From contig NZ_BLIN01000003.1 in the NCBI RefSeq assembly GCF_009811555.1, positions 248,001 to 312,000 of the forward strand: DNA of 64,000 bases, written 5' to 3'. This DNA comes from Streptomyces caniferus. GTDB taxonomy: Bacteria; Actinomycetota; Actinomycetes; Streptomycetales; Streptomycetaceae. Both the position numbers and the translations under genes were made by a program. This document shows, one piece after another, positions 1 to 64,000 of this stretch. Every line of letters begins with the position of its first letter. Positions within the stretch are counted from its first letter, which is position 1. Under the pieces are notes generated by a model, which was given only the letters and a program-made list of their open reading frames with translations, did not search any database and was not told the DNA's origin.

Positions 1-166
1 CAAGGCCGCGGTCACCTACGACCCCGATCGCGCCAAGGGCATGGACGACACGCTCCGCACCCTCGCCGATACCTCGGCGGGCCCCTGGCTGCTGGTCGCG
101 ATCGCGGCGGGCCTGGCGCTGTTCGGCCTCTTCTCGTTCGCCATGGCCCGCTGGCGGAACATCTGA
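1..166 (+). CDS. DUF1206 membrane protein, C-terminal end (partial)
   Basis: Only the last 54 codons are present, read in frame from base 2 to the TGA at 164-166; the gene begins outside the window. The fragment opens with YDPDRAKGMD and a short soluble turn, then one hydrophobic helix (LLVAIAAGLALFGLFSFAMA) and a basic tail ending RWRNI. The YDP-x-KA-x-G-x-D stretch before a terminal helix is typical of the DUF1206 family, integral membrane proteins of unknown function that are common in actinobacteria. The family call rests on this short tail only. Confidence 0.7.
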   Translation, partial: KAAVTYDPDRAKGMDDTLRTLADTSAGPWLLVAIAAGLALFGLFSFAMARWRNI

Positions 167-247
167 ACCGGTGCGTTCCGGCCACCGTCCCGCAGAATCA
201 CCACAGCACGTCCGCACCACCTCCCCCACGACAGGAGCACCCTTCGC

Positions 248-574
248 ATGACCGAGACCCATCAGAACGCCCCGGCCGCACGCGCCGCCTTCCGCGCCGA
301 GGCCTTTGTGCGCAACGGCCGCTGGCACCTCGAAGTCGCCAGTCTCGACAGCGAACCCGACACCGGCGACACCGAGGCCCTGCTCGTCACGCTGTGGCCC
401 GTCGACGAGACTCCCGACGGCAGCGGCTTCCCCGCCGCGTCCCTCGGCGCGCAACTGCGCGACAACGGCTTCGCCCTCGCCGAGCCGGGGCGGGGCACCG
501 ACGGCTGGGCGCCCACCGGCGACCGGGGCCACTACGCCGCCTCGTGCTACGCGACGGACGAGGCGCCCGCCTGA
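248..574 (+). CDS. small acidic protein of unknown function
   Basis: 108 residues, starting at the ATG eight bases after AGGAGC (233-238). The product is acidic and hydrophilic with no signal peptide or membrane helix, so probably cytosolic. It alternates charged and aromatic residues (NGRWHLEVASLD, ALLVTLWPVDE, DGWAPTGDRGHYAA) in the manner of a small beta-rich domain. It begins 81 bases after the DUF1206 gene on the same strand and may be co-transcribed with it. I do not recognise a family. Confidence 0.6.
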   Translation: MTETHQNAPAARAAFRAEAFVRNGRWHLEVASLDSEPDTGDTEALLVTLWPVDETPDGSGFPAASLGAQLRDNGFALAEPGRGTDGWAPTGDRGHYAASCYATDEAPA

Positions 575-654
575 CCCGGACCGGCGGGCGAACGATGTGC
601 GGCGGCACCGGAGGGGAGGGGCAGGTCGCAGGCGCCCCGCCGCTCCGTGCCGTG

Positions 655-686
655 GGCCGGCCGGCCGGTCAACCGGTCGGCCGGCC
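655..686. terminator. bidirectional hairpin terminator
   Basis: Two 15-base arms (655-669 and 672-686) are complementary except for one position, with almost no loop. It sits between the convergent genes at 248-574 and 693-2513 and can serve both. There is no T-tract, as is usual in streptomycetes. Confidence 0.65.
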
Positions 687-692
687 AGTGGG

Positions 693-2513
693 TCAGCCGG
701 TCTGCAGGGTCGCGTCGTCGACGACGAAGCTGCTCTGGAGGCTGGAGTCCTCGGTGGCGGTGAAGGTGAGGGTGATCCGCTGTCCGATGTAGCGGCTCAG
801 GTCCAGGGAGCGCTGGGTGTAGCCGCTCGACGCATCGGTGTTGGAGAGGGTCGTCAAGGTGGTGCTGCCCACCTTGACCTTGAAGGTGTCGTAGGCGACG
901 GCGTCGGTCTCGTCGGTGTCGATGTGCAGCCAGTAGTTCAAGGTGGCCTTGCCGCATCCGGCGGGCACGGTCACCGACTGGCTGAGGGTGTCGGTGGCGG
1001 AGGAGCCGTAGCCGCCGAGCCAGGCGAACCTGCTGCCGCTGTGCGCGGACTGGCCGCTGTGGGCGCCGATCGCCCCGGTGTCGCCCGTCCAGGGGGTGGT
1101 GCCGCTCTCGAATCCGCCGTTGGCGATGAGCTGTTGGGCGGTGCAGCCGCCGGCGCCCTTGACCGTCAGGGTGTACGGCGTGGTGTGGGTGACGGACCCG
1201 GTGCCGGTGACGGTGAGGGGGTAGGTACCGGGTGCCGTGCTCGACGTCGTGGCGACGGTCATGGTGGAGCTGTTGCCGGAGGTCACCGAGGCGGGGCTGA
1301 AGGAGACGGTCACACCGGCCGGAGCGCCCGAGGCCGACAGCGCCACCGTCTGGGCGGATCCGCTGGTGGTCGCCGTGGAGAGGGTGCTGGTGGCCGAGCC
1401 TCCGGGGTCGACGCTGCCGGTGGCGGGGCCGGCGGTCAGGGAGAAGTCGTTCGCCGGAGTGCTGTCGGTGACGGCGAGCTGCCACAGGGTGGCGGCGATG
1501 CCGTCGACGCTGCGGTTCAGTCCCGTGCTGTTGATGTTGCTGGTGGTGTCACAGGACTGGTGGTAGCAGGAGTCGTAGGCACGGTTCGCGGTACCGCCCC
1601 ACTTCGCCGCCTGCGCCGAGGTCTTCCGCGCGCCGGCGCCCATCGCGTAACCGGAGGTGGGGATGCCCGCCTGCTCGAAGGAGTAGTCGTCCGAGCGGCC
1701 GGCGCCCTCGGTGTTCTCCTCGGGCTGGAGGCCCAGGGAGTCCCAGTACGCCTTCATCGGCTGGGCGGCGGCGGAGGTGAGGTGGTTGATGAAGTAGCCG
1801 CCGTTGAGCGAGGCGATCATGTCGAAGTTGTAGTAGGCCTTGATCTTCGACCGCTCGGCGGAGGAGAGGGAACCGACGTAGAAGTCGGAGCCGTTGAGGC
1901 CCTGTTCCTCGTCCGTCCACCAGGCGAACCGGACGCGGGCCCCCATGGCGGGGTGCTGCTGCGCGAGGGTGAGGGCCGTCTCCAGCAGCGCGGCCGAGCC
2001 GGAGCCGTTGTCGTTGATGCCCGGACCCGCCCCGACGCTGTCGAGGTGGGAGCCGAACATGTACACCTTGGTGGCGTCGCCCTGCGGCCATTCGGCGATC
2101 AGGTTGGGTCCCGCCCCGGTGGCGCAGCCGGAGGTGCAGGGCTGCTCGGTGACGGTGTAACCGGCCGCCTGGAGCTTGGCCTTGGCGTAGGCGACCGAGT
2201 CGCGGTAGCCCTGTCCGCCGGATTTGCGGGTGCCGCCGTTGCGGGTGGCGATGGCGTTGAGCTCGGTGAGGTGCGCCTGGACCTTGGCCACATCGATGTC
2301 GGGGGCGGCCGCGGTGCGGGCGACGGGACCCTCGACGGGCGCGGCCGGGCCGCTGTGCCCGGCCCGGCCGACGGCCGATACCGCAGTGGCGGGCGGGTGG
2401 AGCGGCCGGCTGCTCTGCTGGGTGGCCGCGGCGGTGGGGGCGAGGGCCAGCACAGTTGCCTGGAGGGTGGCGGCGAGACATACGCCGGCCACCGCGAATC
2501 TTCGTATCACCAT
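693..2513 (-). CDS. secreted M28 zinc aminopeptidase with C-terminal P-like domain
   Basis: 606 residues. The start chosen is the ATG at 2513, preceded by AAGGAG six bases upstream; longer in-frame starts lack a ribosome binding site and the signal peptide begins here (VIRRFAVAG, hydrophobic core, cleavage near AAA-TQ, residue 31). Residues about 75-350 are an M28 peptidase like Streptomyces griseus aminopeptidase. All expected di-zinc ligands and the catalytic glutamate are visible: His156 (GSHLDS), Asp168 (INDN), Glu202/Glu203 (DEEQG), Asp231 (NFDM) and His318 (CYHQSC). Residues 355-455 form a Thr/Ser/Gly-rich Ig-like linker domain; the last 150 residues are a jelly-roll convertase P-like domain ([21 protein letters not shown]). 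It probably removes N-terminal hydrophobic residues from extracellular peptides. Confidence 0.93.
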
Positions 2514-2797
2514 GGCTCCTTGAGGGGTAGGGAGTGCTACCGACGGAGGTTCTGGTGGAACGCCGGGTCGTCGCAGCGTCGTCGTCCGGCTGGCTTCGAC
2601 CACGTGGGGCGGCGTCTGCGCGGCGGGCGAACGACATGTCCATGACCCAGGCCGCCGTACCATCACACCCCGGCACCCACCACGTCAACGAAAGTTCCGG
2701 CGCAGCGCCGTGTTTGTCGAAAAACGGCAGGTGGCGCCCGATAACCGGGCACTTGGCCGGGTCCGCGGGCGGCTTCGGACACCCCGGCCACGACGAA

Positions 2798-2826
2798 CCC
2801 CCGCCCTGCGCACGGCAGGACGGGGG
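2798..2826 (-). terminator. hairpin terminator after the amaB-like gene
   Basis: A 12-base stem (one mismatch) with a 5-base loop lies about 43 bases past the stop of the aldehyde dehydrogenase gene and closes the operon 7037-2869. The rest of the 355-base gap between 2513 and 2869 holds no ORF with coding character; it must carry the promoter of the M28 peptidase. Confidence 0.6.
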
Positions 2827-2868
2827 CGGTGAGGGCGTACCGGCGACGGTGCGGGATGCCGGTGGCGC

Positions 2869-4398
<1,530 letters not shown>

Positions 4399-4441
4399 GG
4401 TGCTCCCTTGGGGTGTGGAGGGGTAGGGGTGGCGGTCGGGG

Positions 4442-5833
4442 TCAGCCGGGTGTGCCGTCGAGACCGAGTTCCCGGGCGACCTGGGCGAGGGAGCGGTTCT
4501 GCTGCTCCTCGTAGAGGTCGAAGGGGTCCGCGACGTCGCGGCCGAGGACGCCGGAGAGCCATGCGCTGTCGTAGGCGGCCCCCTGCTGTTCGTTGTTCCG
4601 GGAGCCCTCCTCGCTGAGGTTGGACTGGAAGATGCCGGCCGCCGAGCGGGGCAGGAAGTCCTCGTAGACGAGGGGTTCGGCCCGGATCCAGCCCCCTTCC
4701 AGCAGGTCACGGAGCCCGGCGGGCGGGCGGCTGCCGTCGCGCGGCCGGTCGGGCGCGACGTGATGGGTGAAGTGCGCCAGGCCCTGGGCGGCGAGCCCCT
4801 GCTCGCTGTCGGGCATCTCCTGCGCCCAGAGGGTGCGGGCGAGTGCGGCCCGGTCGGCCTGCGGCAGGCCGGCGGCCTGCTCGTCGACACGGGCGAGCAG
4901 CCGGTCGTAGCGGGCCCGGCCCGCACGGCTGAGGGCGATACCGCGGGCCTCGACCTCGCCGAAGCGCACCCGCAGGGCGCCGGTGGTCACCGTGCCGTCC
5001 GGGGTGCGCAGGGCACGGGGCTCGGCGAGCGCCCGGAAGGAGGTCTGGCGCAGCAGGACATCGGGGCCCTGCCAGCGGGGAGGTCCCTGAATGGTGTCGA
5101 TCATCTCGATGCCGCGCTCGGTCATCCGCCGGTACAGCTCGTCGATGTCCAGGACGCGCGGGGTGAGGTGGTTGATATGGGTGCTGCGGACGCCGCCGAT
5201 GTCCGCGGCGACGGCGGAGACCCGTTCCAGCGTGGTGTACCACGCCTGGTCGACGGGCTCGGGGGACAGTTCGAAGGCCCGCACCGCGAGGTGGAGGAAG
5301 CGTTCGGCGTCCTCCTCGGGCAGCTCCGCGGCACGCTCCGCACGGTCGGCGAGGTCCAGCAGTTCCGGCGGGAAGAGCTCACGGCCGGCGAGGAAGTTCT
5401 CCAGGCGGGCCCGCAGGTCGGGGTCGAAGAACCGGGGGTCGGCGGGGGTGAGCAGGGAGGTGAAGACGCGGAAGGGATTACGGGCCAGTTCCTCGCCGTC
5501 GACGGGGCGGAACGCGGTCGACACGACGGGGACCGCGCTGGCGGCGGCCTCCCGCAGGTCGTAGAAGCCGACCGGGTGCATGCCCAGGGCGCCGAAGATC
5601 CGGGCGACCTGGCGGAGTTCGTCGGGGGTGCCGACGCGGATGGCGCCGTGCCGCTCCGCGGTCACCCGGCCGATGGAGCCCAGGCGCTCGGCGTCGGCCC
5701 CTTGCGCCCGCAGCACGTCCTCGTTGACCTCGCGGGAGACGTCCACGAGCGTGGTGTAGGCGGGCACCTCCCGCCCGTACATGTCCGAGAGCCGCTGGGC
5801 GAATGCGGCGCGCAGTTGCCACTGGCTGATCAT
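4442..5833 (-). CDS. hglS: 2-oxoadipate dioxygenase/decarboxylase (HglS, DUF1338)
   Basis: 463 residues, the usual length for the family; start ATG at 5833 with GGAAGGA about ten bases upstream. The fold is the DUF1338/YdcJ type, an iron(II)-dependent enzyme that converts 2-oxoadipate plus O2 to D-2-hydroxyglutarate and CO2. Candidate functional residues are present: His62 and Arg66 in RHGAIR (metal ligand and substrate arginine in P. putida HglS), the histidine-rich STHINHLTPRVLDID motif at 217-231, and Glu293/Glu295 in RFGEVEARG. It lies 28 bases after the upstream FAD oxidase and 43 bases before amaB, so all three are one operon. Its product is the substrate of the D-2-hydroxyglutarate dehydrogenase at 11096-14068. 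Confidence 0.9.
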   Translation of the reverse strand: MISQWQLRAAFAQRLSDMYGREVPAYTTLVDVSREVNEDVLRAQGADAERLGSIGRVTAERHGAIRVGTPDELRQVARIFGALGMHPVGFYDLREAAASAVPVVSTAFRPVDGEELARNPFRVFTSLLTPADPRFFDPDLRARLENFLAGRELFPPELLDLADRAERAAELPEEDAERFLHLAVRAFELSPEPVDQAWYTTLERVSAVAADIGGVRSTHINHLTPRVLDIDELYRRMTERGIEMIDTIQGPPRWQGPDVLLRQTSFRALAEPRALRTPDGTVTTGALRVRFGEVEARGIALSRAGRARYDRLLARVDEQAAGLPQADRAALARTLWAQEMPDSEQGLAAQGLAHFTHHVAPDRPRDGSRPPAGLRDLLEGGWIRAEPLVYEDFLPRSAAGIFQSNLSEEGSRNNEQQGAAYDSAWLSGVLGRDVADPFDLYEEQQNRSLAQVARELGLDGTPG

Positions 5834-5861
5834 CGGCAGGTCGTCCTTCCGTTGCGGGGCT

Positions 5862-7037
5862 TCACACCACGTGGATTTCGGGGCGGGTCTCGGCGCCGGT
5901 CGTGAAGCGGTCGGCGCTGAAGGGGGTGACATCGACGAACGGTGTGCGCTCCAGGTGGAGGTCGCGCACGATCTCGCCGACCGCCGGGGCCTGCAGGAAG
6001 CCATGGCCCGAGAACCCGGTGGCGTACAGGAAGTTGTGCGGCGTCCCGGCGCGCCCGATCAGCGCGTTGTGGTCCGGGGTGACCTCGTAGAGTCCGGCCC
6101 AGCCGCCGCTGGTCTCCATGTCGGCGAGGGCCGGGGCCCTGCGCCGTGCGGCGGCGCGGAACAGCGTGAGCCAGTCCGGGGTCCAGGTGGTGTCGAAGCC
6201 GTCGGCCTGGCCGGGGTCGGCGAGGCCGAACAGCAGGCCGTCGTCGCTGTTGTGGAAGTAGGCCGTCGAGTCGAAGTCGATGGTGAAGGGGATGCGCGGG
6301 GCCGGCGGCGCGAGCGGTGCGGTGAAGGCCAGCTGGCGGCGCACCGGGCGCACCGGGAGGTGCACGCCCGCCATTTCGCCGAGCCGCGCGGACCAGGCGC
6401 CCGCCGCGCAGATGACCGTGGCGGCGGAGATCCGGCCGTGGTCGGTGTGGACGGCCGTGACCCGGTCCCCGGTGGTGTCGAGGCCCGTGACGGTGGTGTG
6501 CGTGGCGAAGGTGACGCCGGCCCGTGCGGCGGCGCGCGCATAGCCCCGGACGGCGAGCCCGGGCCGGGCATGACCGTCGGTCGGGGAGTAGGCGGCGGCC
6601 ACCAGCCCGTCGGTGCTGAGGTAGGGACACAGCGCTTGTGCCTCGCGCGGGCCGATCATGCGGCTGGGGACGCCGAGGCCGTTCTGGATCCGTACCGAGG
6701 TCTCGAAGTCCGCGGCCTGCTGGTCGCTGGTGAGCACGAAGAGATAGCCGACGCCGTCCAGCCGGATGTCGGCGCCGGGACGCTGCCCGAAGTCCTGCCA
6801 GGCCCGCAGACTCCTGCTGCCCAGTGCGATGTTGAGCGGGTCGGAGAACTGCGCCCGCACCCCGCCGATCGGCTTGCCCGAACTGCCGCTCCCCAGCTCG
6901 CCGCGCTCGATGACGACGATATCGGACACCCCGGCCTCGGCCAGGTGGAACGCGATGCTGGTGCCCATCACACCACCGCCGACGATCACGACGTCGGCAG
7001 TCGGCGGAACGGTGCGGGAGATGGATGACGTGGACAA
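5862..7037 (-). CDS. DAO-family FAD oxidoreductase, probable L-pipecolate oxidase (AmaA-like)
   Basis: 391 residues. An N-terminal Rossmann FAD motif (VVIVGGGVMGTSIAFHLAEAG, residues about 16-36) and the C-terminal GFSGHGFLQAPAVGE block define the D-amino-acid-oxidase/sarcosine-oxidase superfamily. I see no obvious cysteine for covalent flavin attachment near the C-terminus. The first gene of an operon with hglS and amaB, it most likely supplies their substrate, for example by oxidising L-pipecolate to piperideine-6-carboxylate as AmaA does in Pseudomonas. Another cyclic or secondary amino acid substrate, such as sarcosine or proline, cannot be excluded from sequence. Transcription probably starts in the 174-base divergent region shared with the LysR gene. 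Confidence 0.85.
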   Translation of the reverse strand: MSTSSISRTVPPTADVVIVGGGVMGTSIAFHLAEAGVSDIVVIERGELGSGSSGKPIGGVRAQFSDPLNIALGSRSLRAWQDFGQRPGADIRLDGVGYLFVLTSDQQAADFETSVRIQNGLGVPSRMIGPREAQALCPYLSTDGLVAAAYSPTDGHARPGLAVRGYARAAARAGVTFATHTTVTGLDTTGDRVTAVHTDHGRISAATVICAAGAWSARLGEMAGVHLPVRPVRRQLAFTAPLAPPAPRIPFTIDFDSTAYFHNSDDGLLFGLADPGQADGFDTTWTPDWLTLFRAAARRRAPALADMETSGGWAGLYEVTPDHNALIGRAGTPHNFLYATGFSGHGFLQAPAVGEIVRDLHLERTPFVDVTPFSADRFTTGAETRPEIHVV

Positions 7038-7121
7038 GAGGCCGATCCCTTCCAGAGGCCGCGCCCGTGCCGGGGGGCATCCGTCCGGCGCGTGGCGGGG
7101 CTGTCAGTGCATGGCGAGAAG

Positions 7122-7133
7122 AGCTGATCAGCT
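7122..7133. promoter_or_regulatory. 12-bp perfect palindrome, putative LysR operator
   Basis: AGCTGATCAGCT is a perfect palindrome, immediately followed by the overlapping palindrome AGCTAGCT (7130-7137). It lies between the divergent amaA-hglS-amaB operon and the LysR gene. A second weak dyad, CCAAC to GTTGG, spans 7158-7184. These are the natural candidates for the LysR binding site; binding is inferred. Confidence 0.45.
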
Positions 7134-7211
7134 AGCTGCCCGTCATCGTGCAGCACGCCAACCGTTGACGTCTACGAACAGTTGGTGCGTCCGATCTATT
7201 AGGATCTCTAT

Positions 7212-8183
7212 ATGGACTGGACGAGTGCCCAGCTGCGGTCCCTGGTGGAGCTGACCAGGCGCGGCACGATCACCGCGGCGGCACAGGCCCTTGGATACAC
7301 GCCTGGTGGGGTCTCCCAGCAGATCGCCGCGCTGGAGAAGGCCGCCGGCATGGAGCTGCTGCGCCGGGTCGGGCGGCGGGTGGAGCTGACCGATGCCGGG
7401 CGGACGCTGGCCTGTCACGCGGAGCGGATCCTGTCGACGGAGGCGGAGGCCGTCGAGGCGCTGGAGCGCACCCGGCACGAGATCTCCGGGGTGCTGCGGG
7501 TGGGCCTGTTCGCCACGGCGGCCGCCGAGATCCTGCCGCCGGCGCTGCAGGAGGTGCGGCGGGTCCATCCGGGGCTGACGGTGCACAGCCGCGATATGGA
7601 CGTGGACGAGGTGCACGACGCGGTCACCTCCGGGGCGGTGGACCTGGCGCTGGGGCTGGACTATCCGGATGTGCCCATTCCGCGCGAACCGGCCCTGCAG
7701 GTGCGCCGGCTGTACCGCGAGCGGTTCTCGCTGGCGGTACCCGCCGGGTCGCTGGACGGACGCGAGGTGGTCGGCCTGACGGAGACACAGGACCTGGGGT
7801 GGATCCTGCCGTCGGCCGACAGCTACTACGGCCGCGCGGTGCGCACGGCGTGCCGGCGAGCGGGCATCGAACCGCGCGTCCAGCACGTGGTGACCGATAC
7901 CGCGGCCACGCTGGCGCTCGTCGAGGCGGGGATCGGGGTGAGCACCGTGACGGATCTGATGCTGGGCCTGCGCGCCTCGCGCCTCGATGTCGTACGGCTG
8001 CGGGAGAAGGTCGAGCGGCACATCGTGGTGATGTTCCGCTCCTCCGTCGAACACCGGCCGACGGTGGCGGCGCTGGTCGACGTCCTGCGGGCGGTGTCCG
8101 GCGCCCGGCGCGGCGCCCCGGCCCGCCACGATCCGCAGGACGGAACCCGGCGGCCGTCGTCGGGCCGCTCCCAACAAGCCTGA
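7212..8183 (+). CDS. LysR-family transcriptional regulator of the lysine/aminoadipate operon
   Basis: 323 residues; ATG preceded by AGGA with a 7-base gap. Residues 1-60 form the LysR helix-turn-helix (LVELTRRGTITAAAQALGYTPGGVSQQIAALEKAAG); residues about 90-290 form the periplasmic-binding-protein-like effector domain (LRVGLFATAAAEILPPAL). The tail after 295 is basic and disordered. It is transcribed away from the amaA-like operon and towards the permease gene, the usual place for a local activator. The effector is probably a pathway intermediate (lysine, pipecolate or aminoadipate), but that is inference from position. Confidence 0.88.
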   Translation: MDWTSAQLRSLVELTRRGTITAAAQALGYTPGGVSQQIAALEKAAGMELLRRVGRRVELTDAGRTLACHAERILSTEAEAVEALERTRHEISGVLRVGLFATAAAEILPPALQEVRRVHPGLTVHSRDMDVDEVHDAVTSGAVDLALGLDYPDVPIPREPALQVRRLYRERFSLAVPAGSLDGREVVGLTETQDLGWILPSADSYYGRAVRTACRRAGIEPRVQHVVTDTAATLALVEAGIGVSTVTDLMLGLRASRLDVVRLREKVERHIVVMFRSSVEHRPTVAALVDVLRAVSGARRGAPARHDPQDGTRRPSSGRSQQA

Positions 8184-8410
8184 ACCCTGGGCCGGTTGAC
8201 CGAGTTCCGGAACAAGATGCCGCGTGCACGAGAATCCGGGCTCCTCACCCTGCGGCCTCCCTCCACCAGCTCCGCTTGCCCTCAGCCACGCAAGTTGTCG
8301 CGCTGGGGTCCCTGTTGCCGGGGAGAATCGTGGGTGAGGGTTCAGGCCAGTGGTGACCCACGCCACGACGGTGGCCCGTCGTGCCGCCGTTGCCTGACAG
8401 GGAGCGAGCG

Positions 8411-9916
8411 ATGTCCCCCCATCACACCCCGAAATCTCCCGTTCGCGCGTTGCTGGGAAGAGGCCCCCAGGGAATCTTCCGGCGCACACTGCCGCATGAA
8501 CAGCCCGGCGGTGAGCGCATGGTGCGCACGCTCGGCCTCACCCAGCTGACGATGATCGGCATCGGCGCCATCATCGGGGCCGGCATCTTCAGCCTGGCCG
8601 CGGCCGTCGCCCGTGATGTCGCCGGCCCCGCCGTACTGATCTCGTTCCTCGTGGCCGGCGCCGCCTCGCTCTGTGCGGCCTTCGCCTATGCCGAGTTCGC
8701 CGGCATGGTGCCGAAGGCAGGCTCGTCCTACACCTACTGCGCCGCGGTCCTCGGGGAGATCGTGGGCTGGATCGTGGGCTGGGACCTGCTGCTGGAATAC
8801 ACCGCCATCGTCGCCGTCGTGGCGATCGGCATGTCGGGTTACCTGGGATTCCTGCTGCAGGCGGTCGGCATCCACCTGCCGGCCTGGGCTCTGGGCGCCC
8901 CCGGCACCGGCGACGGCCACCGGGTCGATCTGCTCGCGGTGGCGATCTGTCTCGGCGTGGCCTGGCTGCTGACCCTGGGCACCCGGACCTCGGCCCGGGT
9001 GGAGACGGTGCTGACCGTCATCAAGATCGCCATCGTGCTGCTGGTGATCGTGGTGGGCTTCACCAAGGTCGACACCGCCCATCTGCACCCCTTCGCGCCA
9101 TTCGGTTTCGGCGGCGCGTTCACCGGGGCGGCCACGGTCTTCTTCGCCGTCTTCGGCTATGACGCGCTGAGCACGGCGGCGGAGGAATCGGTGGAGGCAC
9201 GGCGCAAGCTGCCGAAGGCGATGATGCTGTCGCTGGCGGTCTCCATGGTGCTGTACGTGCTGGTGTGCATCGTGCTCACCGGGATGCAGCGCTACAGCGA
9301 GCTCAATCCGAACAGCGGCATCTCCAGCGCGTTCCAGAGCGTGGGGCTGAGCGGGCTGGCCAATGTGATCGCCGTCGGCGCGGTCATCGGCATCGTCACC
9401 GTGACCTTCTCCTTCATGATGGGCGCCTCCCGCCTCTGGTACGCCCTCAGCCGCGACGGGCTGATGCCGGCATGGTTCGGCGCCATCCACCCCCGTCGCA
9501 AGGTTCCGCACCGCGCCACCTGGCTGATCGGCGCGGTGTCCGCCGTACTGGCGGGTCTGCTGCCCATCAACGCGGTCGCGGAACTCACCAACATCGGAGT
9601 GCTGTTGGCATTCGTGGTGGTCTCCGCTTCCGTGCTGGTCCTGCGCTACGCGAAGCCGCACCTCAAGCGCGAGTTCCGATGCCCGGGCATGCCGGTGGTG
9701 CCCGTCCTCGGCATGGCCTTCTCCGTCTGGCTGATGTCGTTCCTGCAGTGGGAGACGTGGGTGCGGCTCGGCGGCTGGCTGGTCGTCGGCCTGGCCCTCT
9801 ACGCCGGCTACGGATACCGCCGCACCCGCAAGGTCATGCCGGGCGGCTCGGTGGACCTCGACGCCCTCGACCGGATGTCGGAGTCCGACGAACCCGAGCC
9901 CGCACCCGCCCCGTGA
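8411..9916 (+). CDS. APC-superfamily cationic amino acid permease
   Basis: 501 residues; ATG at 8411 chosen because GGGAG lies eight bases upstream. About 12-14 hydrophobic helices begin at residue 45 after a basic N-terminus. The consensus APC signature MIGIGAIIGAGIFSLAA in helix 1 and the GYDALSTAAEE block in the loop after helix 6 are characteristic of CAT-type permeases (YfnA/SLC7). The C-terminal tail is hydrophilic and acidic. Placed among lysine-catabolic genes, uptake of lysine or a related basic or cyclic amino acid is the likely role. It follows the LysR gene on the same strand by 227 bases. Confidence 0.88.
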   Translation: MSPHHTPKSPVRALLGRGPQGIFRRTLPHEQPGGERMVRTLGLTQLTMIGIGAIIGAGIFSLAAAVARDVAGPAVLISFLVAGAASLCAAFAYAEFAGMVPKAGSSYTYCAAVLGEIVGWIVGWDLLLEYTAIVAVVAIGMSGYLGFLLQAVGIHLPAWALGAPGTGDGHRVDLLAVAICLGVAWLLTLGTRTSARVETVLTVIKIAIVLLVIVVGFTKVDTAHLHPFAPFGFGGAFTGAATVFFAVFGYDALSTAAEESVEARRKLPKAMMLSLAVSMVLYVLVCIVLTGMQRYSELNPNSGISSAFQSVGLSGLANVIAVGAVIGIVTVTFSFMMGASRLWYALSRDGLMPAWFGAIHPRRKVPHRATWLIGAVSAVLAGLLPINAVAELTNIGVLLAFVVVSASVLVLRYAKPHLKREFRCPGMPVVPVLGMAFSVWLMSFLQWETWVRLGGWLVVGLALYAGYGYRRTRKVMPGGSVDLDALDRMSESDEPEPAPAP

Positions 9917-9941
9917 CGGGCAGTCAGCCGCGCAGGCCGAC

Positions 9942-9976
9942 GCTCCGCCGCTCCCCCGCCCTGGGAGCGGCGGAGC
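9942..9976. terminator. bidirectional hairpin terminator
   Basis: A perfect 14-base stem (9942-9955 with 9963-9976) and 7-base loop lie between the convergent permease and LysR genes, 26 and 19 bases from their stops. It probably terminates both. Confidence 0.75.
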
Positions 9977-9994
9977 CCGTCCGCGACCGACAGG

Positions 9995-10909
9995 TCATTC
10001 GGCATACGCCGGGTGCAGATACGGTTCACCGACGGGTACCGCGCGCCGCAGACAGCGGAGCACGGCGGGGAGCAGCGGGTTGCTGTTCCCGCTGCGGTGC
10101 AGCGCCATCACCGTGCGGTGTGCGGAGCGCTGGGTGACCCGGGTCGCCTCGATGCCGTCGCCGGGCACATGACCGAGCGCCGGGACCACGGCCACGCCGA
10201 GCCCCGCGGAGACCAGTTGCCGCACCACGTCGTAGTTGTTGCTGCGGAAGGCGACGGCGGCCTCGAACCCCACGGCCGCACAGAGGCGGATGAACGAGCG
10301 GGCGCCGGCGGTGTCCTCCCGGCTGGTGATCCAGCGTGCCTCGGACAGCTGGGACAGCTGGCCGCTCAGACCGCTGTCACGCGCCCTGAGCAGGACGAGG
10401 TCCTCGCGCAGCAGATCATGACGAGTGAGGCCGCCGGGCCACTGGCGCGGGCTGAGGCCGTACTCGAAGACGAGCGCGACATCGAGATCGCCGTGGCTGA
10501 GCGCGGTGATGAGCTCCTCGGGCTCGCCCTCCTCCAGCTGGATCCGCGCCCGCGGGTGGCTTTCGACGAGCGCGGACAGGGCGGAGGGCACCAGCCGTAC
10601 GTCGGCGGTGGGAAAACTGCCCAGCCGCAGCCGGCCGGTGGCGCCGGTGGCGAGCTCCTGCACCTGGTGGTCGAGGTCGTCCATGGCCGCCAGCACATGA
10701 GTGCTGAGATCGACCAGGCGGTGCGCCGCGGCGGTGGGGCGGATCCCGTGCGCCTCCCGCTCGAACAGCACCAGACCGGTCTCCTTCTCCAGTGCGGAGA
10801 TCTGCTGCGAGATGGCGGAGGCGGTATAGCCGAGGTCGCGGGCCGCGAGGGCGAACGAGGCGCTGTGGACGACGGCCTTGAGTGTGAGCAGATGCAGTGG
10901 CTTCAGCAA
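9995..10909 (-). CDS. LysR-family transcriptional regulator
   Basis: 304 residues from a TTG start at 10909, chosen because CTCCC (GGGAG on the coding strand) lies six bases upstream and because an upstream ATG at 10948 falls inside a direct repeat that looks like the operator. The first 60 residues are the LysR winged helix (LKAVVHSASFALAARDLGYTASAISQQI), followed by the substrate-binding domain (GRLRLGSFPTADVRLVPSAL). It is divergent from the D-2-hydroxyglutarate dehydrogenase/GDH operon and is therefore its likely regulator. Annotation with the ATG would add 13 residues. Confidence 0.85.
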   Translation of the reverse strand: MLKPLHLLTLKAVVHSASFALAARDLGYTASAISQQISALEKETGLVLFEREAHGIRPTAAAHRLVDLSTHVLAAMDDLDHQVQELATGATGRLRLGSFPTADVRLVPSALSALVESHPRARIQLEEGEPEELITALSHGDLDVALVFEYGLSPRQWPGGLTRHDLLREDLVLLRARDSGLSGQLSQLSEARWITSREDTAGARSFIRLCAAVGFEAAVAFRSNNYDVVRQLVSAGLGVAVVPALGHVPGDGIEATRVTQRSAHRTVMALHRSGNSNPLLPAVLRCLRRAVPVGEPYLHPAYAE

Positions 10910-10934
10910 GGCGGGCTCCCAAACGACGCGGGAG

Positions 10935-10977
10935 GCGAGCATAAGCATCCGTCGCCCTCGAACGCGAGCCTAAGCAT
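10935..10977. promoter_or_regulatory. direct repeat in divergent promoter region
   Basis: The 14-base unit GCGAGC-(A/C)-TAAGCAT occurs at 10935-10948 and 10964-10977, start to start 29 bases, which is close to three helical turns. It lies between the LysR gene and the D-2-hydroxyglutarate dehydrogenase gene, as expected for paired LysR half-sites on one DNA face. Confidence 0.5.
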
Positions 10978-11095
10978 TACTTGGCCTCAAGCGCGCATTC
11001 TTTCGTCCTGCTGGGCCTTGTGGCCGGCCCCGGCGCCCCACATCGTGGACGGGACCAGGCGGAACACGACGGGTGAGCACGAAGGAGCGAGCACG

Positions 11096-14068
11096 GTGAC
11101 CTCGACAGCCCAGGGCCCCGACGGTCTCGACGCGGCAGCGGTGGCCGAAGCCCTCGGCCACGGGGACTGCGGCACGGTCGCCGGCGATGCCGGCCGCCGG
11201 GCGCAGTACTCGGCCGATGCCTCCAACTACCGCCGGATCCCGCTCGCCGTGGTCTTTCCCCGCGAGCGGCAGCACGTCCTCAACGCGCTCCGGGTGTGCC
11301 GCCGCCTGGGGGTGCCGATCACCGCACGCGGAGCGGGCACCAGCACCTCGGGACAGGCCGTCGGACCGGGCGTGGTGCTCGACTTCTCCCGCTACTTCAA
11401 CCGGCTGACCGCGCTGGACCCGCACGCCAGGACCGCGACCGTGCAGCCCGGCATCGTCCTGGACGACCTGCAGCACGCCGCCGCCGAGCACGGCCTGCTC
11501 TTCGGCGCCGACCCCTCCACGCACAGCCGCTGCACCCTGGGCGGCATGATCGGCAACAACGCGTGCGGCTCGCACTCGCTCGCCTGGGGACGCACCGCGG
11601 ACAACATCGTGGAACTCGAGGTGGTCACCTACCGCGGCACGGTGGTCCGGCTCGGCGAGATGACGCGGGGCGAGATCGACGCGGCCGTTGCCGCGGGAGA
11701 CGACCGCGGGGAGCTGATCGGTGCCCTGGACCGTCTCGCGCGGCGCCATCTGGCGACGCTCCGCACCGAACTGGGGCGGTTTCCGCGGCAGGTGTCGGGC
11801 TATGCGCTGGAACACCTGCTGCCCGAGCGGCGCTTCAACCTCGCCAGAGCGCTGGTCGGCAGCGAGGGCACGCTCGCCGTCGTCCTCTCGGCGACCGTCC
11901 GTCTCCTGACGCCTCCCCCCGCGCGGGCCCTGGTCGTCCTCGGGTTCTCGGACGCCGGCGCCGCGGCCGATGCGGTCCCGGCGCTGCTCCGGCACGAGCC
12001 GCTGGCCCTGGAGGGACTCGATCGTGCGCTGACCGACATCGTCACCCGGCCCGGCACCAGGGCCACCATCGACACCCTGCCCACCGCGCAGGCCTGGCTG
12101 TTCGCGGAACTCGGCGGTCCCGCGGACACGCTGCCGCGGCAGGCCGAAGAGCTGGCCGGGACCGCGCGCCGGGCTGCGGGGTTCTCCGGCAGTGAGATCG
12201 TCACCGACCCCGTGCGCGCCCGCGACCTGTGGCGGATCCGCGAGGACGGCGCGGGCCTGGCCACCCGCCTGCCCCCGGTGACCGGGTCCGAGGCAGGTGC
12301 CGAGGCCTGGCCCGGATGGGAGGACGCGGCCGTCCCGCCCGACCAACTGGGCTCCTACCTGCGCCGGTTCATGGCACTGCTGCACCGCTACGAGTTGCAG
12401 GGCGCCGTCTACGGACACTTCGGCGAAGGCTGTCTGCACGTCCGGATCAACTTCGGCTTCACCACCGAACAGGGCACCGCCGCCTTCCGCGCCTTCCTCG
12501 AAGACGCCGCCCGGCTGGTCGCCGCGCACGGTGGCTCGCTGTCCGGCGAGCACGGCGACGGCCAGGCCCGCTCCGCGCTGCTGCCCCTGTTGTACGGACC
12601 CGACGTCATCGCCCTGTTCGAGGAGTTCAAGAACATCTGGGACCCCGACAACGGCCTCAACCCCGGCATGATCGTGCGGCCGCTGCCCGTCGACGGCAAC
12701 CTCCGCGTCAGCCCGCACCGCACCCCCCTCCCCCTGACCACCGTCTTCCCCTTCCACTCCGACGACGGCGACTTCGCCAAGGCCACCCGCCGCTGCGTGG
12801 GCGTCGGCAAGTGCCGCTCCACCGCCCACCGCGGCGACGTGATGTGCCCCAGCTACCGGGTCACACGGGACGAGAAGGACTCCACCCGCGGCCGCGCCCG
12901 GCTGCTGTACGAGATGACCCAGGGTGAGGTGATCACCGACGGCTGGCGTTCCACCGAGGTGCGCGACGCCCTCGACCTGTGCCTGTCGTGCAAGGGATGC
13001 AGCGCCGACTGCCCCGTCGGCGTGGACATGGCCACCTACAAGTCGGAGTTCCTCCACCACCACTACAAGGGGCGCCTGCGACCCGCCTCGCACTACACCA
13101 TGGGCTGGCTGCCACTGCTGTCACGGCTGGCCGCCCGGGTTCCCGGACTGGTCAACGCGCTCACTTCCTCCCGCCTCGCCCCCGTCCTCAAACGGCTCGG
13201 CGGTATCGCCGCGCAGCGGGACCTGCCCCGCTTCGCCGATCAGACCTTCCTGGCCTGGTTCCGGCGCCGCACGCCCGAGGGCGACGGCCGGCGCGGCCCG
13301 GTCCTGCTGTGGGTCGACTCCTTCAACAACCACTTCAGCCCGGAGGTCCTCCAGGCCGGCGTGGCCGTACTGGAGCACGCGGGCTTCCGGGTACGGGTCC
13401 CCGACGGCACGCAGTGCTGCGGCCTCACCTGGATCACCACCGGGCAGCTCGGAGTCGCCCGCCGTATCGCCCGGCGGACCCTCGCCGCGCTGGCTCCCGA
13501 GGTCCGGGCCGGCACGCCCGTCGTCGGGCTGGAGCCGAGCTGCACCGCGGCCCTCAAGAGCGACCTCCCCGAACTCCTCGACGGCGACGACGACGCCCGC
13601 GCGCTCTCCCGGGCCACCCTCACCCTCGCCGAACTCCTCGTCGACCACACGCCCGGCTGGCAGCCCCCGCTGATCGAGGGCCACTCGATCAGCCAGACCC
13701 ACTGCCACCAGCACGCCACCTCCGGCTTCGGCGCCGACGGCACGCTGCTGGCCCGCATGGGAATCGACAACACCAGGCTCGATTCCGGCTGTTGCGGACT
13801 CGCCGGCAACTTCGGTTTCGAACGCGGCCACTACGACGTCTCGGTCGCCGCGGGCGAACAGGTGCTGCTCCCCGCGGTGCGCTCGGCCCCCGCCGCCACG
13901 CGAATCCTGGCCGACGGCTTCAGCTGCCGCACCCAGATCGCCCAGCAGACCGATCGCGGCGGCACCCATCTCGCCGAGCTGATCGCCCGGGCGCTGCCGC
14001 CGGCCGACGCCTCCGCCCGCACCACGCTCCCCGTTCTTCCTACCGACAAGGAACACACCCGTGACTGA
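11096..14068 (+). CDS. FAD/Fe-S D-2-hydroxyglutarate dehydrogenase (YdiJ/GlcD-GlpC fusion)
   Basis: 990 residues; GTG start with GAAGGAG (11081-11087) eight bases upstream. The N-terminal half is a FAD-linked oxidase (GlcD type: RGAGTSTSGQAVGPG for the PP-loop, GGMIGNNACGSHS, GSEGTLAVV, and SGEHGDGQARS near the active site). The C-terminal half carries ferredoxin-type clusters (CVGVGKCR with MCPSYRVT; CLSCKGCSADCPVG) and two CCG domains (QCCGLTW, GCCGLAGNFGFERGHYD). This fused architecture of about 1000 residues is that of YdiJ-type D-2-hydroxyglutarate dehydrogenases. It would oxidise the HglS product to 2-oxoglutarate and pass electrons to a quinone or another carrier. It overlaps the next gene by 8 bases. 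Confidence 0.88.
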   Translation: MTSTAQGPDGLDAAAVAEALGHGDCGTVAGDAGRRAQYSADASNYRRIPLAVVFPRERQHVLNALRVCRRLGVPITARGAGTSTSGQAVGPGVVLDFSRYFNRLTALDPHARTATVQPGIVLDDLQHAAAEHGLLFGADPSTHSRCTLGGMIGNNACGSHSLAWGRTADNIVELEVVTYRGTVVRLGEMTRGEIDAAVAAGDDRGELIGALDRLARRHLATLRTELGRFPRQVSGYALEHLLPERRFNLARALVGSEGTLAVVLSATVRLLTPPPARALVVLGFSDAGAAADAVPALLRHEPLALEGLDRALTDIVTRPGTRATIDTLPTAQAWLFAELGGPADTLPRQAEELAGTARRAAGFSGSEIVTDPVRARDLWRIREDGAGLATRLPPVTGSEAGAEAWPGWEDAAVPPDQLGSYLRRFMALLHRYELQGAVYGHFGEGCLHVRINFGFTTEQGTAAFRAFLEDAARLVAAHGGSLSGEHGDGQARSALLPLLYGPDVIALFEEFKNIWDPDNGLNPGMIVRPLPVDGNLRVSPHRTPLPLTTVFPFHSDDGDFAKATRRCVGVGKCRSTAHRGDVMCPSYRVTRDEKDSTRGRARLLYEMTQGEVITDGWRSTEVRDALDLCLSCKGCSADCPVGVDMATYKSEFLHHHYKGRLRPASHYTMGWLPLLSRLAARVPGLVNALTSSRLAPVLKRLGGIAAQRDLPRFADQTFLAWFRRRTPEGDGRRGPVLLWVDSFNNHFSPEVLQAGVAVLEHAGFRVRVPDGTQCCGLTWITTGQLGVARRIARRTLAALAPEVRAGTPVVGLEPSCTAALKSDLPELLDGDDDARALSRATLTLAELLVDHTPGWQPPLIEGHSISQTHCHQHATSGFGADGTLLARMGIDNTRLDSGCCGLAGNFGFERGHYDVSVAAGEQVLLPAVRSAPAATRILADGFSCRTQIAQQTDRGGTHLAELIARALPPADASARTTLPVLPTDKEHTRD

Positions 14069-15209
14069 CGCACTCTCCCTCGTCGACGAGTGGGGCCCCG
14101 AGAAGATCGTCGTCGTCTCGCACCGCCGCACCGGCATGAAGGGCGTCCTGGTGATCGACAACACCGCCCGCGGCATCGGCAAGGGCGGCACGCGGATGAG
14201 CCCGGGCGTGACCGTCGACGAGGTGTCCCGGCTGGCGCGCGTCATGACATGGAAGTGGGCCGCCGTCGACCTCTTCTACGGCGGCGCCAAGGCCGGCATC
14301 GTCGCCGATCCGGCCTCCCGCGACAAGGAGGCGGTGCTGCGTGCGTTCGCCCGCGCGCTGTCGAACGAGGTCCCCCGCGAGTACGTGATGGGACTCGACA
14401 TGGGCCTGACCGAAGACGACGCCGCCGTCATCCAGGACGAACTGGGCGACCGCGGCGCCGCCGTCGGCACCCCCGAGCACCTCGGCGGCGTGGCCTACGA
14501 CAAGCTCGGCGTCACCGGCTACGGCGTCGCCGAGGCGGCCGACGCGGCGGCGCGGCACCAGGGGCTGGCGATGGCCGGCTCCCGGGTCGCCCTCCAGGGC
14601 TTCGGTGCGGTCGGCAGCGCCGCCGCCCGCCGCTTCGCCGAACTCGGGGCCACCGTCGTGGCGGTGTCCACCGCCCACGGGGCACTGCACGACCCCAGCG
14701 GCCTCGACGTCGACGCGCTGCTGGCGGCGCGGGACGAGCACGGCGACCGCTTCGTCACCCGCCACTCCCCCGGTGCCGTGCTCGCGCCGGGCGGCGAACT
14801 CATCGTGGACTGCGACATCTTGGTGCCCGCGGCCCTGCAGGACGTCATCGACCGCGGCACCGCACACGACATCAAGGCGAAGCTCGTCGTGGAGGGCGCC
14901 AATCTGCCCACCTCCGCGGAGGCCCGCAGCGTCCTCGCGGAGCGCGGCATCACCGTGCTGCCCGACTTCGTGGCGAACGCCGGCGGTGTCGTCGCGGCCG
15001 CCTTCGCGATGGACGCCCGCTACTCCGGGTTCCGGCCCGACACGTCCACCATCGTCGAGACGGTGTCGACGCGGCTGCGCGCCAACGCCATGACCGTCCT
15101 GGACGCGGCCCGGCGCCAGCAGGTCACACCGCACACCGCCGGCCGCCGGCTCGCCGAGGAACGCGTCCGCACCGCCATGCGGAGCAAGGGCCGCATCCCG
15201 CGCGACTGA
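14061..15209 (+). CDS. Glu/Leu/Phe/Val dehydrogenase family protein
   Basis: 382 residues, GTG start inside the end of the preceding gene (8-base overlap), with AAGGA eight bases upstream. Conserved blocks: RGIGKGGTRM, MTWKWAAVDLFYGGAKAGI (substrate lysines of the GDH family), Rossmann LQGFGAVGSAAARRFAELG and VEGANLPTSAEA, then NAGGVVAA. It is shorter than hexameric NADP-GDH and belongs to the broader GDH/leucine dehydrogenase group. The overlap with the D-2-hydroxyglutarate dehydrogenase suggests one pathway: either regenerating 2-oxoglutarate for transamination of 2-aminoadipate, or directly deaminating 2-aminoadipate to 2-oxoadipate, since no aminotransferase gene is present in this window. 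The substrate is not readable from sequence. Confidence 0.88.
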   Translation: MTDALSLVDEWGPEKIVVVSHRRTGMKGVLVIDNTARGIGKGGTRMSPGVTVDEVSRLARVMTWKWAAVDLFYGGAKAGIVADPASRDKEAVLRAFARALSNEVPREYVMGLDMGLTEDDAAVIQDELGDRGAAVGTPEHLGGVAYDKLGVTGYGVAEAADAAARHQGLAMAGSRVALQGFGAVGSAAARRFAELGATVVAVSTAHGALHDPSGLDVDALLAARDEHGDRFVTRHSPGAVLAPGGELIVDCDILVPAALQDVIDRGTAHDIKAKLVVEGANLPTSAEARSVLAERGITVLPDFVANAGGVVAAAFAMDARYSGFRPDTSTIVETVSTRLRANAMTVLDAARRQQVTPHTAGRRLAEERVRTAMRSKGRIPRD

Positions 15210-15239
15210 TGCGCCCGGCGTCGCGGCCGGCGCGCACCC

Positions 15240-15569
15240 TTACGGGCACGACTCCTTGCGCTTGACCACGGTGAGCGTGACCCGTCGGCCCTGCAGCGGG
15301 GTGCCCGCCGCCGGCTGCTGCGCACAGACCTTCCAGCCCGCCGGCCACAGCACATGGCGGCCGGCGCCGCGCCCGTCCCTGAGCTGGACGGAGGTGTCGT
15401 AATGGAGGGCCGCGTAGGCGGAGACCAGCCGCCGGCCTGCCACCTGCGGCATCCTCCCGGGGCCGTCCGCCTGGGCCGGAGCAGCCGGAACCAGAGCGCA
15501 CAGGGCAAGGACCGAGGCAGTGACAATTCTGTTCACCACCGGACAACGATCACGACGGACCAGGGTCAC
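15240..15569 (-). CDS. small secreted PASTA-domain protein
   Basis: 109 residues with a signal peptide (RIVTASVLALCALVPAAPAQA, cleavage near residue 34) and one PASTA-like module: MPQVAGRRLVSAYAAL, then GRHVLWPAGWKVCAQQPAAGTPLQGRRVTLTVV. Two cysteines (about 82 and 108) could form a disulfide. PASTA modules bind muropeptides or beta-lactams in serine kinases and PBPs; a single secreted one has no known catalytic role. The start is uncertain: GTG at 15569 is given, but in-frame GTGs at 15539 and 15536 begin closer to the signal peptide. Confidence 0.7.
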   Translation of the reverse strand: MTLVRRDRCPVVNRIVTASVLALCALVPAAPAQADGPGRMPQVAGRRLVSAYAALHYDTSVQLRDGRGAGRHVLWPAGWKVCAQQPAAGTPLQGRRVTLTVVKRKESCP

Positions 15570-15653
15570 CTCAAGAGCTCACCGGCCCGGCCGCTGTCCC
15601 CCGGTGAGGAACGCCGGCCGGGCGCGCCGACGTCGAGCCGGCGGGCCGACGCC

Positions 15654-17606
15654 TCATGAGAGCGGCCGGCAGAGCAGGGCTTCGGGGCTGTCCCGGTGTC
15701 CGGGGCGGGCGGTGTGGGCGATGCCTGCCGCGTAGGCGTCGGACGGGCACTGGCCCTTGTAGTGGCCGTAGGCGAAATCGCCACCGGGGTCGCCGGGCGG
15801 ACGGTGGTCGCCACGGTCGAACCAGACGGTTTCCCCCGTCGTGCCGAGCGAGGCGCGGGCGGGCGTGCACAAGGCGGCGGAGACCCTCTCCCCGCGCAGG
15901 CTGTAGCCGGAGAGGAAGTGGCCCTCGGGGCACTGGAGCTTGCGGTAGCCGGGGGCCCAGTCTCCGCCGGCCGGGACGTACCGCTCGTCGCGTACGACCT
16001 CGGGAGAGCTGCCGGGCGAGCGCAGAGCGCCGGCGGTGGGGGCATCGGTGCACAGCCCGCGGCCCTGGGTGTGGCTGAGGCCGATCAGCCGCTCCCCGTC
16101 GGGGCAGGCGGCCTTGCGGGCTCCGACGTCCCAGTCGCCGAGGGCTCGTGCGCTCAGGGACTGGACGAAGTCGCGGTGGTCCAGGGTGAGCATGTGCCAC
16201 GCGGGGGTCGGTGGCACGGAGCCCGTCCGTTGCGGTGCCGCCATCAGCCGGTTCCACGCCGCCGCGCGCCAGTCCTCGCCGTCGAGGATCCCGCTCCGGC
16301 TGCCGGCGGTGTCGTAACGCAGCAGGGCCCAGTTGTCCCCGGCCGGGCGGCCCTGGGCGTCGGTGCTCCAGCCGACGAGCGGCCAGTAGGCGAAGTCCGT
16401 GTCGGTGGCGGCAAGGTAGTCCGTCAGGTGGGTGAACCATGCGCGGGCGGCCGGGCCCCGCTCGTCGGCGCCGATACCGAATTCGCTGATCCACAAGGGT
16501 GCGGTGAAGTGCTGTCCGGTCTCGGCGGAGACGAAGAACGCCTGATCGTGCAGTACGGCGCGCAACTGGTCGTGGGTCAGGTCCTGATAGCGGGGGTCGC
16601 TGGTCTCCCCCACCCCGGTGGCGCCGCTGTGGCGCGGGCCGGTGTAGCCGTAGAAGTGGGCCGCGTAGACGAGTTTCCCGGAGCGGACCAGGGTGTGCGA
16701 CAGCGTACGGACCGGGGTGAGGGTGGGGCGGCCGTGCGGCAGGCCGTCCACCGGCAGTCCGGTCCAGTTGATGCCCTCGATGATGAGGAGGAGGTGGGGA
16801 GCGGCCTCCGTCTGGATCCGGTCCGCCGCCTCCTGGGCGGCGGCCTGCCAGTCGTGGGCGTCGCCCAGGCCCCAGTTGGGGTCGTCCCAGACGTCGCGGC
16901 GCACTTCGTTGTAGAGGTCGGCCCCCACGACGCGGCTGTTGTCCTGGTAGCGCCGGGCCATGAAGACCCAGTCGTCCGCCCATTGCCGCGTGGTCTGGCG
17001 GCTGTTCCACCGCTCGTTGCCGTCGAGGCCGCAGCACCATCGGGTGGTGTTCGTATGGTTGTTGAGGATGACGGCGAAGCCGTCCGCGGTCAGGGCCTCG
17101 ATCACGGCGTCATAGATCTGCAGCGGTGTCCTGCCGCGCAGCCGCGGGTTGGCGGCCACCGCGGCGTCCGGCACCGGGGCCGTGGAGTGGATCATCTCGT
17201 TGGAGAACGGCAGCCGGATGCTGTTGAGCCCCAGTGCGCGGAAGTCGTGCAGCAGCGAGGCGATGCCCACGCGGTCGAGCCCGAGCGGGATGCCGTGGGA
17301 GTTCTGACCACTGTGGTGGGCGGAAGGGTCGTCGATGTCGCCCGAACCGTTCCAGGAGCCCTGCGCGCCGTCCCAGTTGCCCGCCTTCCACCGGAACCGC
17401 TTCCCGTCCGCGTCGACGATGTACCGGCCCCTGGTGGACAGCGGAGCCTTCCACGCCGTGGCGCGTCGCGGTGCCGCGGACGGCCCGGCAGCGGCCGCAT
17501 CCGAGAGGACGGGGGCAGCGGCCGCACCGGGCACGCCGCTCCCCGTGAGGATGAGGACGAGGCATACCGCCACCGCGCCGCACGCCGAGCGTAAGAAAGG
17601 CTTCAC
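15654..17606 (-). CDS. secreted GH5-family glycoside hydrolase
   Basis: 650 residues; GTG at 17606 is chosen because the signal peptide (KPFLRSACGAVAVCLVLIL, cleavage around AAA-APV) starts there and a GGA motif precedes it. Residues 55-480 form a GH5 (cellulase-type) TIM barrel with acid/base Glu234 in DLYNEVRRD and nucleophile Glu375 in LWISEFGIG; HFYGYTGP at about 317-324 fits the conserved His/Tyr strand. The last ~150 residues hold cysteine-containing repeats (KAACPDGERLIGLSHT, KLQCPEGHFLSGYS, KGQCPSDAYAAGIAHT). The substrate (beta-glucan or other beta-linked glycan, possibly glycolipid) cannot be told. It stands alone on the minus strand. Confidence 0.88.
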   Translation of the reverse strand: MKPFLRSACGAVAVCLVLILTGSGVPGAAAAPVLSDAAAAGPSAAPRRATAWKAPLSTRGRYIVDADGKRFRWKAGNWDGAQGSWNGSGDIDDPSAHHSGQNSHGIPLGLDRVGIASLLHDFRALGLNSIRLPFSNEMIHSTAPVPDAAVAANPRLRGRTPLQIYDAVIEALTADGFAVILNNHTNTTRWCCGLDGNERWNSRQTTRQWADDWVFMARRYQDNSRVVGADLYNEVRRDVWDDPNWGLGDAHDWQAAAQEAADRIQTEAAPHLLLIIEGINWTGLPVDGLPHGRPTLTPVRTLSHTLVRSGKLVYAAHFYGYTGPRHSGATGVGETSDPRYQDLTHDQLRAVLHDQAFFVSAETGQHFTAPLWISEFGIGADERGPAARAWFTHLTDYLAATDTDFAYWPLVGWSTDAQGRPAGDNWALLRYDTAGSRSGILDGEDWRAAAWNRLMAAPQRTGSVPPTPAWHMLTLDHRDFVQSLSARALGDWDVGARKAACPDGERLIGLSHTQGRGLCTDAPTAGALRSPGSSPEVVRDERYVPAGGDWAPGYRKLQCPEGHFLSGYSLRGERVSAALCTPARASLGTTGETVWFDRGDHRPPGDPGGDFAYGHYKGQCPSDAYAAGIAHTARPGHRDSPEALLCRPLS

Positions 17607-17933
17607 GTCATCCAGCCGCTTCGTCGGGTGTGCCCGCCGGGTGCGCCCGGCGAGCAGCCCCGCGGCGGGGACACCGCCGACGGGGCATCGACAAGCTACC
17701 GACGGGTGACGGACGGGGCCATACCTCCGCGGCCGATTTTCGGTCCGGCGGCACGGCGGCACGGCCGCTGATCGGCGGCCGTGGCCCTGGTCGCCGACCG
17801 CTGCGCCCGGCCGGTGACCGCCCGCCGAACTGCGCGCCTTTCAGAGCAGGTTGACGGGATTGACGTCGGTGCTCCGGTGGGGGCGCCCGGCCGGCCCGGG
17901 ATCTTCCCGCCCGGCGACCCCACCGGCGGTCGG

Positions 17934-17976
17934 CCCGGAGCGCCGCCCGGCCCGACGGAACGGGCGGCGCTCCGGG
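17934..17976 (-). terminator. strong hairpin terminator
   Basis: A perfect 16-base stem with an 11-base loop begins 11 bases after the stop of the FAD monooxygenase gene. The remainder of the 380-base gap 17607-17986 contains no credible ORF and presumably includes the promoter of the GH5 gene. Confidence 0.75.
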
Positions 17977-17986
17977 GAACGGGCGC

Positions 17987-19465
17987 TTACGGGCGGGTCG
18001 TCCAGGCACGGACCGCCGCGGCCACCTCCTCGACGTCGGGTGCGGTCCAGGCGCGGGCGATATAGCCGTCCGGCCGGATCAGCGCGGCCGACAGGCCGGA
18101 CCACGGCAGGGCCCTGGCGACCTCGACACGGGCCGAGCCAAGAGGCGTGAAGACGGCGCCGGCTGTGAAGTCGGCCAGCAGGAACCGGTCGACCGCCAGC
18201 CGGCGGTGCAGGGTGCCGTCCGACAGCGCGAGGTCGGGTGCGCGGCAGCCGTCCAAGGGGTGCCCCGGGGCCGGAGGGACATAGGACAGGCCGAGTCCGG
18301 ACAGCCGGCCGGCGAGGTCGTCCGCCGTGTCCCCGCCCTTGGCGATCAGTGCGCTCATGAGGTCGCGCAGCGCCGCACCCGCCGGGGTGAAGGTGGTCAT
18401 CAGGGCCGCCTGCGCCAGGGTGTTGCCGGCCAGTTCGGCGGCGACGGGGGCCCGCTCGCTCTCGTAACCGGCCGCCCCTTCGGTGATCGCGGCCGGTGCC
18501 CAGCCGTGGATCTCGGCCGCCAGTTTCCACGCCAGGTTCGCCGCGTCCTGCAGTCCGACATTCAGCCCCTGGCCGCCTGCGGGCAGATGCACATGGGCCG
18601 CGTCGCCGGCCAGGAAGACGCGGTTGCTGCGGTACTTCGCGGCGTGCCGGGTGGTGTCGTTGGCCGTGGACTGCCACCGCACCTCGCGCAGTCCGTGGTC
18701 GCCGCCGGTCATCCGCCGCAGGTTGGCGCGCAGCGCGTCGGCGGTCGGCGCCTGCGCCTGGCGTGCGCGCACCTGGCCGGGGGTGAGTCCGGTGTCCGCG
18801 GCCTCGGTGCCGAACACCCGGTGGTTGCCGTCGGGCAACGGGACCACGCTGAGCTGACCGTGCCGGTGGTCCCAGTGGTGCACGACCCCGTCCGGAGGGT
18901 CGGTCAGGGTGACGTCGGCGACGAATCCCACCATGGAGGGCGGGGTCCCCCGGAAGTCGATGCCGGCTTGCTGCCGTACGAGGCTGCGCGCGCCGTCGGC
19001 CCCCACCAGGTAACCGGCCTCGCGCACCCGGCCGTTGACGGTCACCCGGACCCCGTCGGCGTCCTGGGTGAACGCGGTGACGTCGTGGCCGTAGTGCACA
19101 GGTGTGCCGCGCCGGCGCAGGTGGTCCGCCAGCACCTGTTCGGTCGTCGTCTGGGGGACCATCAGCACGAAGGGGTAGGGCGTGTCGAGCCGCGTGTAGT
19201 CGAGTCCGGCGGGCAGCACGGCGAAGTGGGCCAGCGGTACGGGGTGCCCCAGCGCGACCAGGAGGTCGGAGAGCCGCCGGTCGCCTTCGGTGCGCAGCAG
19301 GGTGAGGACCTCCAGGGTCCGGGGGTGCATCGTGGTGGCCTTGGCGAGCTCGCTGCGGCCTGCCTTGCGCTCCAGCACCTCCACGGAGACCCCCGCGGCG
19401 TCCAGCAGAGCGGCGGTCAGCAGACCGACCGGCCCGCCGCCCGCGACGATCACATCGACGCTCAT
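17987..19465 (-). CDS. FAD-dependent aromatic monooxygenase (PheA/TfdB type)
   Basis: 492 residues; ATG at 19465 directly precedes the Rossmann motif VIVAGGGPVGLLTAALL (residues 5-21). The second FAD motif GADGARSLVRQQAGI and the GDAAHVHLPAGGQGLNVGLQDA block are diagnostic of class A flavoprotein hydroxylases acting on phenols or polyketide rings. The C-terminal third is a thioredoxin-like domain, as in phenol hydroxylase. It overlaps the upstream small membrane-protein gene by four bases (ATGA), so the two are translated together and are probably under the divergent MarR regulator. A detoxification or tailoring role on aromatic compounds is likely; the substrate is unknown. Confidence 0.9.
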   Translation of the reverse strand: MSVDVIVAGGGPVGLLTAALLDAAGVSVEVLERKAGRSELAKATTMHPRTLEVLTLLRTEGDRRLSDLLVALGHPVPLAHFAVLPAGLDYTRLDTPYPFVLMVPQTTTEQVLADHLRRRGTPVHYGHDVTAFTQDADGVRVTVNGRVREAGYLVGADGARSLVRQQAGIDFRGTPPSMVGFVADVTLTDPPDGVVHHWDHRHGQLSVVPLPDGNHRVFGTEAADTGLTPGQVRARQAQAPTADALRANLRRMTGGDHGLREVRWQSTANDTTRHAAKYRSNRVFLAGDAAHVHLPAGGQGLNVGLQDAANLAWKLAAEIHGWAPAAITEGAAGYESERAPVAAELAGNTLAQAALMTTFTPAGAALRDLMSALIAKGGDTADDLAGRLSGLGLSYVPPAPGHPLDGCRAPDLALSDGTLHRRLAVDRFLLADFTAGAVFTPLGSARVEVARALPWSGLSAALIRPDGYIARAWTAPDVEEVAAAVRAWTTRP

Positions 19466-19875
19466 CGACGCCCCCGCCCGGGACGCAGCAGGCAGACGCC
19501 CGCGACGAGACCGGTGGTGGAGGCGACATGCACCGCGAACGCCTTCTTGTGGGGAGCCCAGACACCTGTCGTCGGGCCTCCGGACCACATCGCCGCCGCG
19601 AAACCGGCCCCGGCTGCCGCCATCGCGCCCCACATCGGCCGGCCGCGCCGCGGCCCCGCGGCCACGCCGATTCCGACGGCCGCCAGGCTCCCCGCGGTGA
19701 TCAGGGCCTCACGGGCCATGTGGTACTGCACATGGCCCGCGCCGTCCCGCGCCTCGGGCGCCCGATAGGTGTCATCCGTGATGTGGGTGACGGTCTGCCA
19801 GACCGACGGCAGAGCCGCCGCCATTCCGGCGACGGTGACGACTTGGCCGAGCTTCTCCCGCGTAATGCGCGCCAT
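19462..19875 (-). CDS. small membrane protein coupled to the FAD monooxygenase
   Basis: 137 residues with hydrophobic segments around 10-25, 60-75, 80-97 and 115-130, suggesting three or four membrane helices; the C-terminus is arginine-rich. The ATG at 19875 has a GGAGGAG ribosome binding site. Its stop overlaps the monooxygenase start (ATGA at 19462-19465). No family is recognised. Co-translation with a hydroxylase and divergence from a MarR gene suggest part of an aromatic-compound response. Confidence 0.7.
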   Translation of the reverse strand: MARITREKLGQVVTVAGMAAALPSVWQTVTHITDDTYRAPEARDGAGHVQYHMAREALITAGSLAAVGIGVAAGPRRGRPMWGAMAAAGAGFAAAMWSGGPTTGVWAPHKKAFAVHVASTTGLVAGVCLLRPGRGRR

Positions 19876-19900
19876 GACTCCGGCTCCTCCTCCAGTTGTC

Positions 19901-19923
19901 TTAACGTGAAGATAATTAACGTT
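19901..19923. promoter_or_regulatory. putative MarR operator with TTAACGT repeats
   Basis: TTAACGT occurs at 19901-19907 and 19916-19922, 15 bases apart, in the only AT-rich stretch of the divergent region. Because ACGT is self-complementary the same bases also form an AACGT-N11-ACGTT dyad. It lies between the membrane-protein/monooxygenase unit and the marR gene, where it would overlap both promoters. Confidence 0.55.
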
Positions 19924-19958
19924 CGCCTTTCAGTCAACGCGCTGCTAGAATCCGCCAT

Positions 19959-20471
19959 GTGACCGAAAGCTCGCCCCGCGACCGCGTCGACGGCATGATC
20001 GACGTCATCTCCAGTGCGCACGACCTGACCGACCTGGAGTCCAAGGCGCTGGTGTACCGCCTGCGGCGGGTGGCGCATCACATGGAGACCGAGCTCAAGC
20101 GCGAACTGACGCGGTACGGAATCGAGTTGTGGGAGCTGGAGCTGCTGGCCTGTCTGCGCCGGGCGGTGCCGCACCATCGCCTCAGCGCCAAGGACCTGAT
20201 GGCACAGATGCAGCTCACCACCGGAGCCGTCACCAATCGCGTTTCACGCCTCGAAGCCAAGGGGTGGGTCAGCAGGGAACTCGACCCGGCCGACCGCCGG
20301 AGCGTCCTCGTCACGCTCACCGAGCGCGGCCTCGACCGCGCGACGCAGGTCTTCGCCACCAAGACCGAGGCCGAACGCACCCTGCTCTCCGCGTTCACCC
20401 ACGAGCAGCAGCAGGAGCTCAATGCCGTGCTGCGCACGTTGCTGATCAGCCTGGAGGGGCGTCACCCCTGA
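19959..20471 (+). CDS. MarR-family transcriptional regulator
   Basis: 170 residues from a GTG at 19959; no clear ribosome binding site precedes it, so the message may be nearly leaderless. The central winged helix is evident (LSAKDLMAQMQLTTGAVTNRVSRLEAKGWVSRELDPADRRSVLVTLTERG, residues about 68-117) with flanking dimerisation helices. MarR proteins usually repress a divergent gene and release DNA on binding a phenolic ligand, which fits the divergent aromatic monooxygenase. Confidence 0.9.
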   Translation: MTESSPRDRVDGMIDVISSAHDLTDLESKALVYRLRRVAHHMETELKRELTRYGIELWELELLACLRRAVPHHRLSAKDLMAQMQLTTGAVTNRVSRLEAKGWVSRELDPADRRSVLVTLTERGLDRATQVFATKTEAERTLLSAFTHEQQQELNAVLRTLLISLEGRHP

Positions 20472-20645
20472 CCGGTGCAGGGTGGCGGCGCCGCGCCCCG
20501 CGCCGTCGTACGGCTGGGCGGCGTACGATCCGGCCCGGCGCATCGCGCCCACCGCTGCACCGCACCGGCGAGCACGTAGGGTGACCCCTCCATCACGGAA
20601 CCGGGTGCCCCACCGCACTCGGTCCCACCGGAGAAAGGGACATGC

Positions 20646-21365
20646 ATGCGCGCTCGCCCTCTCGCCACGGCCGTCGTTCTGGCATTCACCACCGCCCTTC
20701 TCGCAGCCGCCGCCCCGGGGCGCCCTGCCCCCACTGCCCTCACGCCGTCCGGCGACCGCGCCACCGCCACCGCTGCCGCCGCCACCCGTCTCGCCGGAAA
20801 CACCGAGGTCCCCGTCAAGGGCGGTTCGGCCCGTTTCGACGCGCCCCCGAAGACCCTCGCCGCGCTCAAGGCCCGCGGCGTGGCGATCGCGGAGATCGAC
20901 ACCCAGGGCCAGATCAGCCCGCACTACTCCACCGGCAGCATCGACCTCGGTATCAAGAGCGGGACGGTCACCAACAGCGGCGGCAAGGTCGGCGGTGAGC
21001 TCCGGTTCACCCGCGCCGGTATCGCGCTGATCAACATCAGGACGAAGAAGGTCGTCAAGGTCACCGGCTTCGTCGGCGACCTCTCCCAAGGCACCCTCGA
21101 CGCCGTCCTGAACCGGGGCGCGAAGACCACCCTGGGCACGTTCACCCGGCCCCGCACGACGTCGTCCATCGACACCGAGGCCGCCGTCCTGCGCATGGAC
21201 ACCGACCTCGCCGTCACCGCGGCGGCCGCCGCCAGGCTCAACGCGGCCCTCGGCACCCCGTTCTTCACCGCCGGCGGACCACTGCTGCGCATCCGTATCG
21301 ACGCCGCTCTCGACCCGTCCGTCGACCTCGGAACCGCCCTCAACCTGGGGCATCACGTGCCCTAG
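20646..21365 (+). CDS. secreted protein of unknown function
   Basis: 239 residues; ATG at 20646 with GAAAGGG upstream. A signal peptide (PLATAVVLAFTTALLAAAAPG) is followed by a mature part of repeated beta strands: SGSIDLGIKSGTV-type segments and KVVKVTGFVGDLSQGTLDA. The layout resembles cell-surface beta-sandwich domains such as HtaA, but no diagnostic residue is present and I make no functional claim. Its stop codon overlaps that of the convergent YcxB-like gene by three bases. Confidence 0.7.
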   Translation: MRARPLATAVVLAFTTALLAAAAPGRPAPTALTPSGDRATATAAAATRLAGNTEVPVKGGSARFDAPPKTLAALKARGVAIAEIDTQGQISPHYSTGSIDLGIKSGTVTNSGGKVGGELRFTRAGIALINIRTKKVVKVTGFVGDLSQGTLDAVLNRGAKTTLGTFTRPRTTSSIDTEAAVLRMDTDLAVTAAAAARLNAALGTPFFTAGGPLLRIRIDAALDPSVDLGTALNLGHHVP

Positions 21366-21955
21366 GGGAGGTCGCGCGAGACCCCCTGGCCCTGCGAGGA
21401 GGCCCGCCCGGGTGCGGGACGCGCCGCGCCGATCCGGGACGAGCGCTGGTCGAGCAGAGCGCGCAGCCGGTCGGTGTCGCCCGCTCCGCTCGCCCCGCGC
21501 TTGGGCAGCAAGGTGATGCTGGAGGCGTTCTTGTCACCGCTCAGCAGGACGAAGAGCCGGGGCGTCTCGGCGTAGCGGGGTGCCGCCTGCCAGGTGAGGC
21601 TGGTGGCACCCTGCTCGGTCGCGACGGTGACGCCGGACTCGTCCACGACGATCCGCTGCTCGCCCTTCGCGGCGGCCAGCCGGTGGAGGCCCTTGGCCTG
21701 CATCCGCGTCTGGCCCAGCAGGAGCAGCAGGACGAGCGGCGGCATCACGACGAGCGGCAGGTCCACGCCGTCGTCGCCCGACAACGACAGCACCGCCGCG
21801 CCCACCATGCACACGGCCGCGAACACCATCAGCCGGCGCGTACGGCGGGCCGAGACCGAGACCTTCGCCCGGGCCCCCAGCGCCTCCCGGAAATCCTCGA
21901 CCGCCGGTCTGTACGACAACTCCACCTGTGCCACGTCCCGTTGCCCCCCACTCAT
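21362..21955 (-). CDS. YcxB-like membrane protein
   Basis: 197 residues; ATG at 21955 preceded by GGGGAG. Two adjacent hydrophobic helices (about 43-60 and 67-84, LMVFAAVCMVGAAVLSLS and LPLVVMPPLVLLLLLG) are followed by a basic patch and a soluble domain of PH-like character (RIVVDESGVTVATEQGATSLTWQAAPRYAETPRLFVLL). That arrangement is the YcxB-like/bacterial PH-domain pattern in small membrane proteins of unknown function. It is transcribed alone. Confidence 0.75.
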   Translation of the reverse strand: MSGGQRDVAQVELSYRPAVEDFREALGARAKVSVSARRTRRLMVFAAVCMVGAAVLSLSGDDGVDLPLVVMPPLVLLLLLGQTRMQAKGLHRLAAAKGEQRIVVDESGVTVATEQGATSLTWQAAPRYAETPRLFVLLSGDKNASSITLLPKRGASGAGDTDRLRALLDQRSSRIGAARPAPGRASSQGQGVSRDLP

Positions 21956-22031
21956 CCGTGCTCCCCGCCGACATGTCCGAACGGAGATCCTAGCCTCGCC
22001 GTGCACGCAGGTCGGCGGCCCCCGCACGGCA

Positions 22032-22799
22032 TCACTGCCACTGGGGAGTCCAGGGCAGCGGAAGGCCGTCGCCGTGGTGCCGGGGGACCAGATGGACATG
22101 GGCGTGGAAGACGGTCTGCGTCGCCGCCGGGCCGACCGCGGTGATGATGTTCAGGTCACCGGCCAGTTCCCCGCCGAGTTCCGCCGCGCGTTGCATCACC
22201 GCGGCGGTCACGGCCGGATCGGTCGTCGCGTCCCGTACGTGGCGGCGCGGGACGACCAGGAGGTGACCGGGGACGACCGGGCGGCGGGGGACGATCGCCA
22301 GGGCATCCGGCCAGTCGCGGACGAGCCGGGCGGGCGCGGTACCGGCGGCGATACGGCAGAACGCGCAGGACTCCAGTTGTTTCGCGGGTTCGCGGTGGAT
22401 CAGCGGACGGGCGATGTCGCGGTGCTCGACATCGACCGCGGTACCGCGTTCGGCGAGCCAGTCGGCGACCGCGCGGGCGACGGCCGGGGCGCGGTGGCGG
22501 CCGTACCAGCAGGCGACGTACAGATGAACGGCCTCCTCGGCGGCGGCCCGGTGCAGGGCCAGCATCTGACGACCGGTGCGCTCGACGGTCCGCCGGGCCT
22601 CCGGGGCGGACAGGACATAGTCACGGACCGCGGGGTCCAGGCCGGTCAGCGGGACGAGAGCCTCCGTGACGGCGGTGTCGGCCGGGTCCCACATCCGGTC
22701 ACGGACGTCCAGCACGAGGGCGCCGGTGTCGTGCCGGGGCGGGGCACCCCAGCGGGCGCCGTAGGACGTGATCCGGACCGGGGCGACGCTGCTGGACAT
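22032..22799 (-). CDS. RapZ-C-like domain fused to a HIT-family domain
   Basis: 255 residues; ATG at 22799 with AGGAGAGG upstream. Residues 1-125 resemble the C-terminal domain of RapZ (LVLDVRDRMWDP, LTGLDPAVRDYVL, then a YVACWYGRHRAPAVARAVADWL strand-helix and VEHRDI). Residues about 145-255 are a HIT nucleotide-binding domain: CAFCRIAAG at the start, RRPVVPGHLLVVPRRHV, and the catalytic triad motif FHAHVHLVPRH. HIT enzymes hydrolyse nucleoside phosphate esters; RapZ-C binds small RNA and sugar metabolites in Gram-negatives. The combination suggests a nucleotide- or RNA-related role, which is inference. Confidence 0.82.
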   Translation of the reverse strand: MSSSVAPVRITSYGARWGAPPRHDTGALVLDVRDRMWDPADTAVTEALVPLTGLDPAVRDYVLSAPEARRTVERTGRQMLALHRAAAEEAVHLYVACWYGRHRAPAVARAVADWLAERGTAVDVEHRDIARPLIHREPAKQLESCAFCRIAAGTAPARLVRDWPDALAIVPRRPVVPGHLLVVPRRHVRDATTDPAVTAAVMQRAAELGGELAGDLNIITAVGPAATQTVFHAHVHLVPRHHGDGLPLPWTPQWQ

Positions 22800-23001
22800 G
22801 ACCTCTCCTGTCACGGGGAGCTGGGGGACCTGGGGAATCTCACGGGCCGGGAGACCTGTGCCCGCCCGCGTAGCGCATCGCCGTCCGCGGGCGGGGGCCG
22901 GACGGGCGGACCGTACCGACGGACAGACCGTACCGACGGGCAATGGGTGTGCCCAGTTCCGGGCACGTTCAGCTTCTGGTCACGCGCGCCGCCCAGCCTC
23001 T

Positions 23002-23016
23002 GGAATGAGACATTCC
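23002..23016. promoter_or_regulatory. inverted repeat upstream of phosphoesterase gene
   Basis: GGAATG-AGA-CATTCC, a perfect 6+3+6 dyad, lies 53 bases before the start of the Tat-exported phosphoesterase gene, in a locally AT-richer stretch. Candidate operator; no regulator is encoded nearby. Confidence 0.35.
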
Positions 23017-23068
23017 GTTTGGTGACACCGCTGTGGTCAGGTACCCCGGCCACGGCACGGAGGGCCTG

Positions 23069-24889
23069 ATGGCCGGTATTGAAACCCACATCCCCACCAA
23101 CCGTCGTCGCTTTCTCCTCAGCTCCGGTGGCGCCGTCGCCGGAGTCGGTGCCGCATGGGCACTGCCGAGCCAGCGCAGCAGCAGCGGCCCCCCGGGCGCC
23201 GCACCCGCACAGCCCCTTACGCAGACGTCGCCGGACCGCCCCGGCGCGCGACGCGCGGCACCGTACGGGGCCACCACCCTGGACACCGCGGCGCACCTCG
23301 GCGGCAGCGGCGGCTACCGCCGGATCACCTCCGGCCCCGGATGGCCCCTGGTCGTCCGCGGTGAACTCGCCGCCGCGTCCTCCGGGCGCCAGGACCGGCG
23401 CACCGCCCTGGCGTGCTTCGTCCAGTTCACCGACCTCCATGTGGCCGATGTCCAGAGCCCGTTGCGCACCGAGTACCTGCGCGCCGGATCGCCCGGATCG
23501 TGGCGGGCGCAGGAGGCGCTGTCGGTGGCCGGCGCGGTGTCGCTGGTGGAGCAGGCCAACGCGGTCCGCGGCGGACCGCACACCGGCCGGCCGCCGGCCT
23601 TCGTGATGTCCACGGGCGACAACATCGACAACCACTCGACGGCGGAACTGGAGTGGTTCCTCACCCTCATGAGCGGTGGCCGGATCACCCCCAACACCGG
23701 TGATCCGACGGCGTACGAGGGCGTACAGAATTCCGGCCTCGCGCTGTACTGGCACCCGGACGACGCCCTGCGCGACCAGGACAAGAGACGCGGCCTGCCG
23801 TCGATACCCGGCTACCTCGAAGCCGCGATGCGTCCGGTCGTCAGCCCCGGCCTGCGCCTGCCCTGGTACTCGACGCCCGGCAACCACGACGACCTGCCGG
23901 GTGGTTGTCTGGCCCCGCAGGACCCCGTGCTGGCGGACTACGTCACCGGGGCGCGCAAGCTGTTCTCCGTACCGGATACCGATGTGGCCGCCTTCGCCAA
24001 GGTTCTGGACTCCGGCGGCGACCCCAAGAGCACGGTGCTCAAGGACATCCTGCGCCACAACGCCGCCGGAGCCCGCACCGTGACCGCCGACGAGCGCCGC
24101 CGGATGTTCACGCCCCACGAATACCTGCGGGCACATCTGGACCCGGCGGTCGCCGGCGCGGGACCGGTCGGGCACGGCTACACCGACAACCACCTCGGCG
24201 GTGACCGGATGTACTACTCCTTCACCGTCGCCGAGGGCGTCATCGGCATCAGCATCGACACCACCTACCGCAGCGGTCACTACGAGGGGTCGCTGGGCAC
24301 CGAACAACTGCGTTGGCTGGAGCGGACGTTGGCCGCCCACAGCTCCCGCCATTACGACGCGGACGGCCGGCTGGTACGCAACACCGGCGCCGACGACGCG
24401 CACATCCTGGTGTTCAGCCACCACCACAGCCCGAGCATGACCCGGCGCCCCGACGCGGGCCGCGCGGAGGAGCAGCGGCACGACGGCGAAGAGGTCATCG
24501 CCCTGCTGAGCCGCTTCCCGAACGTGGTGGCCTGGATCAACGGCCACAGTCACGTCAACCACATCACCCCGCACGCCCACCCGACGACCGCCCGCTCCTT
24601 CTGGGAGGTCAACACGGCCTCGCACGTGGACTATCCGCAGCACGCACGGATCATCGAGCTCGTGGACAACCACGACGGGACGCTGTCCCTGTTCACCACG
24701 CTCATCGAGTCCGCCGCACCGCACCGCACGGACTTCGACGACCTCTCCGCCGTCGGCCTCGCCTCGCTCTACCGGGAGCTGTCCTACAACGCACCCGGCC
24801 TCGCCGCCGGCCTGCACCACGGCGTCCACGAAAAAATGGCGGGCACCCCGGCGGACCGCAACACCGAACTCCTCGTCCGCCGGGCGTGA
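23069..24889 (+). CDS. Tat-exported metallophosphoesterase (TIGR03767-like)
   Basis: 606 residues; ATG at 23069 with GGAGGG five bases upstream, giving a twin-arginine signal (TNRRRFLLSSGG, hydrophobic AVAGVGAAWAL). All calcineurin-type metal motifs are present in order: FTDLHVAD, STGDNIDNHS, TPGNHDD, FSHHHS and NGHSHVNH. Long insertions between motifs match the actinobacterial TIGR03767 metallophosphoesterase group. It probably hydrolyses phosphomonoesters or diesters outside the cell, perhaps in phosphate scavenging; no PHO box was identified. Confidence 0.9.
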   Translation: MAGIETHIPTNRRRFLLSSGGAVAGVGAAWALPSQRSSSGPPGAAPAQPLTQTSPDRPGARRAAPYGATTLDTAAHLGGSGGYRRITSGPGWPLVVRGELAAASSGRQDRRTALACFVQFTDLHVADVQSPLRTEYLRAGSPGSWRAQEALSVAGAVSLVEQANAVRGGPHTGRPPAFVMSTGDNIDNHSTAELEWFLTLMSGGRITPNTGDPTAYEGVQNSGLALYWHPDDALRDQDKRRGLPSIPGYLEAAMRPVVSPGLRLPWYSTPGNHDDLPGGCLAPQDPVLADYVTGARKLFSVPDTDVAAFAKVLDSGGDPKSTVLKDILRHNAAGARTVTADERRRMFTPHEYLRAHLDPAVAGAGPVGHGYTDNHLGGDRMYYSFTVAEGVIGISIDTTYRSGHYEGSLGTEQLRWLERTLAAHSSRHYDADGRLVRNTGADDAHILVFSHHHSPSMTRRPDAGRAEEQRHDGEEVIALLSRFPNVVAWINGHSHVNHITPHAHPTTARSFWEVNTASHVDYPQHARIIELVDNHDGTLSLFTTLIESAAPHRTDFDDLSAVGLASLYRELSYNAPGLAAGLHHGVHEKMAGTPADRNTELLVRRA

Positions 24890-25037
24890 GCCAGGCCCGC
24901 CCCCACCAGCCCTTTGCCGCCCCACCGGTGGCCGCTGATCCCCGCGCCCGCCGACGGGCCCCGTCCGCGCCGCCCCGGCCGCCTCGGCCGGGCCGGCCGT
25001 CTCCGCCGGGCACCGGCCGTCTCCGCCCGTACGAGGC

Positions 25038-25443
25038 CTACTCGTCCGTCGACACGGCCACCACCTGCTTGCCCACCACTCCGCCTCGCTCGAATGCCTG
25101 ATGCGCCGAGGCGATGTCCGTCAGCGGATACACGCTGTCGATCACGGGAACTGTGCCGCTTGAGCGGGTGCACCGTGCCCCATACCCGGTCTCCCACCTG
25201 GCACCGGGGGACGTCGGCACCGGTCGCGGCGACGACACCGGCGAAGTCCAGCCCCACGCCGATCGGGAACCGCCATCCGGTCACGACGCGCAGTCCCCCG
25301 GCGCGAACGATCGTGTCGAGTCCGTTCACGCTCGACGCCCCGACGGATATCAGCACCTCGCCCGCACCGGGTACGGGACGGTCAACCTCGTTGATCTGCA
25401 AGGCGGTTGGCGCGCCGAAGCCGGTGATCTGAGCGGCCTTCAT
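25038..25443 (-). pseudogene. MDR zinc-less alcohol dehydrogenase/quinone reductase, internally deleted
   Basis: The ATG at 25443 has AAAGGA upstream and opens a good MDR N-terminus (MKAAQITGFGAP, then VGLDFAGVVAATGADV and VGDRVWGTVHPL). After about 95 codons the frame turns to nonsense, while the next frame carries the normal MDR C-terminus (SVYPLTDIASAHQAFERGG, VVGKQVVAVSTDE) ending at 25038. About 190 codons, the whole NADP-binding Rossmann domain, are missing and the two pieces are out of frame. It cannot make an active enzyme. Confidence 0.85.
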
Positions 25444-25667
25444 GTCATGTTCCTTTCGGGTGGATTGCCGGTCGGGCAATGGGGGTTGGTGCGGAAGTCG
25501 TGAGGGCCCGAGCGGGCCGTGATGACCGCGGCCGCGCGCGTACGCCTCGCCCGATCGGCGTGGGCGAGAGGACGAACGGGGCGAGACGGCGGCGTGAGCT
25601 GAGGTGACGGCCAGGGCGAGACCGCGGCTTCGGCGAGGCGCCGGCCGGTGCGGGGTAACTGCCCGGC

Positions 25668-25757
25668 TCAGGGCAGGAGTACGACCTTGCCCTGGTGGCG
25701 ACGCGCTTCGATGTCCGCGTGGGCCCGGGCGGCCTCGGCGAGCGGGTAGGTGCGCCA
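25668..25757 (-). pseudogene. C-terminal remnant of a second MDR oxidoreductase
   Basis: The last 29 codons of an MDR quinone oxidoreductase (YPLAEAARAHADIEARRHQG, then KVVLLP and TGA at 25668) survive. Upstream of the tyrosine the similarity stops abruptly at about 25757, where TetR-like sequence on the other strand begins. Confidence 0.7.
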
Positions 25758-25960
25758 GCCAGGACCGCCGCGCGGCCCTGAACAAACTGCTGGAGCCCTC
25801 CGGCGTCCAGCTCGACGCCCCCGAGTTCACCCTGCTCTACGGGCCGGTCCTCGCCCGCCTCTTCCTCGACCGCAGCCACGTGACCGACGAGTTCATCGAC
25901 ATCGCTGTCACCCAGTGGCTCACCACGCTCGAAGGACTGCGGCAGCCGGGAACTCCATAA
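25758..25960 (+). pseudogene. C-terminal remnant of a TetR-family regulator
   Basis: About 66 codons with the typical TetR ligand-domain tail (FTLLYGPVLARLFLDRSHVT, EFIDIAVTQWL) end at the TAA at 25958. The helix-turn-helix half is gone, and sequence before 25758 belongs to the MDR remnant on the opposite strand. A deletion joined the tails of what may once have been a TetR gene and its MDR target. Confidence 0.65.
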
Positions 25961-26174
25961 CTCCACGCGGCCGGCAACCGGGCCGGTTCGCAGCAGCCCG
26001 GCGGCCGATTTCGGTGGTCCGGCTTCGGCCCCTGACTCTGGCCCCGGCCCCGGTCCTCGATCGACTCCGAAGCCGATGTGCCGACCAGCCCACCGGTGTG
26101 TTCGAGAATCAGTCGGACAGTCCAGGGCGGGCGACCTCGGCAGGGGCACCCTCATCGCCCACTGACGGGACCGG

Positions 26175-27306
26175 TCAGTTCCTGCTGAGGGTTCGGGTGA
26201 CACCCGCGACGACAGCGGTGGTCAGCAGCCAGCCGACCGCGATCAGGAGGTAGGCGAATTGCTGGACGCCGGGGGCGGTCCAGTACCAGGCGGTGCGCTG
26301 GCCCAGGCCACCGATCGGGATCAGCAGGTCCAGGGTGTAGACGAGGGCGCTGAAGCCCGGCCCGGGGGCAGAACCGGCCGGGTGCGGGGTGTGGGCGCCG
26401 AAGACGGTCGTACCGAGCCCGGCGAAGGCCAGCAGCCACAACGCGGCGAGCCAGGGACGGTAGCCGTAGCCAACCGCAGCGTCGAGGAGCACTCCCCAGA
26501 GCCGCCCGGCCGGGTGCAGGGTGCGGCGGCGGTGACGCTGTTTGGCCAGCAGCACCCGGCGCGCATCGTCGTCGTGGCCGGCCTTCCGGTACCAGCTCGC
26601 CAACTGCTCGTACGGCTGAGGGCTGTAGCCCGGGCTCCCGCGCGCCCTTCATGAACAGTCCGCCAGGCAACTGCGCCCCGACCAGCCGTACTTCACCATG
26701 GGCGATGAACCCGCCCCGGCAGAAGACGCCCCCTTCCATGACCAGACCCCCGGCCGCCAAGGCCCAGCCCTCGGGCGCGATCAACTCGGCGCCATTGAGG
26801 AGCAAGACGCCGGATATGCGGGCGTCGCTGAGCGAGACGGCCGTGCTCACGCGGTTGAAGGGCGAGAAGGCGGTGCCTTCCACGACGGAGTTCCGCAAGT
26901 CGAGGTTGCCCTCGATACGTGCCGAATGGGCTTCGAGGCCCGGCACCCGGCTGCCCGAGATCACGAGCGTCTGCGTCGTGGCGCCGAGAAGGTCGACCGA
27001 CTCGTCGAACCAGCAGTCCTCCAGCCAGAGGGACTGATCGAGCTGTGCGCCGGCCAGGTTCAGGTGCCCGGATATGCGCGCTCCGGCGAGCCGCAGACAC
27101 GCGACCGAGCCAGGTTGTGCGGTGTTCGCGCCCAGCAGGAGCGCGGCGATCACGGTGGCCTGAACGGTACGTTCACTACCCCACAGCCCACCCCCGGCAA
27201 CACGGTCGTCCTCTGGCACCCCCGTGCGCAGGTCAACGGAGCGCCCTTCGGGGAACGCATCCCACACCTCACGTTCCGCCGACGTCAACTCGTCGTGTGA
27301 GTACAC
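26175..27306 (-). pseudogene. actinobacterial repeat-containing membrane protein, frameshifted and deleted
   Basis: From the GTG at 27306 about 220 codons read well: an acidic N-terminus (SAEREVWDAFPEG), then beta-helix-type repeats (LRLAGARISGHLNLAGAQL, LDLRNSVVEG). Near 26640 the frame breaks. The normal C-terminus continues in another frame: GYSPQPYEQLASWYRKAGHD, ARRVLLAKQRHRR, then four membrane helices (WLAALWLLAFAGLG, LLIAVGWLLTTAVVAGVTR) ending at 26175. Full-length relatives carry a longer repeat and linker region here, so there is both a frameshift and a deletion. Confidence 0.75.
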
Positions 27307-27508
27307 CCATGCAGCGTAGTGACCCTTGCTTCCGGCTGCCTCGTCTCAACGGGCTCCGTAGGAAAGCGGCTCATTCTGCGAGTGGTTGCAGGCCGTCTCC
27401 AGGGGCTGCAGAACGGTGTCGGCACTACGCGCCGCCAGGTACACCAGGAGCACGCGCGCGAGGACAAGCTGCCTTCAGCGGACGAACAGACCGCACCACC
27501 CCTCGCGT

Positions 27509-28249
27509 TCAGGCGGCGGGCTTCTCCCAGACCGAGATGTGGCGGGGGCTCTCGCTGGTGAAGGGCGTCCGTGACCAGCCCTCCCATCGGTCGCGCAGGC
27601 GCAGCCCGGCGAGGCGTGCCATCAGGTCCAGTTCGGCGGGCCAGACGTACCGGAACGGGATGGACTCGTACGTGGCATGCCCGTCCACGATCGTGACGTA
27701 GTTCGAGCTCATCGCCTGTGTGGCCACGTCGTAGGTGTCGAACGCCCAGCGTGTCGGGCTGATGTGGAAGGGCACGGCGGTCTGCCCGGGCGGCAGTCGG
27801 CGCAGGTCCGGTACACCCACCTCGATGACGAAGCAGCCGCCGGGCTTCAGGTGGGCGGCGGCATTGCGGAAGCAAGCCACCTGGGCGTCCTGTGTCGTCA
27901 GATTGTTGATCGTGTTGAAGACGAGGTAGGCGACGGTGAAGGTGCCGGCCACCCGTGTTGTCGCGAAATCACCGATCGTGACGCCGATGGCGTCGCCGCC
28001 GGGTTTGGCGCGCAGTCGGGCGACCATGGCCCGGGACATGTCGATGCCGTGCACCGGGACCCCGCGGCCGGCGAGCGGCAGCGCAATGCGGCCGGTGCCG
28101 ATGCCGAGTTCGAGCGCCGAGCCCTCGCCGGCCAGTTCGGCCAGCATGCCGACCGCCGGCTCCACGGCTTCCGGGCTGAACATGTCCGCCGCCGACTCGT
28201 CGTAGGTGGCCGCGACGTTCTCTCCGAAGTAACCGTCCTCATCATGCAT
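27509..28249 (-). CDS. class I SAM-dependent methyltransferase
   Basis: 246 residues from the ATG at 28249 (upstream GTG/ATG starts are possible but add low-complexity sequence). Motif I ALELGIGTGRIALPLAGRG (residues about 46-64), acidic GIDMS, and a FNTINNL post-II region define the fold (methyltransferase-25/UbiE-like). N-terminal YFGENVAATYDESAADMF is typical of small-molecule methyltransferases in Streptomyces. The substrate is unknown; no biosynthetic genes adjoin it. The 200 bases between this gene and the pseudogene at 27306 show nothing recognisable. Confidence 0.85.
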   Translation of the reverse strand: MHDEDGYFGENVAATYDESAADMFSPEAVEPAVGMLAELAGEGSALELGIGTGRIALPLAGRGVPVHGIDMSRAMVARLRAKPGGDAIGVTIGDFATTRVAGTFTVAYLVFNTINNLTTQDAQVACFRNAAAHLKPGGCFVIEVGVPDLRRLPPGQTAVPFHISPTRWAFDTYDVATQAMSSNYVTIVDGHATYESIPFRYVWPAELDLMARLAGLRLRDRWEGWSRTPFTSESPRHISVWEKPAA

Positions 28250-28332
28250 TCCGGGACCGTATCGCTCATGACCCGGCCGGGGCGCGCGGTTTTCCATGCG
28301 AGCGCGCCGCCGACCCGCATGCGCGAAAGTCG

Positions 28333-28788
28333 TCAGTCGTTCGGCCGAGGCGTGTCGATGACGGGCGCCGACACCGAGACGCAGCCGTCCCTCGCTGTCT
28401 GGTTCTCGTCTGCCTGATGCTCGTGTGCCTGGCTGTCGCCCGCCTGATTCTTGAGTTGTTCCCGGTACCAACTGCCCCACGTTTCCAGCTGGTCGATGAT
28501 GCCCCGCAAGCTTTCACCGACCTCGGTCAGGGAGTACTCCACCTTCGGTGGCACTTCCGCGTAGACCGTCCGTGACACCAGGCCGTCCTCCTCCAGCTCG
28601 CGCAGCTGCCGGGTCAGCATGCGCTGGGTGACGGTGGACAAGGCCTGCTTCAGCTCGCCGAAGCGGTGTGTGCCCAACAGGAGATACCGGAGGATCAGCA
28701 ACTTCCATTTTCCGCCGACGACCGACAGTACGACCTCGGTATCGCACCAGGCGGCCATCTCGTCCACACGTTCGCGTTCACGTCGCAT
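28333..28788 (-). CDS. HxlR-family transcriptional regulator
   Basis: 151 residues from the ATG at 28788. The winged helix of the HxlR family is complete: CDTEVVLSVVGGKWKLLILR, GTHRFGELKQAL, VTQRMLTRQLRELEEDGLV, YAEVPPKVEYSLTEVGESL. The C-terminal 40 residues after QLKN are hydrophilic and probably disordered. Cys16 at the N-terminus corresponds to the redox-sensing cysteine of many HxlR proteins (YodB, HypR). It is divergent from a DHA2 efflux gene and is its likely repressor, responding to electrophiles or drugs. Confidence 0.9.
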   Translation of the reverse strand: MRRERERVDEMAAWCDTEVVLSVVGGKWKLLILRYLLLGTHRFGELKQALSTVTQRMLTRQLRELEEDGLVSRTVYAEVPPKVEYSLTEVGESLRGIIDQLETWGSWYREQLKNQAGDSQAHEHQADENQTARDGCVSVSAPVIDTPRPND

Positions 28789-28805
28789 GACCCTCACCGT
28801 AAGGA

Positions 28806-28813
28806 GGTATACC
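28806..28813. promoter_or_regulatory. GGTATACC palindrome between hxlR and efflux gene
   Basis: A perfect 8-base palindrome lies 18 bases upstream of the hxlR start in the 111-base divergent region. HxlR sites are often GTA/TAC-containing dyads; this is the best candidate present, but short. Confidence 0.3.
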
Positions 28814-28899
28814 GAGCGAAACCAACGGACACGAGGGGTACACAGGCACATCAAAGACCGTACTTGTGGCCCAGGTTGCGGGCTGCACAGAGTGGTGGG

Positions 28900-30411
28900 G
28901 TGCTGACCGGGACCCAACGAACGACGCCCCGTCGATGGGCAGTGCTGGGCGTGCTCTGCGCCAGTCTGCTCATGGTCGGGATGGACCTGACGGTGCTGCA
29001 TGTGGCGGTGCCGACGATCAGCAGAGAGCTCCTGCCCGGCGGGTCCGAGCTCCTCTGGATCGTCGACAGCGAGGCGCTCACCGTGGCCGCCGGACTCCTC
29101 ACGTGCGGAACGCTCGGGGACCGGTTCGGACGCAAGCGGATGCTGATCTGCGGCTACGTGGTCTTCGGACTGGCGTCGGTAGGCGCGGCGCTGTCCTCCG
29201 CTCCAGGGCAGCTGATCGCCTCCCGGGCGGCGCTCGGCGGCGGCGGCGCGATGATCATGGCGAGCACACCGGCCCTCATCAGGGCCGTGTTTCCCGACGC
29301 ACGCGAGCGGTCGGTAGCCGTCGGCCTGTGGACGGCAGCGAACAGTGCGGGAGTCTCCGTGGGACCACTCCTGGGCGGTCTGCTGATCGAACACTTCTGG
29401 TGGGGCTCGGTCTTCCTGGTCAATGTGCCCATCGTCGTGTGCGCTGTGGTGAGCGCATTCCTGCTGGTGCCCGAGTCGCGCAACGACCGCTCGCACCGGT
29501 GGGACGCCCCGGGCGCCGCGATGTCAGCCGTCGGGCTCGGCGCCGTCGTCTACGCCTTTCAGCAGCTCGGCGAACACGACGCGGCGGAGCCCGCGGTGTG
29601 GGGCATCGGGCTCACCGGGGCGGTGCTCCTTGTCGGCTTCGTCGTCCGGCAGCGGCGAATCCCCCATCCGTTGCTGGATGTCAGGCAGTTCTCCGACCGC
29701 CGGTTCACCGTCTCCGCGCTGTGCATATTGGGGTGTTACGGGGCTTACACAGCGTTGCTGTTCCTGCTCACGCAGCGTTTCCAACTCCTGGACGGTTATA
29801 CGCCGTTGGGTGCCGGCCTGACCCTGGTCCCGTTGGCGTTCGCCAATGCGTGCGGGGCAGCGGTGGCGCCCCGCTTCGCCGCGCGCTGGGGATGCCGACG
29901 TGGTCTGTCGGGCGGACTGCTGCTGTGCGGGCTGGCGCTGGCCTCTTTCACGCTGTGGGGAGCCGCCGGTAACCACGCGGCTCTGCTGGCCGCGGGAGTC
30001 GGATCCGGAATGGTCATGGCACTGGGTTCGGACGCGATGCTGGGCACGGCGAAACCCGAGCGCGCGGGAGAAGCCGGCGCCGTTCAGGAAACGTCCTTCT
30101 CCCTGGGGGCAGGGCTCGGCCTCGCGCTCTTGGGGACCGTGCTGTCCCTGGGGTACCGGTCCGACTTCGCACGAGTGCCGGGCGCCTCGGCACGCCAATG
30201 GGACACGGCGCGCAGTTCGCTCGGTGCGGCATCCGAAGTGGCCACGCGTGCCGGGGGACGGGTCGGCGACGGGCTGCGGAACGCCGCGGCGCACGCCTTC
30301 GACACCGGCTTCGCGATGGCCACCGGGAGCGCCGCCGCGGTCCTCGCCCTGCTGAGCGTCCTGGCGTGGAAGGGAATGCGCGAGTCCGACGGCCGTAGCG
30401 GCAGCGAGTGA
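28900..30411 (+). CDS. MFS drug efflux transporter, DHA2 family (14 TM)
   Basis: 503 residues from a GTG at 28900, the first start before the hydrophobic core and giving the usual DHA2 length; no good ribosome binding site is visible. The signature motif A between TM2 and TM3 reads LGDRFGRKRML; motif C-like GVSVGPLLGGLLIEHFWW follows in TM5. The TM1 stretch LMVGMDLTVLHVAVPTI is typical of SmvA/QacA-type exporters of cationic drugs. It is divergent from the HxlR gene. Confidence 0.9.
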   Translation: MLTGTQRTTPRRWAVLGVLCASLLMVGMDLTVLHVAVPTISRELLPGGSELLWIVDSEALTVAAGLLTCGTLGDRFGRKRMLICGYVVFGLASVGAALSSAPGQLIASRAALGGGGAMIMASTPALIRAVFPDARERSVAVGLWTAANSAGVSVGPLLGGLLIEHFWWGSVFLVNVPIVVCAVVSAFLLVPESRNDRSHRWDAPGAAMSAVGLGAVVYAFQQLGEHDAAEPAVWGIGLTGAVLLVGFVVRQRRIPHPLLDVRQFSDRRFTVSALCILGCYGAYTALLFLLTQRFQLLDGYTPLGAGLTLVPLAFANACGAAVAPRFAARWGCRRGLSGGLLLCGLALASFTLWGAAGNHAALLAAGVGSGMVMALGSDAMLGTAKPERAGEAGAVQETSFSLGAGLGLALLGTVLSLGYRSDFARVPGASARQWDTARSSLGAASEVATRAGGRVGDGLRNAAAHAFDTGFAMATGSAAAVLALLSVLAWKGMRESDGRSGSE

Positions 30412-30537
30412 CGTCGGCCGGGAAGCCGGGTGGCATTCAGCGACGATGCATCGGTCGCGGCGCGCCGGCAGGGCGACCGATGGCAAGGGGAACGGCGCAC
30501 GCCGCGTCCGCGCCTCTTCGGACGAGGCCGGAGATCA

Positions 30538-30594
30538 GGCCGGGGTCCCTCGGTCGGCCGCTCCGGCGCACCGGCCGGCCGGGGGACCCCGGCC
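30538..30594. terminator. long inverted repeat after the DHA2 gene
   Basis: Perfect 12-base arms GGCCGGGGTCCC (30538-30549) and its complement (30583-30594) with a 33-base GC-rich loop lie 127 bases past the efflux gene stop. It may terminate that transcript before the carboxypeptidase gene. Confidence 0.4.
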
Positions 30595-30685
30595 GCACCT
30601 GCGTCCCGGTGGTGGCGGTGAGCAGTACCTTCAGGGGGAGATAGCGGTAGATACGGGACATATCAACACCATCGGTGGAGTCCGC

Positions 30686-32299
30686 ATGTCATCCCCCTCC
30701 GTCACGCGCAGGACCAGCCACAGACGTCTCGCCGGCGCGCTGGGTGTTCTGCTGGCCGTCGCCGTCGTCGTCATCGGACTCGTCCAGGGCTCGCCGTCCC
30801 CCACACCGCCCCGGGCGCTCGACCCGCGGATCACTTCGGTCATGCACAAGCCGGACTACCGGCATGCCCAGTGGGGGCTGTTCCAGCAGAACCCGGAGAC
30901 GGGCAAGGTGACGCAGTCCCGCTATGCCGACCAGTTCTTCATTCCCGGTTCGACGGCCAAACTGGTCAGCGTCAGCGGCACCTGGCACACCCTCGGCAGC
31001 GAGCACCGCTTCGTCACCCCGGTCCATGCCGTCGGGCAGCGCCGCGACACCACGCTCAAGGGCAACCTGGACCTGGTCGCGCAGGGCGATCTGACCCTCG
31101 GTGGCCGCACACGCAAGGACGGCACCGTCGCCTTCACCGACATCGACCACACCTACGCCAACGACGTCCCGGGAGCCACCCTCACCCCAGAGGACCCGCT
31201 GGCCGGTATCCACCACCTGGCCCGGCAGGTGCGCGCCTCGGGGATCCGGCGGGTCGACGGCGACGTGGTCGTCGACGCGCGTCTGTTCCGGCCGGACCCC
31301 GTCCTCGCCCCGACCCCCACACCGCTGATCATCAACGACAACGTGATCGACCTGCTGACCTCCCCCGGCGCCAGGGCGGGCACCCCGGCCGCCCTGGAGT
31401 GGCGCCCGAAGGTCGCGCCGTACCACGTCACGTCCGCCGTCCGCACCGTAGCGGCGGGCAAGCCGTCCGACATCGCCGTGAGCAGCTCCCCCGACGGCAC
31501 CCGTATCCGCCTGTCCGGCACCATCGCCGCCGGGTCCGCCCCCGTCCTGCGGGTGTCGGCCGTCAAGGACCCGAACGCCTTCGGCCGGACCGCCATGATC
31601 GAGGCCCTGAAGGGCGCCGGGGTCGAAGTCCGCGCGAAGGCGGTCGGCCCCAACCCGGCCCGGCAGTTGCCGAAGTCCTACCAGGGCGCGCCGACGGTGG
31701 CGCGGTACACCTCCCCCACGTACTCCGAGTACGCCAAGCTCATCCTCAAGGTGAGTCACAACCTCGGGGCGAACCTCGGGATCTGCCTGATGGCCACCAG
31801 CACGGGCAGCCCCGACTGCGCGAACGGCTTCCCCGTACTGGCCGCGTTCCTGGACCATGCGAAGGTCGACCGCAGGGCCGTCCAGCTCGCCGACGGCCGC
31901 GGCGGCAATCCGGCCGACCGGACCACACCACGCGCTCTGGCGGAGATCCTGACGTACTGGCAGCACACCCGCGACGCGCGGACCTTCCGCACCTCGCTGC
32001 CGATCCTGGGCGTCGACGGGACCCTGGCGGATTCCTGCCGCAGTTGCCCGTCCCGGGGGAAGGTCTTCGCCAAGACCGGCACCACGGTGGGCGGTGACGC
32101 CCTCAACGACCGGCTGGCCGTGGGCGCGGAGACCACGGCCGGCTATCTGGAGACGCGTCCGGGCCGGTTCGATGTGTTCTTCGCCGGGGTGAACGGCGCG
32201 TCGACCCCCAACGCCGGAATCAACGGCGTTCTGATCAGCGGCGACGACGTGGCCGACGTCGCCGCCCACCTCCAGCAACAGGCATCCGGCCGAGACTGA
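30686..32299 (+). CDS. dacB: D-alanyl-D-alanine carboxypeptidase/endopeptidase (PBP4, peptidase S13)
   Basis: 537 residues; ATG at 30686 with GGTGGAG five bases upstream. A basic N-terminus and hydrophobic helix (ALGVLLAVAVVVIGLVQG, 18-35) act as signal peptide or anchor. The three penicillin-binding motifs are present: Ser89-T-A-Lys92 (FIPGSTAKLVS), S-H-N in KVSHNLGANL, and K-T-G in VFAKTGTT. The large insertion between SxxK and SxN (residues about 110-320) is the hallmark of class C PBP4. It trims or cleaves peptidoglycan cross-links outside the membrane. It is transcribed alone. Confidence 0.92.
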   Translation: MSSPSVTRRTSHRRLAGALGVLLAVAVVVIGLVQGSPSPTPPRALDPRITSVMHKPDYRHAQWGLFQQNPETGKVTQSRYADQFFIPGSTAKLVSVSGTWHTLGSEHRFVTPVHAVGQRRDTTLKGNLDLVAQGDLTLGGRTRKDGTVAFTDIDHTYANDVPGATLTPEDPLAGIHHLARQVRASGIRRVDGDVVVDARLFRPDPVLAPTPTPLIINDNVIDLLTSPGARAGTPAALEWRPKVAPYHVTSAVRTVAAGKPSDIAVSSSPDGTRIRLSGTIAAGSAPVLRVSAVKDPNAFGRTAMIEALKGAGVEVRAKAVGPNPARQLPKSYQGAPTVARYTSPTYSEYAKLILKVSHNLGANLGICLMATSTGSPDCANGFPVLAAFLDHAKVDRRAVQLADGRGGNPADRTTPRALAEILTYWQHTRDARTFRTSLPILGVDGTLADSCRSCPSRGKVFAKTGTTVGGDALNDRLAVGAETTAGYLETRPGRFDVFFAGVNGASTPNAGINGVLISGDDVADVAAHLQQQASGRD

Positions 32300-32468
32300 A
32301 CGGACGGGACCGATGCCCCCTGCCCGTCGCCCCTCGCCCCTTGCCCCTGGGGCCCCGCGCCCTCGCACCGCTGTGCCGTCGCCTTCCCGGCGGCCCCCGC
32401 GCGCCCGCCTCTCCTCCTCCCCCTGTGCACACCTCCATCGCCCCCGCCCAGCCCCGCACGAACGCCTA

Positions 32469-32491
32469 AATTGGCATCTTGGATACCACTT
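32469..32491 (+). promoter_or_regulatory. NsrR operator overlapping the nsrR promoter
   Basis: A 23-base dyad with arms AATTGGCATC and GATACCACTT (8 of 10 positions complementary, centre TTG). Its reverse strand reads AAGTGGTATC-CAA-GATGCCAATT, matching the AA-N3-G-N-ATC / GAT-N-CCA-N-TT pattern known for Streptomyces coelicolor NsrR sites. A TATATA -10 element (32491-32496) abuts it and the GTG start is only about 10 bases further, so bound NsrR would block its own transcription. Confidence 0.75.
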
Positions 32492-32506
32492 ATATAGAGT
32501 GCAGGG

Positions 32507-32953
32507 GTGCGACTCACCAAGAGCACCGATATCGCCCTCCGTATCGCCATGCGCCTCGCGGTGCTCGGCGACACGGACGACGCCCCCACCACCCGCGCGG
32601 TGGCGAGCGCCGTCGTCGTGCCGTACACCCACGCCGCCAAAGTGGTGAGCAAGCTCCAGCACCTCGGCGCCGTCGAGGCGCGGCGCGGGCGGGGCGGCGG
32701 GCTGACGCTGACAGCCGCGGGGCGTACGGGTTCGCTCGGGCAGTTGGTGCGCCAACTGGAAGGGGAAGACGACGTCGTGGGCTGCGAGGACGACCCGCCC
32801 TGCCCGCTGCGTGGCGGCTGTCGACTGCGCGGTGCACTGAGGGCGGCACAGGAGGCCTTCTACTCCTCGCTCGATCCGCTCTCGATCGCCGACCTGATCG
32901 AAAGCCCGACCGGCCCGCTCCTCCTCAGTCTGACACCCCGCCCCACGGACTGA
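32507..32953 (+). CDS. nsrR: NsrR, nitric-oxide-sensing Rrf2-family repressor
   Basis: 148 residues from a GTG at 32507 almost at the predicted transcription start. The winged helix begins MRLTKSTDIALRIAMRLAVL; the recognition region is VVVPYTHAAKVVSKLQHLG. Cys93, Cys99 and Cys105 (GCEDDPPCPLRGGC) are at the same positions as the [4Fe-4S] ligands of S. coelicolor NsrR. The cluster reacts with NO and releases DNA. It is followed after 155 bases by hmp, which carries a matching operator. Confidence 0.93.
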   Translation: MRLTKSTDIALRIAMRLAVLGDTDDAPTTRAVASAVVVPYTHAAKVVSKLQHLGAVEARRGRGGGLTLTAAGRTGSLGQLVRQLEGEDDVVGCEDDPPCPLRGGCRLRGALRAAQEAFYSSLDPLSIADLIESPTGPLLLSLTPRPTD

Positions 32954-33043
32954 GCGCCCCGGCCTCGGACGGGCGTCGCCGCACTGCGGGCCCCGCCCCT
33001 GACCACTCGCCCCAGCGCCACCCCACGGCCAGTCGGCCCCGAA

Positions 33044-33066
33044 AATACGAATCTCACATGCCACTT
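33044..33066 (+). promoter_or_regulatory. NsrR operator upstream of hmp
   Basis: AATACGAATC-TCA-CATGCCACTT follows the same 23-base pattern as the site before nsrR (shared AA, G-N-ATC, ATGCCA and TT positions). It lies 43 bases upstream of the hmp start used here. An in-frame ATG at 33058 is inside the site, which argues against it as the start. Confidence 0.75.
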
Positions 33067-33108
33067 TCATTACCTTCCCCCTCCCCCTCCAGGAATCCGG
33101 AGCTGTCG

Positions 33109-34392
33109 ATGCTGTCGCCGAAGTCCGCCGAGACCGTACGTGCCACCCTCCCCGCCGTGAGCGGAGCCATCGGTGAGATCACGACGCTCTTCTACGAGAA
33201 GCTGTTCACCTCGCACCCCGAGTTGCTGCGCCACCTCTTCAACCGCGGCAACCAGGCCAACGGCAGTCAGCAGCAGGCTCTTGCCGGAGCCGTCGCCGCC
33301 TTCGCCCGCCATCTCCTGGAGCACCCGGACAGCCGGCCGGATGCCATGCTCACGCGGATCGCACACAAGCATGCCTCTCTCGGGGTGCGTCCCGACCAGT
33401 ACCCGGTCGTGCGGGAGCACCTCTTCGCGGCCATCGCCGAGGTGCTCGGCGATGCGGTGACCGACGAGGTGGCAGCGGCCTGGGACGAGGTCTACTGGCT
33501 GATGGCCCATGCCCTGATCGCCGTCGAGAAGCGGCTCCTGGCGGAGGCGGGTGGCCCGGAGGGCGAGGTGTGGCGTCCCTACCGCGTAGCGGCCCGCATC
33601 GAGGAGACCGAGGACGTCGCGACCTTCCTCCTGCGTCCGGCCGACGGCGCGCCCCTCCCCCCGTCCCGCCCCGGCCAGTATGTCTCCGTACAGGTCCAAC
33701 TCCCCGACGGGGCACGGCAGATACGGCAGTACAGCTTGTCCGGGCAGCCGGACGGCGGGCTGCAGATCTCCGTGAAGCGGGTGTCGGCCGACGGGCGGCC
33801 CGGCGCCCCGTCCGACGACCCCGCGGGCGAGGTCTCCGGCTATCTGCACGCGCATATCCACGGCGGAGAGACCCTGCGCGTGAGTCCGCCGTTCGGTGAG
33901 GTGGTGCTCTGTGACGACGGCGAGGGACCCCTGCTCTTCGCCTCGGCGGGTATCGGGTGTACGCCGATGGTCGCCATGCTCTCGCACCTCGCCGCCACCG
34001 GCTCCCGACGCCGCGTCATCGCCGCCCACGCCGACCGGTCGCCTGCCACCCATCCGTTCCGTACGGACCTCCACCGGCTCACCGGCAAACTCGCCGACGC
34101 GACGGCGGAACTCTGGTACGAAGAGGGAGTTCGACCCGAGGAAGGGCTCCGGCACGAACTGCCTGACGGTGCAGGGGAAGCGGAGCCGCAGGCGGGCGCC
34201 GATGCGGTGGATTCGGTCACCGTGCGCACGGGGCTCATGGATCTGACGCAGATCGCCGTTCCGGCCGGTACCACCGCCTACCTCTGCGGGCCGGTGCCCT
34301 TCATGAAGGCGGTACGTGCCCAGCTCCTGGCCTCGGGCGTACCCGCCTCGCGCATCCACTACGAGGTGTTCGGTCCGGATCTCGGGCTCTAG
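33109..34392 (+). CDS. hmp: flavohaemoprotein, nitric oxide dioxygenase
   Basis: 427 residues; ATG at 33109 with GGAG seven bases upstream. Residues 1-140 are a globin domain with B10 Tyr29 (LFYEKLF) and the proximal histidine in IAHKHASL (His88 by comparison with Escherichia coli Hmp). Residues 150-255 form the FAD domain (RQYSLSG, GRPGAPS), and 265-427 the NAD domain (FASAGIGCTPMVAML, TAYLCGPVPFM, YEVFGPD). It oxidises NO to nitrate with NAD(P)H and O2. Regulation by NsrR is supported by the upstream operator. Confidence 0.95.
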   Translation: MLSPKSAETVRATLPAVSGAIGEITTLFYEKLFTSHPELLRHLFNRGNQANGSQQQALAGAVAAFARHLLEHPDSRPDAMLTRIAHKHASLGVRPDQYPVVREHLFAAIAEVLGDAVTDEVAAAWDEVYWLMAHALIAVEKRLLAEAGGPEGEVWRPYRVAARIEETEDVATFLLRPADGAPLPPSRPGQYVSVQVQLPDGARQIRQYSLSGQPDGGLQISVKRVSADGRPGAPSDDPAGEVSGYLHAHIHGGETLRVSPPFGEVVLCDDGEGPLLFASAGIGCTPMVAMLSHLAATGSRRRVIAAHADRSPATHPFRTDLHRLTGKLADATAELWYEEGVRPEEGLRHELPDGAGEAEPQAGADAVDSVTVRTGLMDLTQIAVPAGTTAYLCGPVPFMKAVRAQLLASGVPASRIHYEVFGPDLGL

Positions 34393-34423
34393 GGTCTGGG
34401 CGCCGCCTCGGGCGAACGGGGCA

Positions 34424-34466
34424 GCCGCCGCGGCTCGCCGGCAACGGCCGGTTCCGCTGCGGCGGC
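34424..34466. terminator. hairpin between convergent hmp and phosphatase genes
   Basis: Arms GCCGCCGCGGC (34424-34434) and GCTGCGGCGGC (34456-34466) pair at 10 of 11 positions, with a smaller nested stem inside. It lies between two converging stops. Confidence 0.45.
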
Positions 34467-34474
34467 CGGCCGCT

Positions 34475-34912
34475 CTACGCGCCGTCGGCGAAGCGCCGCA
34501 CGTAACGTCGCTGCCAGGGGGTTTCCACGGCGCGAGGGTGATAGTGCCGGCGGACGAAGGCCACGGCTCGATCCGCCGGCACCCCGTCGAGAACAGCCAT
34601 ACATGCCAGCGCTGTTCCGGTCCGCCCGCGCCCGCCGGCGCACGCCACCTCGACGCGTTCGTCCGCCGCCCGGGTCAGCGCCTCCTCGAACATGAGGCGA
34701 GCCTCGCGACGGTCCTTGGGGAGACGGAAGTCGGGCCAGCGCAGCCATCGCGCGTCCCACTCGGTCGACGGAGGCTGCTTGTCGAGCAGATAGAGCGCGA
34801 AGGTGGGCGTCGGCCCTGGGGGAAGCGGGTGGCGCAGGCCTCGGCCGCGCACCAAGGCGCCCGAGGGGAAGGGCATCACTCCTGACTCCGACGCGCTCCA
34901 GTTCTCTGTCAT
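34475..34912 (-). CDS. small protein-tyrosine/dual-specificity phosphatase
   Basis: 145 residues; ATG at 34912 with AGGGTG six bases upstream. The P-loop reads VACAGGRGRTGTALACM, that is C-x5-R-T with the catalytic Cys near residue 92, but alanine replaces the histidine usually before it. An upstream WPDF segment supplies a candidate general-acid aspartate, followed by a LPKDRREARLMFEEAL helix. The protein is a compact single domain and should be cytosolic. The phosphoprotein target is unknown. Confidence 0.85.
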   Translation of the reverse strand: MTENWSASESGVMPFPSGALVRGRGLRHPLPPGPTPTFALYLLDKQPPSTEWDARWLRWPDFRLPKDRREARLMFEEALTRAADERVEVACAGGRGRTGTALACMAVLDGVPADRAVAFVRRHYHPRAVETPWQRRYVRRFADGA

Positions 34913-34981
34913 ACGCGGCACCCTAGCGAGCGCGCGGGCCGGGCATTGCCTGCCGTCGGCGCGCACCGCATGATGCGGAGA

Positions 34982-35515
34982 ATGACAACGAACCCTCCTT
35001 CCACCTCGCCCGCCGTGGTGCGGCTGACGCAGTACTCGACAGCGGAGCTGCGCGAGATCGCCGGGGACGACGATGACCCCTTCGGTGTCTCCGGGGCCGG
35101 TCTGACATGGCTGCCCAAGCAGGAGCACTTCGGCATCAGACGGGACGGCCGCCTCGTGGCGCACACCGGTCTGGTGACACTGCCCCTTGCGGTCGGGGAG
35201 GCCGAGACGGAAGTGGTGGGCTTCGGCGGGGTGGTCGTCGCTCCCGAGCTGCGGGGACACGGGCTGGCCCGGCTCGTGGTCACCGCCGCTCTGGAACACG
35301 CCCGTACGACGGGACCGCAGTACGGGCTCCTCTTCTGCCGGCCGCACCTGCTCGCCCTCTACCAACGTCTCGGCTGGCGGACGCTGGAGGAGGACGTACA
35401 CGTCGAACAGCCCGACGGGCCCGCGCTCATGCCGCTGCGGACCATGTGGATCCCCCTGCGCGACGGGGTGCACTGGCCGAGCGGGCCGGTACGCCTGCGC
35501 TCCCTCCCCATGTGA
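34982..35515 (+). CDS. GNAT-family N-acetyltransferase
   Basis: 177 residues from the ATG at 34982, which has GGAG very close upstream; in-frame ATGs at 34970 and 34973 are alternatives. The acetyl-CoA loop is clear: VVVAPELRGHGLARLVVTAALEHA (motif A, R/Q-x2-G-x-G/A), preceded by VVGFGGV and followed by YQRLGWR, the usual C-terminal GNAT turn. The first residues are divergent with the phosphatase gene (69 bases apart). The acceptor substrate is unknown. Confidence 0.85.
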   Translation: MTTNPPSTSPAVVRLTQYSTAELREIAGDDDDPFGVSGAGLTWLPKQEHFGIRRDGRLVAHTGLVTLPLAVGEAETEVVGFGGVVVAPELRGHGLARLVVTAALEHARTTGPQYGLLFCRPHLLALYQRLGWRTLEEDVHVEQPDGPALMPLRTMWIPLRDGVHWPSGPVRLRSLPM

Positions 35516-35633
35516 TCAGCGCCCCTTGCCCGCCCCTCCTGGGCGGGGTCCGTCGGTGACGGTCTCGTGGCCGCCGAACGGTGCGGTCGGCGGCCACGGC
35601 CCTCGGCCCCGGCCCCGCCGCACCGCCCCCGGC

Positions 35634-36605
35634 TCAGCGCTCCGGCGCCGGAAGGGGAACAGCCGTCCCCGTTACCCGCACCCGCGGGTCATCGGGCCGG
35701 AGGTCGACGTAGAGATCGCTGGGCCGGCCCATGTCCTCGCCCTGCCGGATGTGCACCCGCAGGGGCTCCGTCACCAGTCCCAGGGTGCGCAGGTATCCGC
35801 CGAAGGCCGCGGCGGCGGCGCCGGTTGCCGGGTCCTCCACGACGCCGCCGACCGGGAAGGGGTCCCGGGCGTGGAAGTCGAGGCGGTCGGGGGCCGCGCG
35901 GTGGACGAGGTGCACGGTCGTCCAGCCGTGCTGCCGCATGATGTCGTGCAGCGCGTCGAAGTCGTAGTCGAGGGCGGCCAGTCGTGCCCGGCTCCGGACG
36001 CCCAGGACGAGATGGTCGTTGCCCGCGAAGGCGACGTGCGGCGGGAGGCCGTCGTCCAGGTCGTCGCGGCTCCACTGCAGGGCCCGCAGCACCGGGTCGA
36101 CCTGGGTGCTGTCCTCGGCCGGGCGGGAGTGCGCCGGCACGCTGGTGAGCGTGGCCCGGACCAGTCCGTCGACGAGGCTCGTCCCCACCCCGATCTCGCC
36201 CACGGGGGTGTCGAACCGCAGCTCACCGGTTCCGGTGCGGGAGGCGAGGGCCACGGCCGTGGCGATCGTGGCGTGTCCGCAGAAGGCGACCTCGGCGCGC
36301 GGGCTGAAGTACCGCAGCCGGTAGCGGCGGGCAGCGCGGTCGTGGGCCGTGACGAAGGCGGTCTCCGAGTACCCGACCTCCGCGGCCACGGCGAGCATCC
36401 GCGCGTCGTCGAGGGCTTCGGCGTCGAGCACCACACCGGCCGGGTTGCCGCCCGCCGGGTCGGTGGTGAAGGCGGAGTACCGCAGGACGTCGACGGTGTC
36501 CGGGCTCCGGGGGGCGTCGGAGTTCTCGACGGAGGCATCCGGGCCGTCGACGGTGACGGTGTCCGGGCGCGGGCCCGGTGCGGTGGGGGACGTGTGCGTG
36601 GTCAT
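35634..36605 (-). CDS. PhzF-family epimerase/isomerase
   Basis: 323 residues; ATG at 36605. After a 40-residue disordered N-terminal extension the PhzF fold begins: VLRYSAFTTDPAGGNPAGVVLDA, then catalytic-glutamate strand VGYSETAFVT, HATIATAVAL (first half) and GGVVEDPATGAAAAAFGGYL (second half). PhzF proteins are diaminopimelate-epimerase-like isomerases; most stand-alone members have no known substrate. There are no phenazine genes nearby, so phenazine synthesis should not be inferred. It is divergent from a LysR gene. Confidence 0.88.
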   Translation of the reverse strand: MTTHTSPTAPGPRPDTVTVDGPDASVENSDAPRSPDTVDVLRYSAFTTDPAGGNPAGVVLDAEALDDARMLAVAAEVGYSETAFVTAHDRAARRYRLRYFSPRAEVAFCGHATIATAVALASRTGTGELRFDTPVGEIGVGTSLVDGLVRATLTSVPAHSRPAEDSTQVDPVLRALQWSRDDLDDGLPPHVAFAGNDHLVLGVRSRARLAALDYDFDALHDIMRQHGWTTVHLVHRAAPDRLDFHARDPFPVGGVVEDPATGAAAAAFGGYLRTLGLVTEPLRVHIRQGEDMGRPSDLYVDLRPDDPRVRVTGTAVPLPAPER

Positions 36606-36662
36606 GGCTCCACGATGACAGCGCGAGCCGATCGCGTCCAACGATGACCTTCGCTCGACTCC

Positions 36663-36677
36663 ATCGACAATCGCGAT
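36663..36677. promoter_or_regulatory. LysR box ATC-N9-GAT
   Basis: ATC-N9-GAT (with flanking ATCG and CGAT) fits the classic LysR T-N11-A recognition motif. It lies 13 bases before the LysR start and within the 84-base region shared with phzF. Confidence 0.5.
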
Positions 36678-36689
36678 AGCGTACGTCCG

Positions 36690-37592
36690 GTGGACACCAG
36701 ACTTCTGCGTACGTTCGTGACCCTCGCCAGAGCGGGCAGCTTCACCGCCACGGCCCGCGCGCTCCATCTGGCCCAATCCACGGTGACGGTCCAGATCCGC
36801 ACCCTGGAAAAGGAGTTGGGGACCCCGCTGTTCGACAGGATGCCGTCGGGGACGGTCCCGACCCGGGCCGGGCTGCGGCTGCTGGAAGAGGCGGAAGAGG
36901 TGCTCGACGCGGTGGCCCGGCTCCATGCGACGGCCGCGGCCGGGCAGCGCGACGCGGCAGGCGGGACGATCGAGGGCCGGGTCGCCGTCGGCGCGGGTGA
37001 TTCGCTGTGCTCCTCACGGCTGCCCGCGGTGATCGCGTCTTTGCGACGCACCCACCCTCGCCTGGACGTCGAACTGCACTCCGCCGGAACGGCAACGGCG
37101 GTGGACGGACTGCGTACCGGCCGGCTCGACATCGCACTGTTGCTGGAGCCGGAGGTGGCCGAGAGCGATCTGCTGGCCCGCAGGATCGCGGACGAACCGC
37201 TGGCGTACGTGGCGGCGCCCGGCCATCCGTTGGCCGGACGGGCAGCGGGCTGGGAGGAGTTGGCGGGCGAATGCTTCTTCGTCCACGAGGAGGGGTGCTC
37301 GTACAGTGACCGGCTGGTCCGCACGCTGCTGGGCCTGCCCGGTGCCCGGCCCCGGATCACCCGGTTCGGCAGCATCGATGCCGCCCGGTCGTGCGTCGCG
37401 GCCGGTCTCGGTCTGACGTTGCTCCCGCGGGCGACCGTCGAACGCCACCTCCACGAGGGCCGGTTGACGGTGGTGGACGGCCCGGAGGCCCCGCCCGTGC
37501 CCGTGCAGCTCGTCCGGCACCGGAGGCGGTGGTTCGCGCCGGGTGCGCAGATCGTGGCCGACGAGCTGACGCGCACGTTCGCGGCGGCGTGA
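36690..37592 (+). CDS. LysR-family transcriptional regulator
   Basis: 300 residues from a GTG at 36690. The N-terminus is a standard LysR helix-turn-helix (LLRTFVTLARAGSFTATARALHLAQSTVTVQIRTLEKELG), and residues 90-295 form the co-inducer domain (GRVAVGAGDSLCSSRLPAVIASL). It is divergent from phzF, its probable target. The ligand cannot be deduced. Confidence 0.9.
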   Translation: MDTRLLRTFVTLARAGSFTATARALHLAQSTVTVQIRTLEKELGTPLFDRMPSGTVPTRAGLRLLEEAEEVLDAVARLHATAAAGQRDAAGGTIEGRVAVGAGDSLCSSRLPAVIASLRRTHPRLDVELHSAGTATAVDGLRTGRLDIALLLEPEVAESDLLARRIADEPLAYVAAPGHPLAGRAAGWEELAGECFFVHEEGCSYSDRLVRTLLGLPGARPRITRFGSIDAARSCVAAGLGLTLLPRATVERHLHEGRLTVVDGPEAPPVPVQLVRHRRRWFAPGAQIVADELTRTFAAA

Positions 37593-37731
37593 GCAGTCGC
37601 GCAGGACGCGCGGGCTCGTCTCCCCTCCCCTTCGGCTCAGGAGCCCCACGAGAGTTCGGTTTTGTCCTTCGTCCGCGTGGAGGCCCGGCGCGTCGTTTGG
37701 ACAGTCCGCGGGCCTCCGACACCGTGAGGTC

Positions 37732-38250
37732 GTGCGCCCACTACTCCTTCGCCTCGCCGCAGCGGCGGTCGTCGTCCTGGCCACCAGCAGCTGTGTGTCC
37801 CTTCCGGCCGACGGTCCCTTGCATGCGCCCGGTCGCGCACCGGGTGGCCGCACGGTCGCGCCGGCCCGGCCCTCGCCCGTGCTGCAGCCCACGCAGGGCT
37901 CGTCGCACGAGCAGTTGGTGGATGTCGCGTCCGTCCGGCGGAAGCCGAAGCGGCATGCGAAGTTACCCACGGCAGGTGCCGCTCACCGGCACGCGGCCCC
38001 AATGCACCGACGGCAACGGCCCCTGGGCCGGGCGCTGCCCCGCCCCGCCCGTGCCACGCAGCCGAGGCCGCGTCCGGTGCCGGTACGTACGACGCCCCGG
38101 CATCGGCACCCCGCGGCCGCGGCTCACAGGGAGCTCCCGCGGGCGTCGCGGCCCCGGCAGACCGTCGACGCCGGCATCGTGTGCCGGATGGCCTCCGGCC
38201 GCGTCCGTCCGGACCTTCTGCGGCTGTGCCACCGGACGTACGGTCGCTGA
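37732..38250 (+). CDS. putative lipoprotein rich in Arg, His and Pro
   Basis: 172 residues from a GTG with GAGG upstream. Residues 1-21 are a lipoprotein signal ending LATSSC, so Cys21 would be lipidated. The mature part is a low-complexity, strongly basic sequence (PRPRPVPVRTTPRHRHPAAAAH) with two further cysteines near the C-terminus (VCRM, LCHR). No family is recognised. The signal peptide argues for a real gene, but the composition of the rest is close to what random GC-rich frames give, and a frameshift after about codon 75 is possible. Confidence 0.5.
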   Translation: MRPLLLRLAAAAVVVLATSSCVSLPADGPLHAPGRAPGGRTVAPARPSPVLQPTQGSSHEQLVDVASVRRKPKRHAKLPTAGAAHRHAAPMHRRQRPLGRALPRPARATQPRPRPVPVRTTPRHRHPAAAAHRELPRASRPRQTVDAGIVCRMASGRVRPDLLRLCHRTYGR

Positions 38251-38397
38251 CGAGCCGGGGGCGTGCGTCGGCACACGCTCCCTGGGGAGCGGTTACGGCG
38301 ACAGGAAATCCCTGATCTGCCGCGCACAGTCGAGCCCCGGGTCACCATGGGCGTAAACCGCTTGCCAGCGGTCATCGCGGCTGACCAGGATGGCGCC

Positions 38398-39312
38398 ATG
38401 CCTGCCTTCACCGCTCTCGACGGGACCGAACTCGCCTATCACGTGGTGGGCGAGGGCGAACCGCTGCTCTGCTTGCCGGGGGGACCGATGCGCGCCTCGG
38501 CCTACCTGGGCGATCTCGGCGGACTGTCGAAGCACCGGCGGCTTGTCATGCTCGACCTGCGGGGCACGGGCGACTCGGGTGTTCCGGTCGATCCGGCCGA
38601 CTACCGCTGCGACCGGCAGGTGGCCGATGTGGAGGCCCTCCGTGAGCACCTCGGGCTGGAGTGCGTCGATCTGCTCACGCACTCGGCGGGTGGCGATCTC
38701 GCCCTTCTCTACGCGGCTCGGTACCCGCAGCGCATCCGCACGCTCACCCTGATCACGGCACGGGCCCGCGCCCTCGGTGTCGACTTCACGGAGGAGCACC
38801 GTCGGGAGGCGGCCGCACTGCGGACGGCCGAGCCCTGGTTCGGTGCCGCGGTCGAGGCCTATGAAAAGGTCTGGGCCGGTGTGGCGAGCGATGACGACTG
38901 GGATGCCGTTGCGCCCTTCTTCTACGGCCGCTGGGACGCAACCGCCCAGGCGCACGCGGCGACCGAGGTGACGCAGAGCAATGACGAGGCCGCGGAGGTC
39001 TACGCGTCCTCGGGCGCCTTCGAGCCTGATGTGACCCGCGCCGCCCTCGCGGCATGGGAGGCCCGGGTCCTGGTTCTCGCAGGTGAGCTGGACAGCGGCC
39101 CGCTTCCCCGCGTCGCGGCCGGCATCGCGGAGTTGTTCCCCCGGGCGGAACTGGTCGTCCAGCCGGGCGCGGGCCACTTTCCGTGGCTCGACGATCCCCA
39201 CGGCTTCTCCCGGACCGTCGCGGCGTTCCTCCACGGCGGCTGCGCGGAGACCGGGGAGCGGGTCGGACCCGCAGGTGGTGACGTCATCGCCACGCCCGTT
39301 CGACGGGAATGA
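38398..39312 (+). CDS. alpha/beta hydrolase
   Basis: 304 residues; ATG at 38398 with AGGA seven bases upstream. The fold is prolyl-iminopeptidase/haloperoxidase-like: oxyanion strand LLCLPGGPMRAS, LDLRGTGDSG, nucleophile Ser in LLTHSAGGDLAL (G-x-S-x-G changed to T-H-S-A-G-G), Asp in VLAGELDSGP and His in PGAGHFPW. The PGGP segment and DLRGTGDSG are shared with prolyl iminopeptidases. Substrate unknown; transcribed alone. Confidence 0.87.
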   Translation: MPAFTALDGTELAYHVVGEGEPLLCLPGGPMRASAYLGDLGGLSKHRRLVMLDLRGTGDSGVPVDPADYRCDRQVADVEALREHLGLECVDLLTHSAGGDLALLYAARYPQRIRTLTLITARARALGVDFTEEHRREAAALRTAEPWFGAAVEAYEKVWAGVASDDDWDAVAPFFYGRWDATAQAHAATEVTQSNDEAAEVYASSGAFEPDVTRAALAAWEARVLVLAGELDSGPLPRVAAGIAELFPRAELVVQPGAGHFPWLDDPHGFSRTVAAFLHGGCAETGERVGPAGGDVIATPVRRE

Positions 39313-39380
39313 GTGCGCCGCCCTGGAAGTGGCCGGATATCGCTGCGCGGTGCGGTGGGGCTCGCCGCGGCAGGTGGGGG

Positions 39381-40370
39381 TCACTCCAGCCGGATGTCCG
39401 TCCCCACCGACCGTTCGCGGGCAGCGGCGACGATCAGGGCCGCGGCCGCGGCGTCCTGCACGGCCACTCCGACGGATTTGTAGAGGGTGATCTGGTCCCG
39501 TGAGGAGCGGCCCGGCTTGCTGCCGGCGAGAAGTTCGCCCAGTTCGGCGTGCACATGTGCTTCGGTGATGACGCCGTCGCGAAGAGGGTGCAGCAGATCG
39601 TTGCTGCCCGCGGGGAAGGGCGCGAGTGCGGCCTGCCGTGACTCGACGCACACCAGTGCCTCGGCCACCGTGGCGTCGTCGATCTCCCGGCCGGCCGGGT
39701 TGAAGCCCACCGAGGTCACATGCACGCCCGGGGTCAGCCAGGAGCGGCGGATGACGGGGTCGACGGCGTGGGTGGTCGCGGCGGCGATCTCCGCGCCGTC
39801 GAGTGCCTCGGCGTAGGTGGCGGTCGCCTCGGCGGGGACGTGGAGTACGCGGGACAGGTCGTCGGCCAGGGCGGCCGCCTTCGCCCGGTCGCGGCCCGCC
39901 ACCCGGATCTGCCGGATCGGCCGGACCCGGCACATCGCCTCGGCGTGTGACCGGGCCTGCGCCCCCGTGCCGAGGACCGCCAGCACCGAGGCGTCCTCGC
40001 GGGCCAGCAGGCGGGCCGAGAGCGCCGAACCGGCGGCGGTGCGCGCCGCGGTGAGGGCGGTGCCGTCCAGCAGCGCTGCGGGTTCTCCGGTGTGCGGATC
40101 GAAGACGACGATCAGCGCCTGGTGGGTCGGCACGGGGGTGCCGCCGTTGTGCGGGAAGACGGAGACCAGCTTGCTCATGAGCACCCCGGCCGACGGCACG
40201 AAGCCCGGCATGGCGGCCAGGAAACCGTCCCGTTCCGGCACCAGGGCGGCAACGCGGTCCGGCGCACCAGCGCGTCCGGCGCTCAGGTCCGTCATGGCCG
40301 ACGCCAGGGCGTCGATCAGCGCATCCAGGTCGAGCAGCTCCTCGACCTGCGAACGCCCGAGTACCAGCAT
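39381..40370 (-). CDS. ornithine cyclodeaminase/mu-crystallin family protein
   Basis: 329 residues; ATG at 40370 with GGAGGTGGAG upstream. NAD-binding GTGAQARSHAEAM (residues about 128-140) follows DGTALTAARTAAGSALSA, a conserved helix that binds substrate; GSNDLLHPLRDG contains the catalytic aspartate region. Members include ornithine cyclodeaminase, alanine dehydrogenase and ketimine reductase. Ketimine reductase activity on piperideine-2-carboxylate would connect to lysine catabolism at 3-15 kb, but that is 25 kb away and speculative. It is followed by no operon partner. Confidence 0.87.
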   Translation of the reverse strand: MLVLGRSQVEELLDLDALIDALASAMTDLSAGRAGAPDRVAALVPERDGFLAAMPGFVPSAGVLMSKLVSVFPHNGGTPVPTHQALIVVFDPHTGEPAALLDGTALTAARTAAGSALSARLLAREDASVLAVLGTGAQARSHAEAMCRVRPIRQIRVAGRDRAKAAALADDLSRVLHVPAEATATYAEALDGAEIAAATTHAVDPVIRRSWLTPGVHVTSVGFNPAGREIDDATVAEALVCVESRQAALAPFPAGSNDLLHPLRDGVITEAHVHAELGELLAGSKPGRSSRDQITLYKSVGVAVQDAAAAALIVAAARERSVGTDIRLE

Positions 40371-40462
40371 CCGTCTCCACCTCCTGATCACAGCGGTCCG
40401 GCCGACGTTACGCCGACCGTGGCGGCGGTCGCAGCCCCCTGCGTGTCGCGTTCGACGAACGA

Positions 40463-41005
40463 TCAGCGGGCGGCGGCGAGCAGCGCCGCAAGGGCGGGTA
40501 CGTCGACCGGCTTCGTGGTGTCCACCCGGTGGACCGCACCGAGGCCGAGGGGCTCGGCGCCGCGGGCCCACAACTCCCATTCGCCGTCGGAGGCGCCGGT
40601 GCGCTCGCCGTGCACCGGGTGCCGGCCGGCGGCACGGGCGGCGAAGCGGGACCGGGCGACCTCGAGCGGCACCTCGCACCACACCTCGCTCACCGTCGTC
40701 ACTCCGGCCCGCCGCAGTCCGGACCGGACGGTGGGACGCAGAGGTGCGAGCCACGGGCTCTCCAGGACGGCCGCGCCGCGTGCGTCGGCCACCAGCGTCC
40801 ACAGACTCTCGCCCGCCGCGGCGCCCAGCATGCGGCTCCACTCACGCGAGGTGCACCGGGGCGGGCGCACCGCTCCGAGGCTGTCCGCCAAGGTCTCCTT
40901 GAGCGCGTCCTTGCTGAACAGCGGCAGCCGCAGCTCGTCCGCCAGAGCGCGCGCAAGCGTCGTCTTCCCGGCTCCGGGCAGGCCGTTGACGAGCACAGTC
41001 ACCAT
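40463..41005 (-). CDS. AAA-type P-loop kinase
   Basis: 180 residues; the Walker A motif LVNGLPGAGKTTLARAL is at residues 5-21, followed by LPLFSKDALKETLAD, the pattern of chloramphenicol phosphotransferase/zeta-toxin-like and gluconate-kinase-like small P-loop kinases. A Walker-B-like hydrophobic strand (AAVLESPWL) and an EVWCEVPLEVARSRFAAR lid region follow. It is probably a cytosolic small-molecule kinase; the acceptor is unknown. Confidence 0.8.
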   Translation of the reverse strand: MVTVLVNGLPGAGKTTLARALADELRLPLFSKDALKETLADSLGAVRPPRCTSREWSRMLGAAAGESLWTLVADARGAAVLESPWLAPLRPTVRSGLRRAGVTTVSEVWCEVPLEVARSRFAARAAGRHPVHGERTGASDGEWELWARGAEPLGLGAVHRVDTTKPVDVPALAALLAAAR

Positions 41006-41252
41006 GGCGCGACCCTAGCGCCGGGACGACCACGGGGTAACGGGACTCGGATGCGCGGTCGTCGGCGGCGGTCCGGCCGTATGCATCGGGCTGCGCGGTG
41101 CGGGAGTGCCGGGCCGAGCGGAGGGTAGCCGGTGTGGCAGCCGTGGGCAATGGGGCGTCCGCCGCGCCGGGGCGGATCGCGCCGGTTGGCGTGAGCGGTG
41201 CATTGCGGGCCCAGGATCGGGCACGCGAGGACAACAGGATGGCCGGGTACGG

Positions 41253-41266
41253 CAGTTGAGCAACTG
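41253..41266. promoter_or_regulatory. CAGTTG-AG-CAACTG palindrome upstream of whiB
   Basis: A perfect 6+2+6 dyad lies 71 bases before the whiB start. The whole intergenic stretch 41006-41336 (331 bases) has no credible ORF; it must hold the divergent promoters of the kinase and whiB genes. Confidence 0.45.
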
Positions 41267-41336
41267 AGCGGGCAGCCCCGGCGCCTCGCCGTAAGGGACT
41301 CGCCCGCGCCCGGCCGCGGACATTCGGAGGTATTCC

Positions 41337-41594
41337 ATGGACTGGCGCCATGACGCGGTATGCCGCGAAGAGGACCCGGAGATCTTCTTTCCGGTCGGCA
41401 ACACCGGCCCCGCGCTCCTGCAGATCGAGGAGGCCAAGGCCGTCTGCCGCCGCTGCCCGGTGATGGGGCAGTGCCTGCAGTGGGCGCTCGAATCCCGGCA
41501 GGACGCGGGTGTCTGGGGCGGGATGAGTGAGGACGAGCGGCGCGCGATGCGGCGTCGGGCCGCCCGGAACCGGGTGCGCAGCGCCTCCGTATAG
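41337..41594 (+). CDS. WhiB-family iron-sulfur regulator (WblE/WhiB1-like)
   Basis: 85 residues; GGAGG six bases before the ATG. The four cluster cysteines are Cys9, Cys37, Cys40 and Cys46 (AVCRE; VCRRCPVMGQC), followed by the turn GVWGG (58-62) and a basic tail EDERRAMRRRAARNR that contacts DNA. The N-terminus DWRHDAVCREEDPEIFFPVG and NTGPALLQIEEAKAVC closely resemble WblE of Streptomyces and WhiB1 of mycobacteria, a NO-sensitive [4Fe-4S] protein that partners the principal sigma factor. It may be the main wblE gene or a paralogue. Confidence 0.92.
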   Translation: MDWRHDAVCREEDPEIFFPVGNTGPALLQIEEAKAVCRRCPVMGQCLQWALESRQDAGVWGGMSEDERRAMRRRAARNRVRSASV

Positions 41595-41773
41595 GGGGCG
41601 TGCGTGCCCGCACCGGTCCCGGCCCGTTGCGGCGGTCGTGGAGCGGGCCGGGACATGGCGTGGTGGGTACCGGGTGCGCCGCCTGTGCGCCTGTACGCTT
41701 TCGACACCCCGGGCGGTGGCCGTGTGTCTGCGGCAACGGGCACGCGCTCTCCTGTGCCGGAAGGACGGTCCCC

Positions 41774-42433
41774 ATGCCCACGGATGCACACCCCGGACCC
41801 CTGCGCGTTCTGGTGCTCGGCGCCGCGCTGCGGGCCGGGTCGAGCAACGCCCGGCTGGCTTCCCTCGTGGGCCACATGATGACCGCGGCCGGCGCCGTGG
41901 TGGACCTCGCCGCGATGCGGGAGTTCGACATGCCGCTCTACGACGGCGATGCCGAGGCCGAAGGCGGTGTGCCGGACGGTGCGCTGGCGCTGCGGGACCG
42001 GCTGGAGCGGTGCGACGCCTTCGTGCTCGCCTCTCCCGAGTACAACGCGTCGGTGCCGGGCGTCGTGAAGAACGCGATCGACTGGGTCTCGCGCATCCGG
42101 CCGCAGCCGTTCAAGACCAAGCATGCGCTGCTGGTCTCCGCCTCCCCGTCGCTGGTCGGCGGCAACCGGGGGCTGTGGGCGCTGAGGGTTCCGCTGGAGC
42201 ACCTCGGCACCCGGGTCTATCCGGACATGTTCAGCCTCGCCGCGGCCCATCAGGGGTTCACCGAGGACGGGCAGCTGACCGATCCCGCGCTGCAACAGCG
42301 TCTGGAGGAGACCGTCACGGCCTTCCTCCGTCTTGTCGAGGCCGATGCGCGCTATGTCTGTCTGCAGCGCCGGTGGTACGAGTTCCCGGGAGACCGTACC
42401 GGGGCTGCCGTCACCCAGCGCGCGGAGGACTGA
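41774..42433 (+). CDS. NADPH-dependent FMN reductase-like oxidoreductase
   Basis: 219 residues; ATG at 41774 with AAGGA upstream. The flavodoxin-like FMN sites are visible: LVLGAALRAGSSNARLASL (phosphate loop) and VLASPEYNASVPGVVKNAIDWVSR (the SPEYN signature). It belongs to the NADPH-dependent FMN/quinone/chromate reductase family. It is 179 bases after whiB on the same strand, and a terminator follows. Confidence 0.88.
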   Translation: MPTDAHPGPLRVLVLGAALRAGSSNARLASLVGHMMTAAGAVVDLAAMREFDMPLYDGDAEAEGGVPDGALALRDRLERCDAFVLASPEYNASVPGVVKNAIDWVSRIRPQPFKTKHALLVSASPSLVGGNRGLWALRVPLEHLGTRVYPDMFSLAAAHQGFTEDGQLTDPALQQRLEETVTAFLRLVEADARYVCLQRRWYEFPGDRTGAAVTQRAED

Positions 42434-42442
42434 GCCGGACCG

Positions 42443-42473
42443 GCCCGAGCGCACCGGGGCGGCGCGCTCGGGC
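42443..42473. terminator. hairpin between convergent genes
   Basis: A perfect 10-base stem GCCCGAGCGC/GCGCTCGGGC with an 11-base loop begins 10 bases after the FMN reductase stop and lies before the convergent lipoprotein gene. Confidence 0.65.
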
Positions 42474-42526
42474 AAGGGGGCGGCGGGGCCGTGTCGGCGC
42501 ACCGTACGCGCACCGTGTGCGGCCTC

Positions 42527-42745
42527 TCAGCGATCCGCGGCCGCATCGGAGTCCGCGGCGGCCGCCGCGCTCTCGGCACCGTCCACCAGCTTGCGCATGT
42601 CCGACAGGTCGGCGGGCGCGGAGGTCGACGGTGTCGCGTGCGGGGCGTCGCCCTCGGCGCGCACGCCGTTGCCGCATCCGGCGACGAGCCCTCCGCACAC
42701 CAGGGTGATCGCCACGAGCACGGCGGCCTGTCCCGTTCGGGTCAC
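42527..42745 (-). CDS. small putative lipoprotein coupled to the exported coiled-coil protein
   Basis: 72 residues from GTG at 42745; the codon overlaps the stop of the upstream gene (GTGA at 42742-42745). A short signal (RTGQAAVLVAITLVCGGLVAGC) ends in a lipobox with Cys23, giving a mature, acidic, Ala/Asp-rich peptide (KLVDGAESAAAAADSDAAAD). Too short for most gene finders. The coupling suggests that it works with the protein encoded before it. Confidence 0.65.
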   Translation of the reverse strand: MTRTGQAAVLVAITLVCGGLVAGCGNGVRAEGDAPHATPSTSAPADLSDMRKLVDGAESAAAAADSDAAADR

Positions 42746-43149
42746 GACGAGGCCGCGTTGTGCTGGGTGCGGCACCAGGTGGCGACCTTGGCGAGGTCCT
42801 TCTGCCGCTGCTGGAGCATGGGCACGAGGGACTTGCGGTGGGTGAGCTTGTGGTTGAGGAACGTCTCGATCTCGGTGTGCCCGGCGGCCTTCGCCTTGCT
42901 CACCCGCTTCTCCAGGCGGGCGACGGAGCCACGGACCCCTTCCTTGCCCTGGAGACGCTGAAGCGCCCTGTGGAGGCGCTTTTCGATCCTCGGGGCGCGC
43001 TTGCACAGCGCCTGCGCGCCGTCTCCGGTGCGGGCCTTGGCGGAGGCGGACGGTGCCGGGGTGCTGTCCGCGGCGGCGGCGGTGCCTGCGACACCGAGCA
43101 GGGCTGTCGCGACAGCCACCGAAGAGAGAGCGATGCTCCGGGTACGCAT
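42742..43149 (-). CDS. small secreted helical protein
   Basis: 135 residues; ATG at 43149 with AGGAGGA six bases upstream. A signal peptide (RSIALSSVAVATALLGVAGTAAAA, cleavage near residue 27) precedes a charged helical region (RIEKRLHRALQRLQG, SVARLEKRVSKAKAAGH, LTHRKSLVPMLQQRQKDL) that could form a coiled coil. Cys49 and Cys126 may form a disulfide. It lies 52 bases after the histidine kinase gene, probably in the same transcript, so it may be an extracellular partner or target of that system. Confidence 0.75.
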   Translation of the reverse strand: MRTRSIALSSVAVATALLGVAGTAAAADSTPAPSASAKARTGDGAQALCKRAPRIEKRLHRALQRLQGKEGVRGSVARLEKRVSKAKAAGHTEIETFLNHKLTHRKSLVPMLQQRQKDLAKVATWCRTQHNAASS

Positions 43150-43201
43150 GAAGGTCCTCCTCACGAGCGTGGCGGGCACGGTGCCCGTCCGCGAGGAGAA
43201 G

Positions 43202-44692
43202 TTAGGGATGTTCTTTGTGGAAACCTTGTGGCCGCTTCGCAGGGTCGGCCAGCCAGTCCCGGTGCGCGGGCAGTGCCGGGTGCACCGGACGGTGGGCGGG
43301 CGCGGCGGGGAAGACGGCCTCGAAGCGGGCGCCCCGGCCTCCGGGACCGTCCAGCACCCGCAGCTTCGCCCGGTGCAGGGCGGCCTGCTGCGCGACCAGG
43401 GTGAGGCCGAGCCCGGAACCCGGGCTGTCGGGACGGCGCTGGAACCGCTGGAAGACCGCCTCCCGGCGCTGGTGCGGCACCCCCGGACCGCGGTCCTCGA
43501 CGCCGAGGACGACGCAGGGGGAGCCCTCGTGCCCGGCGGCGCGGAGGGAGAGCGTCACCTGGGCTCCGCCATCGGCGGACCGGCCGTGGACCAGCGCGTT
43601 CGTCAGGAGGTTGGTCAGCATCGAGCGCAGGCCGGGCTGCCATCCGTGGATCGTCGGCGCCGGGCTGCTGTGGACCGCCACCTCGGCTCCCGGATAGCGG
43701 CGCCGGACGTCCGCCGCGGCCTCGTCGGCGAGTTCCGCCATGTCGATGACGGTGAACGAGTCCGCCTCGACCAGATCGCCCTGGGCGAGCGCTCTCAGCA
43801 TCACCAAGAGGCCCAGCAGACGGGCGTGTTCCTGTCGCAGATCCTCCACCGTCTCCGCCCGGTCGGCGGCGTCGAGGTCCTGGAACGCCTCCAGGATGTC
43901 GAGATTGGTCTGCATGCTCATCAGCGGGGTGCGCAGCTCGTGGGACGCGGCGGCGGAGAACGAGCGCGCCGAGGCCAGCGCCTCGGCGGTGCGGGCGGCC
44001 TGTTCGTCGTAGCGGGTCAGGAAGGTCTGCAGAGTCCGGGCGAGGTCGTCGACCTCGGTGATCCGGGTCGGGGCGTGGTCCAGCCGGGCGGCGCTGGTGT
44101 GCGGGTCGAGCCGGCCGGCCGCCTGCTGCAGGCGGCGCAGCGGCCGGGCCGCGCGGGCGGCGAGCAGCCAGGCCGCGGCGCCGGCCAGCGGAGCGGCGAG
44201 CAGTGCGACGGTGACCACCCGGCGGCGCACCGCTACGAGCTGGGCCTCGCGCGCCGTGTCGGGGGAGAACAGCCACAGCGTCCCGTGCACCCGGGGGCCG
44301 CCGGTGACCGGGACGGCCAGCACCCGCCAGCTCTTGCCCTGGGACCGCACGGTGGACGGGTGACGGGTTTGCGCGGGCAGGGGGACGGATGCGGCAGGCT
44401 GCGGGCCGTCCATGACGGTGGTGTCGGGGCCGGTCAGCCGGATGCCGACGTCCAGGGCCGTGGTGAACAGCTTCCGCTGGCGGGCCTGTTCGGCGCGGGG
44501 CCGGTCGTGGGAGCTGGCGCGCAGCAGGCCGCGGGCCACCACGGCCACGCTCTGCGCACGGGCGGTGAGACGCTCGTCCGCCTGGGTGCGCAGATCCTTG
44601 CCCACCAGCTGCACCAGGAGCCAGCCGGACACCACCACCAGCAGCGGCACCACCATCCCGACCACGAGCGCGATCCGGGTGGACAGCCTCAT
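43202..44692 (-). CDS. sensor histidine kinase
   Basis: 496 residues; ATG at 44692 overlaps the response regulator stop (ATGA). TM1 is at 9-30 and TM2 at about 157-180, enclosing a ~125-residue extracellular sensor domain. A HAMP linker (about 181-235, RPLRRLQQAAGRLDPHTS) leads to the HisKA helix with phosphorylated His251 (FSAAASHELRTPL) and an ATPase domain with N box NLLTNALVHG, G1 EDRGPGVP and G2 GSGLGLTLV. The stimulus is unknown. The downstream genes encode two small exported proteins that may feed its sensor domain. Confidence 0.92.
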   Translation of the reverse strand: MRLSTRIALVVGMVVPLLVVVSGWLLVQLVGKDLRTQADERLTARAQSVAVVARGLLRASSHDRPRAEQARQRKLFTTALDVGIRLTGPDTTVMDGPQPAASVPLPAQTRHPSTVRSQGKSWRVLAVPVTGGPRVHGTLWLFSPDTAREAQLVAVRRRVVTVALLAAPLAGAAAWLLAARAARPLRRLQQAAGRLDPHTSAARLDHAPTRITEVDDLARTLQTFLTRYDEQAARTAEALASARSFSAAASHELRTPLMSMQTNLDILEAFQDLDAADRAETVEDLRQEHARLLGLLVMLRALAQGDLVEADSFTVIDMAELADEAAADVRRRYPGAEVAVHSSPAPTIHGWQPGLRSMLTNLLTNALVHGRSADGGAQVTLSLRAAGHEGSPCVVLGVEDRGPGVPHQRREAVFQRFQRRPDSPGSGLGLTLVAQQAALHRAKLRVLDGPGGRGARFEAVFPAAPAHRPVHPALPAHRDWLADPAKRPQGFHKEHP

Positions 44693-45399
44693 CGCGCCGC
44701 CCCGTCCTCGTCGTCCCGCAGCACGAAGCCGACGCCGCGCACCGTGTGCACGAGCCGGCTGCGCCCGCCGGCTTCCAGCTTGCGCCGCAGATAGCTGACG
44801 AAGGTGTCCACGGCGTCGGTGCGCACCTCGAAGTCGTAGCCCCATACGCGTTCCAGCAGCTGGTCGCGGGTCAGCACCTGCCCGGCGTTGCGGGCCAGGA
44901 CTTCCAGCAGTGCGAACTCGCGTCGCGTCAGTACGATCTCCCGGTCGTCGAGCCGTGCGCGGTGGGCCGCCGTGTCGAGCGCCAGACCGCCGACGTGTAC
45001 GGCGTCGGTGGGGGCGGGCGGCCGGCGCCGCAGCAGCGCGTGCAGGCGCAGCACCAGCTCGTCCAGGGCGAACGGCTTGACGAGGTAGTCGTCCCCGCCG
45101 GCCTGCAGTCCGGCGACCCGGTCGGTGACCTCGTCGAGCGCGGAGAGCATCAGCACGGGCAGGTCGTCGCCGTTCTCCCGGAGCTGCCGGCACACCGCGA
45201 TGCCGTCGAGGTCGGGCATCGAGATGTCGAGGACCATCACGTCCGGCGGCGCCTCGGCCATCCGCTCCAGCGCGGCCCGGCCGCCCTCCGCCAGCCCCAC
45301 GGTGAAGCCGTTCAGGCGCAGCCCGCGCCCTAGCGACCGCCGGATCGCCGCGTCATCGTCCACCAGCAGCACCCGTCCGGTACTGCTTTGTCCGTACAT
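44689..45399 (-). CDS. OmpR/PhoB-family response regulator
   Basis: 236 residues; ATG at 45399. The receiver domain contains the acidic pair VDDD (13-16), phosphoacceptor Asp58 (VMVLDISMP), Ser/Ala switch LMLSAL and Lys in YLVKPF. The C-terminal winged helix is complete (LTRREFALLEVLARNAGQVLTRDQLLERVWG, DTFVSYLRRKLE, HTVRGVGFVLR). It is coupled to the kinase gene by a 4-base overlap. Targets probably include the following two small exported protein genes. Confidence 0.94.
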   Translation of the reverse strand: MYGQSSTGRVLLVDDDAAIRRSLGRGLRLNGFTVGLAEGGRAALERMAEAPPDVMVLDISMPDLDGIAVCRQLRENGDDLPVLMLSALDEVTDRVAGLQAGGDDYLVKPFALDELVLRLHALLRRRPPAPTDAVHVGGLALDTAAHRARLDDREIVLTRREFALLEVLARNAGQVLTRDQLLERVWGYDFEVRTDAVDTFVSYLRRKLEAGGRSRLVHTVRGVGFVLRDDEDGAAR

Positions 45400-45495
45400 G
45401 TTCGCCTCCGTGGTGACCGCCGCCTGACGGCATCATCCGTCATGGGCTCCGGGGGCGGTCAGCCACGGTCCGGGGTCTGTGAGGCGAGGGCGGCC

Positions 45496-47745
45496 CTACA
45501 GCAGGTGTTCGATCCTGATCGGCAGTTCCCTGGCGCGGTATCCGGTCGCGTGGAAGACGGCATTGGCGATGGCGGCCGCGGCGCCGACCATGCCGACTTC
45601 TCCGAGGCCCTTGACGCCCAGCGGATTCACGACCGTGTCCGTCACTTCCACGAACTCGACGGCGACGTCGGGGGCGTCCGCGTTGACCGGTACCAGGTAC
45701 TCCCCCAGGCTCGCGTTCGCCCAGCGGCCGTCGCGGGGATCGACCACGGTGCCCTCCAACAGCGCCTGGCCGATTCCCCAGAGCATGCCGCCCATGGCCT
45801 GGCTGTGGGCGGTCCTGGCATTGAGGATCCGGCCCGGGGCGAAGGCGCCGACCATCCGGCGCACGCGGACGATACCGAGGTCCGGGTCGACGGCGACCTC
45901 GGCGAACTGCGCGCCGAAGGTGGCGAGCCCGTACGGCACGTCCGGGGGCGGCGGGCTCCAGCTGCCGAGCGCGTCCATGTCCGTCATGAAGTGACGCTGC
46001 ATCAGGTCGCGGTAGGACTCACCGCTGGCGGGCCGGTCCCGGAGCTCCATCCGCCCGGCATGGACGACGACGGCGGCCGGGTCCGCCTGGTGCAGCGGGG
46101 AGTCGGGGTCGGCGATCGCCTGCTCGATCAGCTGGTCGCGGAGCGTGGTGGCCGCGGTGTGCACCGCCGCGCTGATCATGCCGGCACCTGCCGAGCCGAC
46201 CGTCGCCGCGACGTTCGGCAGGTCGGTGTCGCCGTACTCGAACCGGACGTTCTCCAGGGAGACCCCCAGGCCGTCGGCGGCGACCTGGGTCATCGCGGTG
46301 GCCGATCCGGTACCGAACTCCTGGGTGCCGCACTGCACCACGGCGGAGCCGTCGGCGTAGAGACGGGCCCGGGCCCGTTGCGGCTGCATGGGGAAGAACA
46401 CCGGGTAGCCGGCGGTGGCCATGCCCGTCCCGATGAGCCAGTTGCCGTCCCGCCGGGAGCGGGGTTCGGGGTTGCGGGACTGCCAGTCGAAACGGGCCGC
46501 GCCGCGGCGGTAGCACTCGTGGGCACCGTCGCTGGACCACGGGTGGCCGGTGTTGGGGTCGGACTCGGCGTGGTTGCGCAGCCGCAGTTGCACCGGGTCG
46601 ACGCCGATGCGGTACGCGAGCTCGTCCATCAGGCATTCCAGGGCGTACATGCCCGTGGTCTCGCCCGGCCCGCGGGTGAAGGTGGGCGTCATGGTGTTGC
46701 TGCGGACCAGCCGGTAGACACCCTCGTAGTTGGGGCAGGCGTAGGCCTGCGAGGCGATGCTGAGCGAGGGTTCGGCCCAGTCGTCGAAGGGCGAGGTCAG
46801 CGAGAGCTTGTGGTGCCGCAGGGCGGTGAGCCGGCCGTCGTCCGTGGCGCCGATCTCGAGGTGCTGCTCCTGCTCCTCGCGGTGGCCGCACGAGGTGAAC
46901 ATCTGCTCGCGGGTGAGTGCCAGCTTGACGGGGCGCCGCACATGGCGCGCGGCCATGGCGGCCAGGGTGACGTGCGGCCAGATCATGGCCTTGCAGCCGA
47001 ATCCCCCGCCGACGAACGGAGCATGGACCCGCACCTTCGACGGCGGGACGCCCAGCAGCGCCGCCACGGTGTTCTGACTCGCCACGATGCCCTGGGTGGC
47101 GTCGTAGAGGGTGAGCCGGTCGCCGTCCCAGACCGCCGTGGTGGCCGACGGCTCGATGGGATTGTGGTGGTTCGCCGCGAAGTGATACGTCGCTTCGAGT
47201 CGTTGGGTCGCGGCCTGGAAACCGGCCGCGACATCTCCGCGCACACTGCGTGCCGGGAGGAACCCCGCGAAGATCGCCTCGGGTTCGTAGGCCTGGTCCC
47301 GGCCCTCGTCGAGGGTGGTGGTGGAGGCGCTCCGCTCGTAGTGGGCATGGACCTGCCGGGCCGCGAACTGGGCGCGTTCGTACGAGTCGGCGATCACCAT
47401 GGCCACGGGTTGTCCGAAGTAGTGCACGGCCTCGTCCTGCATCGGGAAGAAGCTCTCCCCGGGGGCCGCGTGGCCGGCCAGGGAGGGAAGCAGGTGGGGC
47501 GGGCCGGCGATTTTCGGCAGGTTCCGGTGCGTCAGCACGGCGAGCACACCGTCCGCGTTCTCCGCTGCCCTGGTATCGATGTCGGTGATCCGTCCGCAGG
47601 CCGTCCGGGCGCCGACGAGCGCGGCGTACACGGTGCCGGGCGGGGTGTACTCCGCCGCGTAGCGGCCGCTTCCGGTGACCTTGGCGGGACCGTCGACGCG
47701 GGTGAGCGGCCGGCCGACGGCCGTGAGGGTGGCGCCGGTGGTCAT
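45496..47745 (-). CDS. molybdopterin-binding subunit of a xanthine dehydrogenase-family aldehyde oxidase
   Basis: 749 residues, the usual length of YagR/PaoC-type subunits; ATG at 47745 overlaps the FAD-subunit stop by four bases. N-terminal VGRPLTRVDGPAKVTGSGRYAAEY is the conserved entry; molybdenum cofactor loops include GGGFGCKAM, RGPGETTGMYALECLMDELA and GTQEFGTGSATAMTQVAAD; the catalytic glutamate is in VKGLGEVGMVG near the C-terminus. With the two smaller subunits it should form a cytosolic heterotrimer oxidising an aldehyde or N-heterocycle. The substrate cannot be told; PaoABC-type enzymes detoxify aromatic aldehydes. Confidence 0.92.
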   Translation of the reverse strand: MTTGATLTAVGRPLTRVDGPAKVTGSGRYAAEYTPPGTVYAALVGARTACGRITDIDTRAAENADGVLAVLTHRNLPKIAGPPHLLPSLAGHAAPGESFFPMQDEAVHYFGQPVAMVIADSYERAQFAARQVHAHYERSASTTTLDEGRDQAYEPEAIFAGFLPARSVRGDVAAGFQAATQRLEATYHFAANHHNPIEPSATTAVWDGDRLTLYDATQGIVASQNTVAALLGVPPSKVRVHAPFVGGGFGCKAMIWPHVTLAAMAARHVRRPVKLALTREQMFTSCGHREEQEQHLEIGATDDGRLTALRHHKLSLTSPFDDWAEPSLSIASQAYACPNYEGVYRLVRSNTMTPTFTRGPGETTGMYALECLMDELAYRIGVDPVQLRLRNHAESDPNTGHPWSSDGAHECYRRGAARFDWQSRNPEPRSRRDGNWLIGTGMATAGYPVFFPMQPQRARARLYADGSAVVQCGTQEFGTGSATAMTQVAADGLGVSLENVRFEYGDTDLPNVAATVGSAGAGMISAAVHTAATTLRDQLIEQAIADPDSPLHQADPAAVVVHAGRMELRDRPASGESYRDLMQRHFMTDMDALGSWSPPPPDVPYGLATFGAQFAEVAVDPDLGIVRVRRMVGAFAPGRILNARTAHSQAMGGMLWGIGQALLEGTVVDPRDGRWANASLGEYLVPVNADAPDVAVEFVEVTDTVVNPLGVKGLGEVGMVGAAAAIANAVFHATGYRARELPIRIEHLL

Positions 47746-48740
47746 GCTGTTCCGCCTCCTCGTGCGGCAACGGTCTGCAGGGCACGGATCACCGTCCGCC
47801 GGGCGAGTTCCGCCTTGAACGCGTTCATCGGGCGGGTGACGGCGGGGGCGAGCTCCGCGGCCGCGGCCCGTGCGAACACGTCCTCATCGGCACGCTGCCC
47901 GACGAGGGCCTCCTCGGCCCGGCGGGCGCGCCACGGCTTGGTCGCCACGCCGCCGAGGGCGAGCCGGACCTCACGGATCACCCCGTCCTCCAGTGCCAGC
48001 GCCGCCGCTGCCGAGGCGAGCGCGAACTCGTAGGACTCCCGGTCGCGCACCTTGAGGTAGAGCGATCCGCGCGCCACGGGAGCCGGGGGCACCTCGATCG
48101 CGGTGATCAGTTCACCGGGGGTGAGGGGGTGCTCCCGCTCGGGTGTGTCGCCCGGGAGCAGGAAGAAGTCGTCGACCGGGATGCTGCGGGAGCCATGGGC
48201 GCCCTCCACGTGCACGACGGCGTCCAGGGCGACGAGCGCGACGGCCATGTCCGAGGGGTGGGTGGCAATACAGTGCTCGCTGGTGCCGAGGATCGCATGA
48301 CCGCGGTGGACGCCCTCCAGGGCGGAACAGCCGCTGCCGGGAACGCGTTTGTTGCAGGCGGATTCGGTGTCGCGGTAGTAGGCGCAGCGCACGCGCTGCA
48401 TGAGATTCCCGCCCATGGAGGCCATGTTCCGCAGTTGGGCGGAGGCCCCGAGAAGCAGCGCCTGGGAGAGCATCGGGAAGCGCTCCACGACGGCCCGCGC
48501 CTCCGCGACCTCGCTCATCCTGGCCAGCGCGCCGATGACCAGTCCCCCGTCGGACCGGTTCTCGATCCCGGCCAGGGGCAGCCGGTTGATGTCGACCAGG
48601 CGATGGGGCCGCAGCACGTCCAGCCGGAGCAGGTCGACTTCCGTGGTGCCGCCTGCCAGGTAGGAGCTCCCGGGGTCGCTGGTCACCGCCGCGACCGCTT
48701 CGGTCACCTCCGTCGCGCGGGTGTAGCTGATGGCACGCAC
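47742..48740 (-). CDS. FAD-binding subunit of the molybdenum hydroxylase
   Basis: 332 residues; GTG at 48740, one base after the iron-sulfur subunit stop. FAD motifs are YLAGGTTEVDLLRLDV and SMGGNLMQRVRCAYYRD. The latter continues into a cysteine-bearing segment (ACNKRVPGSGCSALEG), a hallmark of PaoB/YagS-type FAD subunits, which carry an extra [4Fe-4S] cluster. Its stop overlaps the large subunit start. Confidence 0.92.
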   Translation of the reverse strand: MRAISYTRATEVTEAVAAVTSDPGSSYLAGGTTEVDLLRLDVLRPHRLVDINRLPLAGIENRSDGGLVIGALARMSEVAEARAVVERFPMLSQALLLGASAQLRNMASMGGNLMQRVRCAYYRDTESACNKRVPGSGCSALEGVHRGHAILGTSEHCIATHPSDMAVALVALDAVVHVEGAHGSRSIPVDDFFLLPGDTPEREHPLTPGELITAIEVPPAPVARGSLYLKVRDRESYEFALASAAAALALEDGVIREVRLALGGVATKPWRARRAEEALVGQRADEDVFARAAAAELAPAVTRPMNAFKAELARRTVIRALQTVAARGGGTA

Positions 48741-48741
48741 G

Positions 48742-49287
48742 TCACTGTCCTGCCTTCCGGTCGCGCACTTCGCGGATGGCGGAGCGGATATGGGGATAGG
48801 CGGCGCACCGGCAGATGTTGCCGCTCATCCACTCGGCGATCTCACTGTCGGAGCGGGCGTGTCCCTCGTCCAGGAGAGCGACAGCCGACATGATCTGCCC
48901 GGGGGTGCAGTACCCGCACTGGAAGGCGTCGTGCTCCAGGAACGCGCGTTGCATCGGATGCAGTTCGTCGCCCTCGGCGAGACCTTCGACGGTGGTCACG
49001 TCCCGGCCCTCGCAGGTCACGGCCAGGGTGAGACAGGCCAGTACCCTGCGCCCGTCGACCCAGACCGTGCACGCCCCGCAGGTTCCCTGGTCACAGCCCT
49101 TTTTGGAACCGGTGAGAGCCATGTGCTCACGCAGGGCGTCCAGCAGGCTCACCCGGGGTTCCAGATCCAGAACGTGCGAGACGCCGTTGACGACGAGGTC
49201 CACTTCCACGCTGTCGGGCCCTCGCGTTTCCATGGCCGAGGACGGGGCCACGGATATGGACGCGCCTTTGTCTGCCACGACACTCAC
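48742..49287 (-). CDS. [2Fe-2S] subunit of the molybdenum hydroxylase
   Basis: 181 residues, first gene of the operon. The plant-ferredoxin-type cluster uses Cys65, Cys70, Cys73 and Cys85 (GCDQGTCGACTV ... AC); the second, helical cluster uses Cys124, Cys127, Cys159 and Cys161 (CGYCTPGQI ... NICRC). There is no twin-arginine signal, unlike E. coli PaoA, so the enzyme should stay in the cytosol. Divergent from the Rrf2 regulator. Confidence 0.93.
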   Translation of the reverse strand: MSVVADKGASISVAPSSAMETRGPDSVEVDLVVNGVSHVLDLEPRVSLLDALREHMALTGSKKGCDQGTCGACTVWVDGRRVLACLTLAVTCEGRDVTTVEGLAEGDELHPMQRAFLEHDAFQCGYCTPGQIMSAVALLDEGHARSDSEIAEWMSGNICRCAAYPHIRSAIREVRDRKAGQ

Positions 49288-49319
49288 CTCGGAGTCGATG
49301 CCGTACGTCGAGCCTCCGT

Positions 49320-49351
49320 CCCCTCGTCCGGGCTCGCAACCGGACGAGGGG
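49320..49351. promoter_or_regulatory. perfect 12-bp inverted repeat between oxidase operon and rrf2
   Basis: CCCCTCGTCCGG and its exact complement are separated by 8 bases, in the 134-base divergent region. No gene ends here, so a terminator is not needed; an operator or a 5'-UTR hairpin of the oxidase operon is more likely. Confidence 0.5.
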
Positions 49352-49408
49352 TGTGCCGAGCGAGCGGGCCGGGGTGCACCCGGAGCTTCCGGGCCCTGCC
49401 CCTTACGG

Positions 49409-49414
49409 GATAAT
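49409..49414 (+). promoter_or_regulatory. -10 element GATAAT of a probable leaderless rrf2 promoter
   Basis: GATAAT ends eight bases before the ATG at 49422. A transcription start 7 bases downstream would fall at or next to the A of the start codon, giving a leaderless mRNA. Confidence 0.45.
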
Positions 49415-49421
49415 GCGGAGC

Positions 49422-49880
49422 ATGCGGATCTCAGCCAGAGCGGACTATGCCGTGCGGGCGGCGCTGCAACTCGCCACCGCCCGGGAGGCGGGGCCGCTCA
49501 AGGCGGAGGCCATCGCCCACGCCCAGGACATTCCGCATAAATTCCTCGAAGGCATCCTGAACGACATGCGCCGGGGCGGGCTCGTCCACAGCCAGCGCGG
49601 CGGCAACGGCGGCTACCGGCTGGCCAAGCCCGCGGAGGAGATCAGCATCGCGGATGTCATCCGCGTCGTGGACGGCCCGCTGGTATCGGTACGCGGCGTC
49701 CGCCCGCCGGAGTTGTCCTACACCGGCCCCGCCGAGTCGCTGCTCCCGCTCTGGGTCGCCCTGCGGGCCAACGTCCGTCAGATCCTCGACGGCGTATCGC
49801 TGGCCGATGTCGCCTCGGCCGAGCTGCCGGCCCCGGTGTCCGCACTGACCGAGGACCCCGCCTCCTGGGCCAATCCGTAG
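49422..49880 (+). CDS. Rrf2-family regulator without cluster cysteines
   Basis: 152 residues from ATG 49422 (a further in-frame ATG is at 49413). MRISARADYAVRAALQLA is the standard Rrf2 opening; HKFLEGILNDMRRGGLVHSQRGGNGGYRLAKPAEEI forms the winged helix. The region where IscR, NsrR and RsrR have three cysteines reads SVRGVRPPELSYTGPAESLLP and contains none, as in CymR-type members that respond to other signals. It is the likely regulator of the divergent molybdenum oxidase operon. Confidence 0.88.
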   Translation: MRISARADYAVRAALQLATAREAGPLKAEAIAHAQDIPHKFLEGILNDMRRGGLVHSQRGGNGGYRLAKPAEEISIADVIRVVDGPLVSVRGVRPPELSYTGPAESLLPLWVALRANVRQILDGVSLADVASAELPAPVSALTEDPASWANP

Positions 49881-50186
49881 GACGTGTGCGGACACACCCC
49901 GGCGCCACGACGAAGCGTGCGGCTCGGCGGGTAGCGGTCCCGTACTTCCGGAGAGCGCCGCGACCTAGCGGTCCGGATGCCAAGACCGGCTTGTCCATCC
50001 CTTGAACGCCCCTTGATCCGCCCGCAGTCCGGACGCATCCTCTTTCCTATCAATCCAGTGGGAAAACTGGGGAAGCCGGAGGCGGGTGAAGTGGGCGTGC
50101 GGATTCCGGTGGGTTGCGTTCCTCCGGGCGGCGGCCCGCTCTCCCTGCGCGTGCCGGAGACACCCGACAGGACGGTGAACGGCGCA
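49881..50186. other. 306-base intergenic region with a small dyad
   Basis: No convincing ORF. CCAGT-N6-ACTGG (50055-50070) is the only notable dyad, about 117 bases before the flavin monooxygenase start, next to the relatively AT-rich TTTCCTATCAAT; this is the likely promoter zone. I found no riboswitch-like fold. Confidence 0.35.
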
Positions 50187-51464
50187 ATGCCGAGGAAATC
50201 CGCAGCACGGCCCGCCCGTACGGAGGACCGCACAGAGGTCGACCCCCTTGCCGACGAGGGAATCCGGCTCCGGGTGACCCGGGAGGTCGCGGACGATCTC
50301 GCCGTCGACGCCCTCAGCCGCGACCGCGCGGGCAAGCCTCCGTTCGACGAGGTCGCCCGGCTGCGCGAGGCGGGGCTGCCCGCGCTGCTGGCACCGCCCG
50401 GCGCTGCTCGGCGCGGCACCGACTGGCGCACCGCCTGCGCCGTCATCCGGGAGATCGCGGCGGCGGACGGCTCCATCGGTGAACTGCTGGGCCGGCACTA
50501 TGCGTTGTCGTGGAGCGCACGGTTCTTCAGCACCCCGGAAAGGGCCGACGCTCTCGAACTCCGGGCGGCGGCCGGGCAGTGGCTCTGGGGCGGGTGCACC
50601 GATGTCCCGGACGCGGAGCCGACGGCGGGTCCCGACCTGACGCTCACCCCGGTCGACGGCGGATACCTGCTCCACGGGTACAAGACGCTCGCGGCGGGCG
50701 TCCAGGTCGCCGACCGGCTGGTGCTCGGCGCGGTATGCGCCGACAGCGGTGAGTCGGTGATCGTATGTGTCGACCCGTCCCGCCCGGGGGTGTCGGCCGA
50801 TACCGAGCACGACCGCCTCGGCCAGCGGCTCGCCGGCGCCGGCGGTATCGGCTTCGACGGCGTCGCCCTGACCGCCGACGAGGTGCTCGGCGCGGTCCCC
50901 CGCGACGAGCACGCCGTCTCCCCCTTCGCCACGCTCGCCCCGCTGGCGATGCGGCTCGCCCTCGTCCACGTCGGTCTGGGGACCGCCGAAGGTGCGCTGG
51001 CCGAGGCACGGGACCTCAACCGGGCCGCCCCGCGCGGCCGGACGGCGCCGGGCCCGGACGAGGGCACGTACCCGGACCGGCCGGGCGCGGATCCCTACCT
51101 CCTTCTCGCGTACGGGGAACTGGTGACGGCCGCCCACACCGCAGCGGCGGTGGTCGAGTCGGCGACCGAGGCGCTGGCACGGGGTCTTCTCGCGGGGCAG
51201 GAGCTCGGGGTGGACGAGCGCGCGGACATCGCGGTCCTCGTCGCCGCGGCCGAGGCCGTCACCGGCAGGGCGGCGATGGACATCACCACCCGCGTCCTGG
51301 AACTCACCCAGGGCGCCGGCTCCCCGGCCGGTGCCCTGGGATTCGACAGGTTCTGGCGCAACGCACGCATCCTGACGGCGCGGGCCTCCGCCACCCACAG
51401 CCTCCGCGACATCGGCGACCACTATCTCAACGGCACGCACCCCGCCCTGACCTTGCATGCCTGA
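50187..51464 (+). CDS. acyl-CoA dehydrogenase-like flavin monooxygenase (DszC/SfnB type)
   Basis: 425 residues from ATG 50187 (ribosome binding site weak; a longer upstream reading is non-conserved). The N-terminal helices (FDEVARLREAGLPALLAPPGAARRGTDWRTACAVIREIAAADGSIGELLGRHYAL) and central sheet (WGGCTDVPDAE, GYLLHGYKTLAAGVQVAD) are those of the group D flavin monooxygenases SfnB, DszC and related dibenzothiophene or sulfone oxidases. It would use FMNH2 from a separate reductase; no reductase is next to it. A role in assimilating organosulfur compounds is plausible. Confidence 0.82.
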   Translation: MPRKSAARPARTEDRTEVDPLADEGIRLRVTREVADDLAVDALSRDRAGKPPFDEVARLREAGLPALLAPPGAARRGTDWRTACAVIREIAAADGSIGELLGRHYALSWSARFFSTPERADALELRAAAGQWLWGGCTDVPDAEPTAGPDLTLTPVDGGYLLHGYKTLAAGVQVADRLVLGAVCADSGESVIVCVDPSRPGVSADTEHDRLGQRLAGAGGIGFDGVALTADEVLGAVPRDEHAVSPFATLAPLAMRLALVHVGLGTAEGALAEARDLNRAAPRGRTAPGPDEGTYPDRPGADPYLLLAYGELVTAAHTAAAVVESATEALARGLLAGQELGVDERADIAVLVAAAEAVTGRAAMDITTRVLELTQGAGSPAGALGFDRFWRNARILTARASATHSLRDIGDHYLNGTHPALTLHA

Positions 51465-51651
51465 CACCGCTGCCGCCCGCCGGGCGGAGGCCGCGGTTCC
51501 GTGCCGCGCCACGGGACCGCGCCGCCGCGGTGCGGAGGTGATTCGCCGGGACGGTCGGCGCAGCTTCGAACGGTTCCGCCCCGGGGGCTGCTACATCTCG
51601 TGTGTGCCTCCCGGAGCGGGGGCAGCCCGGTCGGTCCTGTGAGGTGGCGCC

Positions 51652-52170
51652 TTGTCCGTAATTCGCAACGATTCCCTGCCACCGCCCAGACGGGGGGAGC
51701 CCCTGCAGCGGTTGCTGTTCGGCGGGGTCTACGGATCGGTGCTCGCCAGCGCGCTGGCGGCCGCGCTGGGCCATGAAGGCACACCGGCCGATCCCGGGTA
51801 CGACGCGTTGTGGGTGGCGCTGTCGGCCGTGGCGTCGGCCGCGGCGCACGGCTACGCCCACTCCATCGCGCACCGGACGGACGAGGACACCCAGGTCACC
51901 GCCGGCGCCGTGCGTTCGATGCTGACCGAATGGCCGCTGGTGGCCGCGATGGTGCCGACGATCGCGGTGCTGCTCGGCGCCCAGGCGAAGTGGTGGGGCG
52001 AGGCGAGCGCGATCGACGTCGCCCTGGGCTTCAATATGGTGGCGCTGTTCGGCTGGGGGGTGTGGGCGGCCCGGGTGGCGGGCCGGGGCTGGACGGGTTC
52101 CTTCCGGGTCGGTGGCGTGGATGTGCTGATCGGGCTGTTCATCGTGGTGGCGAACGTCTTGAGCAAGTAG
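51652..52170 (+). CDS. membrane protein of unknown function
   Basis: 172 residues from a TTG at 51652 with GAGGTGG upstream. Four or five hydrophobic segments (about 22-40, 52-72, 93-108, 122-140, 155-170) and a His-containing loop AHGYAHSIAHRTDED between the second and third. I recognise no family. It converges on the graspetide locus but is not part of it. Confidence 0.7.
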   Translation: MSVIRNDSLPPPRRGEPLQRLLFGGVYGSVLASALAAALGHEGTPADPGYDALWVALSAVASAAAHGYAHSIAHRTDEDTQVTAGAVRSMLTEWPLVAAMVPTIAVLLGAQAKWWGEASAIDVALGFNMVALFGWGVWAARVAGRGWTGSFRVGGVDVLIGLFIVVANVLSK

Positions 52171-52266
52171 CGGGCAGGGGACGGCGATGGGTGCCCGGAG
52201 CGCGCCGTACTGGAGCGTCGGCGCGCCGGGACCACGGGACGCGAGGAAGCGACGCGGGCGCGGCAT

Positions 52267-52286
52267 CGCGGGACCGTGGTCCCGCG
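52267..52286 (-). terminator. terminator after tgmB
   Basis: CGCGGGACC-GT-GGTCCCGCG is a near-perfect 20-base palindrome beginning 20 bases past the tgmB stop; its right arm also pairs with an 11-base stretch at 52227-52237, allowing an alternative longer stem. Confidence 0.55.
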
Positions 52287-52305
52287 GCCGGCCGCCGCTC
52301 CGGGG

Positions 52306-53235
52306 TCAGGTGAGGGATTCCACCGCCAGCCAGGTGGCGATGGCCTGCGCAATGGGCTGGTCGGTCTCCAACTGGACGAAGCCGAACTGGCCGCCCTGGT
52401 TGCATTCGAGGAACCACCATGCCCCGTCGGGGTCCTCGGCGAAGTCAAAGGCACCATAGGCAAGTCGGGCGGTGTTCATATAGCTGCTCACCGCCCGTTC
52501 GACGGAGTCCGGCACCTCGGCAGGTTCCCAGGTGCCGTGCTGGGTGAAACGGCTGTCCACCTCTTCGGGGTCGGCCTTCTTGCGGGCGGCGAAGAGATGC
52601 TCGCCGACGCAGGTCAGTCGGATGTCGGCCTCCTTGCGGATGTGCTGCTGGAGCAGGGTCGGGCCGGCCGCGACCCCGCTGAAGTCCGCGTCCGGGCTGA
52701 TGCGCGTGGTGGGCAGCACCAGGGGCGGGTCGCCGGGGTGTTTTCCGCTGACCGATTTCACCACGAGGTCCTGGTGGACGGCGGCGAACTGCCGGGCGAC
52801 GGCCGGGAACGTGGTGATCAATGTGGGGGGTACGAGGAAGCCGCTGTGGTGGGCGATATGGAGCTGCCACGGCTTGTTGCGTGCCTGCACGGACGCCACG
52901 GGATGGTTCATCCAGCGCGCCGGGGTGCAGGCGAGCATGCCGTACAGCGCCTGTTCGGACTCGGCCGTGATCCAGGCGGACTGTTCCGGGGCGCGCGCCC
53001 CGGGGGTGCCGGGGCGGCGGACCCATACCGAGCGCAGACTGCTGAGGCTCACCATGCGTTCGCCCGCTTTGAGATATCCGTGGAAGTCGTTGCCGGCGTA
53101 CTCGGCCGACAGGGCGACTTTCCCCGGCAGGTCGGCGGGGTCGAGGCGGACGAGCGGGACCCCGAGGTCCTGCAGCGTCGACACCACGATGTCCGCCGTC
53201 AAATCTTCCTCGCAGGTGAGGACCAGGACGGTCAT
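52306..53235 (-). CDS. tgmB: ATP-grasp graspetide synthetase (TgmB, GRASP_SAV_5884-like)
   Basis: 309 residues; ATG at 53235, eight bases after the precursor stop. The N-terminal pre-ATP-grasp domain starts MTVLVLTCEEDLTADIVVSTL; later segments include WMNHPVASVQARNKPWQLHIA, the ATP-binding lysine strand DLVVKSVSGKHPG, and the C-terminal metal/ATP region GAFDFAEDPDGAWWFLECN with QGGQFGFVQ, as in ATP-grasp peptide maturases (MvdC/MvdD, TgmB). Such enzymes join Thr, Ser or Lys side chains of a precursor to Asp/Glu side chains, giving omega-ester or amide macrocycles. Its substrate is almost certainly the adjacent TgmA. Confidence 0.9.
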   Translation of the reverse strand: MTVLVLTCEEDLTADIVVSTLQDLGVPLVRLDPADLPGKVALSAEYAGNDFHGYLKAGERMVSLSSLRSVWVRRPGTPGARAPEQSAWITAESEQALYGMLACTPARWMNHPVASVQARNKPWQLHIAHHSGFLVPPTLITTFPAVARQFAAVHQDLVVKSVSGKHPGDPPLVLPTTRISPDADFSGVAAGPTLLQQHIRKEADIRLTCVGEHLFAARKKADPEEVDSRFTQHGTWEPAEVPDSVERAVSSYMNTARLAYGAFDFAEDPDGAWWFLECNQGGQFGFVQLETDQPIAQAIATWLAVESLT

Positions 53236-53243
53236 TTCGGCGC

Positions 53244-53435
53244 TCAGTCGTCGAAGTGGGTCTTGGAACCAGCGGTGGAAGCGGTGGTTCCGGTTGCCAG
53301 CAGCACCGCCCGGCTACAGGTGGCCGGGCGGCCGTCCGGGAGGACGTTGAGTTGCCGTGTGGCGTCATAGCTGTAGGGGGTGGTGGTCGGTGATTTCACC
53401 GCCGGACGGGCGTAGCTCAACGCAAACGGTCGCAT
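53244..53435 (-). CDS. tgmA: TgmA, ATP-grasp-modified RiPP precursor (graspetide)
   Basis: 63 residues; ATG at 53435 with AAGGAG six bases upstream. The leader carries the two motifs of the GRASP-target family: PFALSYARP at 3-11, and YSYDATRQLNVLPDGRPA at 21-38. The core is the C-terminal TGTTASTAGSKTHFDD (48-63), with nucleophiles Thr48, Thr50, Thr51, Ser53, Thr54, Ser57, Lys58 and Thr59, and only two acceptors, Asp62 and Asp63, so at most two cross-links. Cys40 lies between leader and core. Missing from usual gene calls because of its length. Confidence 0.9.
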   Translation of the reverse strand: MRPFALSYARPAVKSPTTTPYSYDATRQLNVLPDGRPATCSRAVLLATGTTASTAGSKTHFDD

Positions 53436-53472
53436 ACCTTCTCCTTCGAAGCCCGGTTTCTGAGCCCTTGGT

Positions 53473-53496
53473 ACGGGGCACACTTGTGGGCCCCGT
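53473..53496. promoter_or_regulatory. hairpin in the leader region of tgmA
   Basis: ACGGGG/CCCCGT flanks an inner CACA/TGTG pairing with a two-base bulge, 38-61 bases before the tgmA start. It could be an operator or an attenuator. The whole stretch 53436-53859 (424 bases) upstream of tgmA is otherwise empty of credible genes and AT-richer than the surroundings. Confidence 0.4.
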
Positions 53497-53859
53497 TTGA
53501 TGACTCTGCACGGAAGACGCGACAATCTGGTCAGTAAGTTGCCTCTTTTGCTCGGTTCCGGCGATTCTCTTGACGGAAAAGCGACGATCGCGTAATCGCC
53601 GGCCTTGCCAAGTACCGCCGTCGAGGCATGCCCTGACGGCCCGTTCGGGCAGGGGCGCACACGGATTCCCCCACCCGGAAGAAGACTTCCCCGTGCGGGA
53701 CTTGGGCACGCGGAAGAGCCCCGGCACGGCGATCCGGCGGCGGAACCGCGCGCCGGATCGTGCGCGCCTCTCCCTACGCCTGTGCCCTGTGGACGACTGA
53801 CGGGACGTGTGCGGAGAGGGGTGCCGTGCGGGGCTGCTGTTGCGCGCTTGCGCGGGCCG

Positions 53860-54573
53860 CTACCCGGGACTCTTCCCGTCGGCCGGGAGCCGCAACGGTG
53901 TGCCGTCCAGAATGGCGGCGACCAGTTCCATGGTCAGCCGGTGCCACTGGCGGGCGCCGCGGAGCATGGTGTGCCCGCCGCGCGGCATGGCGACGGCATG
54001 GGCCCGGGCCCCCGACTGCCGGGCGCGGTCGGCGAAGAGCCGGGAGCCCTCGGCGTCGGTGATCCGGTCGCGCTCGTCGTGCAGCAGCACGACGGTCCGG
54101 TCGCGCAGATGGGAGACGGGTTCGTCGGGCGGGCACCACGGGGCGAGCGCGACGATGCCGCTCACCGCCGGATGCCCACCCGTGTGGAGGGCGGCCCGGC
54201 CGCCCATGGAGTGGCCCACGAGCACCACCGGGACGTCGGCGGCGAGCCCGGCCAGCTCGTCGAGCGCCCCGCGGGCGTCCCGGGCGGCGTCCGCCTGTGC
54301 CCCGTTCCATCCGCGGCAGCGATAGCGCACGGAGGCCAGCAGCAGATCCCGCCCGCGCGGCGCCCGGGAGATCGCGGATCCGAAGGGACGCATGCGCAGC
54401 GCGGGGAGGTTGAGCCGCGGGGGCGGCGTGCGGCCGTCGGCCCGGCCCCCGTGCATCAGCAGCACCGCGGCCCGGGGCGTGTGCGGAGCGCGGTGCACGA
54501 CCAGCGGACGGTGCGGGGCACCGCGTCCGTCGTCGTCGGCGGTTTCCGTGGGCCGGGCCGGGCCTGTCGTCAT
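53860..54573 (-). CDS. alpha/beta hydrolase, last gene of the SigK lipid operon
   Basis: 237 residues; ATG at 54573 overlaps the DUF1295 stop (ATGA). Catalytic residues are visible: Ser in VLVGHSMGGRAAL, Asp in LLHDERDRITD and His in MPRGGHTML, with oxyanion HGG early (VLLMHGGRADG). It resembles small dienelactone-hydrolase/lysophospholipase-type enzymes. Tight coupling to the fatty-acid modifying genes suggests an ester or thioester substrate from the same pathway, which is inference. Confidence 0.85.
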   Translation of the reverse strand: MTTGPARPTETADDDGRGAPHRPLVVHRAPHTPRAAVLLMHGGRADGRTPPPRLNLPALRMRPFGSAISRAPRGRDLLLASVRYRCRGWNGAQADAARDARGALDELAGLAADVPVVLVGHSMGGRAALHTGGHPAVSGIVALAPWCPPDEPVSHLRDRTVVLLHDERDRITDAEGSRLFADRARQSGARAHAVAMPRGGHTMLRGARQWHRLTMELVAAILDGTPLRLPADGKSPG

Positions 54574-55397
54574 GGGCGGGTGTCCTCCGGGTGGGGGCGT
54601 CGACGCGGTGGCAGAGGAAGGAAACCGCTGGTGCGGGCGGTGTAGGCGGCGTATCCGGGGCGGTCGGCCAGGTGGTTCTCCAGGAGTCGCTTACCGCTGC
54701 CGTAGGTGAGCAGGTACGACATCACCAGCGGCGAGACCACCGTGACCGCGGCGGCCTGCGCGGTGCCGCAGGCCAGCAGGAACAGACCCCACCATACGAG
54801 GAAGTCACCGAAGTAGTTGGGGTGCCGGGTCCAGCCCCACAGACCGCGGTCCATCACCCGGCCCCGGTTGTCCGGGTCGGCCTTGAACCGGGCGAGCTGG
54901 ACGTCACCGACGCTCTCGACGACGAAGCCGACCGCCCACAACAGCCCGCCGGCAACGGCACTCGCCCCCAGCGGCACCGCCACGTACGCAGCCACCTGTA
55001 CCGGGAGCGAGATCAGCCACACCAGCCCGCCCTGCAACAGGTACACCGTGCGCAGGGCGTAGGCGTCGCGGCTGCCGGGGGCCCTGGCCAGCAGCCGCTC
55101 ATAGCGCGGATCCTCGCCGTGCCCACGCCCGCGCCGGGCGATGTGGACGGACAGCCGCAGCCCCCACACCGCCGTGGCGACCGTGACCAGGATTCGCCGG
55201 CCGTCGTCCCCGTAACCGGCGGACAGGACATACGTCGTCAGCGCCACCGCCGTGAACGCCGCCCCCCAGGCGATGTCCACCAGCCGGTGCAGCCCCTTGG
55301 CCCGGGCGACGGCGAACGTGGTGAGCATGACGGCGAACGCGGCAGCGGCCGCCGCGGCGAGGTTGACGGCGAGGGCCGACCAGGGAATTCCGGTCAT
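54570..55397 (-). CDS. DUF1295 integral membrane reductase-like protein
   Basis: 275 residues; ATG overlaps the preceding CFA-like gene (ATGA, 55394-55397). About seven membrane helices, then the steroid-5-alpha-reductase/isoprenylcysteine-methyltransferase-like C-terminal motif: RGLWGWTRHPNYFGDFLVWWGLFLLA and LLENHLADRPGYAAYTARTSGFLPLPPRR. DUF1295 proteins are presumed NADPH reductases of membrane lipids. The homologous gene in the mycobacterial SigK locus (Rv0446c) has the same position after ufaA1. Confidence 0.87.
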   Translation of the reverse strand: MTGIPWSALAVNLAAAAAAAFAVMLTTFAVARAKGLHRLVDIAWGAAFTAVALTTYVLSAGYGDDGRRILVTVATAVWGLRLSVHIARRGRGHGEDPRYERLLARAPGSRDAYALRTVYLLQGGLVWLISLPVQVAAYVAVPLGASAVAGGLLWAVGFVVESVGDVQLARFKADPDNRGRVMDRGLWGWTRHPNYFGDFLVWWGLFLLACGTAQAAAVTVVSPLVMSYLLTYGSGKRLLENHLADRPGYAAYTARTSGFLPLPPRRRPHPEDTRP

Positions 55398-56689
55398 GTA
55401 CGGACGTCTCCCGCATACCAGTCGTACGGCGTGCCCGGCATGCCGGCTTCCCCTTCCGGTGTGGGACGAACGGCGAGGATCTGGTCGACGCCCATGCGGC
55501 GCTCGGTGAACGCAAGGCCCGCCCCGGCCAGGTAGAGCCGCCACACCCGGGCGGTCGGTTCCCCCGCCAGCGCCACGAACTCCTTCCAGCGGGACTCCAG
55601 CGTGTGGTGCCAGGCGGCGATGGTCCGTGCGTAGTGTTCGCGCAGCGACTCCACGGAGCGCACCTCCAGTCCGCCGGCCTCCAGCAGTCCCACGGTCTCG
55701 CCCAGCGGGCGCATATGCATATCGGGGGCGATGTAGGACTCGATGAACGCCCCGCCTCCGGGCGCGGCGGCGCCACGGGACATCTGCTGGATCAGCACCC
55801 GTCCCCCGGGGCGCACCAGGGCATGCAGCCGGGCGGCGAAGCCCGGGTACTCGGCGTCGCCCACGTGCTCGCCCATCTCGATCGCGCACACCGCGTCGTA
55901 GCCGTCCGTCGTGAGGTAGCGGTAGTGCCGGAGTTCGACGTCGACCTGATCGCTCAGCCCCAGCTCCCGCACCCGGGCGGTCACGAAGGCGTGCTGCTCC
56001 CGCGAGAGCGTGACCGCGGTGACCTGGGCGTGGTACTCACGCGCCGCGTGGAGCGTGAGGCTGCCCCAGCCGCAGCCGATGTCCAGGAGACGGGCGCCGG
56101 GGCGAAGGCCCAGTTTGCGGCAGACCAGCTCCAGTTTGTCGCGCTGGGCGTCGGCCGGTCCGTAGGACGGGTCGGCGGGGCGCTGCCAGTAGCCGCAGGA
56201 GTAGGCCATGGTCTCGTCGAGCAGCAGCGCGTACCAGTCGTTGGACAGGTCGTAGTGGTGGCTGATCGCGGCCCGGTCGCGGGCGGTGCTGTGCAGCGTG
56301 CCGCGCAGCCGGGCCCGCGGGGCGCCGGGGGCGGGCGGGCGCGGGCCCACGGCGCCGAGCCGCAGTGCGGTCAGGGCCATCCGGGCCAGTTGGCGCGGAC
56401 GGGGAGAGCCGGGAGCCGGACCGTGTGCGCGTACCGAGCGCCACACCCTGCTCAGACAGTCGGCGAGGTCGCCCTCGACGTCCAGATCGCCGGCGATGTA
56501 GGCCTGTGCCAGGCCGAGTTCACCGGGCTGCCACAGCAGACGGCGCAGCGCCCGGGGCGAGCGCAGGACCACGACCGGCGCGGCCTTCGGCCCGGCCTCG
56601 CTGCCGTCCCAGGCGCGCAGCCGCACCGGCACATTCCCCGCGAAGTGCCCCGCGAGCAGTGCGGCGAGACGGGGTGCGACCCGCGTCAT
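55394..56689 (-). CDS. cyclopropane-fatty-acid synthase-like methyltransferase (second paralogue)
   Basis: 431 residues; ATG overlaps the first CFA-like gene (ATGA, 56686-56689). The N-terminal lipid-binding domain is followed by ISHHYDLSNDWYALLLDETMAYSCGYW and SAM motif LLDIGCGWGSLTLHAA. The conserved glutamate lies in CAIEMGEHVGD. Where classical CFA synthases and the paralogue read YIFPGG, this protein has ESYIAPDMHM, so its active site is distinct. It may methylate without ring closure, as in 10-methyl fatty acid or furan fatty acid pathways; this is inference. Confidence 0.88.
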   Translation of the reverse strand: MTRVAPRLAALLAGHFAGNVPVRLRAWDGSEAGPKAAPVVVLRSPRALRRLLWQPGELGLAQAYIAGDLDVEGDLADCLSRVWRSVRAHGPAPGSPRPRQLARMALTALRLGAVGPRPPAPGAPRARLRGTLHSTARDRAAISHHYDLSNDWYALLLDETMAYSCGYWQRPADPSYGPADAQRDKLELVCRKLGLRPGARLLDIGCGWGSLTLHAAREYHAQVTAVTLSREQHAFVTARVRELGLSDQVDVELRHYRYLTTDGYDAVCAIEMGEHVGDAEYPGFAARLHALVRPGGRVLIQQMSRGAAAPGGGAFIESYIAPDMHMRPLGETVGLLEAGGLEVRSVESLREHYARTIAAWHHTLESRWKEFVALAGEPTARVWRLYLAGAGLAFTERRMGVDQILAVRPTPEGEAGMPGTPYDWYAGDVRT

Positions 56690-58002
56690 CGAAGGCCCCC
56701 GTCCTGCGCGGTGGCGGCCTTGGTCAGGAGCAGCTGGCGTACGTCCAGGTAGCCGGCGCGGAATCCGGCCTCGCTGTAGGCGAGATAGAACTCCCACATC
56801 CGCCGGAACACCGCGTCGAAGCCCAACGTGCCGACCGTGGTGGGCTGCTGGGTGAAGCGCTCGCGCCACAGCCGCAGCGTTTCGGCGTAGTGGCCGCCGA
56901 ATCCGTCGTTCTCCTGTACGTGGAGACCGGCGCGTGCGGCGCACTCCTCGATGGCCGGGACGGAGGGGATGAGGCCGCCGGGGAAGATGTACTTGTGGAT
57001 CCAGGTGTACGTGGTGCGGGTGGCGAGCATCCGGTCGTGCGGCATGGTGATCGCCTGGAGCGCGATCCGCCCGCCGGGCACCACCAGACGTTCGAGGGTC
57101 TCGAAGTAGACGGGCCAGTAGTCCTCGCCGACGGCCTCGATCATCTCCACGCTCACCACGGCGTCGTGGACCCCGGTCACCTGCCGGTAGTCGCACAGCT
57201 CGACCGAGACCCGGTCCGCGTAACCGGCCTGCGCCAGACGCGCCATGGCCAGCTCGCGCTGCTCCTGGGAGAGGGTCACGGAGACCACACGGGCGCCGCG
57301 GGCGGCGGCGCGCAGGGCCAGCTCTCCCCAGCCGGTGCCGATCTCCAGCAGGCGCGTGCCCTCGCCGACGCCGGCCAGGTCCAGCAGCCGGTCGATCTTG
57401 CGGTGCTGGGCGTCGGCCAGGTCGCTCCATGCGGCGGGGCGTTGGGGGAAGAGGGCCGAGGAGTACGTCATGGTCCGGTCCAGGAAGAGCGCGAACAGGT
57501 CGTTGGACAGGTCGTAGTGCCGGTGGATGTTCTCCCGTGCGCCCTCCAGGGTGTTGCGCTGTGCGCTCGGCCTGCGGTGCGCCCAGGCTCCGCGCAAGCG
57601 CTGCAGGGGGCGGGGGACCAGCGCGGTGAGGTGGGAGGCGAGGACGGTCAGCGCACCGACCAGCTCGTCCGTGTCCCACTCCCCCGCCATGTAGGACTCG
57701 CCGAAGCCGATCAGCCCGTCGGCGCCGATCCGGCGGAAGAAGGCGTCCGGGTCGTGTACCCGCAGCAGGGGGCCCTCGGCGCCCGTGACGGGTGCGTCGC
57801 CGAGCGCGATCCGCAACGGGAGGTCCGCGAGGGCCCGTTGGACGATCAGCCGGGTCACGGCGGTACGGCCGGCCGAGCCGCGCGGGATGCGCGCCACATC
57901 CGGCCACCTGGCCTCGTCCACCGGCTCCCGGGCCGTGGTGGGTGCGGCGGCCGGGGTGGAGGCGGTACCGGCTTCGGTGCGGTCCGAGACGGAAGTCTTC
58001 AC
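56686..58002 (-). CDS. cyclopropane-fatty-acid synthase-like methyltransferase (UfaA1-like)
   Basis: 438 residues; GTG at 58002 overlaps the DUF1365 stop (GTGA). The catalytic core includes IHRHYDLSNDLFALFLDRTMTYSSALF, SAM motif LLEIGTGWGELALRAA, bicarbonate/catalytic Glu in VVSVEMIEAVGEDY, and the typical TWIHKYIFPGGLIPS loop. It transfers the SAM methyl to the double bond of a phospholipid acyl chain. Mycobacterial SigK clusters have one gene of this kind (ufaA1); here there are two in tandem. Confidence 0.9.
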   Translation of the reverse strand: MKTSVSDRTEAGTASTPAAAPTTAREPVDEARWPDVARIPRGSAGRTAVTRLIVQRALADLPLRIALGDAPVTGAEGPLLRVHDPDAFFRRIGADGLIGFGESYMAGEWDTDELVGALTVLASHLTALVPRPLQRLRGAWAHRRPSAQRNTLEGARENIHRHYDLSNDLFALFLDRTMTYSSALFPQRPAAWSDLADAQHRKIDRLLDLAGVGEGTRLLEIGTGWGELALRAAARGARVVSVTLSQEQRELAMARLAQAGYADRVSVELCDYRQVTGVHDAVVSVEMIEAVGEDYWPVYFETLERLVVPGGRIALQAITMPHDRMLATRTTYTWIHKYIFPGGLIPSVPAIEECAARAGLHVQENDGFGGHYAETLRLWRERFTQQPTTVGTLGFDAVFRRMWEFYLAYSEAGFRAGYLDVRQLLLTKAATAQDGGLR

Positions 58003-58772
58003 TGCATACCTTCCTGGATACGGTGGCGGGGGCGGGGCTGGACGGGCAGCCCGCGCAGGAACAGGGCGATGCCGTGGCGGCGGATCCCGGCCGTGACCGC
58101 GGCCGTGGACCAGGGGTGGCGCAGCACCGTGGCCAGCAGGTGCCGGGCGGTCGCGGGCCGACGGGTGCCGCGCACGGTCGCGGTGAACGGCCTGGTGTCC
58201 TGGCGCCGCAGCTGTACGGTCAGATCGAGCCGGCCGGCCGGCTCGGGCAGACGCATCCGGTAGGCGCCGTCGACCGGGAAGAACGGCGAGACGTAGAAGT
58301 CCTTGGCGACCTCCGCCCGGCCCTGCTCGTCGGTGTGCAGCAGATAGCAGTGGCGCTCGCCGTAGGTGTTGTGCACCTCGGCCACGACGCAGACGGGCGC
58401 ACCGCTCCGGTCGTGGCACCAGTACAGGGTCAGCGGGTTGAAGACGTGGCCCAGGACCCGGGCGTTGGCGAGCATCAGCACCCGCCCGCCGTCCAGCCGC
58501 ACCCCACGGCTCGTCAGGAACCGTTCCAGTCCGGCCCGGATGGTCGGTGCGGTGCCGGCGAAGTGGTCCCGGGGGTCGAACCGGGCCAGCGGGCGCAGCG
58601 CGAGCGGGAGCCGCGGCGGCCGGTCGAGGTCGACCAGCCACAGGTAGGTGCGGTGGCGCAGGGAGTGGCGCACCGGGGCCGTGCGGGCGTGGGAGACGAG
58701 GCACTCGTAGAGGGCGGGTGTGCGGACGTCGGAGGCGGGGACGGCGGCCGGGGCGGTCGTGCGGGGTGTCAC
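57999..58772 (-). CDS. DUF1365 family protein
   Basis: 257 residues; GTG at 58772 overlaps the amine oxidase stop (GTGA). Conserved DUF1365 features are LYECLVSHARTAPVRHSLRHRTYLWLVDLD near the N-terminus, NARVLGHVFNPLTLYWCHD, VHNTYGERHCYLL and KDFYVSPFFPVDGAYRMRL. Its biochemical role is unsettled; it always accompanies the FAD amine oxidase and CFA-type enzymes, so it probably acts on the acyl chain of the same lipid. Corresponds to Rv0448c of the mycobacterial locus. Confidence 0.9.
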   Translation of the reverse strand: MTPRTTAPAAVPASDVRTPALYECLVSHARTAPVRHSLRHRTYLWLVDLDRPPRLPLALRPLARFDPRDHFAGTAPTIRAGLERFLTSRGVRLDGGRVLMLANARVLGHVFNPLTLYWCHDRSGAPVCVVAEVHNTYGERHCYLLHTDEQGRAEVAKDFYVSPFFPVDGAYRMRLPEPAGRLDLTVQLRRQDTRPFTATVRGTRRPATARHLLATVLRHPWSTAAVTAGIRRHGIALFLRGLPVQPRPRHRIQEGMQ

Positions 58773-60034
58773 CAGCGCACCCCCAGGGACGCGGCGGCCT
58801 GGACGCCGGAGCGGCAGCCGTCCTCGTGGAAGCCCCAGCCGTGGTAGGCGCCGGCGAAGGCGGTGACCGCCGTGTCGAGTTGCGGCAGGCTCTGCTGGGC
58901 GGCGACCGACTCCGGTGTGTAGAGGGGGTGTTCGTAGACCATGCGCGCCAGGACCCGGTCGGTGGCGACCCGGTCGGTGGCGTTCAGGGTGACGAGGTAG
59001 TCCTCCGGGGTGTCCAGCCGCTGCAGGCGGTTCATGTCGTAGGTGACCTGCACCTTGTCCGCGGGGGTGGTGCAGGAGGCCATCAGGTAGTTCCACGAGG
59101 CCCGGGCCCCGCGGGCGCGGGGCAGCAGCGAGGTGTCGCCGTGGAGCAGGGTGGTGTTGCGCGAGTAGGAGAACGCGCCCAGGACCCGCCGTTCGTCGTC
59201 GGTGGGGTCGGCGAGCATCCGCAGGGCCTGGTCGGGGTGGACGGCCACCACCACGGCGTCGTAGGTGCGGTCCGTACCGTCCTCGGCGACGATCCGGGCC
59301 CGGCCCCGCCCGCGGTGCACCGCGCGCACCGGGGTGCCGGTGCGGACCGCCGTGAGCTGCTTGGCGACCCGGCCGACGTACTCCACCGAGCCGCCGGTCA
59401 CGGTCTTCCACTGCGGGGAGCCGCTGACGGACAGCAGCCCGTGGTGTTCGAGGAAGCGGAAGAGATAGACGGCCGGGTACTGCATGGCGGTCGTGGGGGC
59501 GCAGGACCAGACCGCGGAGACCAGCGGCGTCACGAAGTGGGTGACGAAATACCGCGAGAAGCCGCAATCGCCGAGGAATCCTCCGAGGGTCAGGGTGTCC
59601 CCGCGCTCGGCGGCGAGCGCGGTGCGCGCCGCGCGGTGGAAGGCCCGGATCTCGGTCAGCATCCGCAGATAGCGCCCCCACAGGGCGCTGCGCGGCTGGG
59701 CGAACAGCCCGGCAGGACCGCGGGCTCCGGCGTACTCCAGGCCGCAGCCCTCGCACCGTACGGACATGCTCATCTCGGAGTCCTGCGTGGCCACCCCGAG
59801 TTCGTGGAAGAGCCGTAGCAGCAGGGGGTAGGTGCGTTCGTTGTGGACGATGAAACCGGTGTCGACGCGTACCACCCGGCCGTCTCCGGAGGTCGTGTCG
59901 TGGGTGTGGGCGTGCCCGCCGAGACGGTCGTCCGCCTCGTACAGCGACACCTCGCAGCCTCCTTGCTGCAGCACATACGCGGCGGTGAGTCCCGCCACCC
60001 CGCCGCCCACCACAGCTATCCGCCGACGCTCCAC
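58769..60034 (-). CDS. FAD-dependent amine oxidase-like protein, first gene of the lipid operon
   Basis: 421 residues; GTG at 60034 with GAGGAGG eight bases upstream. The dinucleotide motif is IAVVGGGVAGLTAAYVLQQGG (6-26) with EADDRLGGHAHT following; the C-terminus has the AYHGWGFHEDGCRSGVQAA FAD block. Homologues (Rv0449c, and the flavoproteins beside CFA genes in Rhodobacter) are predicted fatty-acid desaturase/dehydrogenase-like enzymes. It heads the 6.2-kb coupled operon under a SigK-type promoter. Confidence 0.9.
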   Translation of the reverse strand: MERRRIAVVGGGVAGLTAAYVLQQGGCEVSLYEADDRLGGHAHTHDTTSGDGRVVRVDTGFIVHNERTYPLLLRLFHELGVATQDSEMSMSVRCEGCGLEYAGARGPAGLFAQPRSALWGRYLRMLTEIRAFHRAARTALAAERGDTLTLGGFLGDCGFSRYFVTHFVTPLVSAVWSCAPTTAMQYPAVYLFRFLEHHGLLSVSGSPQWKTVTGGSVEYVGRVAKQLTAVRTGTPVRAVHRGRGRARIVAEDGTDRTYDAVVVAVHPDQALRMLADPTDDERRVLGAFSYSRNTTLLHGDTSLLPRARGARASWNYLMASCTTPADKVQVTYDMNRLQRLDTPEDYLVTLNATDRVATDRVLARMVYEHPLYTPESVAAQQSLPQLDTAVTAFAGAYHGWGFHEDGCRSGVQAAASLGVRW

Positions 60035-60096
60035 CGCAGGTGCCTCCTCATCTCGGGGCGGGCCGCGTCAGGGGTGCGGCGGCCCGCTCGGTGAGG

Positions 60097-60125
60097 GATT
60101 CGGTGCCGGGGGCGGGGCGGATTGG
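60097..60125 (-). promoter_or_regulatory. SigK-type promoter of the lipid operon
   Basis: On the minus strand CCAATC (60125-60120), 16 bases, CCGAATC (60103-60097). Transcription should begin about 60090, leaving a 5'-UTR of roughly 55 bases before the GTG at 60034. The sequence fits the mycobacterial SigK consensus CCATCC-N16/17-CCGAAT and is identical in both boxes and spacing to the promoter of sigK at 61681-61709. Confidence 0.8.
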
Positions 60126-60220
60126 TCTCGATGTGAGGCCCTGGTGTTCGGACCGGTCGCGATGGGCCGGAGTGCCCCGGCGCGCGGGCCCCGGCGGTCC
60201 CATCAGGGCGCGCCGACGGG

Positions 60221-60255
60221 ACCGGCGGCCGGCCATGGGAGGGCCGGCCGCCGGT
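60221..60255 (-). terminator. perfect hairpin terminator after rskA
   Basis: A perfect 14-base stem (60221-60234 with 60242-60255) and 7-base loop lies 63 bases after the rskA stop and upstream of the next operon's promoter, so the sigK-rskA and lipid operons are separate units. Confidence 0.75.
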
Positions 60256-60317
60256 GTCATCCGTCGTTTCCTGAGGTCACACGCCCCTTGCCGGGGTCGC
60301 CTGTTGCTTCCTGGGGA

Positions 60318-61064
60318 TCAGACCCGCAGGAGACCCAGCGGCGGGCTGGTGGGACTGCTGGAGCCGCCCGGGGGTTCGGCCGTGACGCCGACCCCGTCCG
60401 CGCCCTGGGGGCCGCCGGTCAGCAGCATGGTGCCGGAGGAGCGGCCGGGCTGGACGAGCCCGGCGGGGACCATGGTGCCGTTGCGGCTGTACCAGAGTTC
60501 GTACACCCGCTGACTCGGCAGGGCCGGCAGCCCGTGGTACAGGAACGCGGCCTGCCCCCTCCGCTTGGAGGCCACCACGGTCCCGCTGCCCCCGCCCTTG
60601 AAGGCCGTGGTGTGGAAGGTGGCGTCCGGCGCGGCCATCAGGGCACTGACCGCGGCCGCCTGCTCCTCGGCGCGGACGGTACGGTCGCGCTGCTGGTCGG
60701 CGTCGTGCCGGGCGTTGACGGCCAGCCCGCCGGCGACCGCGGCGATGACCAGACAGGCGGCCGCCGCGAGGTAGGGCAGGCGGTGGGGCGCTCGCCTGCG
60801 CAGCGGGACCACCGTGGCCTCGCGCTGTATCGGCGGCAGTTGCCGGACCTCGGGCAGGGCCGCCATCACGCGGATGCGGAGGTCCGCCGGGGGCACCTCG
60901 GCGACGGCCAGGGCGAGCCGGGCCGCGGTCTCCTGCAACTCGCGTACTTCCTGGGTGCACGCCTCGCACTGGGCGAGGTGGCGGGAGAACTCCGCCGCCT
61001 CGTGCTCGGACAGCGCGCCCAGGGCGTAGGCACCGGTGAGTGTGTGCAGATCTACGGTGTTCAT
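60318..61064 (-). CDS. rskA: RskA-type anti-sigma factor
   Basis: 248 residues; ATG overlaps the sigK stop (ATGA, 61061-61064). The N-terminal sigma-binding domain contains the zinc-binding anti-sigma motif (HEAAEFSRHLAQCEACTQEV: H-x3-C-x2-C). One membrane helix (LPYLAAAACLVIAAVAGGLAV, about 97-117) precedes an extracytoplasmic RskA domain (AAPDATFHTTAFKGGG, GLPALPSQRVYELWYSRNGTMV, GVTAEPPGGSSSPTSPPLG). It holds SigK at the membrane until proteolysis or reduction releases it. Confidence 0.9.
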   Translation of the reverse strand: MNTVDLHTLTGAYALGALSEHEAAEFSRHLAQCEACTQEVRELQETAARLALAVAEVPPADLRIRVMAALPEVRQLPPIQREATVVPLRRRAPHRLPYLAAAACLVIAAVAGGLAVNARHDADQQRDRTVRAEEQAAAVSALMAAPDATFHTTAFKGGGSGTVVASKRRGQAAFLYHGLPALPSQRVYELWYSRNGTMVPAGLVQPGRSSGTMLLTGGPQGADGVGVTAEPPGGSSSPTSPPLGLLRV

Positions 61065-61648
61065 GCCGACACCCCCAAGCAGTCGCGCAGCCGGATCAGA
61101 CCGTCGCGCAGCCGTGTCTTGACCGTGCCCAGCGCCGTGCCCAGCAGGTCGGCGGTCTCCCGGTAGGTGTACCCGCGGTAGTAGGCGAGCGTCACCGACT
61201 CCCGTTGCAGATCGGTCAGCTGTCCCAGACAGCGGCGCACCTGCTCGCGCTCCAGACGCCGTTCGACCTGCTCGCTGACCTCGTCGAAGGCCGCGGTGTA
61301 GGCGTGCAGCCCGGCCCGGTGGTCGCGGTCGGCCGCCGCCTGGGCCGAGCGCACCCGGTCCACCGCGCGCCGGTGGGTCAGGGTCATGATCCAGGCCATG
61401 GCACTGCCCTGCCGCGCGTCGTACCGGGCCGCGGACCGCCACACCTCGATCAGCACCTCCTGTGCCACCTCCTCGGACTGGGCCGGATCCCGCACCACCC
61501 GGCGCACCAGGCCCAGTACGGAACCCGCCACCGCTGTGTAGAGACTCTCGAACGCGTGCTGGTCGCCGCGGGAGACGCGGTCGAGCAGTGTTTCCAGGGC
61601 ACCGGTATGCGGCGCTGAGGATCGGTCGCCGCGGGCTGCGACGGGCAT
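61061..61648 (-). CDS. sigK: ECF sigma factor, SigK type (ECF19)
   Basis: 195 residues; ATG at 61648 is chosen since GGAGG lies five bases upstream (a GTG at 61654 would overlap that site). Region 2: GDQHAFESLYTAVAGSVLGLVRRVVRDPAQSEEVAQEVLIEVWRSAARYD, with -10-contacting SAMAWIMTLTHRRAVDRVRS. Region 4: LTDLQRESVTLAYYRGYTYRETADLLGTALGTVKTRLRDGL. It is followed by RskA and next to the DUF1365/CFA gene set, as in mycobacteria. Its own promoter and the lipid operon promoter share the same boxes. Confidence 0.92.
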   Translation of the reverse strand: MPVAARGDRSSAPHTGALETLLDRVSRGDQHAFESLYTAVAGSVLGLVRRVVRDPAQSEEVAQEVLIEVWRSAARYDARQGSAMAWIMTLTHRRAVDRVRSAQAAADRDHRAGLHAYTAAFDEVSEQVERRLEREQVRRCLGQLTDLQRESVTLAYYRGYTYRETADLLGTALGTVKTRLRDGLIRLRDCLGVSA

Positions 61649-61663
61649 GGACACCTCCGGACT

Positions 61664-61676
61664 GTGACAAGGTCAC
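61664..61676. promoter_or_regulatory. GTGAC-AAG-GTCAC dyad over the sigK transcription start
   Basis: A perfect 5+3+5 inverted repeat (extended by ACT/AGT with one insertion) covers the start predicted from the adjacent SigK promoter, so a bound protein would block or modulate it. The regulator is unknown. Confidence 0.5.
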
Positions 61677-61680
61677 CAGT

Positions 61681-61709
61681 GATTCGGCGCCGGGCGACAC
61701 CTGGATTGG
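61681..61709 (-). promoter_or_regulatory. SigK-type autoregulatory promoter of sigK-rskA
   Basis: On the minus strand CCAATC (61709-61704), 16 bases, CCGAATC (61687-61681), the same elements as before the lipid operon; predicted start about 61674, 26 bases before the sigK ATG. The 290-base region to crtY (61655-61944) contains no ORF. No copy of these boxes faces crtY. Confidence 0.8.
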
Positions 61710-61944
61710 TCGGAAAGGATTCTGGCGTACGCCGCGGCGGGCGCCGCGGGCGGGCCCTGCCCTCACGGCGTCGGCCGGTCGCGCCCGCTCCCGCGTTCCG
61801 GTCCTGCCGACCGGTGGGCGGCGCGGCCCCGCAGGCCGCGGTGCCGGCCGGCCCACCGGTTGCCCGCGCGTCGGACCCCGCCTCCCGGCCCCCTGCTGCG
61901 GAAGGATCACCGTCGGGCTCGTCGAGGCGCAGGGAGGTCCGGGC

Positions 61945-63135
61945 GTGCGGGACGCGGATGTCGTGATCGTCGGCGCGGGAGCGGCCGGCCTGTCGCTCGC
62001 CCACCGGCTGTGCGAACCGGCGACCGGCGGCCGGGAGCCGAGAGTGCTGCTCGTCGACGCACCCGTCGGGCCGCTCACGCCCCGGGAACGGACCTGGTGC
62101 TACTGGGAGGCGCCCGACGGCGCGTTCGACTCCGCGCTGACCGCGTCATGGGAACGGCTGCGGGTGCACGGCCCCGACGGGACGGCGACGGAGGGCCGCC
62201 CCGTGCCCTTGCGGTACAAGATGCTGCGCTCGCGCGACTTCGAGGCGCTCGTCGGCGCCCGGCTCGCCGGCCGGAGCACCGTCGTCCGGACCGGCGCGAC
62301 GGTGGAGTCCGTGCGGGACGTCGCCGGGGGCGCGGAGGTACGGGGGCGCGACGGGGCGGGGCGGCCGGTGGCCTTCCGGGCGCGCTGGGCCTTCGACTCC
62401 CGTCCGGGCGCCCGGCTCCCGCCCGCCCGCACCACCCTCCAGCAGCACTTCCGGGGCTGGTTCGTCCGCACCCGGCGGCCGTCGTTCGATCCCACGACCG
62501 CGGACCTGATGGACTTCCGCACCCCGCAGCCCGCCCATGGCCTGTCCTTCGGGTACGTGCTGCCGCTGAGCGAGCACACCGCGCTCGTGGAGTACACCGA
62601 GTTCTCCCGCCGGATCCTCGCTACCGCGGCCTACGAGCGGGCGTTGCGCGAGTACGCCGCGCGCGTGCTGCGGCTGGACGCGTTCCGGGTGACCGCGGTC
62701 GAGCAGGGCGCGATCCCGATGACCGACGGCCGGTTCCCGCGGCGGACGGGCCGTTCGGTGTTCCGCATCGGGACCGCGGGCGGCGCCACCCGTGCGTCGA
62801 CCGGCTACACCTTCGCCGCCGTCCAACGGCAGTCCGCACGCATCGCGGCCGCCCTCCTGGCGGGCCGGCCCCCGCTCCCCCCGCCCGCCCACACGGCCTG
62901 GCACCGGGCGATGGACGCCGTGCTGCTGCGCGCGCTGGACAGCGGCCGGGTGGACGGCGCCGAGTTCTTCACCGGTCTGTTCCGCACGGTGCCGATGGAG
63001 CGGCTGCTGCGGTTCCTCGACGGCCGCTCCCGCCTGTGGGAGGACCTCAGCATCGGCCTGCGCACCCCGGTGCTGCCCATGCTCCGCACCGCCGTCGAGC
63101 TTCCGCTGCTGCCGCGTCGGGCCACCGTGCGGTGA
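61945..63135 (+). CDS. crtY: lycopene beta-cyclase
   Basis: 396 residues; GTG at 61945 with GGGAGG upstream. FAD-binding RDADVVIVGAGAAGLSLAHRL at the N-terminus; TWCYWE (about 53-58), the typical CrtY/CrtL signature LSFGYVLPLSEHTALVEYTEFS, and the late GTAGGATRASTGYTFAAVQRQS define the family. It converts the psi-ends of lycopene to beta-rings, giving beta-carotene. The upstream carotenoid genes (crtE, crtB, crtI) are not in this window. It is divergent from sigK-rskA. Confidence 0.92.
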   Translation: MRDADVVIVGAGAAGLSLAHRLCEPATGGREPRVLLVDAPVGPLTPRERTWCYWEAPDGAFDSALTASWERLRVHGPDGTATEGRPVPLRYKMLRSRDFEALVGARLAGRSTVVRTGATVESVRDVAGGAEVRGRDGAGRPVAFRARWAFDSRPGARLPPARTTLQQHFRGWFVRTRRPSFDPTTADLMDFRTPQPAHGLSFGYVLPLSEHTALVEYTEFSRRILATAAYERALREYAARVLRLDAFRVTAVEQGAIPMTDGRFPRRTGRSVFRIGTAGGATRASTGYTFAAVQRQSARIAAALLAGRPPLPPPAHTAWHRAMDAVLLRALDSGRVDGAEFFTGLFRTVPMERLLRFLDGRSRLWEDLSIGLRTPVLPMLRTAVELPLLPRRATVR

Positions 63136-63173
63136 ACCCGCCATCCGTACGCCCCCGGACCGGAGGAGACCCC

Positions 63174-63233
63174 GTGACACCGCTGCCCGAGAACGTCCCG
63201 CCCACCGCGTGCGCCCCGCGGGAGCGCGCGTGA
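63174..63233 (+). CDS. 19-codon mini-ORF between crtY and crtU, possible crtT relic
   Basis: GTG with an excellent GGAGGAG site six bases upstream opens 19 codons (VTPLPENVPPTACAPRERA). The stop overlaps the crtU GTG (GTGA, 63230-63233), the same coupling used between full genes nearby. In other Streptomyces crtT, encoding a methyltransferase-like protein, lies between crtY and crtU. This may be the remains of its two ends after an in-frame deletion or a leader peptide controlling crtU translation. Confidence 0.5.
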   Translation: MTPLPENVPPTACAPRERA

Positions 63234-64000
63234 CCTCCCCCGGGCGCGCGCGGAGCGGGGCCGCGCGGCACGGACGCGACCGCCGGGCGCAACGGCTGCC
63301 GGGGCCGCCGGGGCGGGATCGGGCAGCGGCCGACGGGCCCGCTGTGGCGGTGGTCGGCGGCGGTATCGCGGGCCTCTCGGCCGCGACCGCGCTGGCCGAG
63401 CGGGGCGTGCGGGTGACGTTGTACGAACGGGGAGGGGAGCTGGGCGGCCGGCTGGCGGGCTGGCCGGTGCGGCTCGCCGACGGGTCGACGGCGACCATGA
63501 GCCGTGGGTTCCATGCGTTCTTTCCGCAGTACTACAACCTGCGGGGGCTGCTGCGCCGGGTTGACCCGGGGCTGGACGTGCTCAGGCGGCTGCCCGACTA
63601 TCCGCTGCACCACCGTGCGGGCGCGCGGGACAGTTTCGCGCGGGTGCCACGGACACCGCCGTGGAGCGCGCTGGGATTCGTGGCGCTCAGTCCGACGTTC
63701 ACCTGGCGGGACCTGGTGCGGATGCGGCCCGGTGCGGCCCTGCCGCTGCTCGACGTACGGGTGCCGCAGGTCTATGAGCGTCTGGACGGCATCAGCGCCC
63801 ATGACTTCCTCTCCCGCATCCGCTTCCCCGAGGCCGCGCGGCACCTCGCGTTCGAGGTGTTCTCCCGGAGTTTCTTCGCGGACCCGCGGGAACTGTCGGC
63901 CGCCGAGCTGGTGTTGATGTTCCACATCTACTTCCTCGGCTCCAGCGAGGGGCTGCTCTTCGATGTGCCCGCCGAGCCCTTTCCGCAGGCGTTGTGGCAC
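63230..64000 (+). CDS. crtU: CrtU-type carotenoid FAD desaturase/methyltransferase (isorenieratene synthase), 5' part
   Basis: 257 codons to the window edge without a stop; GTG at 63230 with GGAG five bases upstream. After a basic disordered 38-residue extension: VAVVGGGIAGLSAATALAERGVRVTLYERGGELGGR (FAD), then MSRGFHAFFPQYYNLRGLLRRVD, the signature of CrtU and its relatives, followed by LSPTFTWRDL and the FHIYFLGSSEGLLF region. CrtU converts beta-rings to phi-aromatic rings, giving isorenieratene from beta-carotene. The C-terminal half lies outside the window. Confidence 0.88.
   Translation, partial: MTSPGRARSGAARHGRDRRAQRLPGPPGRDRAAADGPAVAVVGGGIAGLSAATALAERGVRVTLYERGGELGGRLAGWPVRLADGSTATMSRGFHAFFPQYYNLRGLLRRVDPGLDVLRRLPDYPLHHRAGARDSFARVPRTPPWSALGFVALSPTFTWRDLVRMRPGAALPLLDVRVPQVYERLDGISAHDFLSRIRFPEAARHLAFEVFSRSFFADPRELSAAELVLMFHIYFLGSSEGLLFDVPAEPFPQALWH

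What the first reader, a model, noticed from the sequence alone, without database searches (positions are those of the whole stretch)
60097..61709. Two identical SigK-type promoters define a small lipid-modification regulon
Seen: minus-strand CCAATC-N16-CCGAATC occurs before the amine oxidase operon (60125-60097) and before sigK-rskA (61709-61681), with the same spacing. Known: the mycobacterial SigK consensus is CCATCC-N16/17-CCGAAT, and the gene set amine oxidase, DUF1365, CFA-type, DUF1295, sigK, rskA is the M. tuberculosis Rv0449c-Rv0444c block. Inference: SigK autoregulates and drives a 6.2-kb fully coupled operon in this Streptomyces.
Basis: partly seen in the sequence, partly recalled or inferred. 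Interest (0 to 1): 0.75.

Follow-up and report, generated by a model that had tools for sequence, protein, structure and literature searches.

The report
SigK stress regulon of streptomycetes
Two matching DNA switches in this soil bacterium belong to a conserved stress circuit, and its genes resemble a set that distant bacteria use against light damage, which suggests a testable idea of what turns the circuit on.

Summary
In detail: CCAATC-N16-CCGAATC occurs twice in the 9.15 Mb genome, at the stated places. Comparison marks it as a SigK-type promoter. Within 300 bp, with at most 2 of 13 mismatches, it precedes 77 of 79 sigK, 36 of 39 amine-oxidase and 36 of 39 molybdopterin-oxidoreductase genes; controls: rskA 0 of 79, DUF1365 0 of 38, DUF1295 0 of 39. 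In 24 of 24 oxidoreductase genes with an exact site, a start codon lies 7-8 nt after CCGAAT, as in leaderless transcription.

"Two promoters, small lipid regulon" is incomplete: two more exact sites precede an MPT70-like fasciclin and the molybdopterin oxidoreductase, and a one-mismatch site a secreted protein.

The lipid enzymes resemble UfaD, UfaO (DUF1365) and UfaM, the furan-fatty-acid pathway of the Rhodobacter singlet-oxygen regulon (PMC7380195). One of seven alphaproteobacterial loci opened, Mesorhizobium, holds nearly the whole set beside ECF/ChrR genes. I infer an actinobacterial membrane photo-oxidative-stress regulon. Odds: regulon about 0.93; furan product about 0.5; singlet-oxygen or light signal about 0.4, inferred only.

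The parts
61681..61709 (-). SigK-type promoter of sigK-rskA (CCAATCC-N15-CCGAATC); predicted start about 61674
   Evidence: exact pattern; equivalent site with at most 2 mismatches upstream of 77 of 79 sigK homologues; start inferred from the spacing
61061..61654 (-). ECF sigma factor, SigK type (an ATG at 61648 has the better ribosome-binding site, read by eye)
   Evidence: Sigma70_r2 and r4_2; NCBIfam SigK NF007228 280 bits, cut-off 226; best PDB match SigK 4nqw, E 3e-44, both conserved cysteines aligned
60318..61064 (-). RskA-type anti-sigma factor
   Evidence: RskA_C, RskA_N and zf-HC2; only RskA_C gene found in the genome; 4-nt overlap with sigK
60097..60125 (-). SigK-type promoter of the UfaD-like operon; predicted start about 60090
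   Evidence: exact pattern; equivalent site with at most 2 mismatches upstream of 36 of 39 homologues
58769..60034 (-). FAD amine-oxidase-family protein, UfaD-like (fatty acyl desaturase by analogy)
   Evidence: PF01593; 40-45% identical to the FAD proteins next to DUF1365 in five proteobacterial loci, four of them with ECF sigma and ChrR genes nearby
57999..58772 (-). DUF1365 protein, UfaO-like
   Evidence: PF07103 241 bits; UfaO contains DUF1365 (PMC7380195)
56686..58002 (-). CFA-type methyltransferase 1, UfaM-like
   Evidence: PF02353; 41-42% to the CFA gene next to DUF1365 in Rhizobium tropici and Mesorhizobium, 28-29% to their other CFA gene
55394..56689 (-). CFA-type methyltransferase 2 (role open; no clear partner among the proteobacterial CFA genes)
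   Evidence: PF02353; 25-33% to the five proteobacterial CFA proteins compared
54570..55397 (-). DUF1295 membrane reductase-like protein
   Evidence: PF06966 228 bits
53860..54573 (-). alpha/beta hydrolase, last gene of the operon
   Evidence: Hydrolase_4; a 52% identical homologue has its own exact site in one relative (L145)

Best explanation
The two sites are promoters of an autoregulated ECF sigma/anti-sigma pair (SigK-RskA). RskA holds SigK at the membrane; a stress signal releases it; SigK with RNA polymerase then reads CCAATCC-N15-CCGAAT at four exact places in this genome and probably at a fifth, raising (1) sigK-rskA, (2) a coupled six-gene membrane-lipid operon, (3) an MPT70/83-type fasciclin lipoprotein, (4) a molybdopterin oxidoreductase of the sulfite oxidase superfamily with a hydrophobic N-terminus, and (5) a secreted protein of unknown family. 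The lipid operon most likely makes methylated furan fatty acids: a CFA-type enzyme methylates an unsaturated chain (UfaM step), the FAD protein adds a second double bond (UfaD step), the DUF1365 protein inserts oxygen (UfaO step). The set most likely protects the envelope from singlet oxygen and lipid peroxidation. Shown by comparison: promoter, its conservation, target genes, homology. Inferred: every catalytic step, the furan product, the signal. That the Mo enzyme repairs oxidised methionine is a guess.
For: Four exact sites in 9.15 Mb, two at each of two gene groups; a one-mismatch site before a secreted protein whose relatives have exact sites in other genomes. In the best 80 of 530 or more sigK loci the pair CCAATC/CCGAAT occurs 68 times at spacing 16, twice at 17, once at 6 and never at the other spacings from 4 to 30; 66 of 68 lie within 700 bp upstream of sigK (26), Mo enzyme (24), amine oxidase (8), fasciclin (6) or CFA1 (2). 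At most 2 mismatches: 77/79, 36/39, 36/39 against controls rskA 0/79, DUF1295 0/39, DUF1365 0/38, CFA1 1/40. Start codon 7-8 nt after CCGAAT in 24/24. Across 200 family genomes the motif is in 91 of 142 with RskA_C and 6 of 58 without (p 9e-13). RskA_C is in 95 of 97 genomes with DUF1365 and 47 of 103 without (p 3e-18). All 7 alphaproteobacterial DUF1365 loci opened have FAD protein, ECF sigma and ChrR-type anti-sigma within about 5 kb; Mesorhizobium also has CFA, fasciclin, MsrP, DUF1295. The R. sphaeroides RpoE regulon holds UfaD, UfaO, a CFA gene, photolyase and fasciclin (PMC7074977, PMC7380195). Light raises ufaM 25-33-fold in Pseudomonas mendocina (PMC9758184).
Against: No expression or lipid data exist for this organism. 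The R. sphaeroides Ufa sequences themselves were not available. Only 1 of the 7 alphaproteobacterial stretches holds fasciclin and Mo enzyme too, two (Phyllobacterium, Aminobacter) show no CFA gene, and the hydrolases of the two groups do not match. The Mo enzyme scores higher with sulfite dehydrogenase models than with MsrP (104 against 38 bits, all below cut-off). R. capsulatus, whose RpoE is the more SigK-like, has no homologue of UfaD, UfaO or the fasciclin (PMC7074977). In M. kansasii light raises the MPT70/83 homologues only 3- to 6-fold, not dipZ, and the sigK locus is not among the light-induced loci described in the passages seen (PMC9861118). 47 of 142 RskA_C genomes lack DUF1365; 24 of 80 DUF1365 genes are not within 20 kb of a listed RskA_C. 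Two of three actinobacterial plasmid operons show no sigma gene in the stretch opened. Mycobacterial UfaA1 is reported to make tuberculostearic acid (recalled).
Confidence: 0.57

Rival explanations
1. An ordinary mycobacterial-type SigK regulon: the operon makes a methyl-branched or cyclopropane membrane fatty acid and the trigger is thiol/redox stress sensed through the SigK cysteines; furan chemistry and light play no part.
Against: It leaves the DUF1365 protein unexplained, a family whose characterised members in PMC7380195 are UfaO enzymes, and does not explain why ECF/ChrR loci of Alphaproteobacteria carry FAD protein and DUF1365 (7 of 7 opened) and in one case nearly the whole set.
Confidence: 0.31
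2. The sites are real promoters but are read by another ECF sigma factor of the genome with the same specificity; the neighbouring SigK has another role.
For: A second RskA-linked system in many streptomycetes has the same motif ahead of DUF4331 genes, and a zinc-finger anti-sigma has it too, so the motif is not specific to one sigma factor.
Against: One RskA_C gene found in the window's genome and a site ahead of this sigK, conserved in 77 of 79 homologues.
Confidence: 0.06
3. The matches are chance.
For: None for the exact pattern; a pattern with 2 mismatches would be at chance level in the window.
Against: Expected 0.01 in the window; 2 in 9.15 Mb against 0 for the reversed pattern; strict spacing and conservation.
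Confidence: 0.01

Closest known systems
Mycobacterial SigK-RskA regulon (sigK locus with MPT70/MPT83)
   Same: SigK-family sigma, RskA anti-sigma, amine oxidase/DUF1365/CFA/DUF1295 set (mycobacterial block recalled), fasciclin target (MPT70 match E 9e-32), likely autoregulation.
   Different: Two CFA genes plus a hydrolase; sigK-rskA has its own promoter, whereas M. tuberculosis autoregulates through the Rv0449c promoter (PMC7509140); a molybdopterin oxidoreductase in the regulon; -35 box CCAATCC.
sigma-E/ChrR (ECF11) singlet-oxygen regulon of Rhodobacter and other Alphaproteobacteria
   Same: Effector genes: UfaD, UfaO, CFA-type gene, fasciclin; in Mesorhizobium also DUF1295, a second CFA, MsrP and a hydrolase by annotation.
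   Different: Sigma factors 27-36% identical in three compared; anti-sigma is RskA, not cupin ChrR (TIGR02451 22.7 bits, cut-off 124.5); different promoter (sigma-E consensus TGATC-N18-CGTAT as used in PMC5241685).
Furan-fatty-acid pathway UfaM-UfaD-UfaO (PMC7380195)
   Same: Three homologous enzymes in the order D-O-M, as the gene numbers RPA2571-2569 of R. palustris imply.
   Different: No product known here; extra CFA, DUF1295 and hydrolase.
mpt83-sigK-rskA cassette (Veyrier 2008, seen only as cited in PMC7509140)
   Same: Fasciclin with a SigK site and a sigK-rskA pair; in several of the 80 loci fasciclin and Mo-enzyme genes lie near sigK.
   Different: In the window's genome fasciclin and Mo enzyme lie on another contig.

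Membership tests
SigK-RskA sigma/anti-sigma pair | Sigma factor over the curated SigK model | tested here: met
   NF007228 280.2 bits, cut-off 226
SigK-RskA sigma/anti-sigma pair | Overlapping downstream anti-sigma with RskA_C | tested here: met
   PF10099 98.4 bits, cut-off 29.4; 4-nt overlap
SigK-RskA sigma/anti-sigma pair | Two conserved cysteines of SigK (133/183 in M. tuberculosis) | tested here: met
   both aligned with cysteines of 4nqw; numbering from PMC7509140
SigK-RskA sigma/anti-sigma pair | RskA inhibits SigK; SigK transcribes its own gene | not testable with these tools
   site upstream of 77 of 79 sigK genes, no transcript data
Mycobacterial SigK regulon | Fasciclin (MPT70/83-like) target with a SigK-type promoter | tested here: met
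   L013 fasciclin (lipobox read by eye), exact site about 270 nt upstream, MPT70 1nyo E 9e-32
Mycobacterial SigK regulon | Promoter CCATCC-N16/17-CCGAAT (recalled consensus) | tested here: inconclusive
   -10 identical; -35 is CCAATCC here; CCCATCC-N15-CCGAAT precedes the operon on a Rhodococcus and a Streptomyces plasmid; the consensus paper was not held
Furan-fatty-acid pathway | DUF1365 protein (UfaO) | tested here: met
   PF07103; UfaO contains DUF1365 (PMC7380195)
Furan-fatty-acid pathway | UfaD and UfaM orthology to the characterised proteins | tested here: inconclusive
Furan-fatty-acid pathway | Furan fatty acid in the lipids | not testable with these tools
   needs GC-MS
ECF11 sigma-E/ChrR singlet-oxygen system | ChrR-type anti-sigma with cupin domain | tested here: not met
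   no cupin hit; TIGR02451 22.7 bits, cut-off 124.5
ECF11 sigma-E/ChrR singlet-oxygen system | Shared effector gene set | tested here: met
   UfaD/UfaO-like pair in 7 of 7 alphaproteobacterial loci opened, fuller set in 1 of 7; R. sphaeroides table in PMC7074977; R. capsulatus lacks it

The most novel reading that the evidence does not exclude
The SigK-RskA regulon of actinobacteria, whose signal is recorded as unknown (PMC7509140), is the actinobacterial counterpart of the alphaproteobacterial singlet-oxygen regulon: one effector module (furan-fatty-acid synthesis, fasciclin, envelope Mo enzyme, DUF1295) has been wired to two different sigma/anti-sigma groups, and in other lines to MerR-type light regulators. 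The signal would be singlet oxygen or light-driven lipid peroxidation, and MPT70/83-type fasciclins would be photo-oxidative envelope proteins.
Probability: 0.38. Interest if true: 0.82.

Novelty: new variant of a known kind. Interest (0 to 1): 0.62.

Why it matters
The signal of SigK-RskA is recorded as unknown (PMC7509140) and the stimuli acting on its fasciclin antigens as obscure (PMC9861118). Finding much of this gene set beside the ECF/ChrR genes of Alphaproteobacteria turns an open question into a simple test in harmless soil bacteria: light plus a dye, then lipids and transcripts. It would also make streptomycetes predicted producers of furan fatty acids and give likely substrates to DUF1365 and an amine-oxidase family now named only by domain.

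Tried and rejected
Light control through the carotenoid genes: lycopene cyclase lies divergently beside sigK, but no motif points at it and a lycopene cyclase probe (E 1e-5) found none in the 80 sigK loci; rejected as a conserved link.

'The motif marks one regulon in all streptomycetes': rejected. Of 91 genome-wide sites opened (31, 60), 40 precede window-type genes (sigK 13, Mo enzyme 12, amine oxidase 11, fasciclin 3, hydrolase 1) and 13 a zinc-finger anti-sigma. Of the 38 left unassigned by the scripts I read, by eye, 16 as DUF4331 genes (Pfam run on one), 6 as that anti-sigma and 1 (L184) as the secreted protein family. From one is a spore photoproduct lyase and one ferritin-like, and 3 look like that secreted protein (no Pfam family; one read from a shifted frame). 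The remaining 10 have no convincing target. The 31 lie in other genera of the family, in the loci one search returned; the 60 were my choice, in listing order, all from the window's genus, out of about 120 listed sites without a locus; the list itself was cut.

Weaker sites in the own genome: the relaxed scan gave 10 matches, reversed control 2, and the one-mismatch scan 6, control 2. Besides the four exact sites these are 8 listed matches at 7 places; none lies by a homologue of the known targets; one precedes a secreted protein homologous to that of L105, so I count it as a probable fifth promoter. The rest I leave as chance.

Counting notes: a first Mo-enzyme probe was in the wrong frame; its hits were dropped and redone. 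In one search, genes whose match began after residue 40 or whose upstream stretch ran off the locus were dropped, and only spacing 15 after CCAATCC was scanned. In one search the most upstream in-frame start after the site was taken. The random windows (1.8% with at most 2 mismatches) include real sites. RskA_C searches scored at most 19 first-look candidates a genome, so absences are less sure. Genome labels for searches were copied by hand; the RskA match list was cut, and 17 of 97 DUF1365 genomes had no listed RskA coordinate. Of 86 plasmid records with a DUF1365 match I opened 11, chosen by me.
Full report
1. The observation. Shuffles expect 0.01 in the window and 0 of 100 gave two. In the whole genome of 9,147,309 bases CCAATC-N15-18-CCGAATC has exactly these 2 matches; the reversed control has none. 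The likeness extends to CCAATCC and GGC(A/G)CCGAATC. With two mismatches chance gives about one match in the window.

2. The genes. Minus strand, each overlapping the next by 4 nt within its group: ECF sigma 61654-61061 and RskA-type anti-sigma 61064-60318; then amine-oxidase-family FAD protein 60034-58769, DUF1365 58772-57999, CFA 58002-56686, CFA 56689-55394, DUF1295 55397-54570, alpha/beta hydrolase 54573-53860. The sigma factor passes NCBIfam's SigK model (280 bits, cut-off 226); the best solved relative is SigK of 4nqw, both cysteines aligned. One RskA_C gene was found in the genome.

3. The regulon is larger. The relaxed genome scan (10 matches, reversed control 2) holds two more CCAATCC-N15-CCGAAT sites 1.5 kb apart on another contig (L013:10110-10137 and 11652-11679). 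One lies 7 nt before the ATG of a molybdopterin oxidoreductase (PF00174; hydrophobic N-terminus by eye). The other is about 270 nt upstream of a fasciclin protein (PF02469, lipobox by eye) that matches MPT70 at E 9e-32; MPT70 is expressed under the mycobacterial SigK (PMC7509140, passages). Between that site and the fasciclin gene lies a 47-residue stretch with 21 identities to the start of the Mo enzyme, preceded by similar promoter DNA (no significance test): probably an old tandem copy, decayed, whose promoter now serves the fasciclin. A one-mismatch site, CCCATCC-N15-CCGAAT, precedes a secreted, C-terminally anchored protein (L103:586-1479, anchor read by eye) homologous to the one that has an exact site in L105 (alignment score 320); this is a probable fifth promoter.

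Over 1,485,620 bases CCAATC and CCGAAT pair 68 times at spacing 16, twice at 17, once at 6, 0 at every other spacing from 4 to 30; 66 of the 68 lie within 700 bp upstream of sigK (26), the Mo enzyme (24), the amine oxidase (8), the fasciclin (6) or CFA1 (2); one of the other two lies at the end of its locus, the other precedes a ferritin-like gene. With up to 2 mismatches in 13 within 300 bp: sigK 77 of 79, amine oxidase 36 of 39, Mo enzyme 36 of 39, fasciclin 4 of 34 (where the Mo-enzyme gene lies just ahead on the same strand the fasciclin may share its promoter, an inference); controls in the same loci rskA 0 of 79, DUF1295 0 of 39, DUF1365 0 of 38, CFA1 1 of 40; random windows 1.8%, real sites included. 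In all 24 Mo-enzyme genes with an exact site an in-frame GTG lies 7 (23) or 8 (1) nt after CCGAAT. That fits CCGAAT as the -10 element and the start codon as transcription start. Relatives are not independent, so these are counts, not probabilities.

5. Co-occurrence. In 200 genomes of the family the exact motif occurs in 97, the reversed pattern once. RskA_C occurs in 142. Motif in 91 of 142 with and 6 of 58 without RskA_C, Fisher p 9e-13. DUF1365 occurs in 97; RskA_C in 95 of these and in 47 of the other 103, p 3e-18. Of 80 DUF1365 genomes with a listed RskA coordinate 56 have the two within 20 kb, median 3.6 kb among those. The p-values ignore shared ancestry. Many streptomycetes have the same motif ahead of a secreted DUF4331 protein, divergent from an RskA_C gene 1 to 1.5 kb away (for example G138 and G082), and ahead of a zinc-finger anti-sigma. 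The motif therefore belongs to a group of sigma factors.

6. What the module is. PMC7380195 (abstract and passages) shows UfaM, UfaD (NAD/FAD-binding, phytoene-desaturase-like) and UfaO (DUF1365) making methylated furan fatty acids in R. sphaeroides; the gene numbers in R. palustris imply the order UfaD-UfaO-UfaM, as in the window. PMC7074977 (table and passage) lists in the R. sphaeroides RpoE regulon UfaD, UfaO, a CFA gene, a photolyase and a fasciclin, and says that R. capsulatus RpoE is closer to M. tuberculosis SigK than to R. sphaeroides RpoE; but R. capsulatus has no homologue of UfaD, UfaO or the fasciclin. Of 86 plasmid records with a DUF1365 match I opened 11. All 7 alphaproteobacterial ones have FAD protein, DUF1365, an ECF sigma and a ChrR anti-sigma (six annotated, one with the ChrR cupin by Pfam) within about 5 kb, next to each other in 5. 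A CFA gene follows DUF1365 in four (Rhizobium, Azospirillum B510, Ensifer, Mesorhizobium); only Mesorhizobium terrae also has fasciclin and MsrP/MsrQ, with DUF1295, a second CFA, a hydrolase and a cryptochrome/photolyase. Window against Mesorhizobium: FAD 44%, DUF1365 32.5%, CFA1 41%, fasciclin 41%, DUF1295 31%, sigma 35.5%, Mo enzyme to MsrP 30% over 158 residues, E 3e-9; the hydrolases do not match and the second CFA genes are not each other's best. The Mo enzyme scores higher with SorA (104 bits) than with MsrP (38 bits), all below their cut-offs. The one gammaproteobacterial record has a MerR regulator without a detected B12 domain and a photolyase. Of three actinobacterial records, Streptomyces NBC_00069 has sigK and anti-sigma divergent from the operon; Streptomyces NBC_00158 and Rhodococcus have no sigma gene in the stretch, but both have CCCATCC-N15-CCGAAT ahead of the operon, and NBC_00158 has beside it a MerR regulator with a B12-binding domain (PF02607 over cut-off, PF02310 below), as in LitR/CarH light sensors (resemblance recalled).

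7. Light in the literature. Light raises ufaM and phrB 25- to 33-fold in P. mendocina (PMC9758184, passages); blue light acts through ChrR/sigma-E and MerR in V. cholerae (PMC5241685, passages); RskA falls under UV in a soil actinobacterium (PMC8965627, passages). In M. kansasii light raises the MPT83 and MPT70 homologues 6- and 3-fold, much less than carotenoid and photolyase genes, does not change dipZ, and the text seen does not list the sigK locus among light-induced loci (PMC9861118, passages).

8. Reading. The simplest account is one envelope photo-oxidative-defence module, wired in Alphaproteobacteria to ECF/ChrR and in Actinobacteria to SigK/RskA. It would work like the singlet-oxygen regulon but is not a member of the ECF11-ChrR family (no cupin; ChrR model far below cut-off). 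Function and signal are inferences; the 47 RskA_C genomes without DUF1365 show that the lipid operon is separable.

9. Novelty. A SigK site ahead of the mpt83-sigK-rskA cassette was known in several genera (PMC7509140, citing a paper I could not open). In searches of the held library no listing joined SigK to furan fatty acids: two papers held both terms, PMC7074977, where furan appears only in the reference list, and PMC9029812, on human cerebrospinal fluid. Papers outside that library may do so.

Noticed in passing
61950-64000 and L014:463-3793: Carotenoid genes (lycopene cyclase, then an amine-oxidase-family desaturase-like protein) diverge from sigK; no lycopene cyclase was found in the 80 sigK loci.
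   Followed up: partly
L013:11650-11500: Decayed 5' end of a second molybdopterin oxidoreductase gene with its SigK-type promoter, upstream of the fasciclin gene.
   Followed up: yes
L103:586-1528: Secreted protein (its L105 homologue has no Pfam family) with a one-mismatch SigK-type site upstream, in the window's own genome.
   Followed up: partly
52306-53660: ATP-grasp protein (MvdD pre-ATP-grasp domain) preceded by a short ORF that resembles an ATP-grasp-modified RiPP precursor (MRPFALSYARP...; label recalled).
   Followed up: no
L136, L140, L148 and 13 more of L134-L193: Second system with the same motif: a secreted DUF4331 protein near an RskA_C gene, plus a separate zinc-finger anti-sigma with the site about 107 nt upstream.
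   Followed up: partly
L130, L106: Single relatives have the motif ahead of a spore photoproduct lyase and of a ferritin-like protein.
   Followed up: partly
L201:15499-16530: MerR regulator with a B12-binding domain next to the UfaD-like operon on a Streptomyces plasmid: a possible light sensor.
   Followed up: partly
61664-61676: GTGAC-CTT-GTCAC inverted repeat between the sigK -10 element and the ribosome-binding site, over the predicted start.
   Followed up: no
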